Shown here: positions 1-64,000 of the stretch, piece after piece | Layout of the letters: every line of letters begins with the position of its first letter | Position numbering within the stretch: the first letter of the stretch is position 1 | Assembly: GCA_018292915.2 (NCBI GenBank) | Contig: JACVVK020000087.1 | Location: forward strand, 797,501 to 861,500 | DNA from: Batillaria attramentaria | Taxonomy: Eukaryota > Mollusca > Gastropoda > Batillariidae | Direction of reading: 5' to 3' | DNA: 64,000 bases | Notes under the pieces: generated by a model | Told to the model about the DNA's origin: nothing | Databases searched by the model: none | Seen by the model: the letters and a program-made list of their open reading frames with translations, nothing else | Position numbers and translations under genes: made by a program

Positions 1-1247
1 GATTAAAAAAATTTCATGCACGAACGAAGTTTCTTATCCGTATATATATATTATCCATAGTAATCTTCACTGAACGCACAGAAGACAAGTTTACATTCAC
101 TTATTTATCCGAAATTTGGGAATAGTATCAGTTCGAGTCGTTTCAGTTGTCTCTTCCTCCAATGGTGTCTATGCTGGTTAGCCATTTGTCTGACCTTTTT
201 CCAATACTAACTGATGTTGATGGTCTGTCCTTCCCGATAACGATAACTGACCCTGACTACAGGTTAGACGCTCAGACTGAAGAGGTACGTCAGCTGTCTG
301 ACCAAGATTATGATCTGGCATTAAGCAAATCGTACAAGGCCGACAATGAGTCCCCTGTTCTTGGCTCCACTTTGGCAGTGCACGTATGAAGACGAGTCCA
401 GTCCTGAAGACGAGTCGAACTGATATTAACCGCCTCTAATTAACCGCCTCCGGACTGAACATTGTGGTGCGTGAGATGTGCACACATACTAGAGGTGCGG
501 CTACAATTCCCCTAACTGGCCAGCCTAATAACTGCAGCCTTTCACGTGAAAACGCCGTGAACAGTAAGTATTTAACAACTGAGAAGCATGCGTGGACACT
601 GACGTGGTGCTGAAACTCTTAAAACTACTTTGACTAGTTAACTGAAGGCACAGGCCACAGCTGACCAGTTGATAAATACAGCCCCGGCTTCACAATCATT
701 AAAACGCCGTAAATCGCACTTCAACGGCGGAGGAAGTCCAGCTGAAGCGCGCAGTTTCCTGGTGACCGACTCAGTTATCAAGCCAATCTCAACTGAACGG
801 CTGATATCGAGTATCAGCCCTGAATGCATTCCACTCAGTGTTACTATGCAACCAACACAACTAACCTCACAATTAAAATGGATAGATGAAATGCAAAACC
901 ACAATCATGGCAGCATATATTGTAACTGAAACTGCCTGTCCTGCATGCAACGGAAGAAGATGCATGTGACATGAATGACGTCGATTTTGACGTGACTCCG
1001 GCGGGAGGCGATACCTGTGCTGACACCTAACATTAACGTTTCCGTACGGATGTCGGTGACTTTGCTCTTAGCCAGTGTTTGCCGTGTACCGGTAAATTGT
1101 CAAAACACTGAGTCAACTTGGTAAAGCCAATTGTGACCAGTCTGGCAGTCTGTCTGGATTGAATAAGTGTTCCGACGGACTGTTCAGCTACGGTAGCTCT
1201 CCCTCTCCATTAACACTACGAGTGTTCGTTGTAGCCCTCAATCACGG

Positions 1248-1397
<150 letters not shown>

Positions 1398-1511
1398 GAT
1401 AGAGAGACACAGACAGAGACGAGACACAGAATGGTGGGGGGGGGGGGCATCCGAACTGAGGATAGCCATGTTCATAACTTTAAAAAAGGAAATAAAAATA
1501 AAATATTTTGA

Positions 1512-1513
<2 letters not shown>

Positions 1514-1578
<65 letters not shown>

Positions 1579-1606
1579 GGGGGGCGGGGGGGGGGGGGAG
1601 CGGGCA

Positions 1607-1641
<35 letters not shown>

Positions 1642-1729
1642 ACGATTCGAAACAGCTTTTTTTTTTCCTTTGGCCTTATATTATGGAACCTGTCGCTTGG
1701 CCCGGTTTCGGTTTCGTTTTCTTGTTTTT

Positions 1730-1788
<59 letters not shown>
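1514..1788. repeat. Compound microsatellites (GT)n, G-run, (CT)n twice
   Basis: A (GT)n tract at 1514–1577 is followed by a G-rich run. (CT)n tracts then lie at 1611–1638 and 1731–1788, separated by about 90 bp of unique sequence. Confidence 0.97.
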
Positions 1789-1792
<4 letters not shown>

Positions 1793-2770
1793 GTGAACGT
1801 GATATCTAAAATTCCGACCAGTTGCAACGACAATTAAAAAAAAAGTCTGTCATTATGTCGCAGCCAAGACGACAATAAAACGAAAATAGAACGATAAGCG
1901 TTTACACACAGCGGGATTCTTTCGATCGATGGAGGAATTTCTAACGCTTCCATTCCGTCCGCAGATTCCGGAAAGCTTTTCCACGCAACTAAAAGCCGGC
2001 ATCAGAAAGACAGAAGAAACAGGCGTAAAATCAATAACGTTAAACGTTGTGCATATTGCACTGAATGGTGACCATCCTACCCCGACTACTAGTAATAACT
2101 GCCTGGGGGATGGCAGTTTTCGGGTGGATCACAGTGTTTCCGATCGGCCAAGTAGTTTCCACTATAGGCCTACGTGTACTTCTCTCGTACTCATTCGTAA
2201 TCAGTTCATTAGTCTCCGTCCGTTCAGACATTAAGTTTTAATTTTGAACTGATTTTACCATAGTTTCTAGGAAGAAATCAACTTGTCTGATTCAGCTTTC
2301 TGTCCATGTGTCAAACTTCACGTGGTTTATGGAATACGTCCCCCCTCCCCCCCCCCCCCCCGCAAAAAAAAAAAAAACAAAAAAAAAACGCACGCGTATT
2401 ATACTATAAGCACATGAAACGCTTGATGTACGAATGGCGGCAGTTCAATTCATCAGTATCGGCTTATCGAAAATAACTGTAAGTTGGGGAGACCGGCTGG
2501 CAAATCAGTAAACAAGAAAGAATCAGTTACGTCTAATGAGCAGCTCCAAGTCTAACTAGTAGATTAGCACGGCCTGGGCCGCCTAAGCGAATTAAGCCGT
2601 GGCGTTGTACTGATAAACTTGTGATCTGAACTCTGAAGCGATCAGCCGGTGTAGGATTAGGTGGATGTTTTTCGTGTGGGTCATTCACTGACCCCGGGAT
2701 CGGTCAGTCATGACATTCATTCACCTGCGAAGGTGTTACCATAGCCGATAACTGACGTATCAAAAACTGA

Positions 2771-2772
<2 letters not shown>

Positions 2773-2805
<33 letters not shown>

Positions 2806-2831
2806 CTCTCTCACACACACACACACACACA
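2773..2831. repeat. (CT)n then (CA)n microsatellite
   Basis: CT repeats at about 2775–2810 run into CA repeats to about 2831. Confidence 0.95.
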
Positions 2832-2969
2832 AGCCCCGGCCACTGATACCGTCGCTGACGGTAGCGGCCGGCTTCTATCAGTCAGTCATTGCACTATACA
2901 GTGGAATGAGTAGTTATCTTTATCCCAGGACCTTGACTGATGATTTCATAGGATCAGGGTCCGACCTAG

Positions 2970-3095
2970 CTGCTTTAGCTGGTGTGTGGGGGACTTCACG
3001 TCCTTTTCCACCACGTCACACTGAGTCAGTCAGTCAGTCAGTACGGTAAGTGATACCGGCCAAGACGGGGTAACGAGATAAAGACTGACCAGGAC
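2970..3095 (-). repeat. Degenerate SINE tail with (CAGT)n insertion
   Basis: The pieces 'CGTCCTTTTCCACCAC' and 'AAGACGGGGTAACGAGA' match the 3' body of the tRNA-derived SINE seen intact at 34230–34406. Here they are in reverse orientation and are separated by a short CAGT tandem run. The copy is old and incomplete. Confidence 0.6.
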
Positions 3096-3140
3096 AACTG
3101 ACTGAATATGGCCGGCCTAGCCGTGATGCCCTACCGGCGG

Positions 3141-3382
3141 TGTGTGTGTGTGTGTGTGATGTGTGTGTGTGTGGTGTGTGTGTGTGATGTGTGTGTGTGT
3201 GGTGTGTGTGTGGTGTGTGTGTGGTGTGTGTGTGACGGTGTTGAGACTGAGAAGACACACGACAGACATACAGCTAGGCAGACCGCGACTCAGTGAGAGG
3301 TTTGGAAGCACTGCCGAGGCCTGCTGAGGCCGTCAGCTGTACTGCAATCAAATTCCTGCGTTGTGGTGTCAGCAATGTGTGT

Positions 3383-3440
<58 letters not shown>

Positions 3441-3571
3441 CAAACTATATCCTTGCCGTTGTGCACACAAGACAGCACGAGACTGAGCAAGATTGAGCAG
3501 GCCGGATCAGTTCGGACAGACTGACTGTGCAGAGAGAGCGAGAGAGAGAGAGAGAGAGACAGAGACAGAAA

Positions 3572-3622
<51 letters not shown>
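3141..3622. repeat. Cluster of GT/GA/CA microsatellites
   Basis: It holds an interrupted (GT)n at 3141–3235 with GTGTGATG/GTGGTG variants, (GT)n then (GA)n at about 3388–3440, (GA)n at about 3530–3560, and (CA)n at 3573–3622. No gene is visible between them. Confidence 0.95.
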
Positions 3623-3624
<2 letters not shown>

Positions 3625-4375
3625 AAACAAACCTGTCTGGGCGGCCGTGGAGTCAGTTCACTCACTGATCCGCGACTGCGCCGTAACTTCCGCATGCTGT
3701 TTGGCTGGTGGCCGCTAGTTTGTCAGTAAACCGTCTGCCTGAACTGCCGTTGGCCTGTGTACAGCATGGAAAGTTCTCGCTACTGCTACTAGTAAACAAC
3801 GCGTTCAAGTTTTCCGACACAGCACAAGTGGTGTTCTAAGCCAGTCAGCTACGAGCCATGTCTGTGCCCGTTGGCATTCATTGTTTGTTGATGTCACAAA
3901 CACTGGCACAAACATCACTGAGCCAGCCCCATGGCTACGTATGACGAAAATATCTCGCGTAAATCGCCCTAGCCCGCCCACATCAGTGTTGTGTTATTTT
4001 TAGTTGTAAACATGAAGCCGGCTGAACTGCCACGGCACTCAAGCATTTGGGTGACACGCTTTCACGAAAACAGCTACGCCTAGGGAGACATGAGCTTGAC
4101 AGTCATTCTTCAATAACTTACCATTATGTAACTGTTCAACTGGTGTCAGTCCTCAGCCAATTAGCTGCAGAGATTCCAGTCAGTTTCACACATCCCAGCC
4201 TCTGTGTTATGTCAATCATGCGGCGTGGCGGGAAGACGGCCAGGGCAACCTTTCCAACAGCTATTTCCGTAGTATTTCGGTCAGACTCAGAACTTGAACC
4301 GCCGCGGCCGTCCGCAAAACAGGTATTGCCTTCGAACGCCTGTCGCTGGTGCGTCATTCAGGGGCGCGTTTCTCA

Positions 4376-4394
4376 CGCAATACCGCGGTTGCCG
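4376..4394 (+). promoter_or_regulatory. 19-bp inverted motif, left copy
   Basis: CGCAATACCGCGGTTGCCG is the exact reverse complement of the copy at 5160–5178. Its core ACCGCGGT is palindromic. It lies 71 bp upstream of the SAP-domain start codon at 4465. A shared promoter or initiator element is an inference from position; a short TIR is the alternative. Confidence 0.5.
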
Positions 4395-4464
4395 GTTACG
4401 AAGAGTCGGGTGCTCTCCAGCGCCGGAGACGCGAACGGTCCTCTTGATGTGGGCTACGCATGCG

Positions 4465-4650
4465 ATGGCGAGCAACGTGAGCGTTTCGACCGGCGAAGAT
4501 GTTCGCGATAAAATTAAATCAATGAAAGTTCCTGAACTGAAAAAATATCTGAAAGACAGGGGCGTGCGTTTTAGTGGCTACACAAAAGCGCAGCTTATCA
4601 CTCTAGCCCATGCCTTGAAGCAGATCGGCAGTCGCTTCAACCGAGACTGA
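4465..4650 (+). CDS. SAP-domain small protein or 5' exon
   Basis: A 61-residue ORF contains a helix–extended–helix segment that fits the SAP motif (SAF-A/B, Acinus, PIAS). After about 15 leader residues it reads DKIKSMKVPELKKYLKDRG and then VRFSGYTKAQLITLAHALK, with the typical hydrophobic spacing and the 'G…K..L' turn. SAP domains bind AT-rich DNA, so a nuclear or chromatin role is expected. A second in-frame ATG lies upstream at 4447; 4465 begins ATGGCG and is the simpler start. The stop TGA is at 4648–4650. It is short for a full SAP protein. It may be a single-exon gene, a first exon, or the remnant of a transposon-associated protein. It converges with the THAP ORF on the other strand. 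Confidence 0.6.
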   Translation: MASNVSVSTGEDVRDKIKSMKVPELKKYLKDRGVRFSGYTKAQLITLAHALKQIGSRFNRD

Positions 4651-4728
4651 GGTAGGCGGTGTAAAGGTCAAGTTGACCTGTGACTTGTGGCTTGCCACTA
4701 ATTTTTATTCAAGCACTTTGGCTGTTTA

Positions 4729-5061
4729 TCAGTGCGAACTGAACTTTTGCTTGGAAATGAAAGTCAGTCTTTCTTGATTTTTGGTTCCATAACCATTGTG
4801 TTCAAACAATGTAGGTACCGGGACAGAATTTGTCCGCTTGTACCCGACGAAATGGCGGCTGCACACGCGAGGCCACCGAGACGGTTCGGCGTTCTGCCTT
4901 CGAATCGCTTTTATCCACAAATTTCTTGAAACTTTTGAATAAAAGGGCTCAAACTGAACGATCTCACCATTAGGTAAGACCATCTCTGGGAATTTCTCCA
5001 GCTTATCTGATTTTCTCGAGCCATTTTGGCAGCCGATCGCAACGCACTGGTAGTGCGGCAT
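4729..5061 (-). CDS. THAP-type zinc-finger protein, 110 aa
   Basis: The ORF starts at ATG 5061; the longer open frame to 5133 begins with GTG and is less likely. It shows the C2CH THAP signature: Cys6 and Cys11, a conserved Trp in 'RNLWIKAIRR', Pro and 'VCSRHF' (Cys, then His three residues on), followed by 'VPVPTLF', which corresponds to the AVPTLF box closing THAP domains. THAP domains are zinc-coordinating DNA-binding modules shared by P-element-type transposases and host transcription factors. The protein ends about 28 residues after the domain, so it is a bare THAP module or a first exon. Its start lies 99 bp from the 19-bp motif at 5160–5178. The 55-residue spacing between the second Cys and third Cys is at the long end for the family. 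Confidence 0.75.
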   Translation of the reverse strand: MPHYQCVAIGCQNGSRKSDKLEKFPEMVLPNGEIVQFEPFYSKVSRNLWIKAIRRQNAEPSRWPRVCSRHFVGYKRTNSVPVPTLFEHNGYGTKNQERLTFISKQKFSSH

Positions 5062-5159
5062 CGTGTGTGACTCGAGTAGCCCACATGCCGAGTCTAACAA
5101 GCCTAGTCTCGGTCCAAAATCGCGCACGTTCACGCATGTTCACGCGCTATAACGAGAAT

Positions 5160-5178
5160 CGGCAACCGCGGTATTGCG
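5160..5178 (-). promoter_or_regulatory. 19-bp inverted motif, right copy
   Basis: CGGCAACCGCGGTATTGCG is the perfect reverse complement of 4376–4394. It sits between the divergent THAP ORF (start 5061, −) and the 40-codon ORF (start 5248, +). Its distance to the + ORF is 70 bp, almost the same as the 71 bp seen at the left copy. Confidence 0.5.
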
Positions 5179-5247
5179 CTCGCGGGCGCTTGCGGAGGTC
5201 GCTCTGCCTCGTTGGGAAACGGCCAATTAGAACAAGGCGCTTTCAAA

Positions 5248-5370
5248 ATGGCGGCGGAATCACGAACACGGTTGTTGGCAAGGTTGAAAAGGAAGAAGAA
5301 AACTCTAGTGCTCGCAGCTATTAGTCATCTTTTGAGCGCAGAAGACGACGTTTTTGAGGAGGAGCAATAA
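5248..5370 (+). CDS. 40-aa ORF, possible transposase-like N-terminus
   Basis: The ORF begins in AAAATGGCGGCG, which also fits a YY1-type motif at the start codon. It has a basic cluster (RLKRKKK), a hydrophobic segment (TLVLAAISHLL) and an acidic tail (AEDDVFEEEQ). This basic–hydrophobic–acidic order resembles the N-terminus of PIF/Harbinger (HARBI1-like) nucleases as I remember them. That is a weak resemblance and no nuclease domain follows. A CCAAT-like box lies just upstream. It could be a real microprotein, a first exon or a decayed transposase start. Confidence 0.3.
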   Translation: MAAESRTRLLARLKRKKKTLVLAAISHLLSAEDDVFEEEQ

Positions 5371-5835
5371 TTACTGGCTTGGAGCATGATATACCGCTAA
5401 TATGCATGTCAGTTCTGCTCGATACAAAACGGAGACGTAAGACACCCTTACGTACTCACTTTGACCACTCCTTCCCCACAAACACGCACAACATATCCCT
5501 GAATGACTGGCGACCACGGCCCGGTGCAATTAGCTCAAATTATTTTCGCATACTATTCTGCACAATTACAAGTTGGGACAGAAGGTCTCCATCCACCCGC
5601 AAATTCATTTTAAGCCATTTCTTAGTTCCACTTCAACGAGGCCTTCGGTGGGCGCCGCCATCTTTGTTTACATAAAAACTGACCACGTGACCTTTTGTTC
5701 GTGGCGAACTTGCTTCAGACTGCGCGCGCGAGCGCCTTTTTCTGCACGCCGCGGGCAAGTTGCGTGCAAACGGTTTCACAGCAAAGCGCCCCGTAACGTT
5801 TCGGAAAGCTCGCCTTAAGAAACGCGGCCCAGTTG
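5371..5835. other. GC-rich gap with a YY1-like start-codon motif
   Basis: No convincing gene. On the minus strand near 5660 a short ORF of 18 codons starts ATGGCGGCGCCC in a YY1-like context and could be a 5' exon, but I found no splice partner. Confidence 0.35.
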
Positions 5836-6162
5836 TCACCGAGCCAGGCCACTCAAACGCTCGGCGATATCGTCGGTTACAAGCATTTCGAGATCCGTGT
5901 GCGAAAATCGTACCCCCCCGTCAGCACGGTGTTTATCGTACACATCAGACGGGACTGAGTATGCGGGTACTTCAAGTTCACAGGCCAGGGTGTGGCGTGC
6001 ACAGTTGTTGTACGTGTAGTTCTCTTGGCACCGGAAAATCCGTGGGAAGCCGTCTACACACTGACACGAGGCAGACGGGTCTATGACAGCTGTTGCTGCA
6101 GCACGGTAAAGCAAAAAACACAATGCGGCACGAATCAGCGTGTGCACTACTCTACACTCCAC
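5836..6162 (-). CDS. Small secreted Cys-containing protein (108 aa) or first exon
   Basis: The ORF starts with a clear signal peptide: residues about 8–27 are hydrophobic (LIRAALCFLLYRAAATAV). The mature part has Cys in the pattern CxC…C…C…C (SCQCVDGF, IFRCQENY, YNNCARHTLACE) and one potential N-glycosylation site (NYT). The C-terminal 45 residues have no Cys and are hydrophilic. I do not recognise the family. Several GT dinucleotides after the Cys-rich part could be donors, so the tail may be intronic. A complete single-exon gene and a first exon fit equally well. Confidence 0.45.
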   Translation of the reverse strand: MECRVVHTLIRAALCFLLYRAAATAVIDPSASCQCVDGFPRIFRCQENYTYNNCARHTLACELEVPAYSVPSDVYDKHRADGGVRFSHTDLEMLVTDDIAERLSGLAR

Positions 6163-6528
6163 GGCCGTACATGCCCGCCTCCGTCTTGATCGCGCGCCGA
6201 GTAAGGCCGAGTAAGCCGGATTCAGTTTACAAAACCAGTACAGTCACGTATGGCTATTGAGAAGTACAGTTCGTTGCACAGGGTCTTGACTGCATTGTGT
6301 AAGCTGTTCATTTCAGTATAAAATAAATGTCAGTTACTGTTTGTGCAACCGTCTGTCGTGAGCCGTCCCGTGTATTACTGCATGCTTTGACAAGCTGGTG
6401 CTAGTACACGACCGCGTACCGGCAGCTAACTTGAATCAGCTGGTGCAGTGAGACGTATCCTGGTTCGATCGGCGGCAGACGGTGTAGGCTACTGACAGCC
6501 GAGCTATATTATTACTGTATAATTATCC

Positions 6529-7153
6529 GTGGCGCCGGAAGATGTTGGGGGGAGGGGAGGGGCAGAATTTCAGAGGGGGGAAACGCCAGAGTCAGTGAAA
6601 GGAAGGACGTTGCCCGGAGAAAGTGAAAAGCCGGGGGGGGGGGGGGGGGGGGGGCGGGGGGGCGACTGCGCCGTTCAGATGCTGCACAGACAAAAACCTT
6701 TCCGAACCAGTGAGCCAGTGAAAGGAAGGACGTTGCCCGAAGAAAGTGGAAAGCGGGTGGGGGGGGGGGGCGGTGTTCAGATGCTGCGCAGACAAAAACC
6801 TTTACGAACCAGGGTGCCACTGAAAGGAAGGACGTTGCCCAAAGAAAGTGAAAAGCGGGGGGGGGGGGGGGGGGGGGAGTGATTACCCAGACGACTTTCT
6901 GCCAAGTCGTTTTGATATTTCATGCAACGGCTAAACTAGTTCTCTGTTGGGTGGGATGAGGGAGAGAGCAGGAAGAGGGGGGGGGGGTTAGGGGAAGGGA
7001 CGGGGGGCAAGACCATGGCTTTGCCCCCCCCCCTCTTGCCATAGTCACCTGATTTTCCAGGGGGGGGGGGCAAAAAGATACTCTTGCCCCCCCCTGCTTG
7101 GGTACAGGGGGGCAGCTGCCCCCCCCCCCGGCCCCCCGGTTCCGGCGCCCCTG
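6529..7153 (-). mobile_element. G/C-tract inverted-repeat element, copy 1
   Basis: The terminal inverted sequences are CAGGGGCGCCGGAACC (right end, reverse complement) and a degenerate GTGGCGCCGGAAGA (left). The interior has several G or C runs. It matches 39378–39830 over most of its length, in the opposite orientation. In this copy a block of roughly 100–130 bp near the left end (GTGAAAGGAAGGACGTTGCC… followed by a G-run) is repeated three times; the other copy has it once. It carries no ORF of its own. Confidence 0.7.
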
Positions 7154-7169
7154 ACTATGCAGGGCTACT

Positions 7170-7695
7170 TGGAGTGTAATGCGGTGTTTTGAAGCGGTGT
7201 CCGATCAGACGATTTACGATGAGAAAGCACATATAGTGATTGGCGAAATCAAAATAGTCACTTTCTACAGAAAAAGGGCAAAGCAAAACTGGTTTTCTGC
7301 AGACTGAAAAAATAGAAAAAGCACTGAGGGGGATTTTTTTTTTTCGAAAAACTATTCTGAAGAAGAAAAAAAAAACCTATCTGAAAAGCTGCTATTTTGT
7401 CATCCCTCGCTAGTGTTGCAGAAAAGTTGAGTTTTCTGTGGAAAATACAATCACGTTTTCTGCAGAAAAGATGCTTTGTGGTGTCGGTTTTTTGTAGAGT
7501 TTTCTCAACAACAACAACAAAAACTGTGCAAAAGTGATTTTTTTGCAGGGGAAAAAAAACTTATTGTCGATTTTTTTATTTTATTTTTTTTGGTAGAAAA
7601 ACTATTTTTTCAGATTTCGCCAACTATGTATGCCTTCTCATCGTAACTGTATGCTTTCTTACCGAACACCTTCAAACCGCCACGTTGCACCCCGT
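7170..7695. mobile_element. Foldback-type element with ~80-bp inverted arms
   Basis: The left arm (about 7178–7248) and right arm (about 7612–7695) are inverted copies. The best part is TACGATGAGAAAGCACATA against the reverse complement TACGATGAGAAGGCATACA, followed by GGCGAAATC in both. The interior is A/T-homopolymer-rich with repeated TTTTCTGCAGAAAA words. There is no ORF, which fits a non-autonomous MITE or foldback element. Confidence 0.65.
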
Positions 7696-7699
7696 GAGC

Positions 7700-9055
7700 T
7701 AGACATACCGACACTACTGATTCTATCACTGAGTCTGCGTCACGTTACGTTTGATGATGTGTGTTAAACTGGCGTGTTCGTACTAGTACAGAGGTCATAC
7801 AGGGTCGCTGATCCAAGTATCGTAAGATGCTGCGACGGGAGTGCGGCGGCGTGGACTGATACGGTATTTGGTCGACCTGGCGTTGGGTCGAGTTTACTGG
7901 TACATGTACATTGTATTAAAAATAGCCCACACGGAGTTAGTCACGGTTTCCCCTCTCCCGTAATCGAGGGTAACCCAGGATGTGTCTTCCCCGAACACTC
8001 ATGGGTTAGCCCGAACTAACACCGAGTATACCCTGCGGTCACGTTGGCGGTGTGAAGGAAACGAGCATGGAATTGCAAGAGCTGTATTACCTGGTAACTA
8101 GTTAATCTTTCTTCGCCTCTTCCCCCCCCCCCTTCCTCCCACCGACACACACGCAAAGAGACCGCTACCCCTCGCCCCCCGCTTCAATCTGTAGCTCTTC
8201 AGGTTGTCCACCCCCCCCCAAAAAAAAAAAAAACCCAACAAACAAACAATAAAAGCAAAAACAAAACATGCAAAAGAAAACACACCCCAAAAATCTCAAA
8301 GAGCAACAAAGTGGTGCCCCCCCCCCCCCCCCAAGAAAACCCCAAAAAGCACAAAAAAGTTTTCTTTTAATTTTTTTTTTAAAGTTTGGGTTTTTTTAAA
8401 AAGCAAAACAACAAACAAAAAGACAAACGACACAGAACAGTTGAACAACTGATCATGCATTTGTGTATTTATTCTTATGTTGATCAACCTGTTTTGAGAA
8501 ACTGTGAATGACACAATGCGTTATGATTAACTTGTACGAAACAGCGCCTGGTCTGACTGAGCACTTAACAAACAGAATTTCAGAAACCTGTCTGTGGAGG
8601 ACACTACCTCGGTTGACAAACAATTTCCTTTTAATTTTCTTGCAAACGTGCCTACAGGGAAAAGCCAACTTCACTGCAGGGAACTGGCACAAAAACAAGT
8701 CTAAACTATATAATATTTTTTTGAAAAACAGATGGTGTGAATTGCTAGTGCCTACATACATGTACTGTACTTTAACTTACATAATAGGGGGGAAAATGGA
8801 ATTATTACTTTACAAGCGCACAAGAATAAAAAGTCTTCATGACTTTTCTTGTGCATGTACATGGCCTTGTGTGTGGGACCAAAAAAAAGTGGCAACCTTG
8901 CATCACAAAGTTCACAAGTCTGCAATAAAGTGCAGTGTACATCACAAAGAGAAACATACACACAGGCAGTAAGTATAGGGTATAATCAGCCAACACGGAA
9001 ATAGTGCAAGATTGACACAGATAAGTGAAATGCCAGTTAAAACCTCGGTCATAGT
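7700..9055. other. Gene-free stretch with homopolymer runs
   Basis: It contains C-runs and A-runs at about 8118–8132, 8210–8240 and 8318–8400. The predicted ORFs are lysine-rich readings of A-runs. No domain or splice chain was found. Confidence 0.5.
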
Positions 9056-9068
9056 TCATGTAAGGCCA

Positions 9069-9196
9069 GGGTGGATGGGTGGGTGTTTGGGAGTTTAACG
9101 TCCTTTTCCACCACATAAGGGTGATATCAAAGACAGGGCAACGAGAAAAAAGGACAGCACAAGCATTTGGCCCCAGCCGGCGGGATTCGAACTCAC
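9069..9196 (-). mobile_element. tRNA-derived SINE, 5'-truncated
   Basis: It is the reverse-strand copy of the family at 34230–34406. It keeps the B-box region (GATTCGAAC…, reverse) and the body ending in CACCCACCC-like tail. It is flanked by a perfect 13-bp target-site duplication, TCATGTAAGGCCA, at 9056–9068 and 9197–9209. Confidence 0.85.
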
Positions 9197-9209
9197 TCAT
9201 GTAAGGCCA

Positions 9210-10429
<1,220 letters not shown>

Positions 10430-10646
10430 ATTCTCTTCACAACCAATTTGGTCAGAAAATAGCTGCATAGCGAGTAGTTGGTATAACTTGTCTTCACTGA
10501 AAAGACCACAGCACACTTGAATGGCAAACTGTACCACTCATGACAAAGATCCATTCCACTTACTTGTACACAGGAACTAACAATTTTTTTTTTCTGTACC
10601 CAGACTGAACTACAGATGGCTTGAACTGACTGATTCCATTTAGCTA

Positions 10647-10956
10647 TGAACAGACCACCATCTTCAGACTACGAACTGGACACTGCAGACTGCGTGCCCA
10701 CCTGTGCCGCCTTGGGCTGTCACACTCACCAGACTGTCCGTGCGGAACAGCCCCTCAAACCCCGGAACACATTCTGCAGTCCTGCCCCCTCTTCAAAGAA
10801 GCAAGGACACAACACTGGCCGAACGGAGCCACACTGGCAGAGAAACTCTGGGGCAGCAAAACAGACCTCTTGAAGACCACTGCTTATATAAAGACCACAA
10901 ACCGAATCATCTGAGGCGGAGTCCAGAACAGGGAACGCAGAAGAAGAAGAAGAAGA
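10647..10956 (+). mobile_element. 5'-truncated LINE 3' end with (AAG)n tail
   Basis: It encodes the C-terminal tail of a non-LTR reverse transcriptase. It reads LRTGHCRLRAHL…CPCGTAPQTPEHILQSCPLF…, with the CxC…H…C zinc-knuckle-like pattern typical of these tails, and a stop at TGA about 10,913. It ends in (AAG)n. A 14-bp target-site duplication, ATTCCATTTAGCTA, lies at 10633–10646 and 10957–10970. Only about 310 bp were inserted. Confidence 0.85.
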
Positions 10957-10970
10957 ATTCCATTTAGCTA

Positions 10971-11595
10971 AATGTCAAAACCGATCTGTTCACACTTGAA
11001 TGATTCCCAGGTATGCCAAGGATTGCTTAATACAAAATGGCACATTTTTAGAATTGCAGGTATAAGTATGAACACAGACTCTTCAATTCAAAAATCAATC
11101 AAAATTAATTCTCTGTGCCACTACCTCTGTTCCCACTTCCGAAAACAGACAGAGAAAACAAACACTCTGAAATACTGCAACCAGTTGAAAGAGATTCATG
11201 CCTGAAAGAACGATTTATCCTTACCTGCAAATGAAACAGTAGGAACATAAGAGAAAATAAGGTCTTTATTTTTACGGAGGTAATCATCACCAATTTCCTC
11301 ATTAAAAACGCAAACCTCAAGGGTGGAGAATACAAATGGGAGACAACACACTTCAGCCTGTGCTCTGAAACCACCAATTTTAAGTACATGTACCTTACTC
11401 AAATTAAGGCAGGGGAGAGAACAATTAAAAAAAAGACTTGGTGGGAGAAGAGTTAAACAGCTAGACAAACACACAAGGACACCTCAGTTAGACTCAAGTG
11501 ACCATATGTCAGGTGTAAATGCTGACCCTGGAAAAAAGTGTAAATGCTCTTTAAAATAACTCACTTCAGTTTACTAAAAGAGTTGCACGGGTGAA

Positions 11596-11669
<74 letters not shown>

Positions 11670-14600
11670 TCCTAGTGGGAGGGAAATGGGGGCCCTATGA
11701 ATGGTGAGATACCCTTAGTTCTGTTAGACATTTCAGTGGTAGGATGGTAGATCCCCCCTCCCTCCTCCACTGTGGCTTGTAGCCAATATAGGGCAAGGCG
11801 GACTTGTCCAATGGCATACAAAGCACACATCTCCTAGATCTAGGAAGCACTCTCAGCTTTACTTACTTCCCTTACTTTCAAATTGACCTGATTGAGCGCA
11901 TGTTTTCAGCTTTAGCGACGCCTTTGTTCCGATTCTATGTATGACTTCTAACAACACCAGTGAGTTAAAACCCGTACCCAACGAGCAAAAGCAATCTTCG
12001 GCCAACATGGTTGTGGTAGTTTATCGTTCTGGGTAATGGCCCCTCAAGAAAACTGCATCACATGGAAAGGGAGGTAAATTGCGCTGACCAAAACAAAACA
12101 AAAACAAAAATGCTGTTGTGTTGAACAATTTTTTTTTTTTTTTAATCCAACACTGTTGTATGCTAATCTGATTGCTAGACACACACAAGGTCCGATCAGG
12201 ACTCCTTTGTAAGTACCACTGGAAGCAAAACCCATCCCTCTAAAGACTGAAATAAGTATTGCTTGGTACTGGCCTCTGTAGTCCTGTTTTCGTTCTGGTG
12301 GGACCTGTGGAGAGATTGGTTGCTAGAGAATTGTCATGAAGGTGGGACAGGGGTACTGGTCGGCAATTTCATACTACAATCCTTGACATTCTGAATGACT
12401 AAAAAAAAACAACACACAACTTCAAACAGTGTCACACATTTTTGAATGATAAAAATTACTGCATGTTAAAACACATACATGTGCCAAAAAAAAAAAAAAA
12501 AAGATAAAAAACATGCCATCAACAACAAACTCATGTAACAGTCACTACATCAGTCTAAAACTGGCATTTGAAATGCGACACACACAATGTATCACTGTAA
12601 AAAAGTACAGTCTCAACAAGCGTGCACAGCTGCATAGCCACCGCCATCAATGGAATGTGAGGGAACACCAACAAGAAATAGGATAATTCTATACATGTAC
12701 AGTACAGCAAAATATAACTTTCTGGTTTTTTTTTTTTTGTTACATTGGCTAATCTGGTGTAAGTTTTTTGTCTTTTTTTATGGAAAATAGTGCAAACTGC
12801 ACTTCAGCCAGTCAGGCAAAGCAAAATTCTGATGAAGGCAGGAAATCCCAGCTGGGACTTGGAGTCGATGAAGGTACAGATGACATTTTCAGGTGGCTGC
12901 ATAATTATGTGCAGGAAAAAGCTTGTGGAAATAACACTAGAAAAAGTACCTTTGCCTGTTTAAACAGGGGAACAAAGATATATATGTGCAAAGGCCACAG
13001 TGAATTCACGTACAGAATACAGACTGTAAATGTGATAAAAGGTGAACCATAACACCAACAAAATCAACCCTCCAATCGCCACTTCACAAAAGAGAGATAA
13101 AAATGTATAAACCATTAATCATGTGACCAAGCCAGAGAAATCCTAGCATATAATGTGATGCCGCATGCGAAAACAGGGCTCAAGTCACTGGGTACTGTTA
13201 TGAGTTTTGAGCTAGACCAGGCAAAAGAGCACCGAGTATTATATGGATTGACCACTGTCCCTCCCAACTTCAAAGAGTTATAGCTAAACAGCTATCACAC
13301 TTAAAAATATTGTGGTTTTTTTCTGGCACCAGGAAAGACATAGTTTGGATGTTTCCACAAATTTCATAACACAAAAATGAACACTTTGACACTTTAGCCG
13401 TGTTTTCGCATGCAGCGTCACATTTGCTGGGATATTTCCCATGCACAGTCACATGATTATTTCAATGAACTGCTGATAGTGACTGTTTTTTTTGTTTTTT
13501 TTTTAAACACATACAACAAACAAGTGACCAACGCGTGATTGTGGAGACAACTGCCTGGAAAATATTAAAGGGCCACCGTCCAACATTGACCGGGAACAAC
13601 TTCTGTTTGTGAACAGTTTGTGCTTGTGAGCCTGCCTGTATGCTAAAAATAGTCTGTCTTAGGGTTTGTAAAGCTCTCAATTATTTACACGCAATACACT
13701 GATGGATAACTTAATGAGGGCAACTTTAACAGCTCCAAGCTCTTCTGGTCGGCCATGAGAGAAGACTGCAGCAGATGATGTGCGTTTCAGCCTGTGTTTG
13801 GTCAATACCAGACTTTTAATTTTAAGGCAGTGACTCACAGTATGAGTGTGACTGTGCATGAGTCTGTATCAGTATATGGTACAATGCTAGACATCCCCTT
13901 CCGCACTAGAGCTGGCCTCAAAGAGCATATGGAACTTTGCAGTGTGACACAAGAATTCAACGGTGGTCTGGGGTAAAAGTTTAAAACTATGTACATACTA
14001 GGAGGAGGAGGGGAGTGTGTTTGACTTCAAGGGCTGACTGCAGCTTGTGTTGACTGCAGCCAAGTCTCTCCTGGAAGGACTCAAATGAAGGAGCCAAAGT
14101 GGTACTTGCTGGCACTTTCAAACCAGCAAAACAGTTCCAAACCATTTTGTAAGTCTGGAAACGTTAGGCAGAGGACCTTTAACAAACAGTTAAAAAGATC
14201 ATCATCACAGACCTTGATTTTTCTTTCCTCACAGATTTTTAACAACATTATCACTGTACAGTTCCCTGAAAACACAGTCACAACTTGATTGAATATTTTT
14301 ATCTCCTCCCTTGCCTCTGCCTTCTAGTTCTGCAGTCCACATGCAATGTTAATCAACTGGGTGAAATAACAGATTCAACTAAGTGACTGGACCACAAGAA
14401 TTTCCAAGCAATGGGTATTACAGGCATATTTAGCTTTATCTTTTGCTGCTTCCTTGATTTCTTCTTGTTCTTCCTCTTCTGCGTTCCCTTCCCTTTTTTT
14501 TTATTTTAAAAAAAATTTGGTCTGCTTGAGCTGCTTCATTTTCTTTTTTGCTCTTGGTGGTTGATTTGGCACTTTCCATATTATTCTGACATTGCAAGCT

Positions 14601-15770
14601 GAGACCAATTATGTCCTGGTTTGCTTTCCTGTATTCTGCAGCATGCCCTCTTACCTCCATTGTTTATGAATTAAGATCATCCAAAGTCTGACTTTACAGA
14701 GAATGTTAAATGTATCTCACTGAATTTTGCCATCTGCAGTGGGAGTCTTGATGATGGGATCAAAAGTCAAAGCCAGTTTCATCCCAACTTCTAAATAGTC
14801 TCCGTCTCAGTTTTGCTTTGGGGTTTGTTTTTGTTTTTTGGGGGTTTTTTTTGTGTCTTTGTCATCATCAAGGGTGGGTGAGAAGCAAAGCTGAGGACTG
14901 GAGGGGGGGGGGGGAGGACAGGGGGCATTGGGGGTGGTGTGGCGGTGGTGTGGATTTAATCAAGTAATCAGTTCTCCACCACATTCGTGCAACATCACAT
15001 TGATATTCACAAGGTATATATATCACTCTCTTGTTCTAAGTACATCAATAGTGAAAATATACCAAAGAGACTTGTAAGAAAATTGTAACAAATACTTTGA
15101 TTCAAAAACAATCAGAAAAGCTGAGATTATGCCTTTTCTAACAGATAATTATACATTATTTACAGAAATAAATTACAGCATGCACTGTGAATTAAATTTA
15201 AACTACAGTAATTAATATTGATTCTTGATTTGCTCTGTCCAAAGTAACCTTGACTGACAGTGATAGCCAAACAAACAAAAAAATGGTTGGGGACAAAACA
15301 GGTAATTCCAACTCCAAGAATGTATTTCACTGAAAAAAATTCACCAAAAATTAACATGGTAATTGGTGCCTGATATTTTCCTTTCCATTTCCTGTCCAAT
15401 ATTTTCCTGCATTGTTTCGAGTTCCAGACAGAGATGCAAGGCTATGAGGTATGTCTAAAATGATAAAGATCCACAACAAATTTAACAACTCACAACCAGC
15501 CATCAACAAACTCAATATGAGTTACCAGACTCATCATAAATATCTTTCAAGGTGCATATATGATATTGTAACTGTATACACTGTACAACAGCCACATTTG
15601 CATGATTTCTTCCAGGTAAAAAAAGCAGAAGTTATGCAGAAAGAACAAATCAAAAAGAATGACCTAAGCCGGGATGCTAACAGTATGACCTGTGAAAAGA
15701 GAAGGAAAAAAGCTCATTCTGGCAATGCTTTTAACACTAACAGCTGATCACAGAAGTAGTTAAGCTGGGG
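10971..15770. other. Gene-free AT-rich stretch
   Basis: No domain-bearing ORF or phase-consistent exon chain was found on either strand. Simple repeats include (AT)n at about 11599–11667, A-runs near 12487 and G-runs near 14905. This could hold the distal 3' flank or long 3' UTR of the minus-strand kinase gene, but nothing proves it. Confidence 0.45.
11599..11667. repeat. (AT)n microsatellite
   Basis: About 69 bp of alternating TA. Confidence 0.98.
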
Positions 15771-15774
15771 TGAA

Positions 15775-15942
15775 AGGGTGGGTGTGTTTAGGTTTATCTT
15801 CCTTGTCCACCGCATATAAGGGTGATGTCAAAGATGGGGCAACAAGGAAAAAGCCAGCACAAAGTTCTGACTCCCAGCCAGGACTCGAACTCACAACCAG
15901 AGCATTTTAAGTACAATGTTCTACCACTCGACAGTCCCAGTT
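15775..15942 (-). mobile_element. tRNA-derived SINE, diverged copy
   Basis: The reverse-strand copy keeps both body and tRNA-like head (CTCGAACTCAC…, GTTCTACCACTCGACAGTCCC). It is more diverged than the copies at 9069 and 34230. No clear target duplication is visible. Confidence 0.75.
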
Positions 15943-16811
15943 AAAACACAAAATGCACAAAGAGTAAGATTTACATGATAAAACATTCACCAGACATCCA
16001 TATCTATCAGTCATCCAACCTCAAAGTGAAATATATAACTTGCAAACTTTGCGTTTTGATTCTGTCAACCACAACAACAACAAAATCTGTAGTAAAGAGC
16101 AATACAAAAATTGCATCAGCTGTGTCTCTCTCTCTCCTGCTCAATATGACTTCACACGTGGAGACATACAGAGATGTGGATGTACACTGTATGAAACAAG
16201 AGTAACATAAACATTCCTGTTGATAAACTTCTTTTTAAAAATCAGTAAAAAGGAGGACCTTAAGGTAGAGCGGTGACCACTTCCACAGTGCAAGGAGTAG
16301 CATAGCCGACCATTCTCCAGAGGACTTTCTCAGCAAAGCTCCAGCACAATGGAGTGTAAAACCTACCTTGTGAAGCTCAGATTGAAGCTTCACCAAGGAA
16401 AACACACCTCATGTTGTGGCAAGTCACCAGGGTGGTGATACTTAACAATAGTTAGTGACCACAGCTTGCCACACTGCAAACACGTTCACTGATAAAATGA
16501 GCTGTTATACCAACTCACGGTTATGCACTCTTGTACAGGTGTAGAAATGCGTTCTGACAAGATCAAAACTGGTCCAAAAACAGAAAAGAGAATCCGAAGT
16601 TCAAGATCAGAGCACCAACGGTGATATGTATTCTCATTCTCATCACTAGTAGTCCACAGTTTGGCAAGTCTTTAGTTGCAAATGCTAGTAGGATTCACAC
16701 CATTTTCATAATGTATCTCACACACTGGATAATTCCACTCCCCAAACTGACATACTGATGAACATGCTGAAACTTGTAGACGATTTCACCATCATCTGAT
16801 AGCCGCAATTT

Positions 16812-16880
16812 TCAGTACAGCATGTTTTCACAGAAGGATCTGTGCACACACATGTAAACAGTCTCAAGAACATGCGATGC
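16812..16880 (-). repeat. Duplicate of kinase-gene C-terminal codons in its 3' UTR
   Basis: This segment is about 107 bp downstream of the true stop and is a diverged copy of the last 23 codons plus flank. Read on the minus strand it gives ASHVLETV…CVH…LY-stop, against ASRVLETVDKCVH…LY-stop in the gene. The flanking GATTTCACxAxCATCT word is also duplicated. Confidence 0.75.
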
Positions 16881-16918
16881 TTCAAGATGATTTCACAAGC
16901 ATCTCATGTCTGCCGTTT

Positions 16919-17515
16919 CTAGTACAGCACCTTTTCACGGCCAAATGTGTGCACACACTTATCCACAGTTTCAAGAACACGCGACGCAGCTCCATTTAAG
17001 AGCGCTGGGTAGTCTCTTTCTGTCAGTTCTCGTACGTGCAGATCAGCTAACTTGAACCCTGATGCCTCCATTCTCCGGACGACCTGTGTGGGAAACGAAA
17101 TAAAGTAAGTGGTCACACTTAGAAACATCACATTCATCCCAACCGCTTACGTACAGGGCTTTCATAATGTAACATCAATTTTGGCTGCCATGTGTACCGC
17201 TAGCTCAGTACAGGTAGTATACAGAGGCACGTAAATGCAGTCATGCCACTTGGAATGGCAGCCTGCATGCAGCACAGCCACTGTTGCGGAGATGATAAAC
17301 TTGTCAATTGATGCCAAACATTTGTACTGCACAGTGCACTATGAGACTGACATGCCAACAAACTAAAGTCAATGCAAAAAAAAAATCATCCAAGTGTTAA
17401 CATCATGCAGTGAACCACAATAGTGAGGACCAACAGGAAAAACATGTTCCATGTTCCCCAAACCTACACACTTTCTAAAATGACACACAAGCAAGGACAC
17501 ACACATGCGCGCGCG

Positions 17516-17564
<49 letters not shown>

Positions 17565-20500
17565 CATTATTCCCTACATAACAATTTTCCATTTAAAAAC
17601 AAAAAATACAAGGAGATATGAAACAAACTTGTGTTTTTTAAAAGAATACTTTAACTTAAGCCACACTCACCTCCTGTCCGAGAAAGCAGACCTTGCTGGG
17701 CATATTGCTACCACAACGGAAGCAGGAGAGCACCTTGTAGACAACGTTGGGGAACTGGCAATGGTTCAGGTACCTCACGTAGTCAGCGGCTGGCTCTTGA
17801 AAGCCTTGGTCTGCATCCACATGGATCAAATGGCCTAGGGGGAAAAAAAATTGTTACATGTAGATAAACAGGAACACACACACACTGTTACACTATGGGA
17901 AGCCAAACTTTCACAAGATTTCTCCATACTGACCTTTGAAGCCCCTGTGGAGGTCGCTGGGTTTGCTGATGTGTCCCAGCCACCATAGCAACACGTACTC
18001 CAGCTGCAGCTTCTGCGTGCGGTCAAAGGTCACGACCTCTGTCACCATTGAATCCAGATACTGAAGCTCCAATGGTGACCTTTTGATGACCTTGGGAGTG
18101 GGTGCGACAAAAAGGCCTGGAAAAAAGAAATCCATCTGTACACAAAATCTTCATGAAATACCTAATTACATGTAATCTCTACATGTTATCCCCAGCCAGA
18201 ACAATCTTGCTAAAGAAAAATTAACATTAAAAAATTGACTTTTATATACACATGTGTGTGTGTGTGGGTGGGGGGGGGGGGATCTTATATGTGTTTAGTC
18301 CTTGAGGTCTGTGACGTGTGTTTAGTGCCGCTGTTTAATAACAAATTGCCCAAATTGGGATAATAAATGAAACTGAATTGAAAAATTAAGGATCAATAAT
18401 CTCAAAATAGCCAAAAATCAGGTGATGCCAATTTCCATACTGTCTAGTCCATTCCAAGAAAGTTGTCTTTACTTTCGTAGAACTTTGCTCCAACTTTCAA
18501 ATTTTTTCACGGCTTTTTCTTTATGGCCTAGAAGAAAAAGAAAAGGAGGGAAAACGGACAGATATCCTCACCTCTGAGTGTGCCATCCGCGTGGGTCATC
18601 GAGCCGAATGCTGTATGCCAAGCCTCGTCGGCATTAAAGGTGCTCACCAGAGTGGACGCGATAACACCCTCTGTGCATGGTGGTGTATGGTACAGCTGCA
18701 AATGAAAACTCTGCCATGACAAAACAGTTCAACTAGTATGAAAGAAAGCGCTACGATGCAAATGCCAACATGACCTAAGACTGGCAAACTTACCGCCTAA
18801 TGCCCTACCAGTACCACCAAAACATGTTTCCTCTAGGTTCATTTTCCCCATCCATCAAAAAGTTTTGTTACTTAGGACAGCTAATGGTGAAACTAACATA
18901 TAGTATCAGCTGCACATACCGTGCCGTCAATAACCAATACACGGATACAATGATATGGTGAAAGGTAGGCGCCGTCCGTTTGTAGGCACAAGGTGGCGGC
19001 GGCCGTGACAGCAGGTCAGTATGAGCCGGCTAAGCCGGTCCAGAGGCAAAGGGTTAACATCGTTCAAGCTCGCTTGCAGAGCAGTGTGGGGGCATGTCTT
19101 GCCGGTAGGCAAGCCAGGTGGGAAACTGGCGATTGGGGGTTGGGTCAGGTGGCTTGGGAGTCATGTGCCAGGCTAACTCACTGGGGCAAAAGAGTCAATA
19201 GAGGGTTATCCCTCTTGTTGCCAAGTACGCGAACGCTTCTGACTGAAGTTGTGGGGGTATAGGGGGAATCTCCTATTGTATCATGTCATCTGGTATATCC
19301 GTAGGAGAAACCAACATATTGTATCAGCTGCACGTAAGAAGCTGAATGAATGAAAACACTCTCCATGTACAGACTCAGCAACTTCTATGCAGCTCTGCAT
19401 CCTCAAAATCCAGTCATAAACAAGCAAAGCCCATGGCTTCCCCATGGCTCAATCCTAACACCAACCATTACATCTTTAACCCCCTTCTAGCCTGCTTGCT
19501 GGAGGTCGTTTGTGAATCACGGTGCTTTATCAAAGCCGATCGAACCTGTGTTGATTGCTTCCCACTAGGCACCATTTTGTCAACACTTGAGACGCGCACT
19601 ACGATTGGCTGCATGATCTAGAAACTCAACTGAGATTGGCCACAACCTCCAGTTCAAAGGTTACTGTCCACAAAGCACTAAAAATAGTCGATGTAACAAG
19701 CTTCGGTCAAATTTGTCTCCTCCGTATTTTTCGCGGCCAAACCGTATTTCCGTATTTAATTGAGTCAAGCGGAAAATCATACGCCCATTCCGTACTAGTT
19801 GGCCCCTCTGAACTCACCCCCAGAAGACGATCCAGGTGGTAGACTAAAGCGAACGCAACATGGTTTTGCTTCTCTCCCTCCTCCACCACGAACTTGGCGC
19901 GCGAAATCTTGTGTCCAGCTGACGAGGTGTTGTAGTTGATGATCATGGAGCCTCCGTGTGACCCCTGACCTGACAGAGGTCGAACGCTGCTGAAGCCCGT
20001 GATGCTCTGCACACGCACTGCACGCTTCCAACTCTTTTCTGTCATGCCTGGGGAGGAGAAGGGAAAGTACAGCAGGCAGAAGGGAAAGTACAGCGGGCAG
20101 AAGGGAAAGTACAGCGGGCAGAAGGGAAAGTACAGCGGGCAGAAGGGAAAGTACAGCAGGCAGAAGGGAAAGTACAGCGGGCAGAAGGGAAAGTACAGCG
20201 GGCAGAAGGGAAAGTACAGCAGGCAGAAGGGAAAGTACAGCGGGCAGAAGGGAAAGTACAGCGGGCAGAAGGGAAAGTACAGCGGGCAGAAGGGAAAGTA
20301 CAGCAGGCAGAAGGGAAAGTACAGCGGGCAGAAGGGAAAGTACAGCGGGCAGAAGGGAAAGTACAGCAGGCAGAAGGGAAAGTACAGCGGGCAGAAGGGA
20401 AAGTACAGCAGGCAGAAGGGAAAGTACAGCAGGCAGAAGGGAAAGTACAGCGGGCAGAAGGGAAAGTACAGTGGCAGTGATGTTGCCAGGATATTTTTTC

Positions 20501-23500
20501 TTCGGCGATTTAGCCGAAACAGCCAGGAAAGTTTCGGCTTTTTACAGAAAGTTTCGGCTCTCTCTGCCGAAGCAGTTTTACAAGTTTTTCGACTAGATTC
20601 CCTACTGTTACGTGCTCCCACCACCTCCATGAATTAAAGAAGTTCTGTAAAGTTGCGTTTTCTTGGAAATCAGTCCAGCCAGCACAGGAATCTCGCAGAA
20701 ACGGACATAATCGAGCCGATTCACTCGTGAAAACTTCGGCTCGGCCAGCCGACATGACAGACAGATTATCAGCTTCTTTTTAAAAAATCCGCTTTTAGCC
20801 GAGATCCGACCCCAAACGACAGTGCAGTGGGTAGGAAAGATTTTAACACTATAACGGTAAACCAACAGATGAAATCTGATACCAAGAACAGGGCTTCATA
20901 ATTCATACGTGAGAACTACAGTGCCAACGTATGAAGTCAGGACATTTCTCCTGAATATTACCCACTGTGGTGCAGAAATAATACTACTAATAGGTTCATA
21001 TTATATCTGCCTTGATAAGAAAGTGATCAGACACATTGAAAATTGGTCTATGACTAAGGGCAAGGGTCAAGAGACAACATACTCTACACTTGTAAATACA
21101 CGTTCAGTTAACTGAAACGAAGCTGGAAACACTAAGATCAGTTTTAGCATACAACAGCCAGTATGAACAAGCAGGCTGTACAATTTGTTTTCCTTTTATA
21201 TACGGTAATATTTCTTTGATGTCACACTAAGATCAGGCGACAGGGACAATGTATACATATCATGTGCTGTCTATGTGCGTGTGTGCTATGTGTGTGTATA
21301 TGTAAGTGCATACATGCTCATGACTTCACATTTCTTCGAGCAAGTTTTGTGAATCCACATGGTAAATCTTTGTATATATTTGTTAAATTTTGAGTACACT
21401 CATCTATAACTATACACTGTATGCATACATACACATGTTGAAAAAGTGAAGAAGAGAATTTTTAAAAAACAACCCCCAAAAAACCCAAAAACCATATGAA
21501 AGTTTTTGTCCTTGTGAAAACCATCCCCCCCCCCCCCCCCCAAATATTTCAGTGACTTCAACAGAAAACTACTGCAGTTCCGGTTGCCTAAATTCCTACC
21601 TTTCATGCCCATATGAGCCATGACCCGCCTCTCCCTGCTGTGGAGCGCATCCTCTAAGTTGACCTGGTGACGGCTGACACACTGCTGCATCTCCTTCATC
21701 TGATCAGCTTCACTCATTTTCTTGTCGCTCTTTCCCTCGGCACCTTTGTGCGTGTCCTTCGCAACCTCTAGGCCCTTGTTCCTGATAGGTTCCTCCTGTT
21801 CTATGGAGGAGCCCTCTTTCTTCAGAAACAGTGTCACTCCCAAGTTGACATGAGGGATGCCAGAGTTCTTTCCCTTGAAAACTACTGTCATCCGACCTGA
21901 AAAATGGATTTGATGACAGTTTCGAAGACTGTTGCGAAGACTTCGACGACATAAGCCCAGCAACATATGTGGTGTCTTACACTACAATCACATGGACCTC
22001 GTGACCATCTCAACTGACAAAACCGAGCTCCTGCCCAATGTGCGGTAAAAAGCAGATCAGTGATACGGATATTTTTCCCTTCATTTTTTTTACTGATCAA
22101 CTCAAGTAGAGATCTGCTGAAAAGTTTGCTCAGCAATGCTCAATAAATGGCAAGGATGGGTTTAAAAATTTGCCAAATAACCAAATTATGCACTGCACAA
22201 CAAACATAATAGCAGTTTTGAAAGCCATTTTCAGTGAATGCATTTAACCAAAAGATGACAAAAGTTTCTGTAGCAACTTTAACGTAAGTGCCAATATTCA
22301 GAAAGAAAAAATAGGGAGAAAACAAACAAAAAAACACCGGCCCCCCGTAGTGTAGTGGTTAGCACTTCAGATGATGGACCGGGAGACCCGGGTTCGAGTC
22401 CCAGCCGAGGCAAGTGGGATTTTTCTACCTAGGTCGGCTCCTACCCACAGCAGGTGTGCTATGGGCCCAATGGGGAGGCTGTTGCCACACAGCCGAGATT
22501 CACCCACTTCGCGGGTGCGACTTTGGGGGTGCTTCCCTTGGTATGACACGTCTTATGATGTGGATGATTACACGGCCGGCACTGCAGGTGCCGTAGTTCC
22601 CAGGCCTGGTTACTGCCGGGATATTTATGACAGGAAGCGAGGAATGCGGCCCTGTCCCGCAGTCCCAAACCACACGGACCTCCATAGCATCATCTCACCA
22701 TCATCCTCATCTCCATCAGCATGCATAATAAAAATTGCCCCAGCTTCCGAGCCCTCCGTGGATTCCACCCATTACCTGGGAGGAACACCACTGAAACTGG
22801 CAAAGGAGTTGGGGCAGCAAAAAAAAAAAAAAAAAAAAAGCATTATACACTGCACAGCAAACATCGTCAACACATCTAAAACTCACTTTCAGTCTCAGGG
22901 TTTGCCGAGAAGACGGCAAAGGCCCTGCACTCCGAGTCATCGGAGCAGTGATCCATGGCAGCACTGAGGGAACTGAAGGTCATCACGCAGCCCCACAGCA
23001 CGCGCGAGTCTCCACATGTGTAGTCGTACAGCCCGGGAAAGTTGGACGAGTCCATGCGCTTGTACTTGTGGGGTTGAGGGTTTAGCTCGCCTCTCTAGTG
23101 AAAACAAAAACACCATTTTACGTGTCGAACATTACAAGAATGAAAACAATGAGGACAGCAGTAAGAAAGAATTTATTTTAACAATTAAGCCTGGAACTAC
23201 AACAAAATCATCAGCATGAAAATCTTCAGACATCACTAAAGTACCGCCATCACTCACATCTTTCACATCCTCCTCCTGCTCCAAGGGATGGTCACCTCGC
23301 ACCTTGTTGCGCCTGGTTTCGACAACGTTATCACGTAGGTTATCCTCCTCCTCATCTTCATCTTCATCCTCATCTTCCTCCTCGTGCACATTGCCCACAT
23401 CAAGATGCTGGTCTCGCTTGTTTTTGAGAGCGTTGTACCCAGGTAAGTCTCTAATGCCATCATCCTCACGGATCTCTGTTGAAAAAACATGAACGTGACT

Positions 23501-26500
23501 TACTGATAAAATAAAATAGGGTTTGCAGCTGAAAGAAGGCATGGAGTTACATGCTGAGAGTTATATACATGTACTCCAAGACAACTTGTGTACCTGAAAG
23601 CTACTGCATTGTGAGGTGTTGCAAAGTGACAGACTTTTTAAACTCAGCTTTGTCCGTAATGAAAGTACTCATGTCTGCATGTCAGTGATATGGGTGACCA
23701 GGGTTGTACATTTAAGTCGGTCCCAGGACACTGACCTATAAAAATTTCAAATGTCCTATTTTTCCCACCTCAAGCGGACATTTGTCCTATTAAAATTTTT
23801 ATTGCCCTCAAGTGGCCAGGACACTGTGTCCTATCACTTTGCTGTTTCCAGGACACTTTGTCCTATAGAAGCTGTGGAAAATGTGCAACCCTGTGGGTCC
23901 GCATGTTGTGGGACTTTTCCTCTGGTGAAGGTCTTTTTTCATCTTCTTCTATATGCTGGCATGTGGTTTACAGATCCAAACAACTCCATTCACAGAAAGG
24001 CTGAACGAAAAAACATGTTCTTATAATACGTCTATGGTATACCAATATAAATAACTGAAACAAAATCACATCAGCACTTCTTTCGGTAATTGCTGAGGTT
24101 TCAGACAGCAGCATGCACCAGCCGTATTTCACATTACACACCAATACAGCGGAAACATACCATATTTGTCTGCAAGTTCTTCAAGGAAAATGATCAAATC
24201 ATTGGGAGACACGTCCAAACGGCGGATGCGGTCAAGCATGTCATCCACTGCTTTCCTCTCCTCAGGTGGTGACTGCTGCAGCAGAGGAACCAAAACTAAG
24301 CGCCCAAACACCCACAGGTTGGTTCGCTGGTTCAACCCCCTACACCGTCCATCTTGGCACTCCACCCCTGACATGTGTGAAAGAAACAAAACATGGTCAG
24401 TTATGAGATGATACGAGACAACACTGGTTATGAGATGATACGAACTCACGGCAAGAGCATTAGAAGTCCAACGCTCTACCATTAGGCCACCCTGGCTCCC
24501 CTTACACATGGTTGAGAACCATAACGAAAGACAAGTATTTGAAAGACAAGACAACAGTGCAAATACAGAACTTCGATTTCTTTACAGGGCACAAAACAAA
24601 TGCACAATCGTTCATCTTCATGACTGATGAAGTTCTGATGAATAACTGGTAGGTGCAACACAACCGTGCATAATACAGGTTATGGTGTTGGTAATTCCTC
24701 AGTTCCTGTACTGTACGTAATTAACTCTTGCAAGCCCATGCAAAAATCATGTATTTACTTGAAATCTTCAGATCACTATGCGCCACCTCAAGCCACTATT
24801 ATGCAATCTGCAGCGGTCTTGGGCCTAGCGGGAAGGCCCATGCTTTGTGTAACTGGCTCGTACTGGTGCGCAGTGGATGTTTCTTTTTGACTGGTCTTAT
24901 CATATGGTGGGCAGGGGGGTGGTCGGGCTTTGGCTCTTAAGAGTTAAGGGAAATGCACAATACCATTTGCTTACAGCCAAAGTACACATCTGAAAGTGTC
25001 AGCGCGCCAAGCAAAATGGAGATCTCAGTGCGTGCAAGTACAGTTGAGGTAGTAAAGTTGGCCCCCTAACGCCATTTGTACCTCATGTATTAAATTACAG
25101 GGCCCCTAGTAAAAGTCGAGGTTAACTCTTTGACATCGTGAGCTTGGCCAGTGACCTACTTCCCTGCTGACGCGCATGCAGCTGCTGGCTATTTAGGGCA
25201 ACGCGAATCGGTTCGCGGCTCGGTGCCTACGGCTGTTGAGAGTGACGCGAGCCGGATCGCGTCCCGATGCGTAAAGGTTAATTTAACCCACGGCTATGGG
25301 CCTAACCCAGACTAGGACAAAAGAAACCCAAAAGCAAAAGCAAAATTAAATAAAAAAAGGAAGCGAAGAAAGGAAGATAAAAACTTTCTGTAACGGCAGG
25401 CACCTTGCTGGATCGGGCCTGCTTCTTGATTTAAAACAAAAAACAACAGAAAATTTAACCCTAGAGCTATAGTTTAGTTCAAGGTTAGACTCTACCCCGG
25501 GGTTAAAAGCCCTAACCTCGACTTTTCCATACGAGCTCATAAGATCTACTGAGCATCATGATCACACCATTACTAAGAGGTAACCCTATCAACAGGGATG
25601 GATTTACTCTAATTTACTAGAAACCAATGAGACATTGTCTCCTTGACCAGTCATTTTTATGAGACATTTTCATTTTCTATGAGACAATCAAGTTCACCCG
25701 CATCACTCTGTCACATGTCTGTGCCGAGAGCCTGTTCCAAAGTGCAGTGACGTTCAGGTTCTGAACGGAAAAGGACCTCTCGATCGCAGAACTGAGAAAA
25801 CTGATAACGCGCCAATATTTTTTGCACCTCTTTCGAGCGAGAGTTCCTGGCAGCGCGCGCAGCGAGCGGGATAAGTAAGCCTCATCACTAATATTAGATT
25901 AGTGTAACAGTCTCTATGACTGACACGGACAGCGCATCTCTGCTTCGCGTTGTCAAGTGCGCCTGTGAGGTCATGTTCGTGCGACATATGACGCATTTTG
26001 CGAAATTTCTCTGCGACATTTTATCAAAATATGAGACATAGTCACACGACGCGCGAGAAAATCGATCCCTGTATCGGTAAACTTACAACTCCCTAGAGGA
26101 CCTGTTAGGGCTGACCATACTGACTGAGTGCATACATACCAACTTCTGAACCTTGCATCAAGCAGTCGGAACTCCTCCTGCACTGCTTGTCTTCAAGCAC
26201 AACATCGTCCATGTCTGTCAGTTTTAGCTGTTTGCGGTTCACCAAGACAAAGTCCTTCATTTGCAGACGAGGCAGTCCTAAACTTCCCAAAGGGGACGTC
26301 TGTAGAAACTCCAGAAGGCTGGCCACATCAAGGGCAACCTGCAGAACACGTAGCACAATGTTCTACGTTACTCGGCGCTGTTAGCCCTGCTAGAGTTTCC
26401 GTTTGATATAGCGGAGGAGCAGTGGAGTGGAGCGTGTGGCTAGCAGGACAACAGTGGCAACAGGAATATACAATATGAAGGCTTAGTAGCAACAACATCA

Positions 26501-27784
26501 GCAGCAGCAATGATTCTTCCCTTCGCTTCATTTTCGCAAAATCTTTAGTTCACTGCTGATGATCTCCATGGACTGACACTTAACCAGTGTTGTCTCTGTA
26601 TTTGTGATTCTGTAATTTGTGCCCTGAATAGGCTACTGAGCCGTAACTCTGGGAGTGCACTTGTTTCATGTAAGTGCTGCTCTTTTTCTGACAAATTGCC
26701 AGTCCCTTCCATTCTCATGATTTTTCTCCACCTGTAGAAAAGGGAAAAAAGCAACCCTCCAAAAAACAAAAACAAAAAAAAAAAAACCGAACAAAGAAAG
26801 TACAAAAATCTACAAAAACATGAGCTGACAGTCTCAATTTTTGAAAAACTATGCAAATCAGACACATACTGGTTATGAAATGACAGAGATTTTTTATCTG
26901 AGCTATGAAATTTCTGTATGCGTAGTGATTTAAAAAAAAATAAAAATAAATAAAAAATCATGTAAGAGGTAACATACCCTCACTCTTCGTGCCCAGGACA
27001 ATGAAGACACGACGTCTGAAGTGAGCGGAGTCCCAGCCTCCATCACCAGCATCATCCCTTTCTTACGCATGTCCAGTGAGATGTGATCGCCGCGGAGACA
27101 GTACCCAAGTATGTTGATGAGACTAGGGTGCTGGAAGAGGGTGAGAAAGAAAACCTCCCGCATGAGGTGGTAATTACCCATGGGGTTGCAGAACTCGGCG
27201 TTGTAGATCTGCTTCATGCAGGCGATCTTCGTCTGCACGTCGTTTGCCTGGCTCTTCACCACCATCACCTTGCGGTCCCAGCGTTCGCGGTGGTAGCTGT
27301 AAGAGTCAAGCTCCGGCTCTTCCAGGCGCTCCACGAACTTCTTAGCCGAGGATCCCATGCTGCCCCCGATCTGAAGGTTGTCGATTTCTCCACACGTCAT
27401 GGGACTAAGAAGGTCAAGTTCCAGCATGCGGTCCTTCAGGATTATGGCGACTTCGTCAGGTTCCCGCGCACTCTTCCAGTCTGGCGGATACAACATGGCC
27501 AGCACCTCTTCCACCTGTTGTTTGGTTAGACCGTTCCTAGAACCGCCACCCAGCAGATCAAAGTTTCTATTGCTGCCTCTCATAACGTTGAAACCATCCC
27601 TGGGACGAAAGCGGAATGACCTCCTTTTCTCCAAGGAAGGGAGGGAACTGCTGGGCGAGGGTAGGCTGTCCTGACCACTAAGCGTCCGATATGTCATGAC
27701 CAACCCCAGAAACACAACAGAGAAGACCAGCAAGGCCAGGCTCTTGCGCGTCCGAAGACGAAGCAAACGGCGCCGACAAGACAT
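16919..27784 (-). CDS. VLK/PKDCC-like plus FAM198-like two-domain secretory kinase
   Basis: I joined eleven exons: 27784–26978, 26338–26140, 24367–24161, 23475–23258, 23094–22887, 21896–21600, 20047–19818, 18695–18572, 18116–17934, 17834–17671, 17083–16919. All junctions are GT–AG and keep phase, giving 933 residues. Residues 15–31 form a type II signal anchor, so the protein should face the Golgi lumen. Residues about 130–590 match PKDCC (VLK, a secreted tyrosine kinase): a GGSMG glycine loop at 140–144, Lys177, Glu210, 'HPSLINILGYC', 'SPLGS', a DMD metal motif at 311–313, then the Cys-containing C-terminal region ('SECRAFAVF…MTVVFKG'). Arg293 replaces the expected catalytic Asp. After a charged linker, residues about 645–933 resemble FAM198/FAM20/FJX1 kinases ('YHLDRLLG', 'HLIHVDADQGF'). 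The acceptor at 27835 implies an upstream non-coding exon. The alternative is two separate genes, but no stop or new start separates the parts. Confidence 0.85.
17517..17562. repeat. (CA)n microsatellite in kinase intron
   Basis: A CA tract lies in the intron between the last two coding exons and is preceded by CGCGCG. Confidence 0.95.
20060..20472. repeat. 21-bp minisatellite, 20 copies
   Basis: The unit is GGGAAAGTACAGCGGGCAGA plus A, with GCGG/GCAG variants alternating. It lies in the intron just upstream of kinase exon 7 (minus strand). On the minus strand it is pyrimidine-rich and supplies the polypyrimidine tract of that exon's acceptor. Being 7 codons long, it stays open in frame with the exon (LYFPFC-type heptads). 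Confidence 0.95.
22336..22842 (+). mobile_element. Long tRNA-derived SINE (second family), copy 1
   Basis: The tRNA-like head has box A/B sequence (GTAGTGTAGTGGTTAGCAC … GGTTCGAGTCCC). A body of about 420 bp follows, ending in a poly-A run. It lies in the intron between kinase exons 5 and 6, opposite in strand to the gene. It matches 51996–52499 over its full length. Confidence 0.85.
23703..23905. mobile_element. hAT-like MITE, copy 1
   Basis: The ends are CAGGGTTGTACATTT and AAAATGTGCAACCCTG, which are inverted repeats. The interior is full of GGACA/TGTCC pairs. The flanks TGGGTGAC and TGGGTCCG are a partly decayed 8-bp duplication, as expected for hAT elements. It is located in a kinase intron. 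Confidence 0.75.
24420..24507 (-). mobile_element. SINE head fragment
   Basis: It contains the reverse complement of a tRNA-like head (GGGGAGCCAGGGTGGCCTAATGG…) without the body. A 17-bp direct repeat, GTTATGAGATGATACGA, lies beside it. Confidence 0.6.
24721..24947. mobile_element. TTAA-flanked MITE (piggyBac-like)
   Basis: The ends are TTAACTCTTGCAAGCCCA and the inverted TTAACTCTTAAGAGCC, each including TTAA. There is no ORF. The TTAA target preference suggests piggyBac-family mobilisation. Confidence 0.55.
25103..25537. mobile_element. GGGCCC-ended MITE with nested insertion
   Basis: It is the same family as 43953–44250, with left end GGGCCCCTAGTAAAAGTCGAGG and inverted right end CCTCGACTTTTCCATACGAGC. 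The left part is interrupted by a 152-bp TTAA-flanked insertion (25126–25277). Confidence 0.75.
25126..25277. mobile_element. Nested TTAA MITE
   Basis: It is inserted at TTAA (25122–25125 and 25278–25281). The empty site is preserved in the sister element at about 43975 (GTCGAGGTTAATTTTACCC). Its ends, CTCTTTGACATCG and the inverted CCTTTACGCATCG, are imperfect terminal repeats. Confidence 0.75.
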
Positions 27785-27975
27785 TTTTGGTGTGGCCCTC
27801 AGACGTAGGGTGCGGAAGCAAAAATACTTAACTGGAAAAAAAAAAAAAATTCAAAGAGTTAAATAGCAGTAGCAGTAGCAGTGTGTGTGCACTATATTTG
27901 TGGAACTGGATGGATACAAGGCAGATGGTGATCAGTATTTAGGTCGCCTCCTATTACTACAACTAGTACAAGGTA

Positions 27976-28475
27976 CAGACCCATACGCTTAAGTCAAACA
28001 CGTTTAAGTCGAACTTCGGATACGTCGAAGCAAAAAGTTTTTCCCGGCAAAACTTGCTCTTTGTATGACTAATTTTTTTACGGATAAGTCGAATGAGTAC
28101 TCAAAAACGGATAAGTCAAAACTCGGTTATGTCAAACGGAATCTGCAATTTTAGCCTCGGATAAGTCGTACCAGTCGCTGGCAGGGGAATTTCTTTTTGT
28201 CCGTCTGATGCATCAGCGCCAAAACACGGCTTGCACAGAGATTTAACATTTTCCGTGCAAGTACAGGTTGACAGTGTTATGTGTCCTGCGGGCCTTAGGG
28301 CTGGTTATCTTGGGTGGTAGAACACGAAATTGGCGAGAAACACGTGCAAGAACAGAGCTAGGCGTGAGATCTGACCCTGTGCCCCTGATCTGTGAGGTTT
28401 TCTGTCGCCAGTGTCAAGAAGGTGATTTGCCGTCGGTTTCAGAGGGTAAGCAGTGAGTTATTCCTGGTGTGTGAA

Positions 28476-28544
<69 letters not shown>

Positions 28545-28662
28545 TTTGCCGGTTGGTGCCGTTAGAGTTGGATCTTTCTGCTATTTGACTGCGTGTGTTT
28601 ATATGACGTTGCACTAGAATTTATTGAGCACATGCGATCATATGACTGCGAACGCGCGCGCG

Positions 28663-28729
<67 letters not shown>

Positions 28730-29416
28730 GCACGCACAGATAACGCTGCTGATCTTACAAGCAGAATAAGAGTCAGTGAAACTAGAAAAGAAGAAGAAAA
28801 CATAAGCTGGAAACTTATCACCGTTTGGTGCCAGACAGCTTTCATGTCAGAACAAAACAGCCATCAGAAGAACTTGGCTTTCTAATTCCTCTGCATTGCA
28901 TGTGTGACTATGGTGAGACCAAGCCAATACTGAAAGTGAACTCAACGTGAACAAAATAGCTACGGAGATTCGATGATATGGCAGCTTACACGAGCGTATT
29001 GAATATAACAAATCCTAGCAGTAAGGCTCAGTATAGTTCGCACCCCTGGGCCGTACTGGGCAAACTATTCAAACGCATCCACACTCGTTTAGTAGAGTTC
29101 GCCTGCTTATATCGATTTAGGGTTAGATTTAAGGTTGGGGTTACCTTGTGGTAACTGATGGTGCAATCGCTATGTTGTTCAGACGGTCGCAGTGCATTTA
29201 CAGCAGGTGCAAATGACAGCAGCAGTAAGTTTATGTTGACCAGGGAAAGTAAATTTCATTTTCCAAATCGAATCAGGGGGTGAACAGGTGCAACTCGCTT
29301 AACTCGAAGCTAGAGTCGAAATTCGACCTTATCGGTCGTCACGGATAAGTCAAACTTCGGATACGTCGAACAAAAATCCATTTCCCCTGCGAATTCGACT
29401 TAAGCGTGTTCGACTG
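27976..29416. mobile_element. pogo/Tigger-like inverted-repeat element
   Basis: It is flanked by TA at both ends. The left terminus CAGACCCATACGCTTAAGTC and the inverted right terminus CAGTCGAACACGCTTAAGTC match. Both arms repeat the words 'GGATAAGTC' and 'CTTCGGATACGTCGAA'. No transposase ORF remains, and the interior carries microsatellites at 28478–28540 and 28671–28737. Confidence 0.65.
28478..28737. repeat. (GT)n/(GA)n and (CA)n microsatellites
   Basis: (GT)n then (GA)n at 28478–28540 and (CA)n with flanking CG-alternation at about 28655–28737. Confidence 0.95.
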
Positions 29417-29571
29417 TAGTACAATAGTACTAGGATTACGACAAGAGTTGCTCGTGCATTGAACTAATCATTTCCAAATCCACCAAGCCCCTGCCTCAAA
29501 CACATACGTATACTGACTTAGTATTCAGCATTTCCGTTTTAATTAGCTGTCAGCAAACTACACATACTGCA

Positions 29572-29764
29572 GGGTTGCACATTTTCCACAGCTTCTATAG
29601 GACAAAGTGTCCTGGAAACAGCAAAGTGATAGGACACAGTGTCCTGGCCACTTAGTGGCAATAAAAATTTTAATAGGACAAATGTCCGCTTGAGGTGGGA
29701 AAAATAGGACATTTGAAATTTTTATAGGTCAATGTCCTGGGACCGACTTAAATGTGCAACCCTG
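29572..29764. mobile_element. hAT-like MITE, copy 2
   Basis: It is the inverted copy of 23703–23905, with ends CAGGGTTGCACATTTT and AAATGTGCAACCCTG. It is flanked by a 6-bp direct repeat ATACTG. Confidence 0.75.
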
Positions 29765-29769
29765 ATACT

Positions 29770-32119
29770 GAGGTCATGTGAAGAAAAAAATTCTCAAAAC
29801 AGTTCACAAAAAGAACCTTCAATCGTAGTTCAAGCAGTTCAATCAATACACACCCTAGCAAGTGCAAACTTCCTGACACAATGTCTTCAAAAACACAAAG
29901 CAGTGACACAGAATGATCCTGTACCTCTTGACTCAAGCAAGTGTGATGCAAACTACAGCCCAGACAGGGACATGACATAAATCAGAAGGGCAGGTTCATG
30001 TGTAATATATTACCTCACAATGATCTGTACCTGCACACACTGACACAGCATAAACTGAAAACTTGATCCACAAGTCAGGGTGCAGCAGACATCTTGTCAA
30101 ACTCATACACTTCATTCTAGTCCATATGACGGAAGGTGTCAACAAGTGTCTAATGCACAATATATATACCAATTCGTTACCTCTAGTCTCAGTTGTTCTC
30201 AGACATTTCACAAGACGTAGCATTTGAGACAGGTTACACACTTATGCTGCAAAAACTGTGGAAACTGCTACTCGATGTGCAGTCAAATTCAGTTCATTTA
30301 AACAGCACACGAGCAACTGATGCCAGAAGCACAGTTTCACGATTCATGTAGACGATTAGCATACATGTATTAAAAAAAATATATATATATGTGTATACCA
30401 GAATTCTCCAACATTAACTGCGTGGCAAAAATAACCTACTGTGAAAAATATGACGAGGCAAAAGCTATTATAAAAAACGTATTACGAAGCCAGCTCACAC
30501 ATTTTTCAGCCTGTACAGGGAAAACTTTAATTAAATTTGACAAATTACACATGGTGACAGCTGCATGAAACACGCTGACAATGAGCGAATGACAATCTAG
30601 GAAATTACCAGGCAGATGCTTGGTACAAACAGCACAACTGACATATTAGCGACACCACACTGCAGCACTGTGCATTCCAAGCTCTGCCAACTATGCATTG
30701 ATTTTTCTAAGCACCACAGAGTTGACAGGGACACATCAGTAACAACTGTAATTCAATACTGTCACCGGGGCTAGGATTTGCTGCTTCTGCTATAGATCTT
30801 GATACGTTGCACAGTAAGCAAAGCAAAATATAATGGTCGTAGGCAGTTCAATGCTTTTGTCTGTCTACATGACATCCTGCAAATATCTGCCATTACAGAA
30901 ATTGAACTGTGACTGAACTTTTACAAAGTAACATTCATCTGCACTGCAGTCTGCAGTAGTCAAAACTGGTACAATTTTCTTAATTTTACTTAGTGTAGAA
31001 TTTTGTTGACTGTGGGCAGACAATTCTGTGGCAAAAGACTCACATACTTACTGTCATAATTTAATTAAACATTTACAGAGCTGAACTTTTAGAATTAGTG
31101 TCTCAGTGCTTATTGGTGATCAGTGTGTAAAAGGTGTAAAATTAAATGAATTGTAAAACTTCATAGTCAATGGGCAACCCAATGTTTAGCACAGTATTAT
31201 AAAGATTGCATTATTTTCTTATCATTATTTCCAGTCACCTGGGTGATACACAAGTAATACACCAGCCAGGGTAGCTGGTTTGTTATGGTACATGTACCTG
31301 AAAACTATTAGTATTGTTTTTCAGACGCTTCCGCCCCCCCCCCCCCAACACCCGCCCCCCTCCCCATCCGTTCTTACCCAGATAATATTATTGCCTCTAA
31401 TTATTTTAACACATTATCTTTATTCTCCCCCACTGTTCTTTCCTGAAGGGTTGTTCTGCCGTCACAGCACAACCTTGAAGTACCGACTTACTGGGATGGG
31501 GGAAGGGTGGCGGAGGGTTGACGATAGGCTTGGGTCACCGTAAAGCGACCGCGATTCGCTACTGGTCTGTACCAAAACCGCTTCGCCATACACTTTCGTC
31601 CTCGGAATTTTTTCAAACTGAAAAAGACATTTCTTCCAATCCACTCATTACAGAAGTTTAGCTCAATAAGACTCAATCGACTCCGGCGGAAGATCTTTCA
31701 TCGGAGTGTTGGCTTTCCTGCAGCTAAAGAATTTTCTTTCGAGTTGTCTGTCTCATGACTATAAAGAAACGACCAAATGCAACGTACTGTTTCCGTCTGC
31801 AGCCACTTACTTAGTCAAACCATTCCTATTTTGTGCTGTCCGACGCAGGTGTCAAAGCCTTGCGGTTCATTTGCCTTGGATCCAAGAACGCCATGCAGAG
31901 TTGTCGATCCTGCTAGTTGTTTTGACACACTGTGGGTTTGTTTTTTTTTGTTACGTCATAAGGCAGAAATAAATCTTTTGGCACTTACAAAGGAACAGCG
32001 TCCATCAATTTTTTTTGTAATGATAGATTTGAAATTATGTCTTTTTGTTTTATATTTTCTGCGGACTTACTGTCCGTAAGCCCGTTTGACTTCCTGTTTT
32101 GGTCCGAAAGTACGCGAAA
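29770..32119. other. Intergenic region between divergent kinase and POLR2J genes
   Basis: No coding exon was recognised. The kinase gene (−) should have at least one 5' non-coding exon upstream of 27835, and the POLR2J promoter (+) lies just before 32120. A shared promoter near 31.5–32.1 kb is possible but not shown. A C-run lies at about 31333–31361. Confidence 0.5.
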
Positions 32120-33764
32120 ATGAATGCTCCGCCGACTTTCGAATCATTCCTGCTGTTTGAGGGCGAGAAAAAGTGAGAGCCACGAGCCAATTTCAGTGTT
32201 TTCTGAACTAACGCTCTTACAGATCGTTGATCAACCTAACAATGACAGACTTAATGATAGAAGACAGAAGTAGGGAAAGTGTCACGTGTGGGTTTCCGTC
32301 TCTGTTTGGTTTCCAAAGTGAAAGATGTACACAAAAAGCCCTTATATTTACTCATTTTTCGTCAGATAATTAAATCAAAGGTAAAATCTTGTATGTGTTC
32401 AGATACTCACGGATAAGACGAATGCGCATTGCAGACATACACTGGTTTGTCATCTTCGATAACTGCTGAATATAATTTCTAAATTTGTTTCCAGGATCAC
32501 AATTGAAAAGGACACGAAAGTTCCCAATGCAGCAATCTTCACCGTAAATAAAGAAGACCACACCTTGGGCAATATGATCACAACGTAAGTATGAAAGTAA
32601 CTTGTGACAGTTTCTCCTATGCAGACCTTTGATTCGTTTCATTTTCCAACTATATGTATACACCCATGTTTACTTCCTCCTGTACTTTCAGTTTCAGATT
32701 TTATTTGTATTATTTTTAGTATGCCTTTAAGAATGAAACCTGACCAATAGATTTCCACAATTCACGCAATAGAAAATCCTGATGATATATATATAAAAAA
32801 AGATAAGTTAGCATGAACAATTATTGTACAAAGTGTTGCCACTGTTTCCATGTATGCTGATTAAGCTCTTTCACTTAACAAGTAAAGAATGAGGGATTTC
32901 CTTCTGTAAATTACTTATTTTATTCAATTTGGCCCTTACTACAGGGGACTGTGAAGGAAGTTGTTGACAGCTCTTTTATAATCATTACAAATGTGCTGCA
33001 GGCAGTTACTGAAGGACCCACAGGTTCTCTTCGCTGGCTATAAAGTTCCTCATCCTCTAGAACACAAGTTTGTTGTTCGGATCCAGACCACATCTGATTA
33101 CAGTCCTCAGGAGGCCATCACAAATGCCATCACAGATCTTATCAGTGAGGTGTCACTGCTTGAAGAAAGATTCAAGGTTTGTGTCACTGTTGTTCAGGAA
33201 GTTTGGGGGGGGGGGGGGGGGGGGGGGGAGATAGCTGGATATAAACTTTCTATGAAAATGTGAAAATAAAATTATTATTCAAAAAGCAAAACAAAGTGTG
33301 TGTGTGTGTGATTCTAGTTTAATTTTTTTTTTTAATAAATTATAATTCATTTACGTCTTATTTGCTGTTTATCATTAACATCTGTTAAAAGCTAAGATTT
33401 CTCACTCTGGTGTAATGTGCTGTTTTGTACATTTTGTGATGGATCACTTAATGTTGCCAGTTGAACAAAAAAAAATTCAGTATTGATACCATCAGTACTA
33501 GTGAGTATTAGTACTATTAGTACTAATATTAGCATTTATACATGTGTGTTAGCAAAATTCGGAGGCACTGAAAATTGATTTGTATTCCTTTCTTCAAGTA
33601 TTTTTGGCCCAATGCTAAGAGTATAGTCGACTAACCAAGGAAAAAACGACTACAAAAAATGTTGTAATGACATTGTGTCGTTTTATTCACAAATCTGGAA
33701 CGGAACAAGACAGAAATTAAAATTGTTGGTGCTTCTAACAGTAACACTCACTGTTATATTAATA

Positions 33765-33806
<42 letters not shown>

Positions 33807-33908
33807 CTGCTTTTGTACACTTGGAACTAAGTGCCAGTTTGACTTTTTAATTCTTTTCATTTGTTGTTTCAGGATGCTGTGAAAGACAGACAGGAAGGAG
33901 AAATATAG
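32120..33908 (+). CDS. POLR2J: RNA polymerase II subunit RPB11
   Basis: The four coding exons 32120–32172, 32495–32584, 33002–33176 and 33873–33908 join in phase with GT–AG junctions. They give 117 residues, which is the length of the human protein. Highly conserved stretches are [66 protein letters not shown] and SLLEERF, ending [11 protein letters not shown]11 pairs with RPB3 to form the α-like heterodimer that nucleates RNA polymerase II assembly in the nucleus. The last exon is only 36 nt. A G-run of about 30 (33198–33228) follows the exon 3 donor. A polyadenylation signal sits 145 bp past the stop. This is the only universally conserved housekeeping gene in the window. Confidence 0.97.
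33198..33228. repeat. Poly-G run in POLR2J intron 3
   Basis: About 30 consecutive G begin roughly 20 bp after the donor site. Confidence 0.95.
33769..33803. repeat. (CT)n microsatellite
   Basis: About 17 CT units in POLR2J intron 3, 70 bp before the last exon. Confidence 0.95.
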
Positions 33909-34052
33909 AGCTTCAGCCTGCACCATTTCATCATCATCCAAGTGTTTATATTTTCATTTCACAGTCATCGGTTTTTGTTGTTGTTGTTATGTACATGTAT
34001 CTGTAATTGTGAATGAAAGAGATGGATCTGTTTCTGAATGGGAGATGTGTGA

Positions 34053-34058
34053 AATAAA
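34053..34058 (+). terminator. POLR2J polyadenylation signal
   Basis: AATAAA lies 145 bp after the POLR2J stop codon, followed by a T-rich stretch (AGTTTTTTTGTCTG). Confidence 0.75.
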
Positions 34059-34229
34059 CTTAGAAAAGTTTTTTTGTCTGCTGAAGTGTTCATTTTCAGG
34101 ATAAATGAGTGTGTGGTGGTTTCAGTCGTTTGGCTGGATTCGGACAAAACTACTGTCCAAGGGTGAATATAATCTTGCAAGCAATGCTATTCTTGATTAC
34201 AAACGCGTCACCAAAGACTGTGGTATTGG

Positions 34230-34406
34230 GGGAGCCGGGATAGCTGAATGGTAGAGCATTGGACTCTCAATGCTCGGGTCGTGAGTTCGAATCCCAGCTG
34301 GGGCTAAATATTTGTGCTGGCCTTTTTCTCGTTGCCCCGTCTTTGATACCACCCTTACGTGGTGGAAAAAGGCGTTAAACTCCTAAACACCCACCCACCC
34401 ACCCCC
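34230..34406 (+). mobile_element. tRNA-derived SINE, full-length reference copy
   Basis: The tRNA-like head has A box (TAGCTGAATGGTAGAGC) and B box (GAGTTCGAATCCC), followed by a 100-bp body ('TTTGTGCTGGCC', 'TCGTTGCCCCGTCTTTGAT', 'GTGGAAAAAGGCGTTAAAC') and a CACCC-repeat tail. The perfect 12-bp target duplication CTGTGGTATTGG lies at 34218–34229 and 34407–34418. The family recurs at least seven times in the window. Confidence 0.92.
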
Positions 34407-34419
34407 CTGTGGTATTGGT

Positions 34420-35319
34420 GTTGTACAACATCAAGTGTTGTGCTGTACACATTAAAAATCCCGAATCCGTCTTTCAAAGAAGGGTAGGGTTTAGCAGGTT
34501 GTGAGGAAAACAGAAAAAAAGTCACACGCACCAGAGTGAATCCGTAGCAGGGTTTGCAAGCGCTCAGCAGCAGCAGGATTTCACTGCTTCATCCTCCAGC
34601 CCAGTGGCGCCTTAAGTGTCTTGAAATCGGATGTCCGCAGAGAAGACTGCCGTACCATACTGTATTCGTTTCTGACCAGATCGTACACATGAAAATAAGC
34701 TTCACTGGTCAGTTTGAGGTCACGAGATAAGCTGAAGTCCACACAACACGCATCTTCACACGCCTAGTGACTCTAGACGCAGGTTGCAGTAGCAAATGGC
34801 AAATGAAGAGATGCAGGCGAATGAGAGATGCAGCCCCTAGCTCATATGAGTGATAAGTTTCACAACAGCTTTTGGTTTGGCATTTCTGATGCACAGGAGA
34901 ACCATAAAGATAACTGCATGATGTGTGTGTCTGTCTGGAAGGTAGAGAAATTGCCCAATTCATCAAACAGGCTGTGACTTTGCCCAAAGCGTGATTTCAA
35001 CAGCTGGCTAATACAATGTACAGTTCATGGAATAGGCAGCCAACTGCAATCAGGACATCGGCCAGAGTTCACATTCTTGCTTTTTTTAACACAAAAGGTT
35101 GGGGGCTGGGTGGGCTAGAGGTTGGGGACGGAGGTGGTTAATTTGGGGGGTTGTGGGGGGGGGGGAGGTGGTGAGGTCGGATTCCTTTCGTTTGATTCTT
35201 GAGTTTTCCCGATACTAGGTCGTATACGTGTATGACAGCTGAACTCTACATACTTGACACGCACTAGGCATTTTCGTCTAATTCATGAAATAGGCAGCCT
35301 GTTTCATGAATTGAGCCTC
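34420..35319. other. Gene-free stretch with G-rich run
   Basis: No gene is seen. A G-rich segment lies at 35098–35172. Repeated words of the TTCATGAA/TAGGCAGCC type begin here. Confidence 0.45.
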
Positions 35320-35602
35320 AGGCTCCGCAGTGAACACAACAGACTGAAAAAGCACCTGTACCACAAACTGAAACTGGCTACAACTCCCCTCTGCGCGTGT
35401 GGCCATGCCGAGCAGACCGGACAACACATCATCCAGGACTGTCCACTATACCAACAGCTAAGGATGACGACGTGGCCATCGGAAACGCCTCTACACACCA
35501 AACTGTACGACCCTCAGCGGGAGCTGGAGAGGACACCAGACTTCATGCTCAGAACTGAACTTCCAGTGTGACCAAGAGACGAACGACAACAACCGTGACA
35601 AC
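35320..35602 (+). mobile_element. 5'-truncated LINE 3' end
   Basis: It encodes the reverse-transcriptase C-terminal tail LRLRSEHNRLKKHL…CACGHAEQTGQHIIQDCPLY…, with a stop at TGA about 35,571. It is the same family as 10647–10956 (same CxCG…H…DCP/SCP layout). The 11-bp target duplication AATTGAGCCTC lies at 35309–35319 and 35603–35613. Confidence 0.8.
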
Positions 35603-35613
35603 AATTGAGCCTC

Positions 35614-37300
35614 CTACTTTATGAAATGGCAACGTTTTCTAAATCATTTCACATTTTTGAGCAATGTACGTGCCGCCTAGTTCATAACTGAGGCAATGTC
35701 ACTGCTTATTTCATGAATTAGGCAATTTCACAGTTGAGCCGGCAAGAAATATTCACACTGGTATAGTGTAGTAGCTGCAACAGGACACGCCTTCAGTTGA
35801 TAAAGTCGAAGGGCCGGCCAACAGCGGCGAACAGGGTCAGCGATGAACACGAACATTCTTCACAGTTTCCTGTACTCTTGAATGAAGCGGTCGCGTGTCG
35901 GTCAATTTGTTGTTGTTTGGTTTCGCTTTGCTTTGTTTCATGTTGTATCCTGTTTTGCTTTGTTTCATCCTGTTTCGCAATAACATATAGTGTCGAAACA
36001 AACTGGACTAGCCGGGACAACCAACCAAAGGGCAGGTTATTATGCTCGACTGACTGAGAAAAATCTCGAATGGGACAACAAACAAACTACTTGTTCAGCC
36101 TGGTCAGCTAGAAACAAAATTCAGTGTGTTTCACAAGCCTAGACACATGAGCACAGTATGGCGGCAATAGTGAATGGTTGTACCATGGCTGACTACATGC
36201 GGCTAATTCAGTTGCATTTTCGGCCGCTTTGGGGAATGCAAACTCATACTGAATAAAAACGAGAATGAAAAATAAATGCAGCAATAATAATGATACGGTA
36301 CAAAACCATGGTTAAAAAAAAAAAAAAAAAAACACTTATAAAAACAAATGCAGGGAATACAATTCACACCCGCCCGAATCATTGAACGCATCAGCGTTGG
36401 AAAGTCTTTCTGGTTATCACAGTTACCCCCCCCCCCCCAAAAAAAAATAATAATAATAAAAATAAAATAAAAATGAAACCGCTCCATTCAATTCTTATTG
36501 GTGTTGTGAAATCTTGTTATTGCAAGACAAAACACGACAACATCGATGCTATGCTCAGACACTGAACTGACGTCATTCCTCTATGACGAAATGATTACGA
36601 CACCACGCCATGTTTTGACGCAGTAGAACTGCTGCGTGTCTTCCTCCTGCCACAGAGGTTTGTAAATAAAATATATTATGTTTTTATTTTTGCAAACTCC
36701 GCAACTGGTGTTCATGCGCTTTGCATACAGCTCCGTTGACTGGTGAGTACACAAACACGTGAAACTGAAAGCTGGTCTGCGCGTACCATCTCAGTGTTTG
36801 TTTTCATGTCTTCCTATCAACGTTTTCGGCGGCAACTTGAACTTTCTGGGACTTGTCTAGTAAAATGCCACCTCGACGATTACAGAACAAGCAAGAGGAC
36901 TGACGCGGAACTCTTACAGATCAGTGTTGTCTGTGCGTCCGTCAGTCAGTGCTGCGTCTTTCTGTGCTGTCTGTAGACACGTACGTCCGAAGTCGTCTGA
37001 GGGACTTCTGTCGCTCAGCGGTTCCGTGTTTGGCATGGTAAGTTCCACCTGTTCACGTTATGAATTTTCCCCAGCTCTGGAGTGATTCGCAGTTAGACAT
37101 TTTTTTGTGATGGGGACACCAGTGACCTAAAAGAAACTCTCTTATGTGTCTCTGGGGAAACGAAGGAAAATATGGTTCATTAAAAAAAAAAAAAAAGGGC
37201 TATTCAGAAAACATATTGATTCAACAAGAGAGGGTTCTAGAATGTAAACGAATTCTAAACGAAAGCATTGAAACAAACTATTTTTCCTTGTTCTTCTCAG
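35614..37300. other. Upstream region of acidic proprotein gene 1
   Basis: A likely 5' non-coding exon ends at the donor CATG|GTAAGT (37037/37038). The first coding exon begins after acceptor TTCTTCTCAG at 37300. Apart from A-, C- and T-runs near 36317 and 36427, nothing else is recognised. Confidence 0.45.
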
Positions 37301-37319
37301 AACTGTCTGCTAAAACAGC

Positions 37320-37449
37320 ATGCTGCTGCTGAATGTCATCGACTGGTGCAGAAATAGGCCTGTGGCCCACATGTGGGTTGTCCTACTGACGGCAGTTCTG
37401 CTCAAGTCACCGGCACAATCCTTTTTCGCTGATCCGGTCAGTAAGCAAG

Positions 37450-37548
<99 letters not shown>

Positions 37549-39664
37549 ACCTGTTTTACCCTTTCCCGGCCGGTGGACTCTGTTTGTGGGTTAACTGACC
37601 CTGTCTTCCCGGCTTTGGACAGGCAGAACAGGTAAAATCTCTGAGCCCTTGTTTTTCTGTTGTTGAATTTTTAGGCTGTTGTTTCCCGTTTTGTTTGAAT
37701 CCAGTGGACTACGTGAGAGAAATCGGTAATTTTTCACGACAAAAGCAGACTCAGACTTTTTTTTTTCCCAAACAAACAAGAAATGTATAAATAAATGTAT
37801 CTGTGTTTTCTGTGGTGGACAGGAAATGTAAAGTGCATGAGTGCGGAATTATACGCAAGAACTGAGTGTATGAGTGTTGAACTGAATTAAACTACGAAAT
37901 AGAATTCAGTTGCATTGAACTGATCTGTACTCCGAATAGCAAGAGAGTCACGCCGGCGTACGGTTACAGTGTATGAAAATGTTTTCACTCTTCAAGCATG
38001 ACACTATTTTCCAATGAACGGGTTAAAAAAAAATTTAAAAAAAACGAAGAAAATGGTATATCCCAACAGGTCATGGACCCGGAAGAAGTCGCCGCAGACG
38101 AGAAAGACAGACCGGACAACGATAAGCTCAAGCAAGCAATGAATCGGCTGAATGCCTCGTTAGGTAAGGACTCAGACGGGACCCGCATTACGACATGCTA
38201 TTTAACAGGAAGCGGGTGTCTGCTTAATGTGTCCGACGATGATGATGACGACGACGACGATGATGACGACGACGACGACGACGATGACGATGACGACGAC
38301 GATACTCGTTCAAAGTGCTCATGTGTTCCTTACAAAACAGTAATTTCCATATAAACTTTTTTTTTTAAAGCACGGTGAACACAAACGTATATTGAACGTT
38401 ACGTATAAACGTAGCTTTTGGCGTGACGTTGATTAATCCGACTCGCCGTCGATCGACGGTTCACACGATCTGTTCCTTTCAGACTTTCTATCAGCTTCTC
38501 CACTTTCACACTGTAAACACTCAGTCAACACGAAAACACACCTGTCTATTTTTTTTCTTATTTGTTGTGTTTATTTGAACGTCACGTATAAGCATCTTGG
38601 TTTCCTTGGTTTCCAAGGCCCCAGTGGACTTTGGGCATGACGTGACGTCACTTGTACCTTTCAGAGTTTCAGTTGTTTCGTGTGCAAACTATAAAATTTC
38701 AACGACAAAAAAAAAAATGAAATAGTTTTGTTACGTTGTTTGTTTGAACGTTATGTCTTTTCCCAGGCCCCAGTGGGCTTGAGCATGACGTTGACGATCC
38801 CCAGGGCGTGTACCAGGAGAGAACGCCCGCACAGCAGAAAGGAGCTTCCATTGCCGTCCCACAGTTTGAAGGCGGTGACGAGGAACCCGATGACGACGAT
38901 GACATTGACAGGTATCGCAAACTGCGGGTGAAGTACAACCTTATGATGATGATGATGATGATGTCTTGTAACGCGCTGAAAAAACTCCATGCACAGCATG
39001 CTCGTAGCGCGCGGGGGGGGGGGGGGGGGGGGAGGGAAAAAGTTTTAACAAAAACAGGAGGGGGGGGGTGGGTGGGGGGGGGGGTAGAGTCTGCAGGTGG
39101 GATGGGTGGGGGGTGGAGTCCGCATCAGAACTTTGAGAAGAGATAGGTCTTCAGGTGGCTCCTGAAAGACTCGGTGGAGGTGCTGGATTTCAAGGAAGGT
39201 GGCACAGCGTTCCACAGAGCAGGGGCAGAACACTTGAAGGAGCGAGCTCACTCCTTCACCTTACTCTGATCCCTCCCTGGGGGGAGCAGCCTGGTCGGCC
39301 TAAATAGAAGAGCGTAACAATACTAGAGTCCTCAGTTTGATTCCCGCAGTGGTGGGAGCTTTCCCAACATTTCGCTGCAGGGGCGCCAGAACCGGGGGGA
39401 GGGGCAGCAGCTGCCCCCCCTGTACCCAAGCAGGGGGGGGGGGCAAGAGTATCTTTTTGCCCCCCCCCCCTGGAAAATCAGGTGACTATGGCAAGAGGGG
39501 GGGGCAAAGCCATGGTCTTGCCCCCCCCCCCTTCCCCTACCCCCTCTCCCCCTACCCCTCTTCCTGCTCTCTCTCTCTCTCTCTCTTCCCACCCAGCAGA
39601 GAACTCAGTTTAGCCGTTGCATGAAATATCAAAACGACTTGGCAGAAAGTCGTCTGATAATCAC

Positions 39665-39724
<60 letters not shown>

Positions 39725-42700
39725 CTTTTCACTTTCTCCAGGCAACTTCCTTCCTTTCACTGGCTCTGGCGTTTCCCCCCTCTTAGATTCTGCCCCCCCC
39801 CCCTCCCCCCAACATCTTCCGGCGCTCCTGCGCTGGCCTTTTTTTCCGTGCCCCGCCTTTGATATCATCCTGTCTTGGTTGAAAAAAAAAAGAAAAAAAA
39901 AAGGCGTTAAGCCGTAACACATCAACCAAACAAACCAACCACCCCGGCCCCGGCCCCGGCCCCGGCCCCCGCCCCCGCCCCACCCTGGGAGCCGGGATAG
40001 CCAAACGGTAGAGCGTTGGACTCTCAATGCTTGGGTCGTGACTCGTGAGTTCGAATACCGGCTGGGGCCACATATTTGTACTGGCCTTTTTCTCGTTGCC
40101 CCCTCTTTGATATCACCCATATGTGGTGGAAAATGACGTAAAACTCCCAAACACCCACCCCCCCCCACCCCCCCGCCCCCCCCCCAACCCAACTGTGACG
40201 TGAATTTCTTGGGTATAAGTTTGTTTTGTTGTTTAAATACACACAAAAAAACCAACAGCACGCTCCTGAACTTGTCTGTACAAGTATTCATTCAACAGGA
40301 ATCCGCCCCGACCCATAACCGACAGGCGGAAAAGGCGCGCAGGGAATACCAAACGTCAAGCACCACCCCTGACGTCCTCTCCTCTCCGACCACGTGTTCT
40401 AGCTTCTCGTCAGAAAACAGCGACCGCAGATCAAGAGTCGGCTGCTCCGCCTCCGGGAGTGTCGTTTACAAGACCCCGGAGGTTCGTCTCAACGATGTCG
40501 AAGTCCGAGTTTCGCTCTCTGAAACAGTCCCTGGCCGCGTCATTTCGAGACGGTTCGGGTGAAGAGACCCCACCCATATCACACTCGCGAGAGACGCAGA
40601 GACCCAGACGCATCTGGAGGCGAGGTGCCTCTGAGAGGAAAGCCACATCCTCCTCCTCCTCCTCCCCTCGCTTCCAGAGCCAAAAGTTTCACAGGGTGTG
40701 GAAAGTCCCGCGAGCGCTTGGCGTCCCGACAAAAGTGCAAAGCCAAGAAAGTGCCGCGAGAACGTCTAGAACGAGGAGAAGAAGGTCGATCCCGGACATT
40801 CCCGTTCCTTTCTGGATTCCCATGCGGCTCGCAAAAGTCAACGAGCAGAACCTGGCGCATCTGCAGAATCGCATCAAACAGGCCAGAATCAGGAAATCTC
40901 CGAAATCCCGGCGTGAGGCACAGGCGTCGGCCAGATTTGGCACAAACTCAAGGTCTTCGCAGCTGCAGTCTTCTATGTCGCCACGCAGTTGGTCCTTTCC
41001 CGGGAGAATCCGGCGTGAGGCCGTGTCCGGGACCACACGTACTGCTCGAGTCTCGCTGGAAGCACGCGGTCCTGCCAGAAGATGGCGGAGAGATTTCGAC
41101 GACGACGACGACGACGACGACGTAGCTGATGATGATGCTGCTGCGTTCCAGAATGAGTACGATCAAAAAGAAATCGCTGATGCCGACACTAAGAAATTCC
41201 GCCACGGTGATGATGACGATGTTGATGACGATGATGGCGGGGGCGGTTCTCAGAAAGTGAATGAAGCTTTAGTTGATATGTCTCTCGAAGGAGACAGGAG
41301 AAAAAGAAACAAACACTCCTCGGTGTCGCCTCTTTTGGGCTCGCCAACACGGCACATGAGACAGATTGAAGAAACGATTAACATAAAAGAAACTGCCGCT
41401 GCTGGAGATGACGATGATGATGATGATGACGACGATGACGACGACGATGATGACGACGACGACGACGATGATGATGATGACAGTAGTGATGGTCTCGAAC
41501 TAAAGCGTGATGTTTGGGACAAGCTTGAAGCAAGTGGTGGGCAGGATGACGTTAAGGCCAGAGTCAGACGCAGGCGGAAGGATGCTGGGGACTCTCAGGA
41601 TGTAGAAGCTTCAGCTGATTTGTCCCTCCAGGCAAACAGGAGAAAAAGAAGAAAAGATCTCACATTGTCTCCTCTTTTGGTCTCACCAACGCGGCACAAG
41701 AGACAGACCAATGAAGAGATCGGTACAACAAAAACGGCTGGGGCTGGAGACGATGATGATGACGACGACGATAATAACGACGACGACGATGATGATGATG
41801 ACAGTGGTGATGACCTAGAAATAGAGGTGACTCAAAAGCGGGATGTTTGGGACACGCTTGAAGCAAGTGGAGACCAGGAAGACATTCAGGCCAAAGTCAG
41901 GAGCAGGCGGGAGGATGATCCTACGAGTGGGGACTTTCAGGACGTAGACGATATCCGTATGACTGGTACCATTTTCGATGAAGATGACGACGAATATGAC
42001 GACATGCTGCTGCACGGTCGCCGTGGCGATCTCCAAAACGGCGGTGATGATGATGACACCGGCAACTCTGAAGACAACTACAAAACCCTTTTCGGATCTA
42101 AAGCTGACGCCGACGTCATACGACCAAAGCGGGAATCCCAGGGCAGCGCTTCAGAGGGGGCTGACGAGACGAAGGGCGCTTCAGAAGAGTCTGGAGATAC
42201 GAGCAGCGCCTCTAATGATGCTGGAGATACGAGCAGCGCCTCTGAAGATGCTGGAGATACGAGCAGCGCCTCTAAAGATGTTGGAGGTGAGGGAAGCGAT
42301 GCTAGTGGAGAAGATTCTGAACTAAGCGTCAAGGAGGGTGGCTCCAGCACAGACCTAGGTCTAAACGGCATCCACGCGAAACTAGGCAGCTCGGACGCGG
42401 ATAATTCTGCTGATAGTAATGACAGTGACAGCAGTCGTGACTCTGGAAATGAGCTGGATATAAATGTTAAAGTAAAGAAAGGTGGCGAACCAACCAGCAG
42501 CTCTGAGATTGTTGGTGATAGTGAAAGCGGTGAGCTCCCGAACGCTGGGAGGAACGGACAAGACCGGAACGTCAACGAGGAAGAGTCTGGATCCGCGAGC
42601 ATCCCAGACACCTCAGCGCAAACCGAATCCATAAAATGGGCCTTTGCTCCAGGCCGCAGGAAATTGAGACAAAGCTCAGAAGACCTTGACGACGACACCA

Positions 42701-43477
42701 GTTTTGCTTTAGCTGGAGTCGTGGGCGAGGATGGTGATGACGACGACGACCTCGACATCAGTGACAAGGATCTTGACACAGGAGACGAGAACAAAAAGGG
42801 TAGTGGTGACGATGACAGCGATGAAGATGTCGTTACTAGCGACGCTGACAATGGGCGGAGCAGAAGATCGTCCGGGGAGTTTTTGCGTGTGTCGATGAGC
42901 GGACGGAATATCAGAAGACGGGCCTCTCGAAAGTCCGGTTCAGCAGATGACAAACAGCGAAGAAGGGAGTCGGACACTATCAGTTTGAAACAGGCCATGG
43001 ATCGTCTTCTGAAAGAAGTTGAGAAGACCAACGCTCGCCTGCTAGACGAAAAAGGCGGTGCCGGTGGCGGTGGCGGTGGAGGCGAAGAAGGCGGTGACCG
43101 ACGAAGAAGGAGCCTATACTCGTCTGTGGGCAGGACATCTGACGAATCTGTGGGTCCTGGATCGGGCCGCCTGGCCAGAACCTTTGTCCGGTACCGGGAC
43201 ATCGCGGACGAGATAGAGGACAGCAGCGGCAGCCTGGGATCTCTCGACAGCGACGAGAAGAAGACGCTGGGTCACTTCGAGCTCCTGGTGGACGCCTTGT
43301 TTGACGCCCAGCCTAGCATGGTTGACCAGGGCGATGGGGGTGGTGGAGGCGGCAAAAAGAATAACCTGGTCCGCCTCAAGAGGCTGGTGGACGACATATC
43401 GGATGCACTGCCCGACTCCGAGACCGAAGAACGGACGATCGAGGATAGTGACGAAGACAACGAGGAGCAAGGGAAGT

Positions 43478-43564
<87 letters not shown>

Positions 43565-46500
43565 GTGTGTGGTTGGTGTGTGTGTTTGTGGTGTGTTGCG
43601 TGCGTGTGCGTGCGTGCGTGTGATAACTTTGAAATTCACTGGTCTGCCTGTTTATTTAGTAGATTGGATAGTTTCTTCGTAGCCACTAGAGTCTTTGTTC
43701 GTACACACAAAGAAAATTATCTAGTCAGATTTGAATAGTCGGAATACTGTGGTTTGTCGAGTGATCGTATGACGTCAGGAAATCTCACGTTCTTGAAAGT
43801 TCGACAGAGTGCAGGCGTGCAGAGGTTCAGACATTTGGTAGCCAAAACAAGAAATCAAAGGTGTAACCTCAAGATACCATTCACCCATGTTTACCTGTGC
43901 GATCCTCGATTATACAGTCAGCGTTATGGTTGTCAAAATGAGGCTGAAATCAGGGCCCGTATGTAAAAGTCGAGGTTAATTTTACCCACGGCTACGGGCC
44001 TAACCCAGACTAGGACAAAAGAAACCCAAAAGCAAACTTAAATATAAGAAGGAAGCGAAGAAAGGAAGAAAAAAATCCTTTATAACGTCTCTGGCACCTT
44101 CCTGGAATGGGCCCGCTTCCTGATTAAAAACAAAAACAAACAAACAAACAAACAAAAACCCAGAAAATTTAACCCTAGAGCTAGTTTAGTTCGAGGTTAG
44201 ACTCTAACCCGGGACTAAAAGCCCTAGCCTCGACTATTACATACGGGCCCAGGTGTTAACATCGAATCAGTTATTCACACTTTATTTTCTTATTTGTTTG
44301 TAGTCTGAACGACATCGCTTTCGATCTGGCGGCGGAGAGCATTCCCACGCGCGACACGGATGAAACCGAGGATGAGAGCCTTATCGTGCCCGACATCAAT
44401 GTGATGAAGGAGCTCCGCAAAAAGAGGTCTGTGCAAGCCGGACAAGGGGAAGACAAGAAACAGCCCGACGTTCGAGAGGGTGTGAAAGTAAAAGATGTCA
44501 CAAACAGCCTGAACGAGTCCGGCTTGGGAGCACCAGGCCGACTTCCAGCAGAAAATCCTACTTCTGCGAGTGGAATTGCTCCCGGAACACCCGCAGAAGA
44601 AACTGAGGTCAATGCCTCTGAAAGCCCGAGTCAGCCACATGTCATGAATAATGCCAGTTCTGGAGACCAGAAGGCTACGGGTTTTTCCAAAGGCCCTCTG
44701 GAGACTCACACCCCCGTATCTGGGTCTCCAGGACCAAGACAGGATCCGCCTGAAAATGACACTGCAGCCTCTCGCTCGCGAGAAAACTTGACTGGTCTTT
44801 CGAAAGTTCGCCCCAAGCAGAAACCACGCAGAAGAAACGCTGTCGATCTGTCCGTTATTCGGGAGCAACTACGGCTTCTCAAGAGGAACATGCACGCTGC
44901 GTTTGAGAGGCGCCGCAGAGCGCAGCGTCTTCTGGAAAGGGAGGCTTTGTTGGCAGGAAAAAGTCGAGCACGGCGAATTCATCCAGGTTTGAGAAATCGG
45001 GAAGAGGTCGAACATCTTTTACGTGCCGATGATGGACACAACCTGGAGGCAAGCATGTCGGTTGCAGATCAAGGGAGACACAGTGAGGGAGAAATGCATC
45101 ACGTGAAGCAGAGAAACAGGCTTCCCCGCAAAGGCTGGACGTCGGCAACTGGTCACGCAGCGAGAGAGAAACAAAAGCCGAACGAGGTGAAGAAAGGGAG
45201 GCGGCTGCCGAAAAATGAACCAGAGAGACTGCGAAACACAGACAAGAACCCGAAGAAAGACACACAGCGAGTGAATGTTGTCGAGGAGAAAGAGAAACAA
45301 AAGACGAACAGGATTGTGAGTGAAAAACGAGAAGCGTTCAACACCGAAAACAAACAGAAAGCAAAGAAATCTCTACGACTGATAAATGCCAGTACACAGA
45401 ACAATATTGAGAAGAGATATTTTTATGCTAAACAACAACCTCAAAACATAGAAACAAGAGAGAAAGAGACGGAAGGGCCAATGTTACCGACAGAAAAGTC
45501 AGTTTACGTCAAGAATGACGTCAAACTGTCCACAGTTTCCCCGGATAAGGAGAACCAACGCAAAATCAACAGTCTGGAGAAACAAATCAAATATGCCACA
45601 AAGAAAAGCACAGACAGCACAGAGACAAAACAACGAAACACTATGCCAGCTGCACATCTCGGAAAGGACACACCAGACCCACGTCCCGGAAACATTGGCG
45701 AGATACTCAAAGGGCGTTTCAAGCCCACGGCAAATGAGACCAAAAACAGTTTTGCGGGTGGACTTAGAAACGAAGGTAAAGCATCCAAAACGCATTTCAA
45801 AGCAGCGACTAAACAATCGGGAAAATACTTACCGGGTGAGGATCTCAATAACAACTACATGCCCAGGAAGCCTTTCAAGGGAACTGCGGTCAAAATACCC
45901 ACTGCGCAACCCCACCAACAACAAAACAAAAAATACCACGAGAAGATGAAACACCACAAGACAAAAATGCAAGCAGCACGAAAAGCGAAGAAAATTGCGT
46001 ATCTCAGAAGCAAGGAAACTTCGTTCAAAACTCCTTTTAAAGAAATGATAAAGGGTGGCTCCATAGAGGAGAAAGAAAAACAGCCAGCAAAACAACGGCT
46101 GAAGGAGAAATTACAAAAGAAACTTCTGGCGTCACAAAAAGCGGAAGACGGTAAGATGACCACGAAGACACGTATCAGAGATCCGCCAACTGCCCGAAGT
46201 GGACGAGAAAGGGCGGAGAGCCAAATACGCGAAGCAGACGACACAATGAACGCCACAAACAAGGCCAAAGAACGTGTAAGGTCAAGACCCAAAGCTTACT
46301 CCACCAAGTACACAGAAGAACAGACGACCAAAGCTAAACGGAAGATGAACGAGCACCCTTCTGACGTAAGACTCCAATACAAAGAGGAAACTTCTGACAA
46401 GCAAATGAAAGCAACTTCTAACAATCTCCATATCGCGCGCAGTCATCAAGACCAAAACGTGAATTCCCTGCAGGACATTGTAAAAATGCAGCGCCGCGTG

Positions 46501-49500
46501 AGAAGAGCGGAGGACCTCATGGAAGACCTCCTCAAACACAGGCGCTCACGAGAAACGAGAGTGAAAACAAAAGTCGTAGAAGATGCAGACGAGGAGGATC
46601 TGAAAATTATCACCCAAAGAGGCAAGGCGCCGCCGGTGAACCCCAAAAATGACATCGAGGGCGACGTGATCGAGAACATCGAACTGCCTAACCTGTTCGG
46701 CGACGAAGAGGAAGAGGAAATCATCAACGAAGTCGACGTTATTCAAGAAGAGATCGACAATGACGACGACGAAGACGACGACGACGATGACGACAACAAC
46801 AGAAGGCGGCGAGCTCCCGATGATCTCATTGACGTCAACGCTGATGATAACGATGACGACCACGATGATTTGAGGCGAAAGCGACGGCGCACTGCTAGGG
46901 AAGGCGTTTATGACAGTGATCCAGTGAGCATTGTCACGCAGGGCGAACTGAACGAAGAAACCCTGGACACCATGTTCGAATACGACACTGATGACGACGA
47001 CCAGCCACGGAGGATAAAGCGCAGCCTCGGAGCTGAAGAGGACGACGATATGAGAACGTACATCATCGGTAGTGTGGAAATGAGTGACCCACCCGACGCA
47101 AACTCAGGTCAGTCCTAGGACGCCAGTCCCAAGCTGGGCGTATTGGTGGGATTGAGGGGGGGGGGGGTGGTGGTGATGGGGGATGGAGAGGTTGGGGGGG
47201 GGGGAGGTGGTGGGGGTGTAGTGATAGTGAGAGTTATATTCAGAGGGAGTGAGCACGTGACGAGAGAAAAATCTGCGCAAAGGAACTGCGCCGTTGATTC
47301 TATTGACTAACATCGTTTACCTCAACCAGTTCTTTCCCCAAAACCCACCCCCAATGCTCGAACCGTGAGTTCGAATCCCGGCTTGGGCCAAATATTTGTG
47401 CTGGCCTTTTTCTCGTTGCCCCGTCTTTGATATCACCCTGACTTGGTGGAAAAGGACGTTAAACTCACAAACACCCACCCACCCTCTCCCCAAAACCCAT
47501 TCTCCATGTGGCAGCTAGCGGGTTGGGAGAGCAGCAGCAGCTTACGAGAGACGGAGAATCCTCCAGTCAAGTGTTGTAACTTCACGATAAGGAAACGTTC
47601 TCCAAATGCTCTGTCTATCAGGTCACAGAATACAACTCTTTGCCGCTCTCTGGCTCCTACAAATGTGAAGCAGCACAAGTCCTTGAAAACGATTTTGAAA
47701 ACCAAAACACACAATGGTTCCCAGAAGCAACACATGTCCGCAAGCTGCATGCCAAAAATTAGTTGTAACTTCAGGATAAGGGAACGTTCTCCAAACGCTC
47801 TATCGGGTCACAGAATACAACTCTTTGCCGCTCTCTGGCTCCTACAAATGTGAAGCAGCACAAGTCCTTGAAAACGATTTTGAAAACCAAAACACACAAT
47901 GGTTCCCAGAAGCAACACATGTCCGCAAGCTGCATGCCAAAAATTAGTTGTAACTTCAGGATAAGGGAACGTTCTCCAAACGCTCTATCGGGTCACAGAA
48001 TACAACTCTTTGCCGCTCTCTGGCTCCTACAAATGTGAAGCAGCACAAGTCCTTGAAAACGATTTTGAAAACCAAAACACACAATGGTTCCCAGAAGCAA
48101 CACATGTCCGCAAGCTGCATGCCAAAAATTAGTTGTAACTTCAGGATAAGGGAACGTTCTCCAAACGCTCTATCGGGTCACAGAATACAACTCTTTGCCG
48201 CTCTCTGGCTCCTACAAATGTGAAGCAGCACAAGTCCTTGAAAACGATTTTGAAAACCAAAACACACAATGGTTCCCAGAAGCAACACATGTCCGCAAGC
48301 TGCATGCCAAAAATTAGTTGTAACTTCAGGATAAGGGGAACGTTCTCCAAACGCTCTATCGGGTCACAGAATACAACTCTTTGCCGCTCTCTGGCTCCTA
48401 CAAATGTGAAGCAGCACAAGTCCTTGGAAACGATTTTGAAAACCAAAACACACAATGGTTCCCAGAAGCAACACATGTCCGCAAGCTGCATGCCAAAAAT
48501 TAGTTGTAACTTCAGGATAAGGGAACGTTCTCCAAACGCTCTATCGGGTCACAGAATACAACTCTTTGCCGCTCTCTGGCTCCTACAAATGTGAAGCAGC
48601 ACAAGTCCTTGGAAACGATTTTGAAAACCAAAACACACAATGGTTCCCAGAAGCAAACACATGTCCGCAAGCTGCATGCCAAAAATTAGTTGTAACTTCA
48701 GGATAAGGGAACGTTCTCCAAACGCTCTATCGGGTCACAGAATACAACTCTTTGCCGCTCTCTGGCTCTACAAATGTGAAGCAGCACAAGTCCTTGGAAA
48801 CGATTTTGAAAACCAAAACACACAATGGTTCCCAGAAGCAACACATGTCCGCAAGCTGCATGCCAAAAATTAGTTGTAACTTCAGGATAAGGGAACGTTC
48901 TCCAAACGCTCTATCGGGTCACAGAATACAACTCTTTGCCGCTCTCTGGCTCCTACAAATGTGAAGCAGCACAAGTTCTTGAAAACGATTTTGAAAACCA
49001 AAACACAATAGTTCCCAGAAGCAACACATGTCCGCAAGCTGCATGCCAAAAATTAGTTGTAACTTCAGGATAAGGGAACGTTCTCCAAACGCTCTATCAG
49101 GTCACAGAATACAACTCTTTGCCGCTCTCTGGCTCCTACAAATGTGAAGCAGCACAAGTCCTTGGAAACGATTTTGAAAACCAAAACACACAATGGTTCC
49201 CAGAAGCAACACATGTCCGCAAGCTGCATGCCAAAAATTAGTTGTAACTTCAGGATAAGGGAACGTTCTCCAAACGCTCTATCAGGTCACAGAATACAAC
49301 TCTTTGCCGCTCTCTGGCTCCTACAAATGTGAAGCAGCACAAGTCCTTGAAAACGATTTTGAAAACCAAAACACACAATGGTTCCCAGAAGCAACACATG
49401 TCCGCAAGCTGCATGCCAAAAATTAGTTGTAACTTCAGGATAAGGGAACGTTCTCCAAACGCTCTATCAGGTCACAGAATACAACTCTTTGCCGCTCTCT

Positions 49501-50251
49501 GGCTCCTACAAATGTGAAGCAGCACAAGTCCTTGGAAACGATTTTGAAAACCAAAACACACAATGGTTCCCAGAAGCAACACATGTCCGCAAGCTGCATG
49601 CCAAAAATTAGTTGTAACTTCAGGATAAGGGAACGTTCTCCAAACGCTCTATCGGGTCACAGAATACAACTCTTTGCCGCTCTCTGGCTCCTACAAATGT
49701 GAAGCAGCACAAGTTCTTGAAAACGATTTTGAAAACCAAAACACAATAGTTCCCAGAAGCAACACATGTCCGCAAGCTGCATGCCAAAAATTAAGCCTGG
49801 AAAGCGTGATTTTCATTCTCTGCCGGTGTGGCGTCCTTCCCGACCCCGTAAACAAAACTGTGCACTCCGTTGTTCATGCCCTGGCACACGCCCAAGGATA
49901 TGGCCAAAAATAGGTCACCCCTCAAGTCAACACTTGTATTTTTTCTACACGTCAAACATCCCTTTTTTCACCAAAACCAAAAATCTGGGGTCAAATGCAC
50001 TTTTAGCAGCTCACAAAGACACAGGGAAAAGGGGGAAAAGTCATTACTCCCTCCCCTGCCTCATTTGCATTATACTCATTTGCATTGGTCCTGTAATTTG
50101 GAACGGCGTCCCCTCTCACATCCGTCATGCTCGGTCGTTAGCAGTCTTTAAGTCTCACCTTAAAACACATCTTTTCTCCATGCAGTAGAACCAACCCCCC
50201 ATGCCCCTCCCCTTCCCGCTCTCCATCTCTGCATGCCACCTGCAAAAAAAA

Positions 50252-50294
<43 letters not shown>

Positions 50295-50591
50295 GTTCGT
50301 TATATACGTTGTTTATATGTTATGTGTAGTTTATGTACGCGCCCTGAGCTCTTGTGAGATGGGGCGCCACAAATACCCTTTATTATTATTATTATTATTA
50401 TTCTGTGACCATCAGGTGTACCTGGTGAGGCAGGCTACGCGCAGTGGGGAGAATGGAGCTCGTGCAGCGTCACGTGCGGCGTGGGACGACGTCACAGGTT
50501 ACGTGCCTGCCAGGATCGACGATGGTGCAGTGTGGCAGGAAAGATGCAAAAGAACGTTTGCGTGAAATCGCCGTGTGCGCAGGCACCGTAG
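37320..50591 (+). CDS. Secreted Asp-rich proprotein with TSP1 domain (gene 1)
   Basis: I joined six exons: 37320–37436, 38070–38163, 38767–38911, 40299–43475, 44304–47107, 50416–50591. Every junction is GT–AG and in phase, giving 2,170 residues. Residues about 17–35 are a signal peptide (AHMWVVLLTAVLLKSPAQS). Exon 4 alternates polyaspartate runs (about 41096–41120, 41407–41480, 41753–41801) with dibasic or tetrabasic sites such as RTRRRRS, NRRKRRK and PTRHKRQ. Exon 5 is strongly basic and Lys/Asn/Gln-rich in its middle, then acidic again, with NNRRRRAPDD and RRIKRSLG. Exon 6 is one thrombospondin type-1 repeat (WGEWSSCSVTCGVGRR, six Cys). The many furin-like sites suggest processing in the secretory pathway. 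An extracellular matrix, biomineral or mucus precursor is plausible by analogy with Asp-rich shell proteins. A peptide-hormone precursor is less likely because no amidation repeats are seen. I do not recognise the family. Confidence 0.8.
37450..37547. repeat. (CA)n microsatellite in gene 1 intron 1
   Basis: About 48 CA units begin 14 bp after the exon 1 donor. Confidence 0.97.
38234..38304 (+). repeat. (GAY)n polyaspartate-coding tract in intron 2
   Basis: About 23 GAT/GAC codons lie 70 bp after the exon 2 donor, in the same frame as exon 2. Intron retention would give a short polyAsp tail ending at a stop at 38352–38354. Confidence 0.85.
39378..39830 (+). mobile_element. G/C-tract inverted-repeat element, copy 2
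   Basis: The ends CAGGGGCGCCAGAACC and TTCCGGCGCTCCTG are inverted. A 5-bp direct repeat CGCTG lies at 39373–39377 and 39831–39835. It contains a run of 58 C (39666–39723) and several shorter G/C runs. It is the sister copy of 6529–7153 and lies in gene 1 intron 3. Confidence 0.8.
39666..39723. repeat. 58-nt poly-C run
   Basis: Fifty-eight uninterrupted C inside the element at 39378–39830. Length may be unreliable because such runs are hard to sequence. Confidence 0.9.
39987..40195 (+). mobile_element. tRNA-derived SINE, near full-length
   Basis: The head (GGGAGCCGGGATAGCCAAACGG…) carries a short internal duplication (GTCGTGACTCGTGAGTTCG). Body and CACCC-rich tail match the copy at 34230. 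It lies about 100 bp upstream of the exon 4 acceptor of gene 1. It is preceded by CCCCGG repeats, so target duplications cannot be read. Confidence 0.85.
43482..43563. repeat. (GT)n microsatellite at exon 4 donor
   Basis: The tract begins immediately after the GTACGT donor of gene 1 exon 4. Without splicing it reads as poly-Val/Cys. Confidence 0.97.
43953..44250. mobile_element. GGGCCC-ended MITE, uninterrupted copy
   Basis: The left end GGGCCCGTATGTAAAAGTCG and inverted right end GGGCCCGTATGTAATAGTCG are almost identical. It sits in gene 1 intron 4, about 50 bp before exon 5, and is the sister of 25103–25537. Confidence 0.85.
47348..47487 (+). mobile_element. tRNA-derived SINE, head-truncated
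   Basis: It starts inside the tRNA-like head (AATGCTCGAACCGTGAGTTCG) and retains body and tail. The 12-bp target duplication CCCCAAAACCCA lies at 47336–47347 and 47488–47499. Confidence 0.85.
47574..49794. repeat. 185-bp satellite array, about 12 copies
   Basis: Tandem units of 185 bp start TTGTAACTTCAGGATAAGGG and end GCATGCCAAAAATTA. The first unit is the most diverged; internal units differ by single bases or 1–3-bp indels. Unit starts are near 47574, 47762, 47947, 48132, 48317, 48503, 48688, 48872, 49055, 49240, 49425 and 49610. It lies in gene 1 intron 5. The 62-codon ORFs repeated through it are by-products. Confidence 0.97.
49795..50402 (+). mobile_element. L2/CR1-like LINE 3' end with (TTA)n tail
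   Basis: Its ORF ends in 'VIWNGVPSHIRHARSLAVFK' plus 'SHLKTHLF', the usual C-terminus of L2/CR1-type reverse transcriptases. A 3' UTR with (GT)n at 50253–50292 follows, then the box 'GCGCCCTGAGCTCTTGTGAG', 'ATGGGGCGCCA' and a TTA-repeat tail. The tail ends 14 bp before the last exon of gene 1. Confidence 0.75.
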
Positions 50592-51355
50592 ACAAAACCA
50601 GTACTTTCAGTGTCTCTTACTTACTGACCGGTCGGTCAGTATTTTCTGTTCATTATTTACGCCAACCTTTTGATACCTTTTTATCAATACTTGCTTTTTT
50701 TGATACTTACATACAGACTACGTACTATGTACATTTTCATACATCTTCATACATTCGTGTATTTGTTGATATTAAGAGTTGTGAGCTATATCTTTGGAAA
50801 GGAAAACTACAGACTTCTAGTTGTGCTGAATTACATTCTGTGCACGCATAACCGTCACCTTCAGCCTACGTATTCAAATATTCCACCTTAGCCTTCATTT
50901 GAAAACTATGCTTGTCGCGTGTTAAAGGAGCAAGGTAGAAAGAAAAACAAAATTCTGTTTGTTTCATTTCTGCAGTCTGCACACGCAAAAAAAAAAAAGA
51001 ATTCTGGGCGTGCGATCTATAAAATTTCAGGAGGGGCCGGGTGCCGGGATAACAACGAAATGTGAAAGTCATCATGAACAGAAGACAATTTTGAATTAAT
51101 GATGAACGGAAGTTAAAACGATTACAGATCTACCCCCCCCCCCCAACCCACCCATCCCTTTCTCTCGAGTCAGAGATGTTAGTTATATTTTATTTCAGTA
51201 AAGCTACAGAGACCATCACTGTGCAAGTCTGAAGCGAAATAAAGAAAAGTGTTTTTTTTTCCAATTTGTGCTTCATTCTTGACCTGTTACGTGTGAATGG
51301 TGAATGGGAATTCACAGATGCGTGAGCACACAGGGCGAAAGTTTCTCTCGTCGAG

Positions 51356-51414
<59 letters not shown>

Positions 51415-51990
51415 TGGACGAAAAAAATGACGTCAGGAGAAGAATACTTTGGCGTCATTATTTCCTTGTTCGCCGGAGGTCATGACGCCACACTACACTT
51501 TACGCAATCCACATTCTTTGTGGTTTCACCCAAGTCATGGCCAACACTACATGGGACGTCTAACGATCTGGTCAGGTTGACAATATTGTGCACATAAACT
51601 GCCAAAGCTGGTGCGTATGCAGCAATTACAACTCTGTATACTTTACAATGTTACACACAAATCTATGCTGCCATGCAAAATTGCAAGCAAAGAACGGCGA
51701 AGCCTGAAAGTCTAGTGCGTCGACTTACAATGAATAAAACAGACACGAACGTGCTTACATCGTTTAGTTTGTGTCTAAGAAATTATATCATTATTCTATT
51801 ACGTTGTTCCTTTGATACAAAGTGGTGTAAAGAATCACGTTCGCGTCTAATGATTCCATTCACTGTGCTTGTAGGCCTAAGCGTTTATAGAAAGCACGAA
51901 CGACGCAGGCTCACTGAGGGTGCTGTTCAGGGATGTCCCCCCTGACAGCATCTTCAGTGTCCTGAAAGAGTCTAACCTCTTTTATAAACT
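50592..51990. other. 3' flank of gene 1
   Basis: No further gene is recognised. AATAAA at 51238–51243 is a candidate polyadenylation signal for gene 1. (GT)n lies at 51360–51413. Confidence 0.5.
51238..51243 (+). terminator. Candidate gene 1 polyadenylation signal
   Basis: AATAAA about 650 bp after the gene 1 stop, followed by a T-run (GTGTTTTTTTTTCC). Confidence 0.5.
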
Positions 51991-51995
51991 ATGGT

Positions 51996-52499
51996 TTGTT
52001 TTTTGTTTTGTTTTTTGCTGCCCCAACTCTTTTTGCCAACTCCAGTGGTGTTCCTCCCAGGTCATGGGTGGAATCCACGGAGGGCTCGAAGGCTGGGGCA
52101 ATTTCATATTATGCATGATGATGGAGATGAGGATGATGGTAAGATGATGCTATGGAGGTCCATGTGGTTTGGGACTGCGGGACAGGGCCGCATTCCACGC
52201 TTCCTGTCATAAATATCCCGGCGTTTACCAGGCCCGGGAACTACGGCACCTGCGGTGCCGGCCGTGTAATCATCCACATCATAAGACGTGTCATACCAAG
52301 GGAAGCACCCCCAAAGTCGCACCCGTGAAGTGGGTGAATCTCGGCTGTGTGGCAACAGCCTCCCCATTGGGCCCATAGCACACCCGCTCTGGGTAGGAGC
52401 CGACCTAGGTAGGAAAAATCCCGCTTGTCTCGGCTGGGATTCGAACCCGGGTCTCCCGGTCCATGGTCCGAAGTGCTAACCACTACACTACGGGGGCCG
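51996..52499 (-). mobile_element. Long tRNA-derived SINE (second family), copy 2
   Basis: This is a full-length reverse-strand copy of 22336–22842. The head (GGACCGGGAGACCCGGGTTC, read in reverse) is at the right and the A-rich tail at the left. A direct repeat TAAACTATGGT flanks it, at about 51985–51995 and 52501–52511. Confidence 0.9.
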
Positions 52500-52589
52500 G
52501 TAAACTATGGTATTTTAGTATAACATAATCTGTGGTATTGTTTTTAGTCTGGTAGGAATTCATCTTGTACAGGACCACATTTAAGTTAC

Positions 52590-52643
52590 ACAAATTTTTG
52601 GCTCCCTTGTGTAACAAAGGGAGTTTATGTAATAATCCTCCGT

Positions 52644-52713
<70 letters not shown>

Positions 52714-53260
52714 TGTGCGTCCGCAGTAAACCTTAACATTGGCATGTAAACTTTGCATGAGAATAGACATTGATAAGAACTTCTTAGATATACGTGTATT
52801 CAATGGCCTTGTGTCAAGGTCAAGGCCGTACAAGCTTTTTTCCGAATTCTGCAGTAAACCTTAACATGGGCATTTTCGCAGAATCTACAAACAGCAGAGG
52901 CACCAAACCCAAACTTGGCATGCGATAGACAGCCGTAAGACCTTTCAAAATATATCATTTTGAATGACCTTGACTCAAGGTCAAGGTCACTAAAGCTGTC
53001 TGTTTGAAAATTTTACATTGGTATTTTCTTGGAATCTACAAACACCAGAGGTATTAAACTTTTCACGATGATAGACATTGATAAGAACTTCACAGATATG
53101 CATGTATTCAATGGCCGTGTGTCAAGGTCAAGGCCGTACAAGCTATTTTTGTGAAACCTTAACATTGGCATTTTCTCAGAATCAACAAACAGCAGAAGCG
53201 CCAAACCTCACGTGCAAATAGACATAGATAAGACCTATGCATACATACCATTTACAAAAT
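52590..53260. repeat. Hairpin-headed (GT)n element with degenerate ~200-bp repeats
   Basis: It starts with the near-palindrome CTCCCTTGTGTAACAAAGGG, then TTTATGTAATAATCCTCCGT and (GT)n at 52650–52713. It continues as about three imperfect units sharing 'AACCTTAACATTGGCATTTTC', 'AATAGACATTGATAAGAACTT' and 'GTCAAGGTCAAGGCCGTACA'. No ORF. Confidence 0.65.
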
Positions 53261-53589
53261 TTTTAAAATACTTGAAAATTCAAACATGGCGGCTGAAGGT
53301 GCTCCTGGAAGTTGACAGGCGTGAAATTGGCAATCTTTCTTGTCCTGTAAGCCACGCATTATCACATGGTCGTTCTCGAGAGAGAGAGACTCAGACTCAG
53401 ACATTTATTGCTTTTCAGGCATCAGCCCATAAAGCGATATTTACAAACACTGTATAGAACAACACGCGACATAAAATACAGAAAAGCTGGAATCCAGCTT
53501 CAGCCCGACGCGGATATCCGACAATCAGTATTAGTAATGTCCTTGGGAATTACAGTTTTTCATTCATAAGACAAACGGCCGCACGATCA

Positions 53590-54620
53590 TCAGCCCAAGT
53601 ACTGTCTAATCAGATTCACGATGGCTCTCCTCTCCTCGTTTCCTCGTCTCAGCAACACGTCATAGTCCTGTTGTTTCACTGGTTGTCGTACGCTGATGGA
53701 AGTGAGAAAGGTACGATCCCGCAGACTCAACTGCTTGTGCTCCAGATGTTTCAGGAACCAGTGCCGGACCACAGGCTGATCTTTACTCGCCTTACTGTCA
53801 AGTGAAGACACCATGTCGTCGGTTGAACACAGTAAATCTGTCCCGTGTCGACGATCACTTTGCCGGACGACTGTTTCAAACCTGTTGTTTCTGCTGGTGT
53901 CTCTAATGCATCTTTGTATGGATGTATCCGTGGCCACACTGACACACTGTCTGATTTTCTCTGGGTCATGTCCAAACTTTACCACTTCTTCTTCTGTCAC
54001 TTGAGTAGTATCCATCACACTGTCCTCTGATTCATCTTGTACTTCGTGTAACTCAGGCGAAACACCCAAACCTGCCATTGTTATGTCCCTTGGCACACAC
54101 GTTCCAACACTGTCAACACCCAGTTCATGTTGTCCAGCACGTGCAGATACAGGCGTGTCAACTACGTCACGGGTGTGTTGCGGCGTGTGTATCTCGGCGG
54201 GTGTGTCCTGTGCTTGCAAAGGGGGTGTTGCAGTAAACAAGGCAAACTGTTGCTCAATATCAATGTTCCTATTGTCACTTGCCTCGTCTGTCTGCCGTGC
54301 TACTGCCTGTCTCCTTTCTTCTGCTCGCTTCCTGTCTCTGCTGACCTGGCTTGGTGGTTTCCTTCGGTAGCAGTGTGTGACCGGTTGTTGAGGATGGCCG
54401 CCATTTGTAGACAGGTGAGTTGCTGCCAGCCGAAGGACAAAGACCTTCTCCGGTGATTTTCCAGGAGGTAATGGAACTTTCGAGAAGTAGGGCCTGTAAA
54501 CTGGCCTCTACAGCAGTAGGAAGCCCGGTGACTGGCATGGTCCAGACTTTGACAACAAAAGTCGGAGCGGTCGAATTCACCCCTGCGAAGCTGTGAATAC
54601 GCGGTGGGGGGGGGGGGGGC
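53590..54620 (-). pseudogene. Frameshifted multi-copy-type ORF, possibly retroelement gag-like
   Basis: An open frame runs from about 54480 to a stop at 53590. Its upstream part reads 'EKVFVLRLAATHL…HCYRRKPPSQVSRDRKRAEE'. The preceding codons ('LPTAVEASLQALL…SSITSWKIT') continue only in another frame; the frames meet near 54437. The YRR(K)PPSQxxRDRxRA basic segment resembles the tail of proteins encoded by high-copy retroelement-associated ORFs, from memory only. The C-terminal part is hydrophilic with no recognisable domain ('KQQDYDVLLRRGNEERRAIV'). A real intron at the junction is possible, but no GT–AG pair stood out. Confidence 0.4.
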
Positions 54621-54667
54621 TCAAGAGAGAGAGAGAGAGAGCTGCTTCCCCCAACCTCCGCCTCCGC

Positions 54668-54669
<2 letters not shown>

Positions 54670-54722
<53 letters not shown>
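54670..54722. repeat. (CG)n/(GT)n microsatellite
   Basis: CGCG alternation runs into a GT tract upstream of gene 2. Confidence 0.95.
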
Positions 54723-54723
<1 letters not shown>

Positions 54724-55032
54724 ATGCGCGCATGCTAGAGAATGTTTTTGAGCACACAGTGTCAGTGTGATATCTGATTAAGAGAGACAGCTATAATACT
54801 GAAGCAGGGCCAGCGGCTTGTGATAATTGTCGTCCATGGTGTACAAACATCAGGAACATCTGTCTGTTCAACAGAAAAGAAAAAAAAAAAGAAACAAAAC
54901 AAGGCCTGCGTGTAAACCCCCCCCCCCTCCCCCCCTTCACTGAATTGACCAAAGAAATGTTTGACGTGTTTCGACTTGTACATGAAGTCGTATTTTCGCC
55001 TCCAGAACTGCAAGAAGGTGACGAATGCCAAG

Positions 55033-55775
55033 ATGGCGTCGCTGGACGCCAGACAGATGATAACTGGGTCTGCACCCCGGATGTGGGTCACCACGCTCAT
55101 GGTCTTCCTCGTCCTGGCGCACGCGCACGAAGCTGTCAGCAGACGACTGAACGGCGTGCGGCAAGGCGTTTCCAGAGAGAGGCTCGTTCCTCGGCACCTG
55201 CACGGAATTGATCGGCACATAAATATAGCTCCCAAAGAAGACAAAACGCCCGCCCCTAAGCGAAAAGATAAGAGTGGGCTGTGGCGCATCCCCCTTCGCA
55301 CCAGCCGGGACACGGCAGACGACAGGCAAGACTGGAGAGGGAAAAGGCACAGCGCGACCTCGCCCTGGAACGGCGTTTCGTCCGTCTCGTCACAGGAAAG
55401 CAACAGAGTGAAACGTAGCAAAGCCGCCCGCAAAAAGTCTGAAGCAGTGACAGTCGCCAAGAGGAAATGGGCAGAAGGTGCGAACGGCCAGAAAGCTGAC
55501 ACGAAGTCAGCTGAGAGACTCCCCACCCGCCTTCACGCAGCCGGTTCGTTGCGCGTGACGAATGCACTTGGTCAGGAGGACGAGGAGAGGTCTCGAAGAG
55601 CGCTCGTGTCACGGCGGGAGGCATCCGCCTTGGCTGCACGTGTTGCAAAGACTGGTCCAACACGGTCACTGGCAAATGACCGCGCAAAACGTCAGTCCCT
55701 GTCCGCCAAAAGACGGCAGAGACAGGCCGACGACGATGATGATGATGATGACGATGATGATGACGACGATGATGA

Positions 55776-55806
<31 letters not shown>

Positions 55807-58800
55807 GGTGGTGGTGGCGACAGTGGTGGTGCCAAAAGTAACAGCCCAGAATCTCTCGCGGCCAAAGATGACATCTCGCAAACTGAGCTGGACATGACCA
55901 TGCTAGAGCGGAAGAAAAAGGCCGTAGGCTCGAGAGGTCTCCGTGCCGCCAGCGCTGTCAGCGGACGCGCAGAAAATCCCGGGAAGGATAAGAAAGAAAA
56001 AGGAAAGAAGCCTGCACGGGTCGACATCAGTGACGATGCCAGTATACCCATCATCGACCTGAACGAGAGCGTGCTGATCGGCGGTGACCTTGACACCCCT
56101 CAGGACGTGGAAGAGGTAGCTGCATCGTCAGGAGCCTTTGATGTCGACGACGACGCCGACAGTGACAAGTCTGATGATGATGATAATAACGACGATGATG
56201 ATACGCCCAGCATCGGCCGAAGGAGGCGAGGATCACGTCGACGGCCCAAGAAGCATACTCAGCGCACAGGCCGGGATGCAGTAACATCTGTGAAGGTGGA
56301 TGAAACTTCCAAATCCGCGCAGACTTCTCTTGAGGGAGCGGACGGAGAAGGCAAAACGGACCCCGGAAGTATATCCTCTGGCAGCGACCAAGAGGGCAAA
56401 TCGCTTGCGCCATCAGAGTCTTCCAGTGTGGAGGTGCACGAGACTTCTTCTGCTGTAAAGACCGAAACTTTAGACAAGGGAACCGCTGAATCCGTTTCTA
56501 TGGGAACGGACAAAGGCTCCAAAGGCAGCTCTAGTGTCGAGGATAAGAATCAGGGGATAAATGGCAACGAATCTAGAGAGATACAGCCCAACGATGAGCT
56601 GCAAACTGACCTGAGTTTCATCGACGATGAAACTGACGATGATGTGGGTGAGAACGACGATGAGTCACTGAAAGAAGTACTGTCACACATGCTGGAAGAC
56701 ATGGCAGACAACGGAGACCACCTCCTTGAGGAAGACATTTCTATCAGAGTGAAGAGAAGCCCGCGGTCCGTGAGTTCTGCCTTCTCCAAAAAAGATGACC
56801 ACGTCGAACCGGATATGCCGGCACTCAATGTCCAGAATGGTCCCAGAACGAAGAGGGAATCACAGACGCCTGCCGCAGGCCAGGCACGGGCTGTGAACGC
56901 TGCGCGGGGTCTGCGAGATAAGAGAGAATCCGAATCACAGAGTGCTGAATGGGAACCCCTCCGCGAGAAACGGGCGCTGAAAGTCACGGATGGTGGCTGG
57001 GAAAGTATGATATCACAGAATACTCACGTGCCCAGTCTTCGCAACAAACGTGCAGTCAAAGTCTCAGATGGTGCGTGGGAAAGGCTGGAATCACGGGATC
57101 GTGGCTTGAACCTTGCTCGCAATGAAAGGGCATTGAACATTCCGGAGGATATGTTGAGACGGAGGGAACCACGTGGCTTACGTCATCTGCACAAGAAAAG
57201 AGCAGCCAACGTGGATAAGGTCGTGCAAGGAAAGTGGGACCCACAAAATACTAACTCCTCACCCCGCACTATCGGGAGCACGATTCAAAATCAGACACCG
57301 CTGAGGGACACCGACGTGCGTCATGATCAGAAACCACCGCCAGAAAGCAGAACAACTGGCCCTGACTTCACACGATCAGATGTCAATGCTTACTCTGACA
57401 TAGTTTCCAAACTCGGGGTCTTCATAAACGACATGATGTGGAACCGGGTGACTGACGCACAATCAGGGCATGATGTTTCCTCCAACACATCACCCGAGGC
57501 TAAAAGCTTTGAGAACGGCACAAAGAGTAATCGCATGCTTGGCACTCAAGTTCAGGCTTCCTCGGGGAGATTAGCTAAAGCTGAAACCCCGGAGAACCAA
57601 ACGAAAATGAATCGGTTAAATGTTTCATTCAAGATATTATCCAAAGCTGAAACCTTACAGAACGAAACGAAAATGAACCGGATGCTCAACGCTCATGCTG
57701 AAGCCTTGATGCTTGATTCACGACCAACTGCCAACGTCAACACTTCCTCCAAGGGGCTATCAAAAGTTGAACCCTTCAAGAAACCACTATCCAAAGGTGA
57801 AACACTAAAGAATGAAATGAAAATGAATGGAATGGTTAACGCTAATGGTTCCCCCAAGACATCAGTCAAAGCTGAAACCATGAAGAACGCAATGAAAACA
57901 AACGACATGCTTGACGCTGATGCTTCCTCCAAGACATCAGTCAAAGCTGAACCCATGAAGAACGCAGTGAAAAAGAATGGAATGCTTGACGCTAATGGTT
58001 CCCCCAAGACATCAGTCAAAGCTGAAACCATGAAGAACACGATGAAAAAGGATGGAATGCTTGACGCTAATGGTTCCCCCAAGACGTCAGTCAAAGCTGA
58101 AACCATGAACACGATGAAAAAGGATGGAATGCTTGACGCTAATGGTTCCCCCAAGACACCAGTCCAAGCTGAACCCATGAAGAACACAATGAAAAAGAAT
58201 GGAATGCTTGACGCTAATGGTTCGCCCAACCCCAAGAAACCACTATCCAAAGCGGAAACCCTAAAGAATAAAATAAAAATGAATGGAATGCTTAACGCTT
58301 ATGGCTCCTCAAAGACACAAGTCAAAGCTGAACCCATGAAGAATGCAGTGAAAAAGAGTGGAATGCTTGACGCTAATGGTTCCTTCAAGACATCAGTCAA
58401 AGCTGAAGCCGCGAAGAACACAATGAAAATGAATGGAATACTAGACAGAAATGGTTCCTCCAAGGGATTAAGCAAAGCTGAAGCCATGAAGAACGAAATG
58501 AAAACGAACCGAATGCTTGATTCACGATCAAATGCTAACGTAAGCACTTCTTCGAAGAGAGTACCCGAAGCCAAAACCTTCGAAAATGAAATGAAAATGA
58601 ATTGGCTACATGATTCACGATCAAATGGTGTTGCTTCTTCGAGGAGATTACCCACAGCTAAATCCTTTGAAACCGACACGGGCATCAGTCGCATGCCGGA
58701 TGCTGATCTCTCCTCCAATATATTACCCACAGCTAAATCCTTTGAAACCGACACGGGCATCAATCGCATGCCGGATGCTGATCTCTCCTCCAATATATTA

Positions 58801-61437
58801 CCCACAGCTAAATCCTTTGAAACCGACACGGGCATCAATCGCATGCCGGATGCTGATCTCTCCTCCAATATATTACCCAAAGCTAAATCCTTTGAAACCG
58901 ACACGGGCATCAATCGCATGCCGGATGCTGATCTCTCCTCCAATATATTACCCACAGCTAAATCCTTTGAAACCGACACGGGCATCAATCGCATGCCGGA
59001 TGCTGATCTCTCCTCCAATATATTACCCACAGCTAAAACTTTCGAAAATGACATGAAAATGAATCGCACGCCTGGTGCACGACCAAACGCCACTGCTTCC
59101 CTCAAGAGACTATTCACAGGTGAGACCTTCAAAAACGACATGAAGGGAAGTCACATGATTGATGTACAACCGTACGCTAAGTCTTCATCCAAGAAGCTGC
59201 CCGAAGCCAAGCCCACAGAGAGATTGTTCGAAGCTGACACCTTCAAAAATGACATGAAGGGAAATCAGATGCCTGATGTACAACCGCACGACAATGCATC
59301 ACCCAAGAAATTACCCGAAGCTACAACCAAAGAGAGACTATCCAAACCTGAGGCCTTCGAAAACGACATGAAAGGAAATCACATGCCTGATGTACAACCG
59401 CACAAAGCTAAAGCCAAAGACAGACTGTCAAAAGCTGAAACCTTCAGGAACAAAATGAAAATGAGCCGCATGTTTGACGCACGATTAAAAGCTTCTCGCA
59501 AGAAGTTATCCAAAGCTAACACCTTCGAAAATGAAATGAAAGGGCATGCGTTTCACAAGGCCGACATCTCCAGAAAAGACATGTTAAGGAAAGGCATGTT
59601 TGGTGCCCAGTCAGAAGCCAATGCCATAGGGAAAACGTTCGAAAATGGTATCGAGGGGGAAGATTTTTTCAACAGTTTACCCACACCTGTAGCCTTCAGA
59701 AACGAAATGAAAAAGAATCACGTGCTTGACACACAAACAGATGCCAATGCCGGAGCTCAAACCTTCCAAAATGGCGTGAAAGGGTATGCGTTTTACAACA
59801 AGGCTGACATCTCCAGAAAAGACATGAAAAGGAAAGGCATGTTTAATGCCCAGCCAAAAGCCAATGCCAAAGCGAAAACGTTCGAAAATGGTATCGAGGG
59901 GGTTTTCAACAGCTTACCCACACCTGTAGCCTTCAAACACAAAATGAAAAAGAATCACGTGCTTGACACAACAAATGCCAATGCTCAAACCTTCCAAAAT
60001 GGAATGAAAGGAGATGCTGTTTTCAACAAAAACGGCTTGATAAGGAATCGCATGTTTGAGGCACAGTCAAATGACAATGATAAAGCTGAATCCGTCGAAA
60101 ATGGCATCCAGCGGGATGTTTTTTTCAACAGTTTACCCAGACCTGAAGCCGTCAAGAGCGAAATGAAAAAGAATCGCGAGAGTGAGGCACAGTCAGAGTC
60201 AAATGCCAATGCCAAAGCTAAAACCTTCCAAAACGGATTAAAAGGGGATGTTTTTTTCAACAAAGCTGACATCTCCAAAGACGACATGATACGCAGTCGC
60301 CTGCTTGAGGCACAATCAAATGCCGATGCCAAAGCTAAAGCTGCCGAAAACGACATGTTCAGGAGTCTCATGTTCGATGCCATCTTTGGTGTGCCGATAC
60401 CGATATTCTTCTTTCACAGATTTCCACCCGTTCTGCATGAACAGACCATCGTCAGCCACGCACCTGACGTAAAGCTCCAGGAGAGGCTTAACGACTCTCA
60501 CGGGCATTTCCTTGCTGGCCCGCCAGCTCCACCGGGTGACCTCCAACATGTCAAGCACGTGCGCATCAACGGAACAATCACCAAAAAAGGTCGAAAGATA
60601 CCCGTCTCGGGCTTTGCATCCATTATGAAAGCTTTCCGCAACAGGGAAACGTCAAGGAGAAAGGGCATCGTAGAGACGAAGAAACTGCTGATTTCTCTGA
60701 GAATGTCGAACGGAACCGGTTCACCGGTAATGGTCCCAAGGCCGGCATCTGATACCTCCAACCAAGGAGAAACCACGAGGCCCAAAGGCTCAGTGCCAGC
60801 CACTGAAAGGAATGATAACAACAGACCAGTCGGTGGCGTCAGAGTTAGAGTGCAGAGAAACGCCAAGCAGAGGAGTACCGTGCAGGACGTCCAGGGTCAC
60901 GTCAACCAACACCTTCGCCGCCCGCGGACCATCGAAACCGACGTCATCCAAGAATTGTTCCTGCACAACAAAATGGGGGTGAAGTCATCACAAGAACAGG
61001 GATTCATCGAGGCAGAGGCACAGGAAGAACGGCGAGAACGGAAGGAAGCAGACGGCGAAGCAGACAAGTTTGCCTACAGAAGAAAACGTGGCCTGCTGGA
61101 CATTAACATCGAGGACAACTCCAGTGGTGGTGGCGACGATGATGATGACGACAACGATGATGATGATGATGATGATGACGACGATGATGATGATGATGAC
61201 GACGGTGATGACAAAAGAAAGAGAAGCACAGGTAACGAGATTTCTGATGAAGGTGACGCTGACGCTGAAAGTTTGAGACGCAAAAGGGGCGCCGATAAGA
61301 ACTCTGGTGGTGGTGGCAACAAAGATGATGACAGTGGCGATGTAGCAGCGACAGCCAGCACACTTTCTGAACAAATTGATAATTTATTCCCCGATGATTC
61401 AGATGATGGCGACGATGATGCTGGCGGCAATGACTAG
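55033..61437 (+). CDS. Secreted Asp-rich repeat proprotein (gene 2)
   Basis: A single open exon gives 2,134 residues. I start at GCCAAGATGG (55033), a strong Kozak context. The acceptor TTTTCGCCTCCAG at 55005 suggests a 5' non-coding exon, as in gene 1. Residues about 17–35 form a signal peptide (MWVTTLMVFLVLAHAHEA). Then come a basic region with many dibasic sites, a polyAsp run (55732–55801), further acidic blocks, furin-like sites (IRVKRSPRS, YRRKRGLLD, KRKRSTG), and three internal repeat families. These are 22–25-residue 'KAETMKNxMKxNGMLDANGS' units (57.5–58.6 kb), five near-identical 25-residue 'FETDTGINRMPDAD' units (58651–59025), and longer 'NKADISRKDM…FFNSLPTP' units (59.5–60.3 kb). 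A second polyAsp run (61135–61207) precedes the C-terminus. The C-terminal motif order (VIQE, YRRKRGLLDIN, LRRKR, LSEQIDNLF) parallels gene 1. There is no TSP1 domain. The function is unknown; a secreted matrix or processed precursor is inferred. Confidence 0.82.
58651..59025 (+). repeat. 75-bp coding tandem repeat, 5 copies
   Basis: Five 75-bp units start near 58651, 58726, 58801, 58876 and 58951. They are almost identical (one CCCAAAGC variant, one AGTCGC variant) and encode 25 residues each inside gene 2. Confidence 0.97.
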
Positions 61438-61793
61438 TGATGATGACTAGTGGCAGAAACGTAGTCAGGCCAGTCCAGACAACACAGCCGCTTCAAAACA
61501 CAAACTGCAGCCACTATCTCCCCGGAGCATGGGGAAAAATGCAGATTGTAATTTTGACTTTTTGATTTCCCTGTGTTCTCAACACTTCCTTTCACAACTT
61601 TCTTTACAAAAAAGGCATGTTCTGCACATTTTCTCTTTTATTGCTGCATGCATTTTAGGATAACAGTTTTAGAATGAAATTTTTCATTTTCTTTTTTCTT
61701 TTTCTTTTTTAGGAAATATAATTCTTGTCTAAAGCAAACGGGCCCCTGAAAATGTTGCGACAACTGCGTAAAATTTAATTCAAAGTCTGTTGT

Positions 61794-61799
61794 AATAAA
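61794..61799 (+). terminator. Candidate gene 2 polyadenylation signal
   Basis: AATAAA lies 357 bp after the gene 2 stop. A second AATAAA occurs at 62217–62222. Confidence 0.5.
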
Positions 61800-62490
61800 T
61801 CGTCTTTCCACCCAAACTTGGTTCCAACATTTGTTTTCAGATGCATACCCATCACAAGTCACAAACACACACACAAAATACAAAAACAACAATTTATTGC
61901 CATTACTTTATTCATCATCAATTTTTTTTTTTTTTTGCTTTTTGGTTTTTTTTTTTTTTTCTTTCCTCTCTCTCATCTTCAGTCACATTTCTTTCTCCCA
62001 TCTCATTTTCAGCTCCATTCTTTCCTACAAGCAATCTTTCTTTCTTTAAAGATAAACAACGACAAAAAATTCTTTGCAAACACAAGCATTGCAATGCAGT
62101 CAAAATAACATCATCACAAATTTACTGATGCACACATGTAAACAAAGTATACTAAATAGTTTGGGAACATAGCCCACATAAAAACAATATATGTGTAGAA
62201 ACATTTTCATACATGAAATAAACCTTAACGTAAAGATAACAGGCGGAATGTAGGCTAACAAATACAGAAATTCTGGACGGACATGATTTTAAAATTGTTC
62301 CTAAAAACCTACATGTTCCTCAAATTGTAAAGTTGGGAATGAAATTGAGTGTCATATATATACATTTCTATAGCAAAAGATACAAAAGATTCTCTTTCTG
62401 AGCAAACAAGACACCACAAAAATTAAAAAATTGGTTCAATTTGTACATTTCGGGAGGTGCAATGTAGACAAGCTAATGCTCATTTTACTC

Positions 62491-62760
62491 TTGTCTCTAG
62501 CTGTCTACTCCAAGTCCATCTTGTCTCTAGCTGTCTACTCCAAGTCCATCTTGTCTCTAGCTGTCTACTCCAAGTCCATCTTGTCACTAGCTGTCTACTC
62601 CAAGTCCATCTTGTCTCTAGCTGTCTACTCCAAGTCCATCTTGTCTCTAGCTGTCTACTCCAAGTCCATCTTGTCTCTAGCTGTCTACTCCAAGTCCATC
62701 TTGTCTCTAGCTGTCTACTCCAAGTCCATCTTGTCTCTAGCTGTCTACTCCAAGTCCATC
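62491..62760. repeat. 30-bp minisatellite, 9 copies
   Basis: Nine units of 30 bp (TTGTCTCTAGCTGTCTACTC + CAAGTCCATC) differ only by one CTCT→CACT change in unit 4. At 10 codons per unit, all frames stay open, which explains the repetitive ORFs. Confidence 0.98.
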
Positions 62761-62960
62761 ACAATTCCTCAATGTAATACTCTATAACTCACCTTTTCAA
62801 TTAAAAAAAACAAAACAAAAAACCCAGTACATATAGTTTCCGCTGGATGTTGACGTAAAACAATTGAGGCATTCTCACATCTTCAAAATTCTACAACCCC
62901 CCCCCCCCCCTACCCCTGAAAAAAACCCCAAAAACACCCCCCCCCCCCCCCAAAAAAAAA

Positions 62961-62993
<33 letters not shown>

Positions 62994-63460
62994 CCCAAAA
63001 CACACACTAAAAAACCAGCAGGACGGAAAGTGAAAAAAACACGTAAAGTGTATCACAGTTTGGTAAAATGTGGGCTGAGGAAAAAATATCACTGATACTA
63101 TTCACAGCATGGTTATTCATAAACAGCTAGTCGGTAACTGGATATGCGAATAGTAACACAAAACAAACATCGTTCCTGACAGCAAAGGTAAACGTGGAGG
63201 ACATGCTGTCAGCTCAGTTAATGCTGCTATCAAGAAATTTACAAGAAATGTTTTCAGATCAAACACTGACAGTTCTTATTCTAGAAATTCTTGTTCAAGA
63301 CACACACAATAAACAGCTGTGTCACAGACATTTTGTCATATACACTGCACTGAAGTAAATACTGCTTCACCATAAATGCAGTTTCACAGACAGTTCCTCT
63401 AACCAGATACACCCACGTGATTTGCCTTTTCAATGTTCTTTTCATTCAGTCTTGGTGAGA

Positions 63461-63521
63461 GGTGGGTGGGTGGGTGGGCGTTTGGGGGTTTACCGTCCTT
63501 TTCCACCACATACGGGTGATA
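63461..63521 (-). mobile_element. tRNA-derived SINE, tail only
   Basis: Only 61 bp of the SINE 3' end was inserted (GTTTACCGTCCTTTTCCACC, reverse strand). It is flanked by the perfect 14-bp target duplication CAGTCTTGGTGAGA at 63447–63460 and 63522–63535. Confidence 0.85.
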
Positions 63522-63680
63522 CAGTCTTGGTGAGAAGCAACAGTGATATTCAGTCAAGAACAGAACCGCTGATAAACACAGCTGGTGTCCAAAGGTGGAG
63601 AATCCAAACACATGTATCACTGAGGGCACAGAAAGTCACTCTCAGTCAGCAGTGAAGGCGGAAGCAAGATGCAAATGGTT

Positions 63681-63827
63681 TTAGTCGGTATTTAGGATGA
63701 GGCAGACACCCTGGAGGACCCAGTGGCTGGTGTGCTCAGTGGTGGCAAGGTCGGCTTCGAACACGAGACCCACTCCCATGGCATTACGACGCTGCGACGT
63801 CACATACACTGGTGTGCGGAATGTGTT
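63681..63827 (-). CDS. Last coding exon of an unrecognised gene
   Basis: A strong acceptor (CTGTCTTTTGCAG, minus strand) precedes a 147-nt exon that encodes 48 residues and then TAA. It opens NTFRTPVYVTSQRRNAMGVG, continues with LVFEADLATTEHTSHW and ends VLQGVCLILNTD. The codon pattern and acceptor look real, and the exon starts in phase 0. Earlier exons would lie beyond the window's right edge or in the last 170 bp, where none is evident. I do not recognise the family. The gene converges on gene 2. Confidence 0.6.
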   Translation of the reverse strand, partial: NTFRTPVYVTSQRRNAMGVGLVFEADLATTEHTSHWVLQGVCLILNTD

Positions 63828-64000
63828 CTGCAAAAGACAGGAGAATTCAATGACATTTGCAAAGGACATAAACCTCTAGAATATGATGATCTGAACTGCG
63901 TGTTCAGAACACTGTGGGTGTCCACACACCGATTTTATTACATACAGTGTGCAGGTCATGGGTGTGCAAATTCCCATTCTTTTGGAGAAGAAGTGAAGTT

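Follow-up and report, generated by a model that had tools for sequence, protein, structure and literature searches.

A single gene of the gastropod Batillaria attramentaria encodes two different secretory-type kinase folds in tandem, behind a predicted membrane anchor and in one uninterrupted reading frame, and the same arrangement is found in other gastropods and in a bivalve. The gene lies on the minus strand of the window, the whole stretch of 64,000 nucleotides analysed here. Its product is best read as a type II luminal tandem kinase-fold protein that was fused once and is most likely a double pseudokinase, acting as a scaffold or allosteric partner, a reading that we hold with moderate confidence.

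Gene structure

Splicing of 11 exons from the genomic sequence of the window minus strand, to which all exon coordinates below refer, gives a single frame of 933 residues followed by TAG, with the ATG at 27784 and the stop ending at 16919; including introns, the gene occupies 10.9 kb. All 10 introns have GT...AG borders, with phases 0,1,1,0,1,1,0,1,1,0. An earlier note on this DNA, made from the letters alone, had described eleven phase-keeping exons with GT-AG borders and 933 aa between these same two ends, and re-splicing reproduces that description exactly.

Exon 1 (26978..27784) encodes residues 1-269, which comprise the start codon, the signal anchor, N-terminal helices, and the N-lobe and hinge of domain 1. 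The candidate type II signal anchor (27689..27742, minus strand; approximately residues 15-32) is the hydrophobic run SLALLVFSVVFLGLVMTY, preceded by RRRLLRLRTRK. A run of this kind occurs within the first 60 residues in 10 of 14 aligned rows, namely the window protein and nine homologues (P0003-P0011), which extends the anchor proposed in the earlier note beyond Batillaria; P0001, P0002, P0012 and P0013 are without it, their public sequences beginning later or differently. These 10 rows thus have the layout of a secretory type II membrane protein, in which one hydrophobic anchor comes after a basic N-terminus, and the location is predicted from sequence.

The remainder of domain 1 is distributed over exons 2 to 6. 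Exon 2 (26140..26338; residues 270-335) carries the catalytic-loop region GLPRLQMKDFVLVN, in which R293 replaces the HRD Asp and D298 occupies the Asn position, together with the DFG-like TDMDD (D311). Exon 3 (24161..24367; residues 336-404) encodes the C-lobe with CxxGxCxGLNxxxNL, exon 4 (23258..23475; residues 405-477) a weakly conserved acidic linker (poly E/D), and exon 5 (22887..23094; residues 478-546) the Cys-rich tail. Exon 6 (21600..21896; residues 547-645) joins the two halves, since it holds the final part of the Cys-rich tail (MTVVFKGKNSG...LFLKKE), the charged linker at 573-612 and the start of the conserved helix ahead of domain 2; as the earlier note had observed, MTVVFKGKNSG and the linker share this exon without a stop.

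Domain 2, which is FAM20-like, begins with its N-lobe in exon 7 (19818..20047; residues 646-722), which carries QNHVAFALVYHLDRLLG, and continues through exon 8 (18572..18695; residues 723-763) and exon 9 (17934..18116; residues 764-824), where LQLEYVLLWWLGHISKPSDLHRG stands at the site of the FAM20 GNxDRHHYE helix-loop. Exon 10 (17671..17834; residues 825-879) contributes HLIHVDADQGF and HCQFP...CxxC, and exon 11 (16919..17083; residues 880-933 plus TAG) the C-terminal helix, ending in CVHTFGREKVLY. The two halves are separated by intron 6, of 1,552 bases, which contains a 21-bp minisatellite (20057..20471, minus strand; 19.8 copies, 97% matches). The repeat passes without a gap into the polypyrimidine tract and AG ahead of exon 7, and it looks as though the acceptor tract itself had been tandemly multiplied.

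In the best local alignment, spanning 84% of the first-half query, the public Batillaria gene model, P0014 (BaRGS_025285, 480 aa), is 100% identical to the window protein. Its first residue corresponds to Met68, an internal position of the 933-residue model, and its C-terminus, PETESEF, fits a reading past the exon-5 donor into intron 5. The internal start accounts for the missing signal anchor, and the apparent exon-5 read-through for the loss of the last part of the Cys-rich tail and of the entire second half. P0014 is also two residues short at the exon-1 border, as expected from a donor 6 bases upstream. The homologues, like the window protein and unlike P0014, keep WARRV-type residues, two extra residues and ALDV; the donor used here retains the homologue length, with WARRVRVALDV in the window protein against WARRVKLALDV in P0001.

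Elsewhere in the window, three very large plus-strand open stretches (40270-43620, 44260-47115 and 54949-61434; 1117, 952 and 2162 codons, stop to stop) start at a distance of about 12 kb from the gene for the double kinase. The protein that they encode is repetitive, dibasic and rich in Asp, with poly-D in long runs, and resembles secreted acidic proteins of the matrix or precursor type; the third stretch has a signal-peptide-like segment and repeats of the type KNGMLDANGSPKTSVKAETM. A minus-strand open stretch at 4732-5139 contains MPHYQCVAIGCQNGSRKSDK, which resembles a THAP-type zinc finger.

Homologues and age of the fusion

When the full model was used as a protein query (7,999 candidates scored, threshold E <= 1e-3), at least 11 homologues passed, and both halves occur in identical order in 11 of 11. 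The tandem of two secretory-type kinase folds in one frame, as read in the earlier note from the window, is therefore common to gastropods and a bivalve. Named gastropod carriers are Babylonia areolata (two loci), Patella caerulea, P. vulgata, Lottia gigantea, Physella acuta, Aplysia californica and Biomphalaria glabrata, and the bivalve is the pearl oyster Pinctada imbricata; these sources label the proteins as uncharacterised, hypothetical or FAM69-domain. P0001 of Babylonia areolata shows 57% identity across 90% of the 933-residue model. Since full-length homologues align over its whole length, with the linkers as the worst-aligning parts, the gene model is more than a chance assembly of exons. 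For the remaining two of the 11, the open frames have 841 and 911 codons and the contigs measure no more than 3,529 and 4,888 bases; they are most likely assembled transcripts, given that the Batillaria gene takes 10.9 kb with introns. A protein search with the C-terminal half (2,481 candidates, length and E-value limits applied) added two further pieces: P0012, which holds the Cys tail and the C-half and is thus a piece of the fusion, and P0013, which comes from a 1.3-kb contig.

Conservation is high except in the linkers. Over 12 rows, mean pairwise identity is 42% in the first kinase fold, 51% in the Cys tail (residues 486-572), 48% in the helix preceding the second fold and 45% in the second fold itself (residues 651-933), and about 16% in both linkers (15.5% for residues 405-485). 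Separate trees of residues 87-404 and 613-933, built from 12 of the 14 rows after the partial P0012 and P0013 were dropped, agree on eight of nine internal splits, the two unshared splits having support of 64 and 78. This concordance fits a history in which the halves were fused one time and then descended together, with duplication among caenogastropods, as in the two Babylonia loci. A single fusion, earlier than the split of the sampled gastropod and bivalve lineages and kept thereafter, is probable. The two Babylonia areolata loci are P0001 and P0003; the trees group the window protein with P0001, with support of 68 and 53, and Batillaria may accordingly carry a second copy.

The VLK/FAM69-like first half

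Residues 212-378 match the Pfam model PIP49_C, the FAM69 kinase domain, with E 1.1e-8 (35.4 bits, cut-off 25.2), and the match recurs in 12 of 14 members at E <= 10, the remaining two, P0012 and P0013, being without a first half. This match places the half in the VLK/FAM69 superfamily; its sequence also matches POMK. The earlier note had called this half PKDCC-like. The narrower name, PKDCC proper, would depend on the Cys-rich tail, because no free-standing PKDCC was among the 10 matches listed in the first-half profile search (8,000 candidates scored, those sharing most words); these were five known fusions, P0014 and four fragments of 288-327 aa. In vertebrate PKDCC the kinase domain is followed by a Cys-rich C-terminal tail resembling that of the mollusc first half, a likeness which may point to PKDCC. 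PKDCC also carries the catalytic Asp of the HRD-equivalent motif; this residue, expected of PKDCC/VLK proper, was found in none of the 12 first-half rows.

Residue equivalences in both halves derive from sequence alignments, not from superposition of active sites; for the first half, profile alignments to the solved kinases 5tos and 5xd6, which agree, set the HRD and Asn positions. The HRD Asp position is K in 6 rows, R in 2, Q in 2 and N in 2, and D in none of the 12. The VAIK Lys position (Lys177) holds K in 7, R in 2, I in 2 and T in 1, and the alphaC Glu position E in 9 and Q in 3; three limpet sequences have lost both the Lys (T/I) and the Glu (Q). D298, at the Asn position, and D311, the DFG Asp, are kept in all 12. 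The kept D298, D311 and Lys177 fit a possible nucleotide or metal binding. A loose [HYF][RC]D pattern matched one row, P0007, and was rejected, its FRDMDC lying past the DFG-like motif and outside the catalytic loop.

The FAM20-like second half

The earlier note had described the second half as FAM198/FJX1-like, or FAM198/FAM20-like, and had named a half that matches no FAM20/FAM198 profile as evidence against its reading. For Pfam, no FAM20 (Fam20C, PF06702) or FAM198 model was matched by any of the 14 members in hmmscan at E <= 10, a setting at which HMMER's filters drop most matches above about 0.1; this result is one half of what would count against the note. A profile of the C-half itself, searched against the PDB, does find FAM20B (E 0.0028), FAM20A (0.036-0.038) and FAM20C (1.1). 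This sequence support for FAM20 is slender: the best match is a hydra Fam20 named glycosaminoglycan xylosylkinase (E 0.0028), with most of the FAM20B score coming from one 30-residue stretch and the other collinear stretches individually non-significant. Comparison of the C-half profile with the two Batillaria FAM20 pieces by hhalign was weak (probability 1.8, P 0.027). Two PDB rows for SipA (E 0.42 and 0.47) aligned with C-terminal helices alone and were taken as chance.

Structures were predicted from the homologues P0001 and P0013, not from the window protein, and the fold predicted for the second half of both is that of FAM20. On these models the second half has a FAM20-type kinase fold, with FAM20 and FAM198/FJX1 both as candidate subfamilies. 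The placement of the two domains relative to each other was predicted without confidence (pTM 0.43). With the full-length model as query, the best 50 of 1,998 Foldseek matches were all ordinary protein kinases, since these places are taken up by matches to the first half. The structural matches listed included no FAM198/FJX1 structure. The FAM198 profile PF15051 found no match in the Batillaria genome, a search that was uninformative, as 0 of 14 controls matched either.

Glu213 of an active worm Fam20 is reported to correspond to Gln258 of the pseudokinase FAM20A (PMC5413348). The equivalent position was placed through the PDB alignment, where it is a Gln (5wrr chain position 170, which equals 258 if numbering starts at 89); it is Q in 8 of the 14 rows and E in none. 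At the putative alphaC Glu position F, Q, Y or H is found and Glu never (0/14), the GNxDRH pattern is absent from all 14 members, and the DFG-like Asp831 is D in 4 of 14. The set of residues expected of an active FAM20 is thus incomplete in every member. D833, two residues beyond D831, H826 and H708 are invariant (14/14).

A PF06702 search of the Batillaria genome recovered two free-standing FAM20 loci, one with GNLDRHHYE...HLDHGRG and the other with GNADRHHYE...MLDNGK, which are probably FAM20C-like and FAM20B-like. They lie on contigs C26 (1448310-1451031) and C25 (775037-781601), with GNxDRHHYE intact.

Comparison with known secretory kinases

The mollusc protein resembles PKDCC/VLK and FAM69 (DIPK) as a type II secretory protein with a PIP49_C kinase fold and a DxD-type metal-binding motif. 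It differs from them in having R, K, Q or N for the HRD catalytic Asp (12/12), about 360 more residues with a second kinase fold, and a long acidic linker ahead of the Cys tail; the Xenopus Pkdcc proteins are given as 449 and 489 residues (PMC4536202). POMK differs from it in that the catalytic Asp is present and the catalytic loop is longer (PMC5142810). FAM20B and FAM20C provide the best sequence match of the C-half profile and have an equal predicted fold; they are, however, active enzymes (PMC5865150) with a GNxDRHHYE that is absent from the mollusc C-half, and Batillaria has its two GNxDRHHYE FAM20 loci as separate genes. Unlike FAM20A, reported as confined to vertebrates (PMC7948968), the mollusc FAM20-like half is tethered to a second kinase fold, and it is also without GNxDRH and mostly without the DFG-like Asp. 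FAM198 (GASK1) and FJX1/four-jointed are grouped with FAM20 in one small family, with no activity ascribed to FAM198 in that account (PMC7948968); none of the 14 mollusc members matches Pfam FAM198.

Proposed role and alternatives

The protein would be anchored in the membrane and exposed to the lumen of the secretory pathway, in the order VLK/FAM69-like domain, Cys-rich tail, charged linker and FAM20-like domain, with its kinase folds presumably retained as folds and not as enzymes. A double pseudokinase is most likely because catalytic residues have been lost from both domains. The suggestion in the earlier note of one scaffold and one active half does not agree with this pattern, catalytic-base positions being missing from both halves in every member (12 and 14 rows). 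As a luminal scaffold or allosteric partner, the protein may hold and regulate another secretory kinase or its substrates. This role is favoured, with FAM20C as the candidate partner, since the closest working model is the pseudokinase FAM20A, reported to activate FAM20C via heterodimerisation (PMC5865150, PMC7948968). Missing motifs do not prove inactivity, as POMK, labelled a pseudokinase, is reported to be an active enzyme whose active site, with a DLD motif, has migrated (PMC5142810). The chief doubt about a double pseudokinase concerns the first half, where two acidic positions that may bind metal are kept in every member examined.

The main rival is accordingly a cis-regulated kinase, in effect the FAM20A-FAM20C pair in one chain, in which an unusual VLK-type first half would be active through a shifted base (perhaps D298) and the FAM20-like half would be its built-in pseudokinase activator. 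This possibility, which we consider doubtful, gains from the retention of D298 and D311 in 12 of 12 rows, Lys177 in 7 and the alphaC Glu in 9, from the precedent of active-site migration in this branch (POMK with its DLD motif; PMC5142810), and from the pairing by which FAM20A activates FAM20C (PMC5865150, PMC7948968). Against it stand the catalytic-base position without Asp in all 12 and the three limpets, whose further loss of the Lys (T/I) and alphaC Glu (Q) implies that catalysis is not kept across the family.

Catalysis of some non-phosphorylation chemistry by the second half, or by both, through a rebuilt active site appears quite improbable. Other pseudokinase folds AMPylate or glutamylate proteins, according to titles cited in PMC7948968, and the C-half is under strong constraint: mean pairwise identity is 45% for residues 651-933 in 12 rows, and D833, H826 and H708 do not vary among the 14 rows, which also have the HCQFP...CxxC cluster. 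These residues may nevertheless be structural (disulfides, core), and nothing found indicates a specific chemistry. Finally, that a faulty gene model joined two adjacent genes, as the public model stopping after exon 5 and the 1,552-base, minisatellite-bearing intron between the halves could suggest, is very improbable. All 11 long homologues from elsewhere keep the two halves in identical order, and two of these lie as open frames on contigs no longer than 4.9 kb. The linker-spanning exon 6 and the concordant trees of the two halves speak against it too, and P0014 appears to end by intron 5 read-through, ahead of a complete Cys-rich tail.

Implications

Secretory-pathway kinases are described as few, with most of their activities still to be worked out (PMC5865150, PMC7948968). 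No fusion of this kind was found in the titles and abstract openings of the papers listed for PKDCC/VLK, FAM20, FAM198, FAM69, pseudokinases and molluscs; the component families are already known, and the tandem, its age and the double active-site loss were not found described there. The best-studied control of secretory kinases is the FAM20A-FAM20C pseudokinase pair, and FAM20C is reported to participate when the pearl oyster forms its shell (PMC5824888). By analogy, and as an unlikely but specific possibility, molluscs, lacking FAM20A, may have made their own FAM20A-like activator, a dead FAM20 fused to a dead VLK-type kinase and docking on an active Golgi FAM20C. If true, this would link FAM20C to VLK-type substrates or cargo and tune the phosphorylation of secreted acidic proteins, for example those of the shell. 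The mollusc fusion makes FAM20-type pseudokinase regulation of FAM20C outside vertebrates directly testable. With two different secretory kinase folds tied together, kept in gastropods and a bivalve while their active sites eroded, it offers a natural experiment on the non-catalytic roles of such folds.
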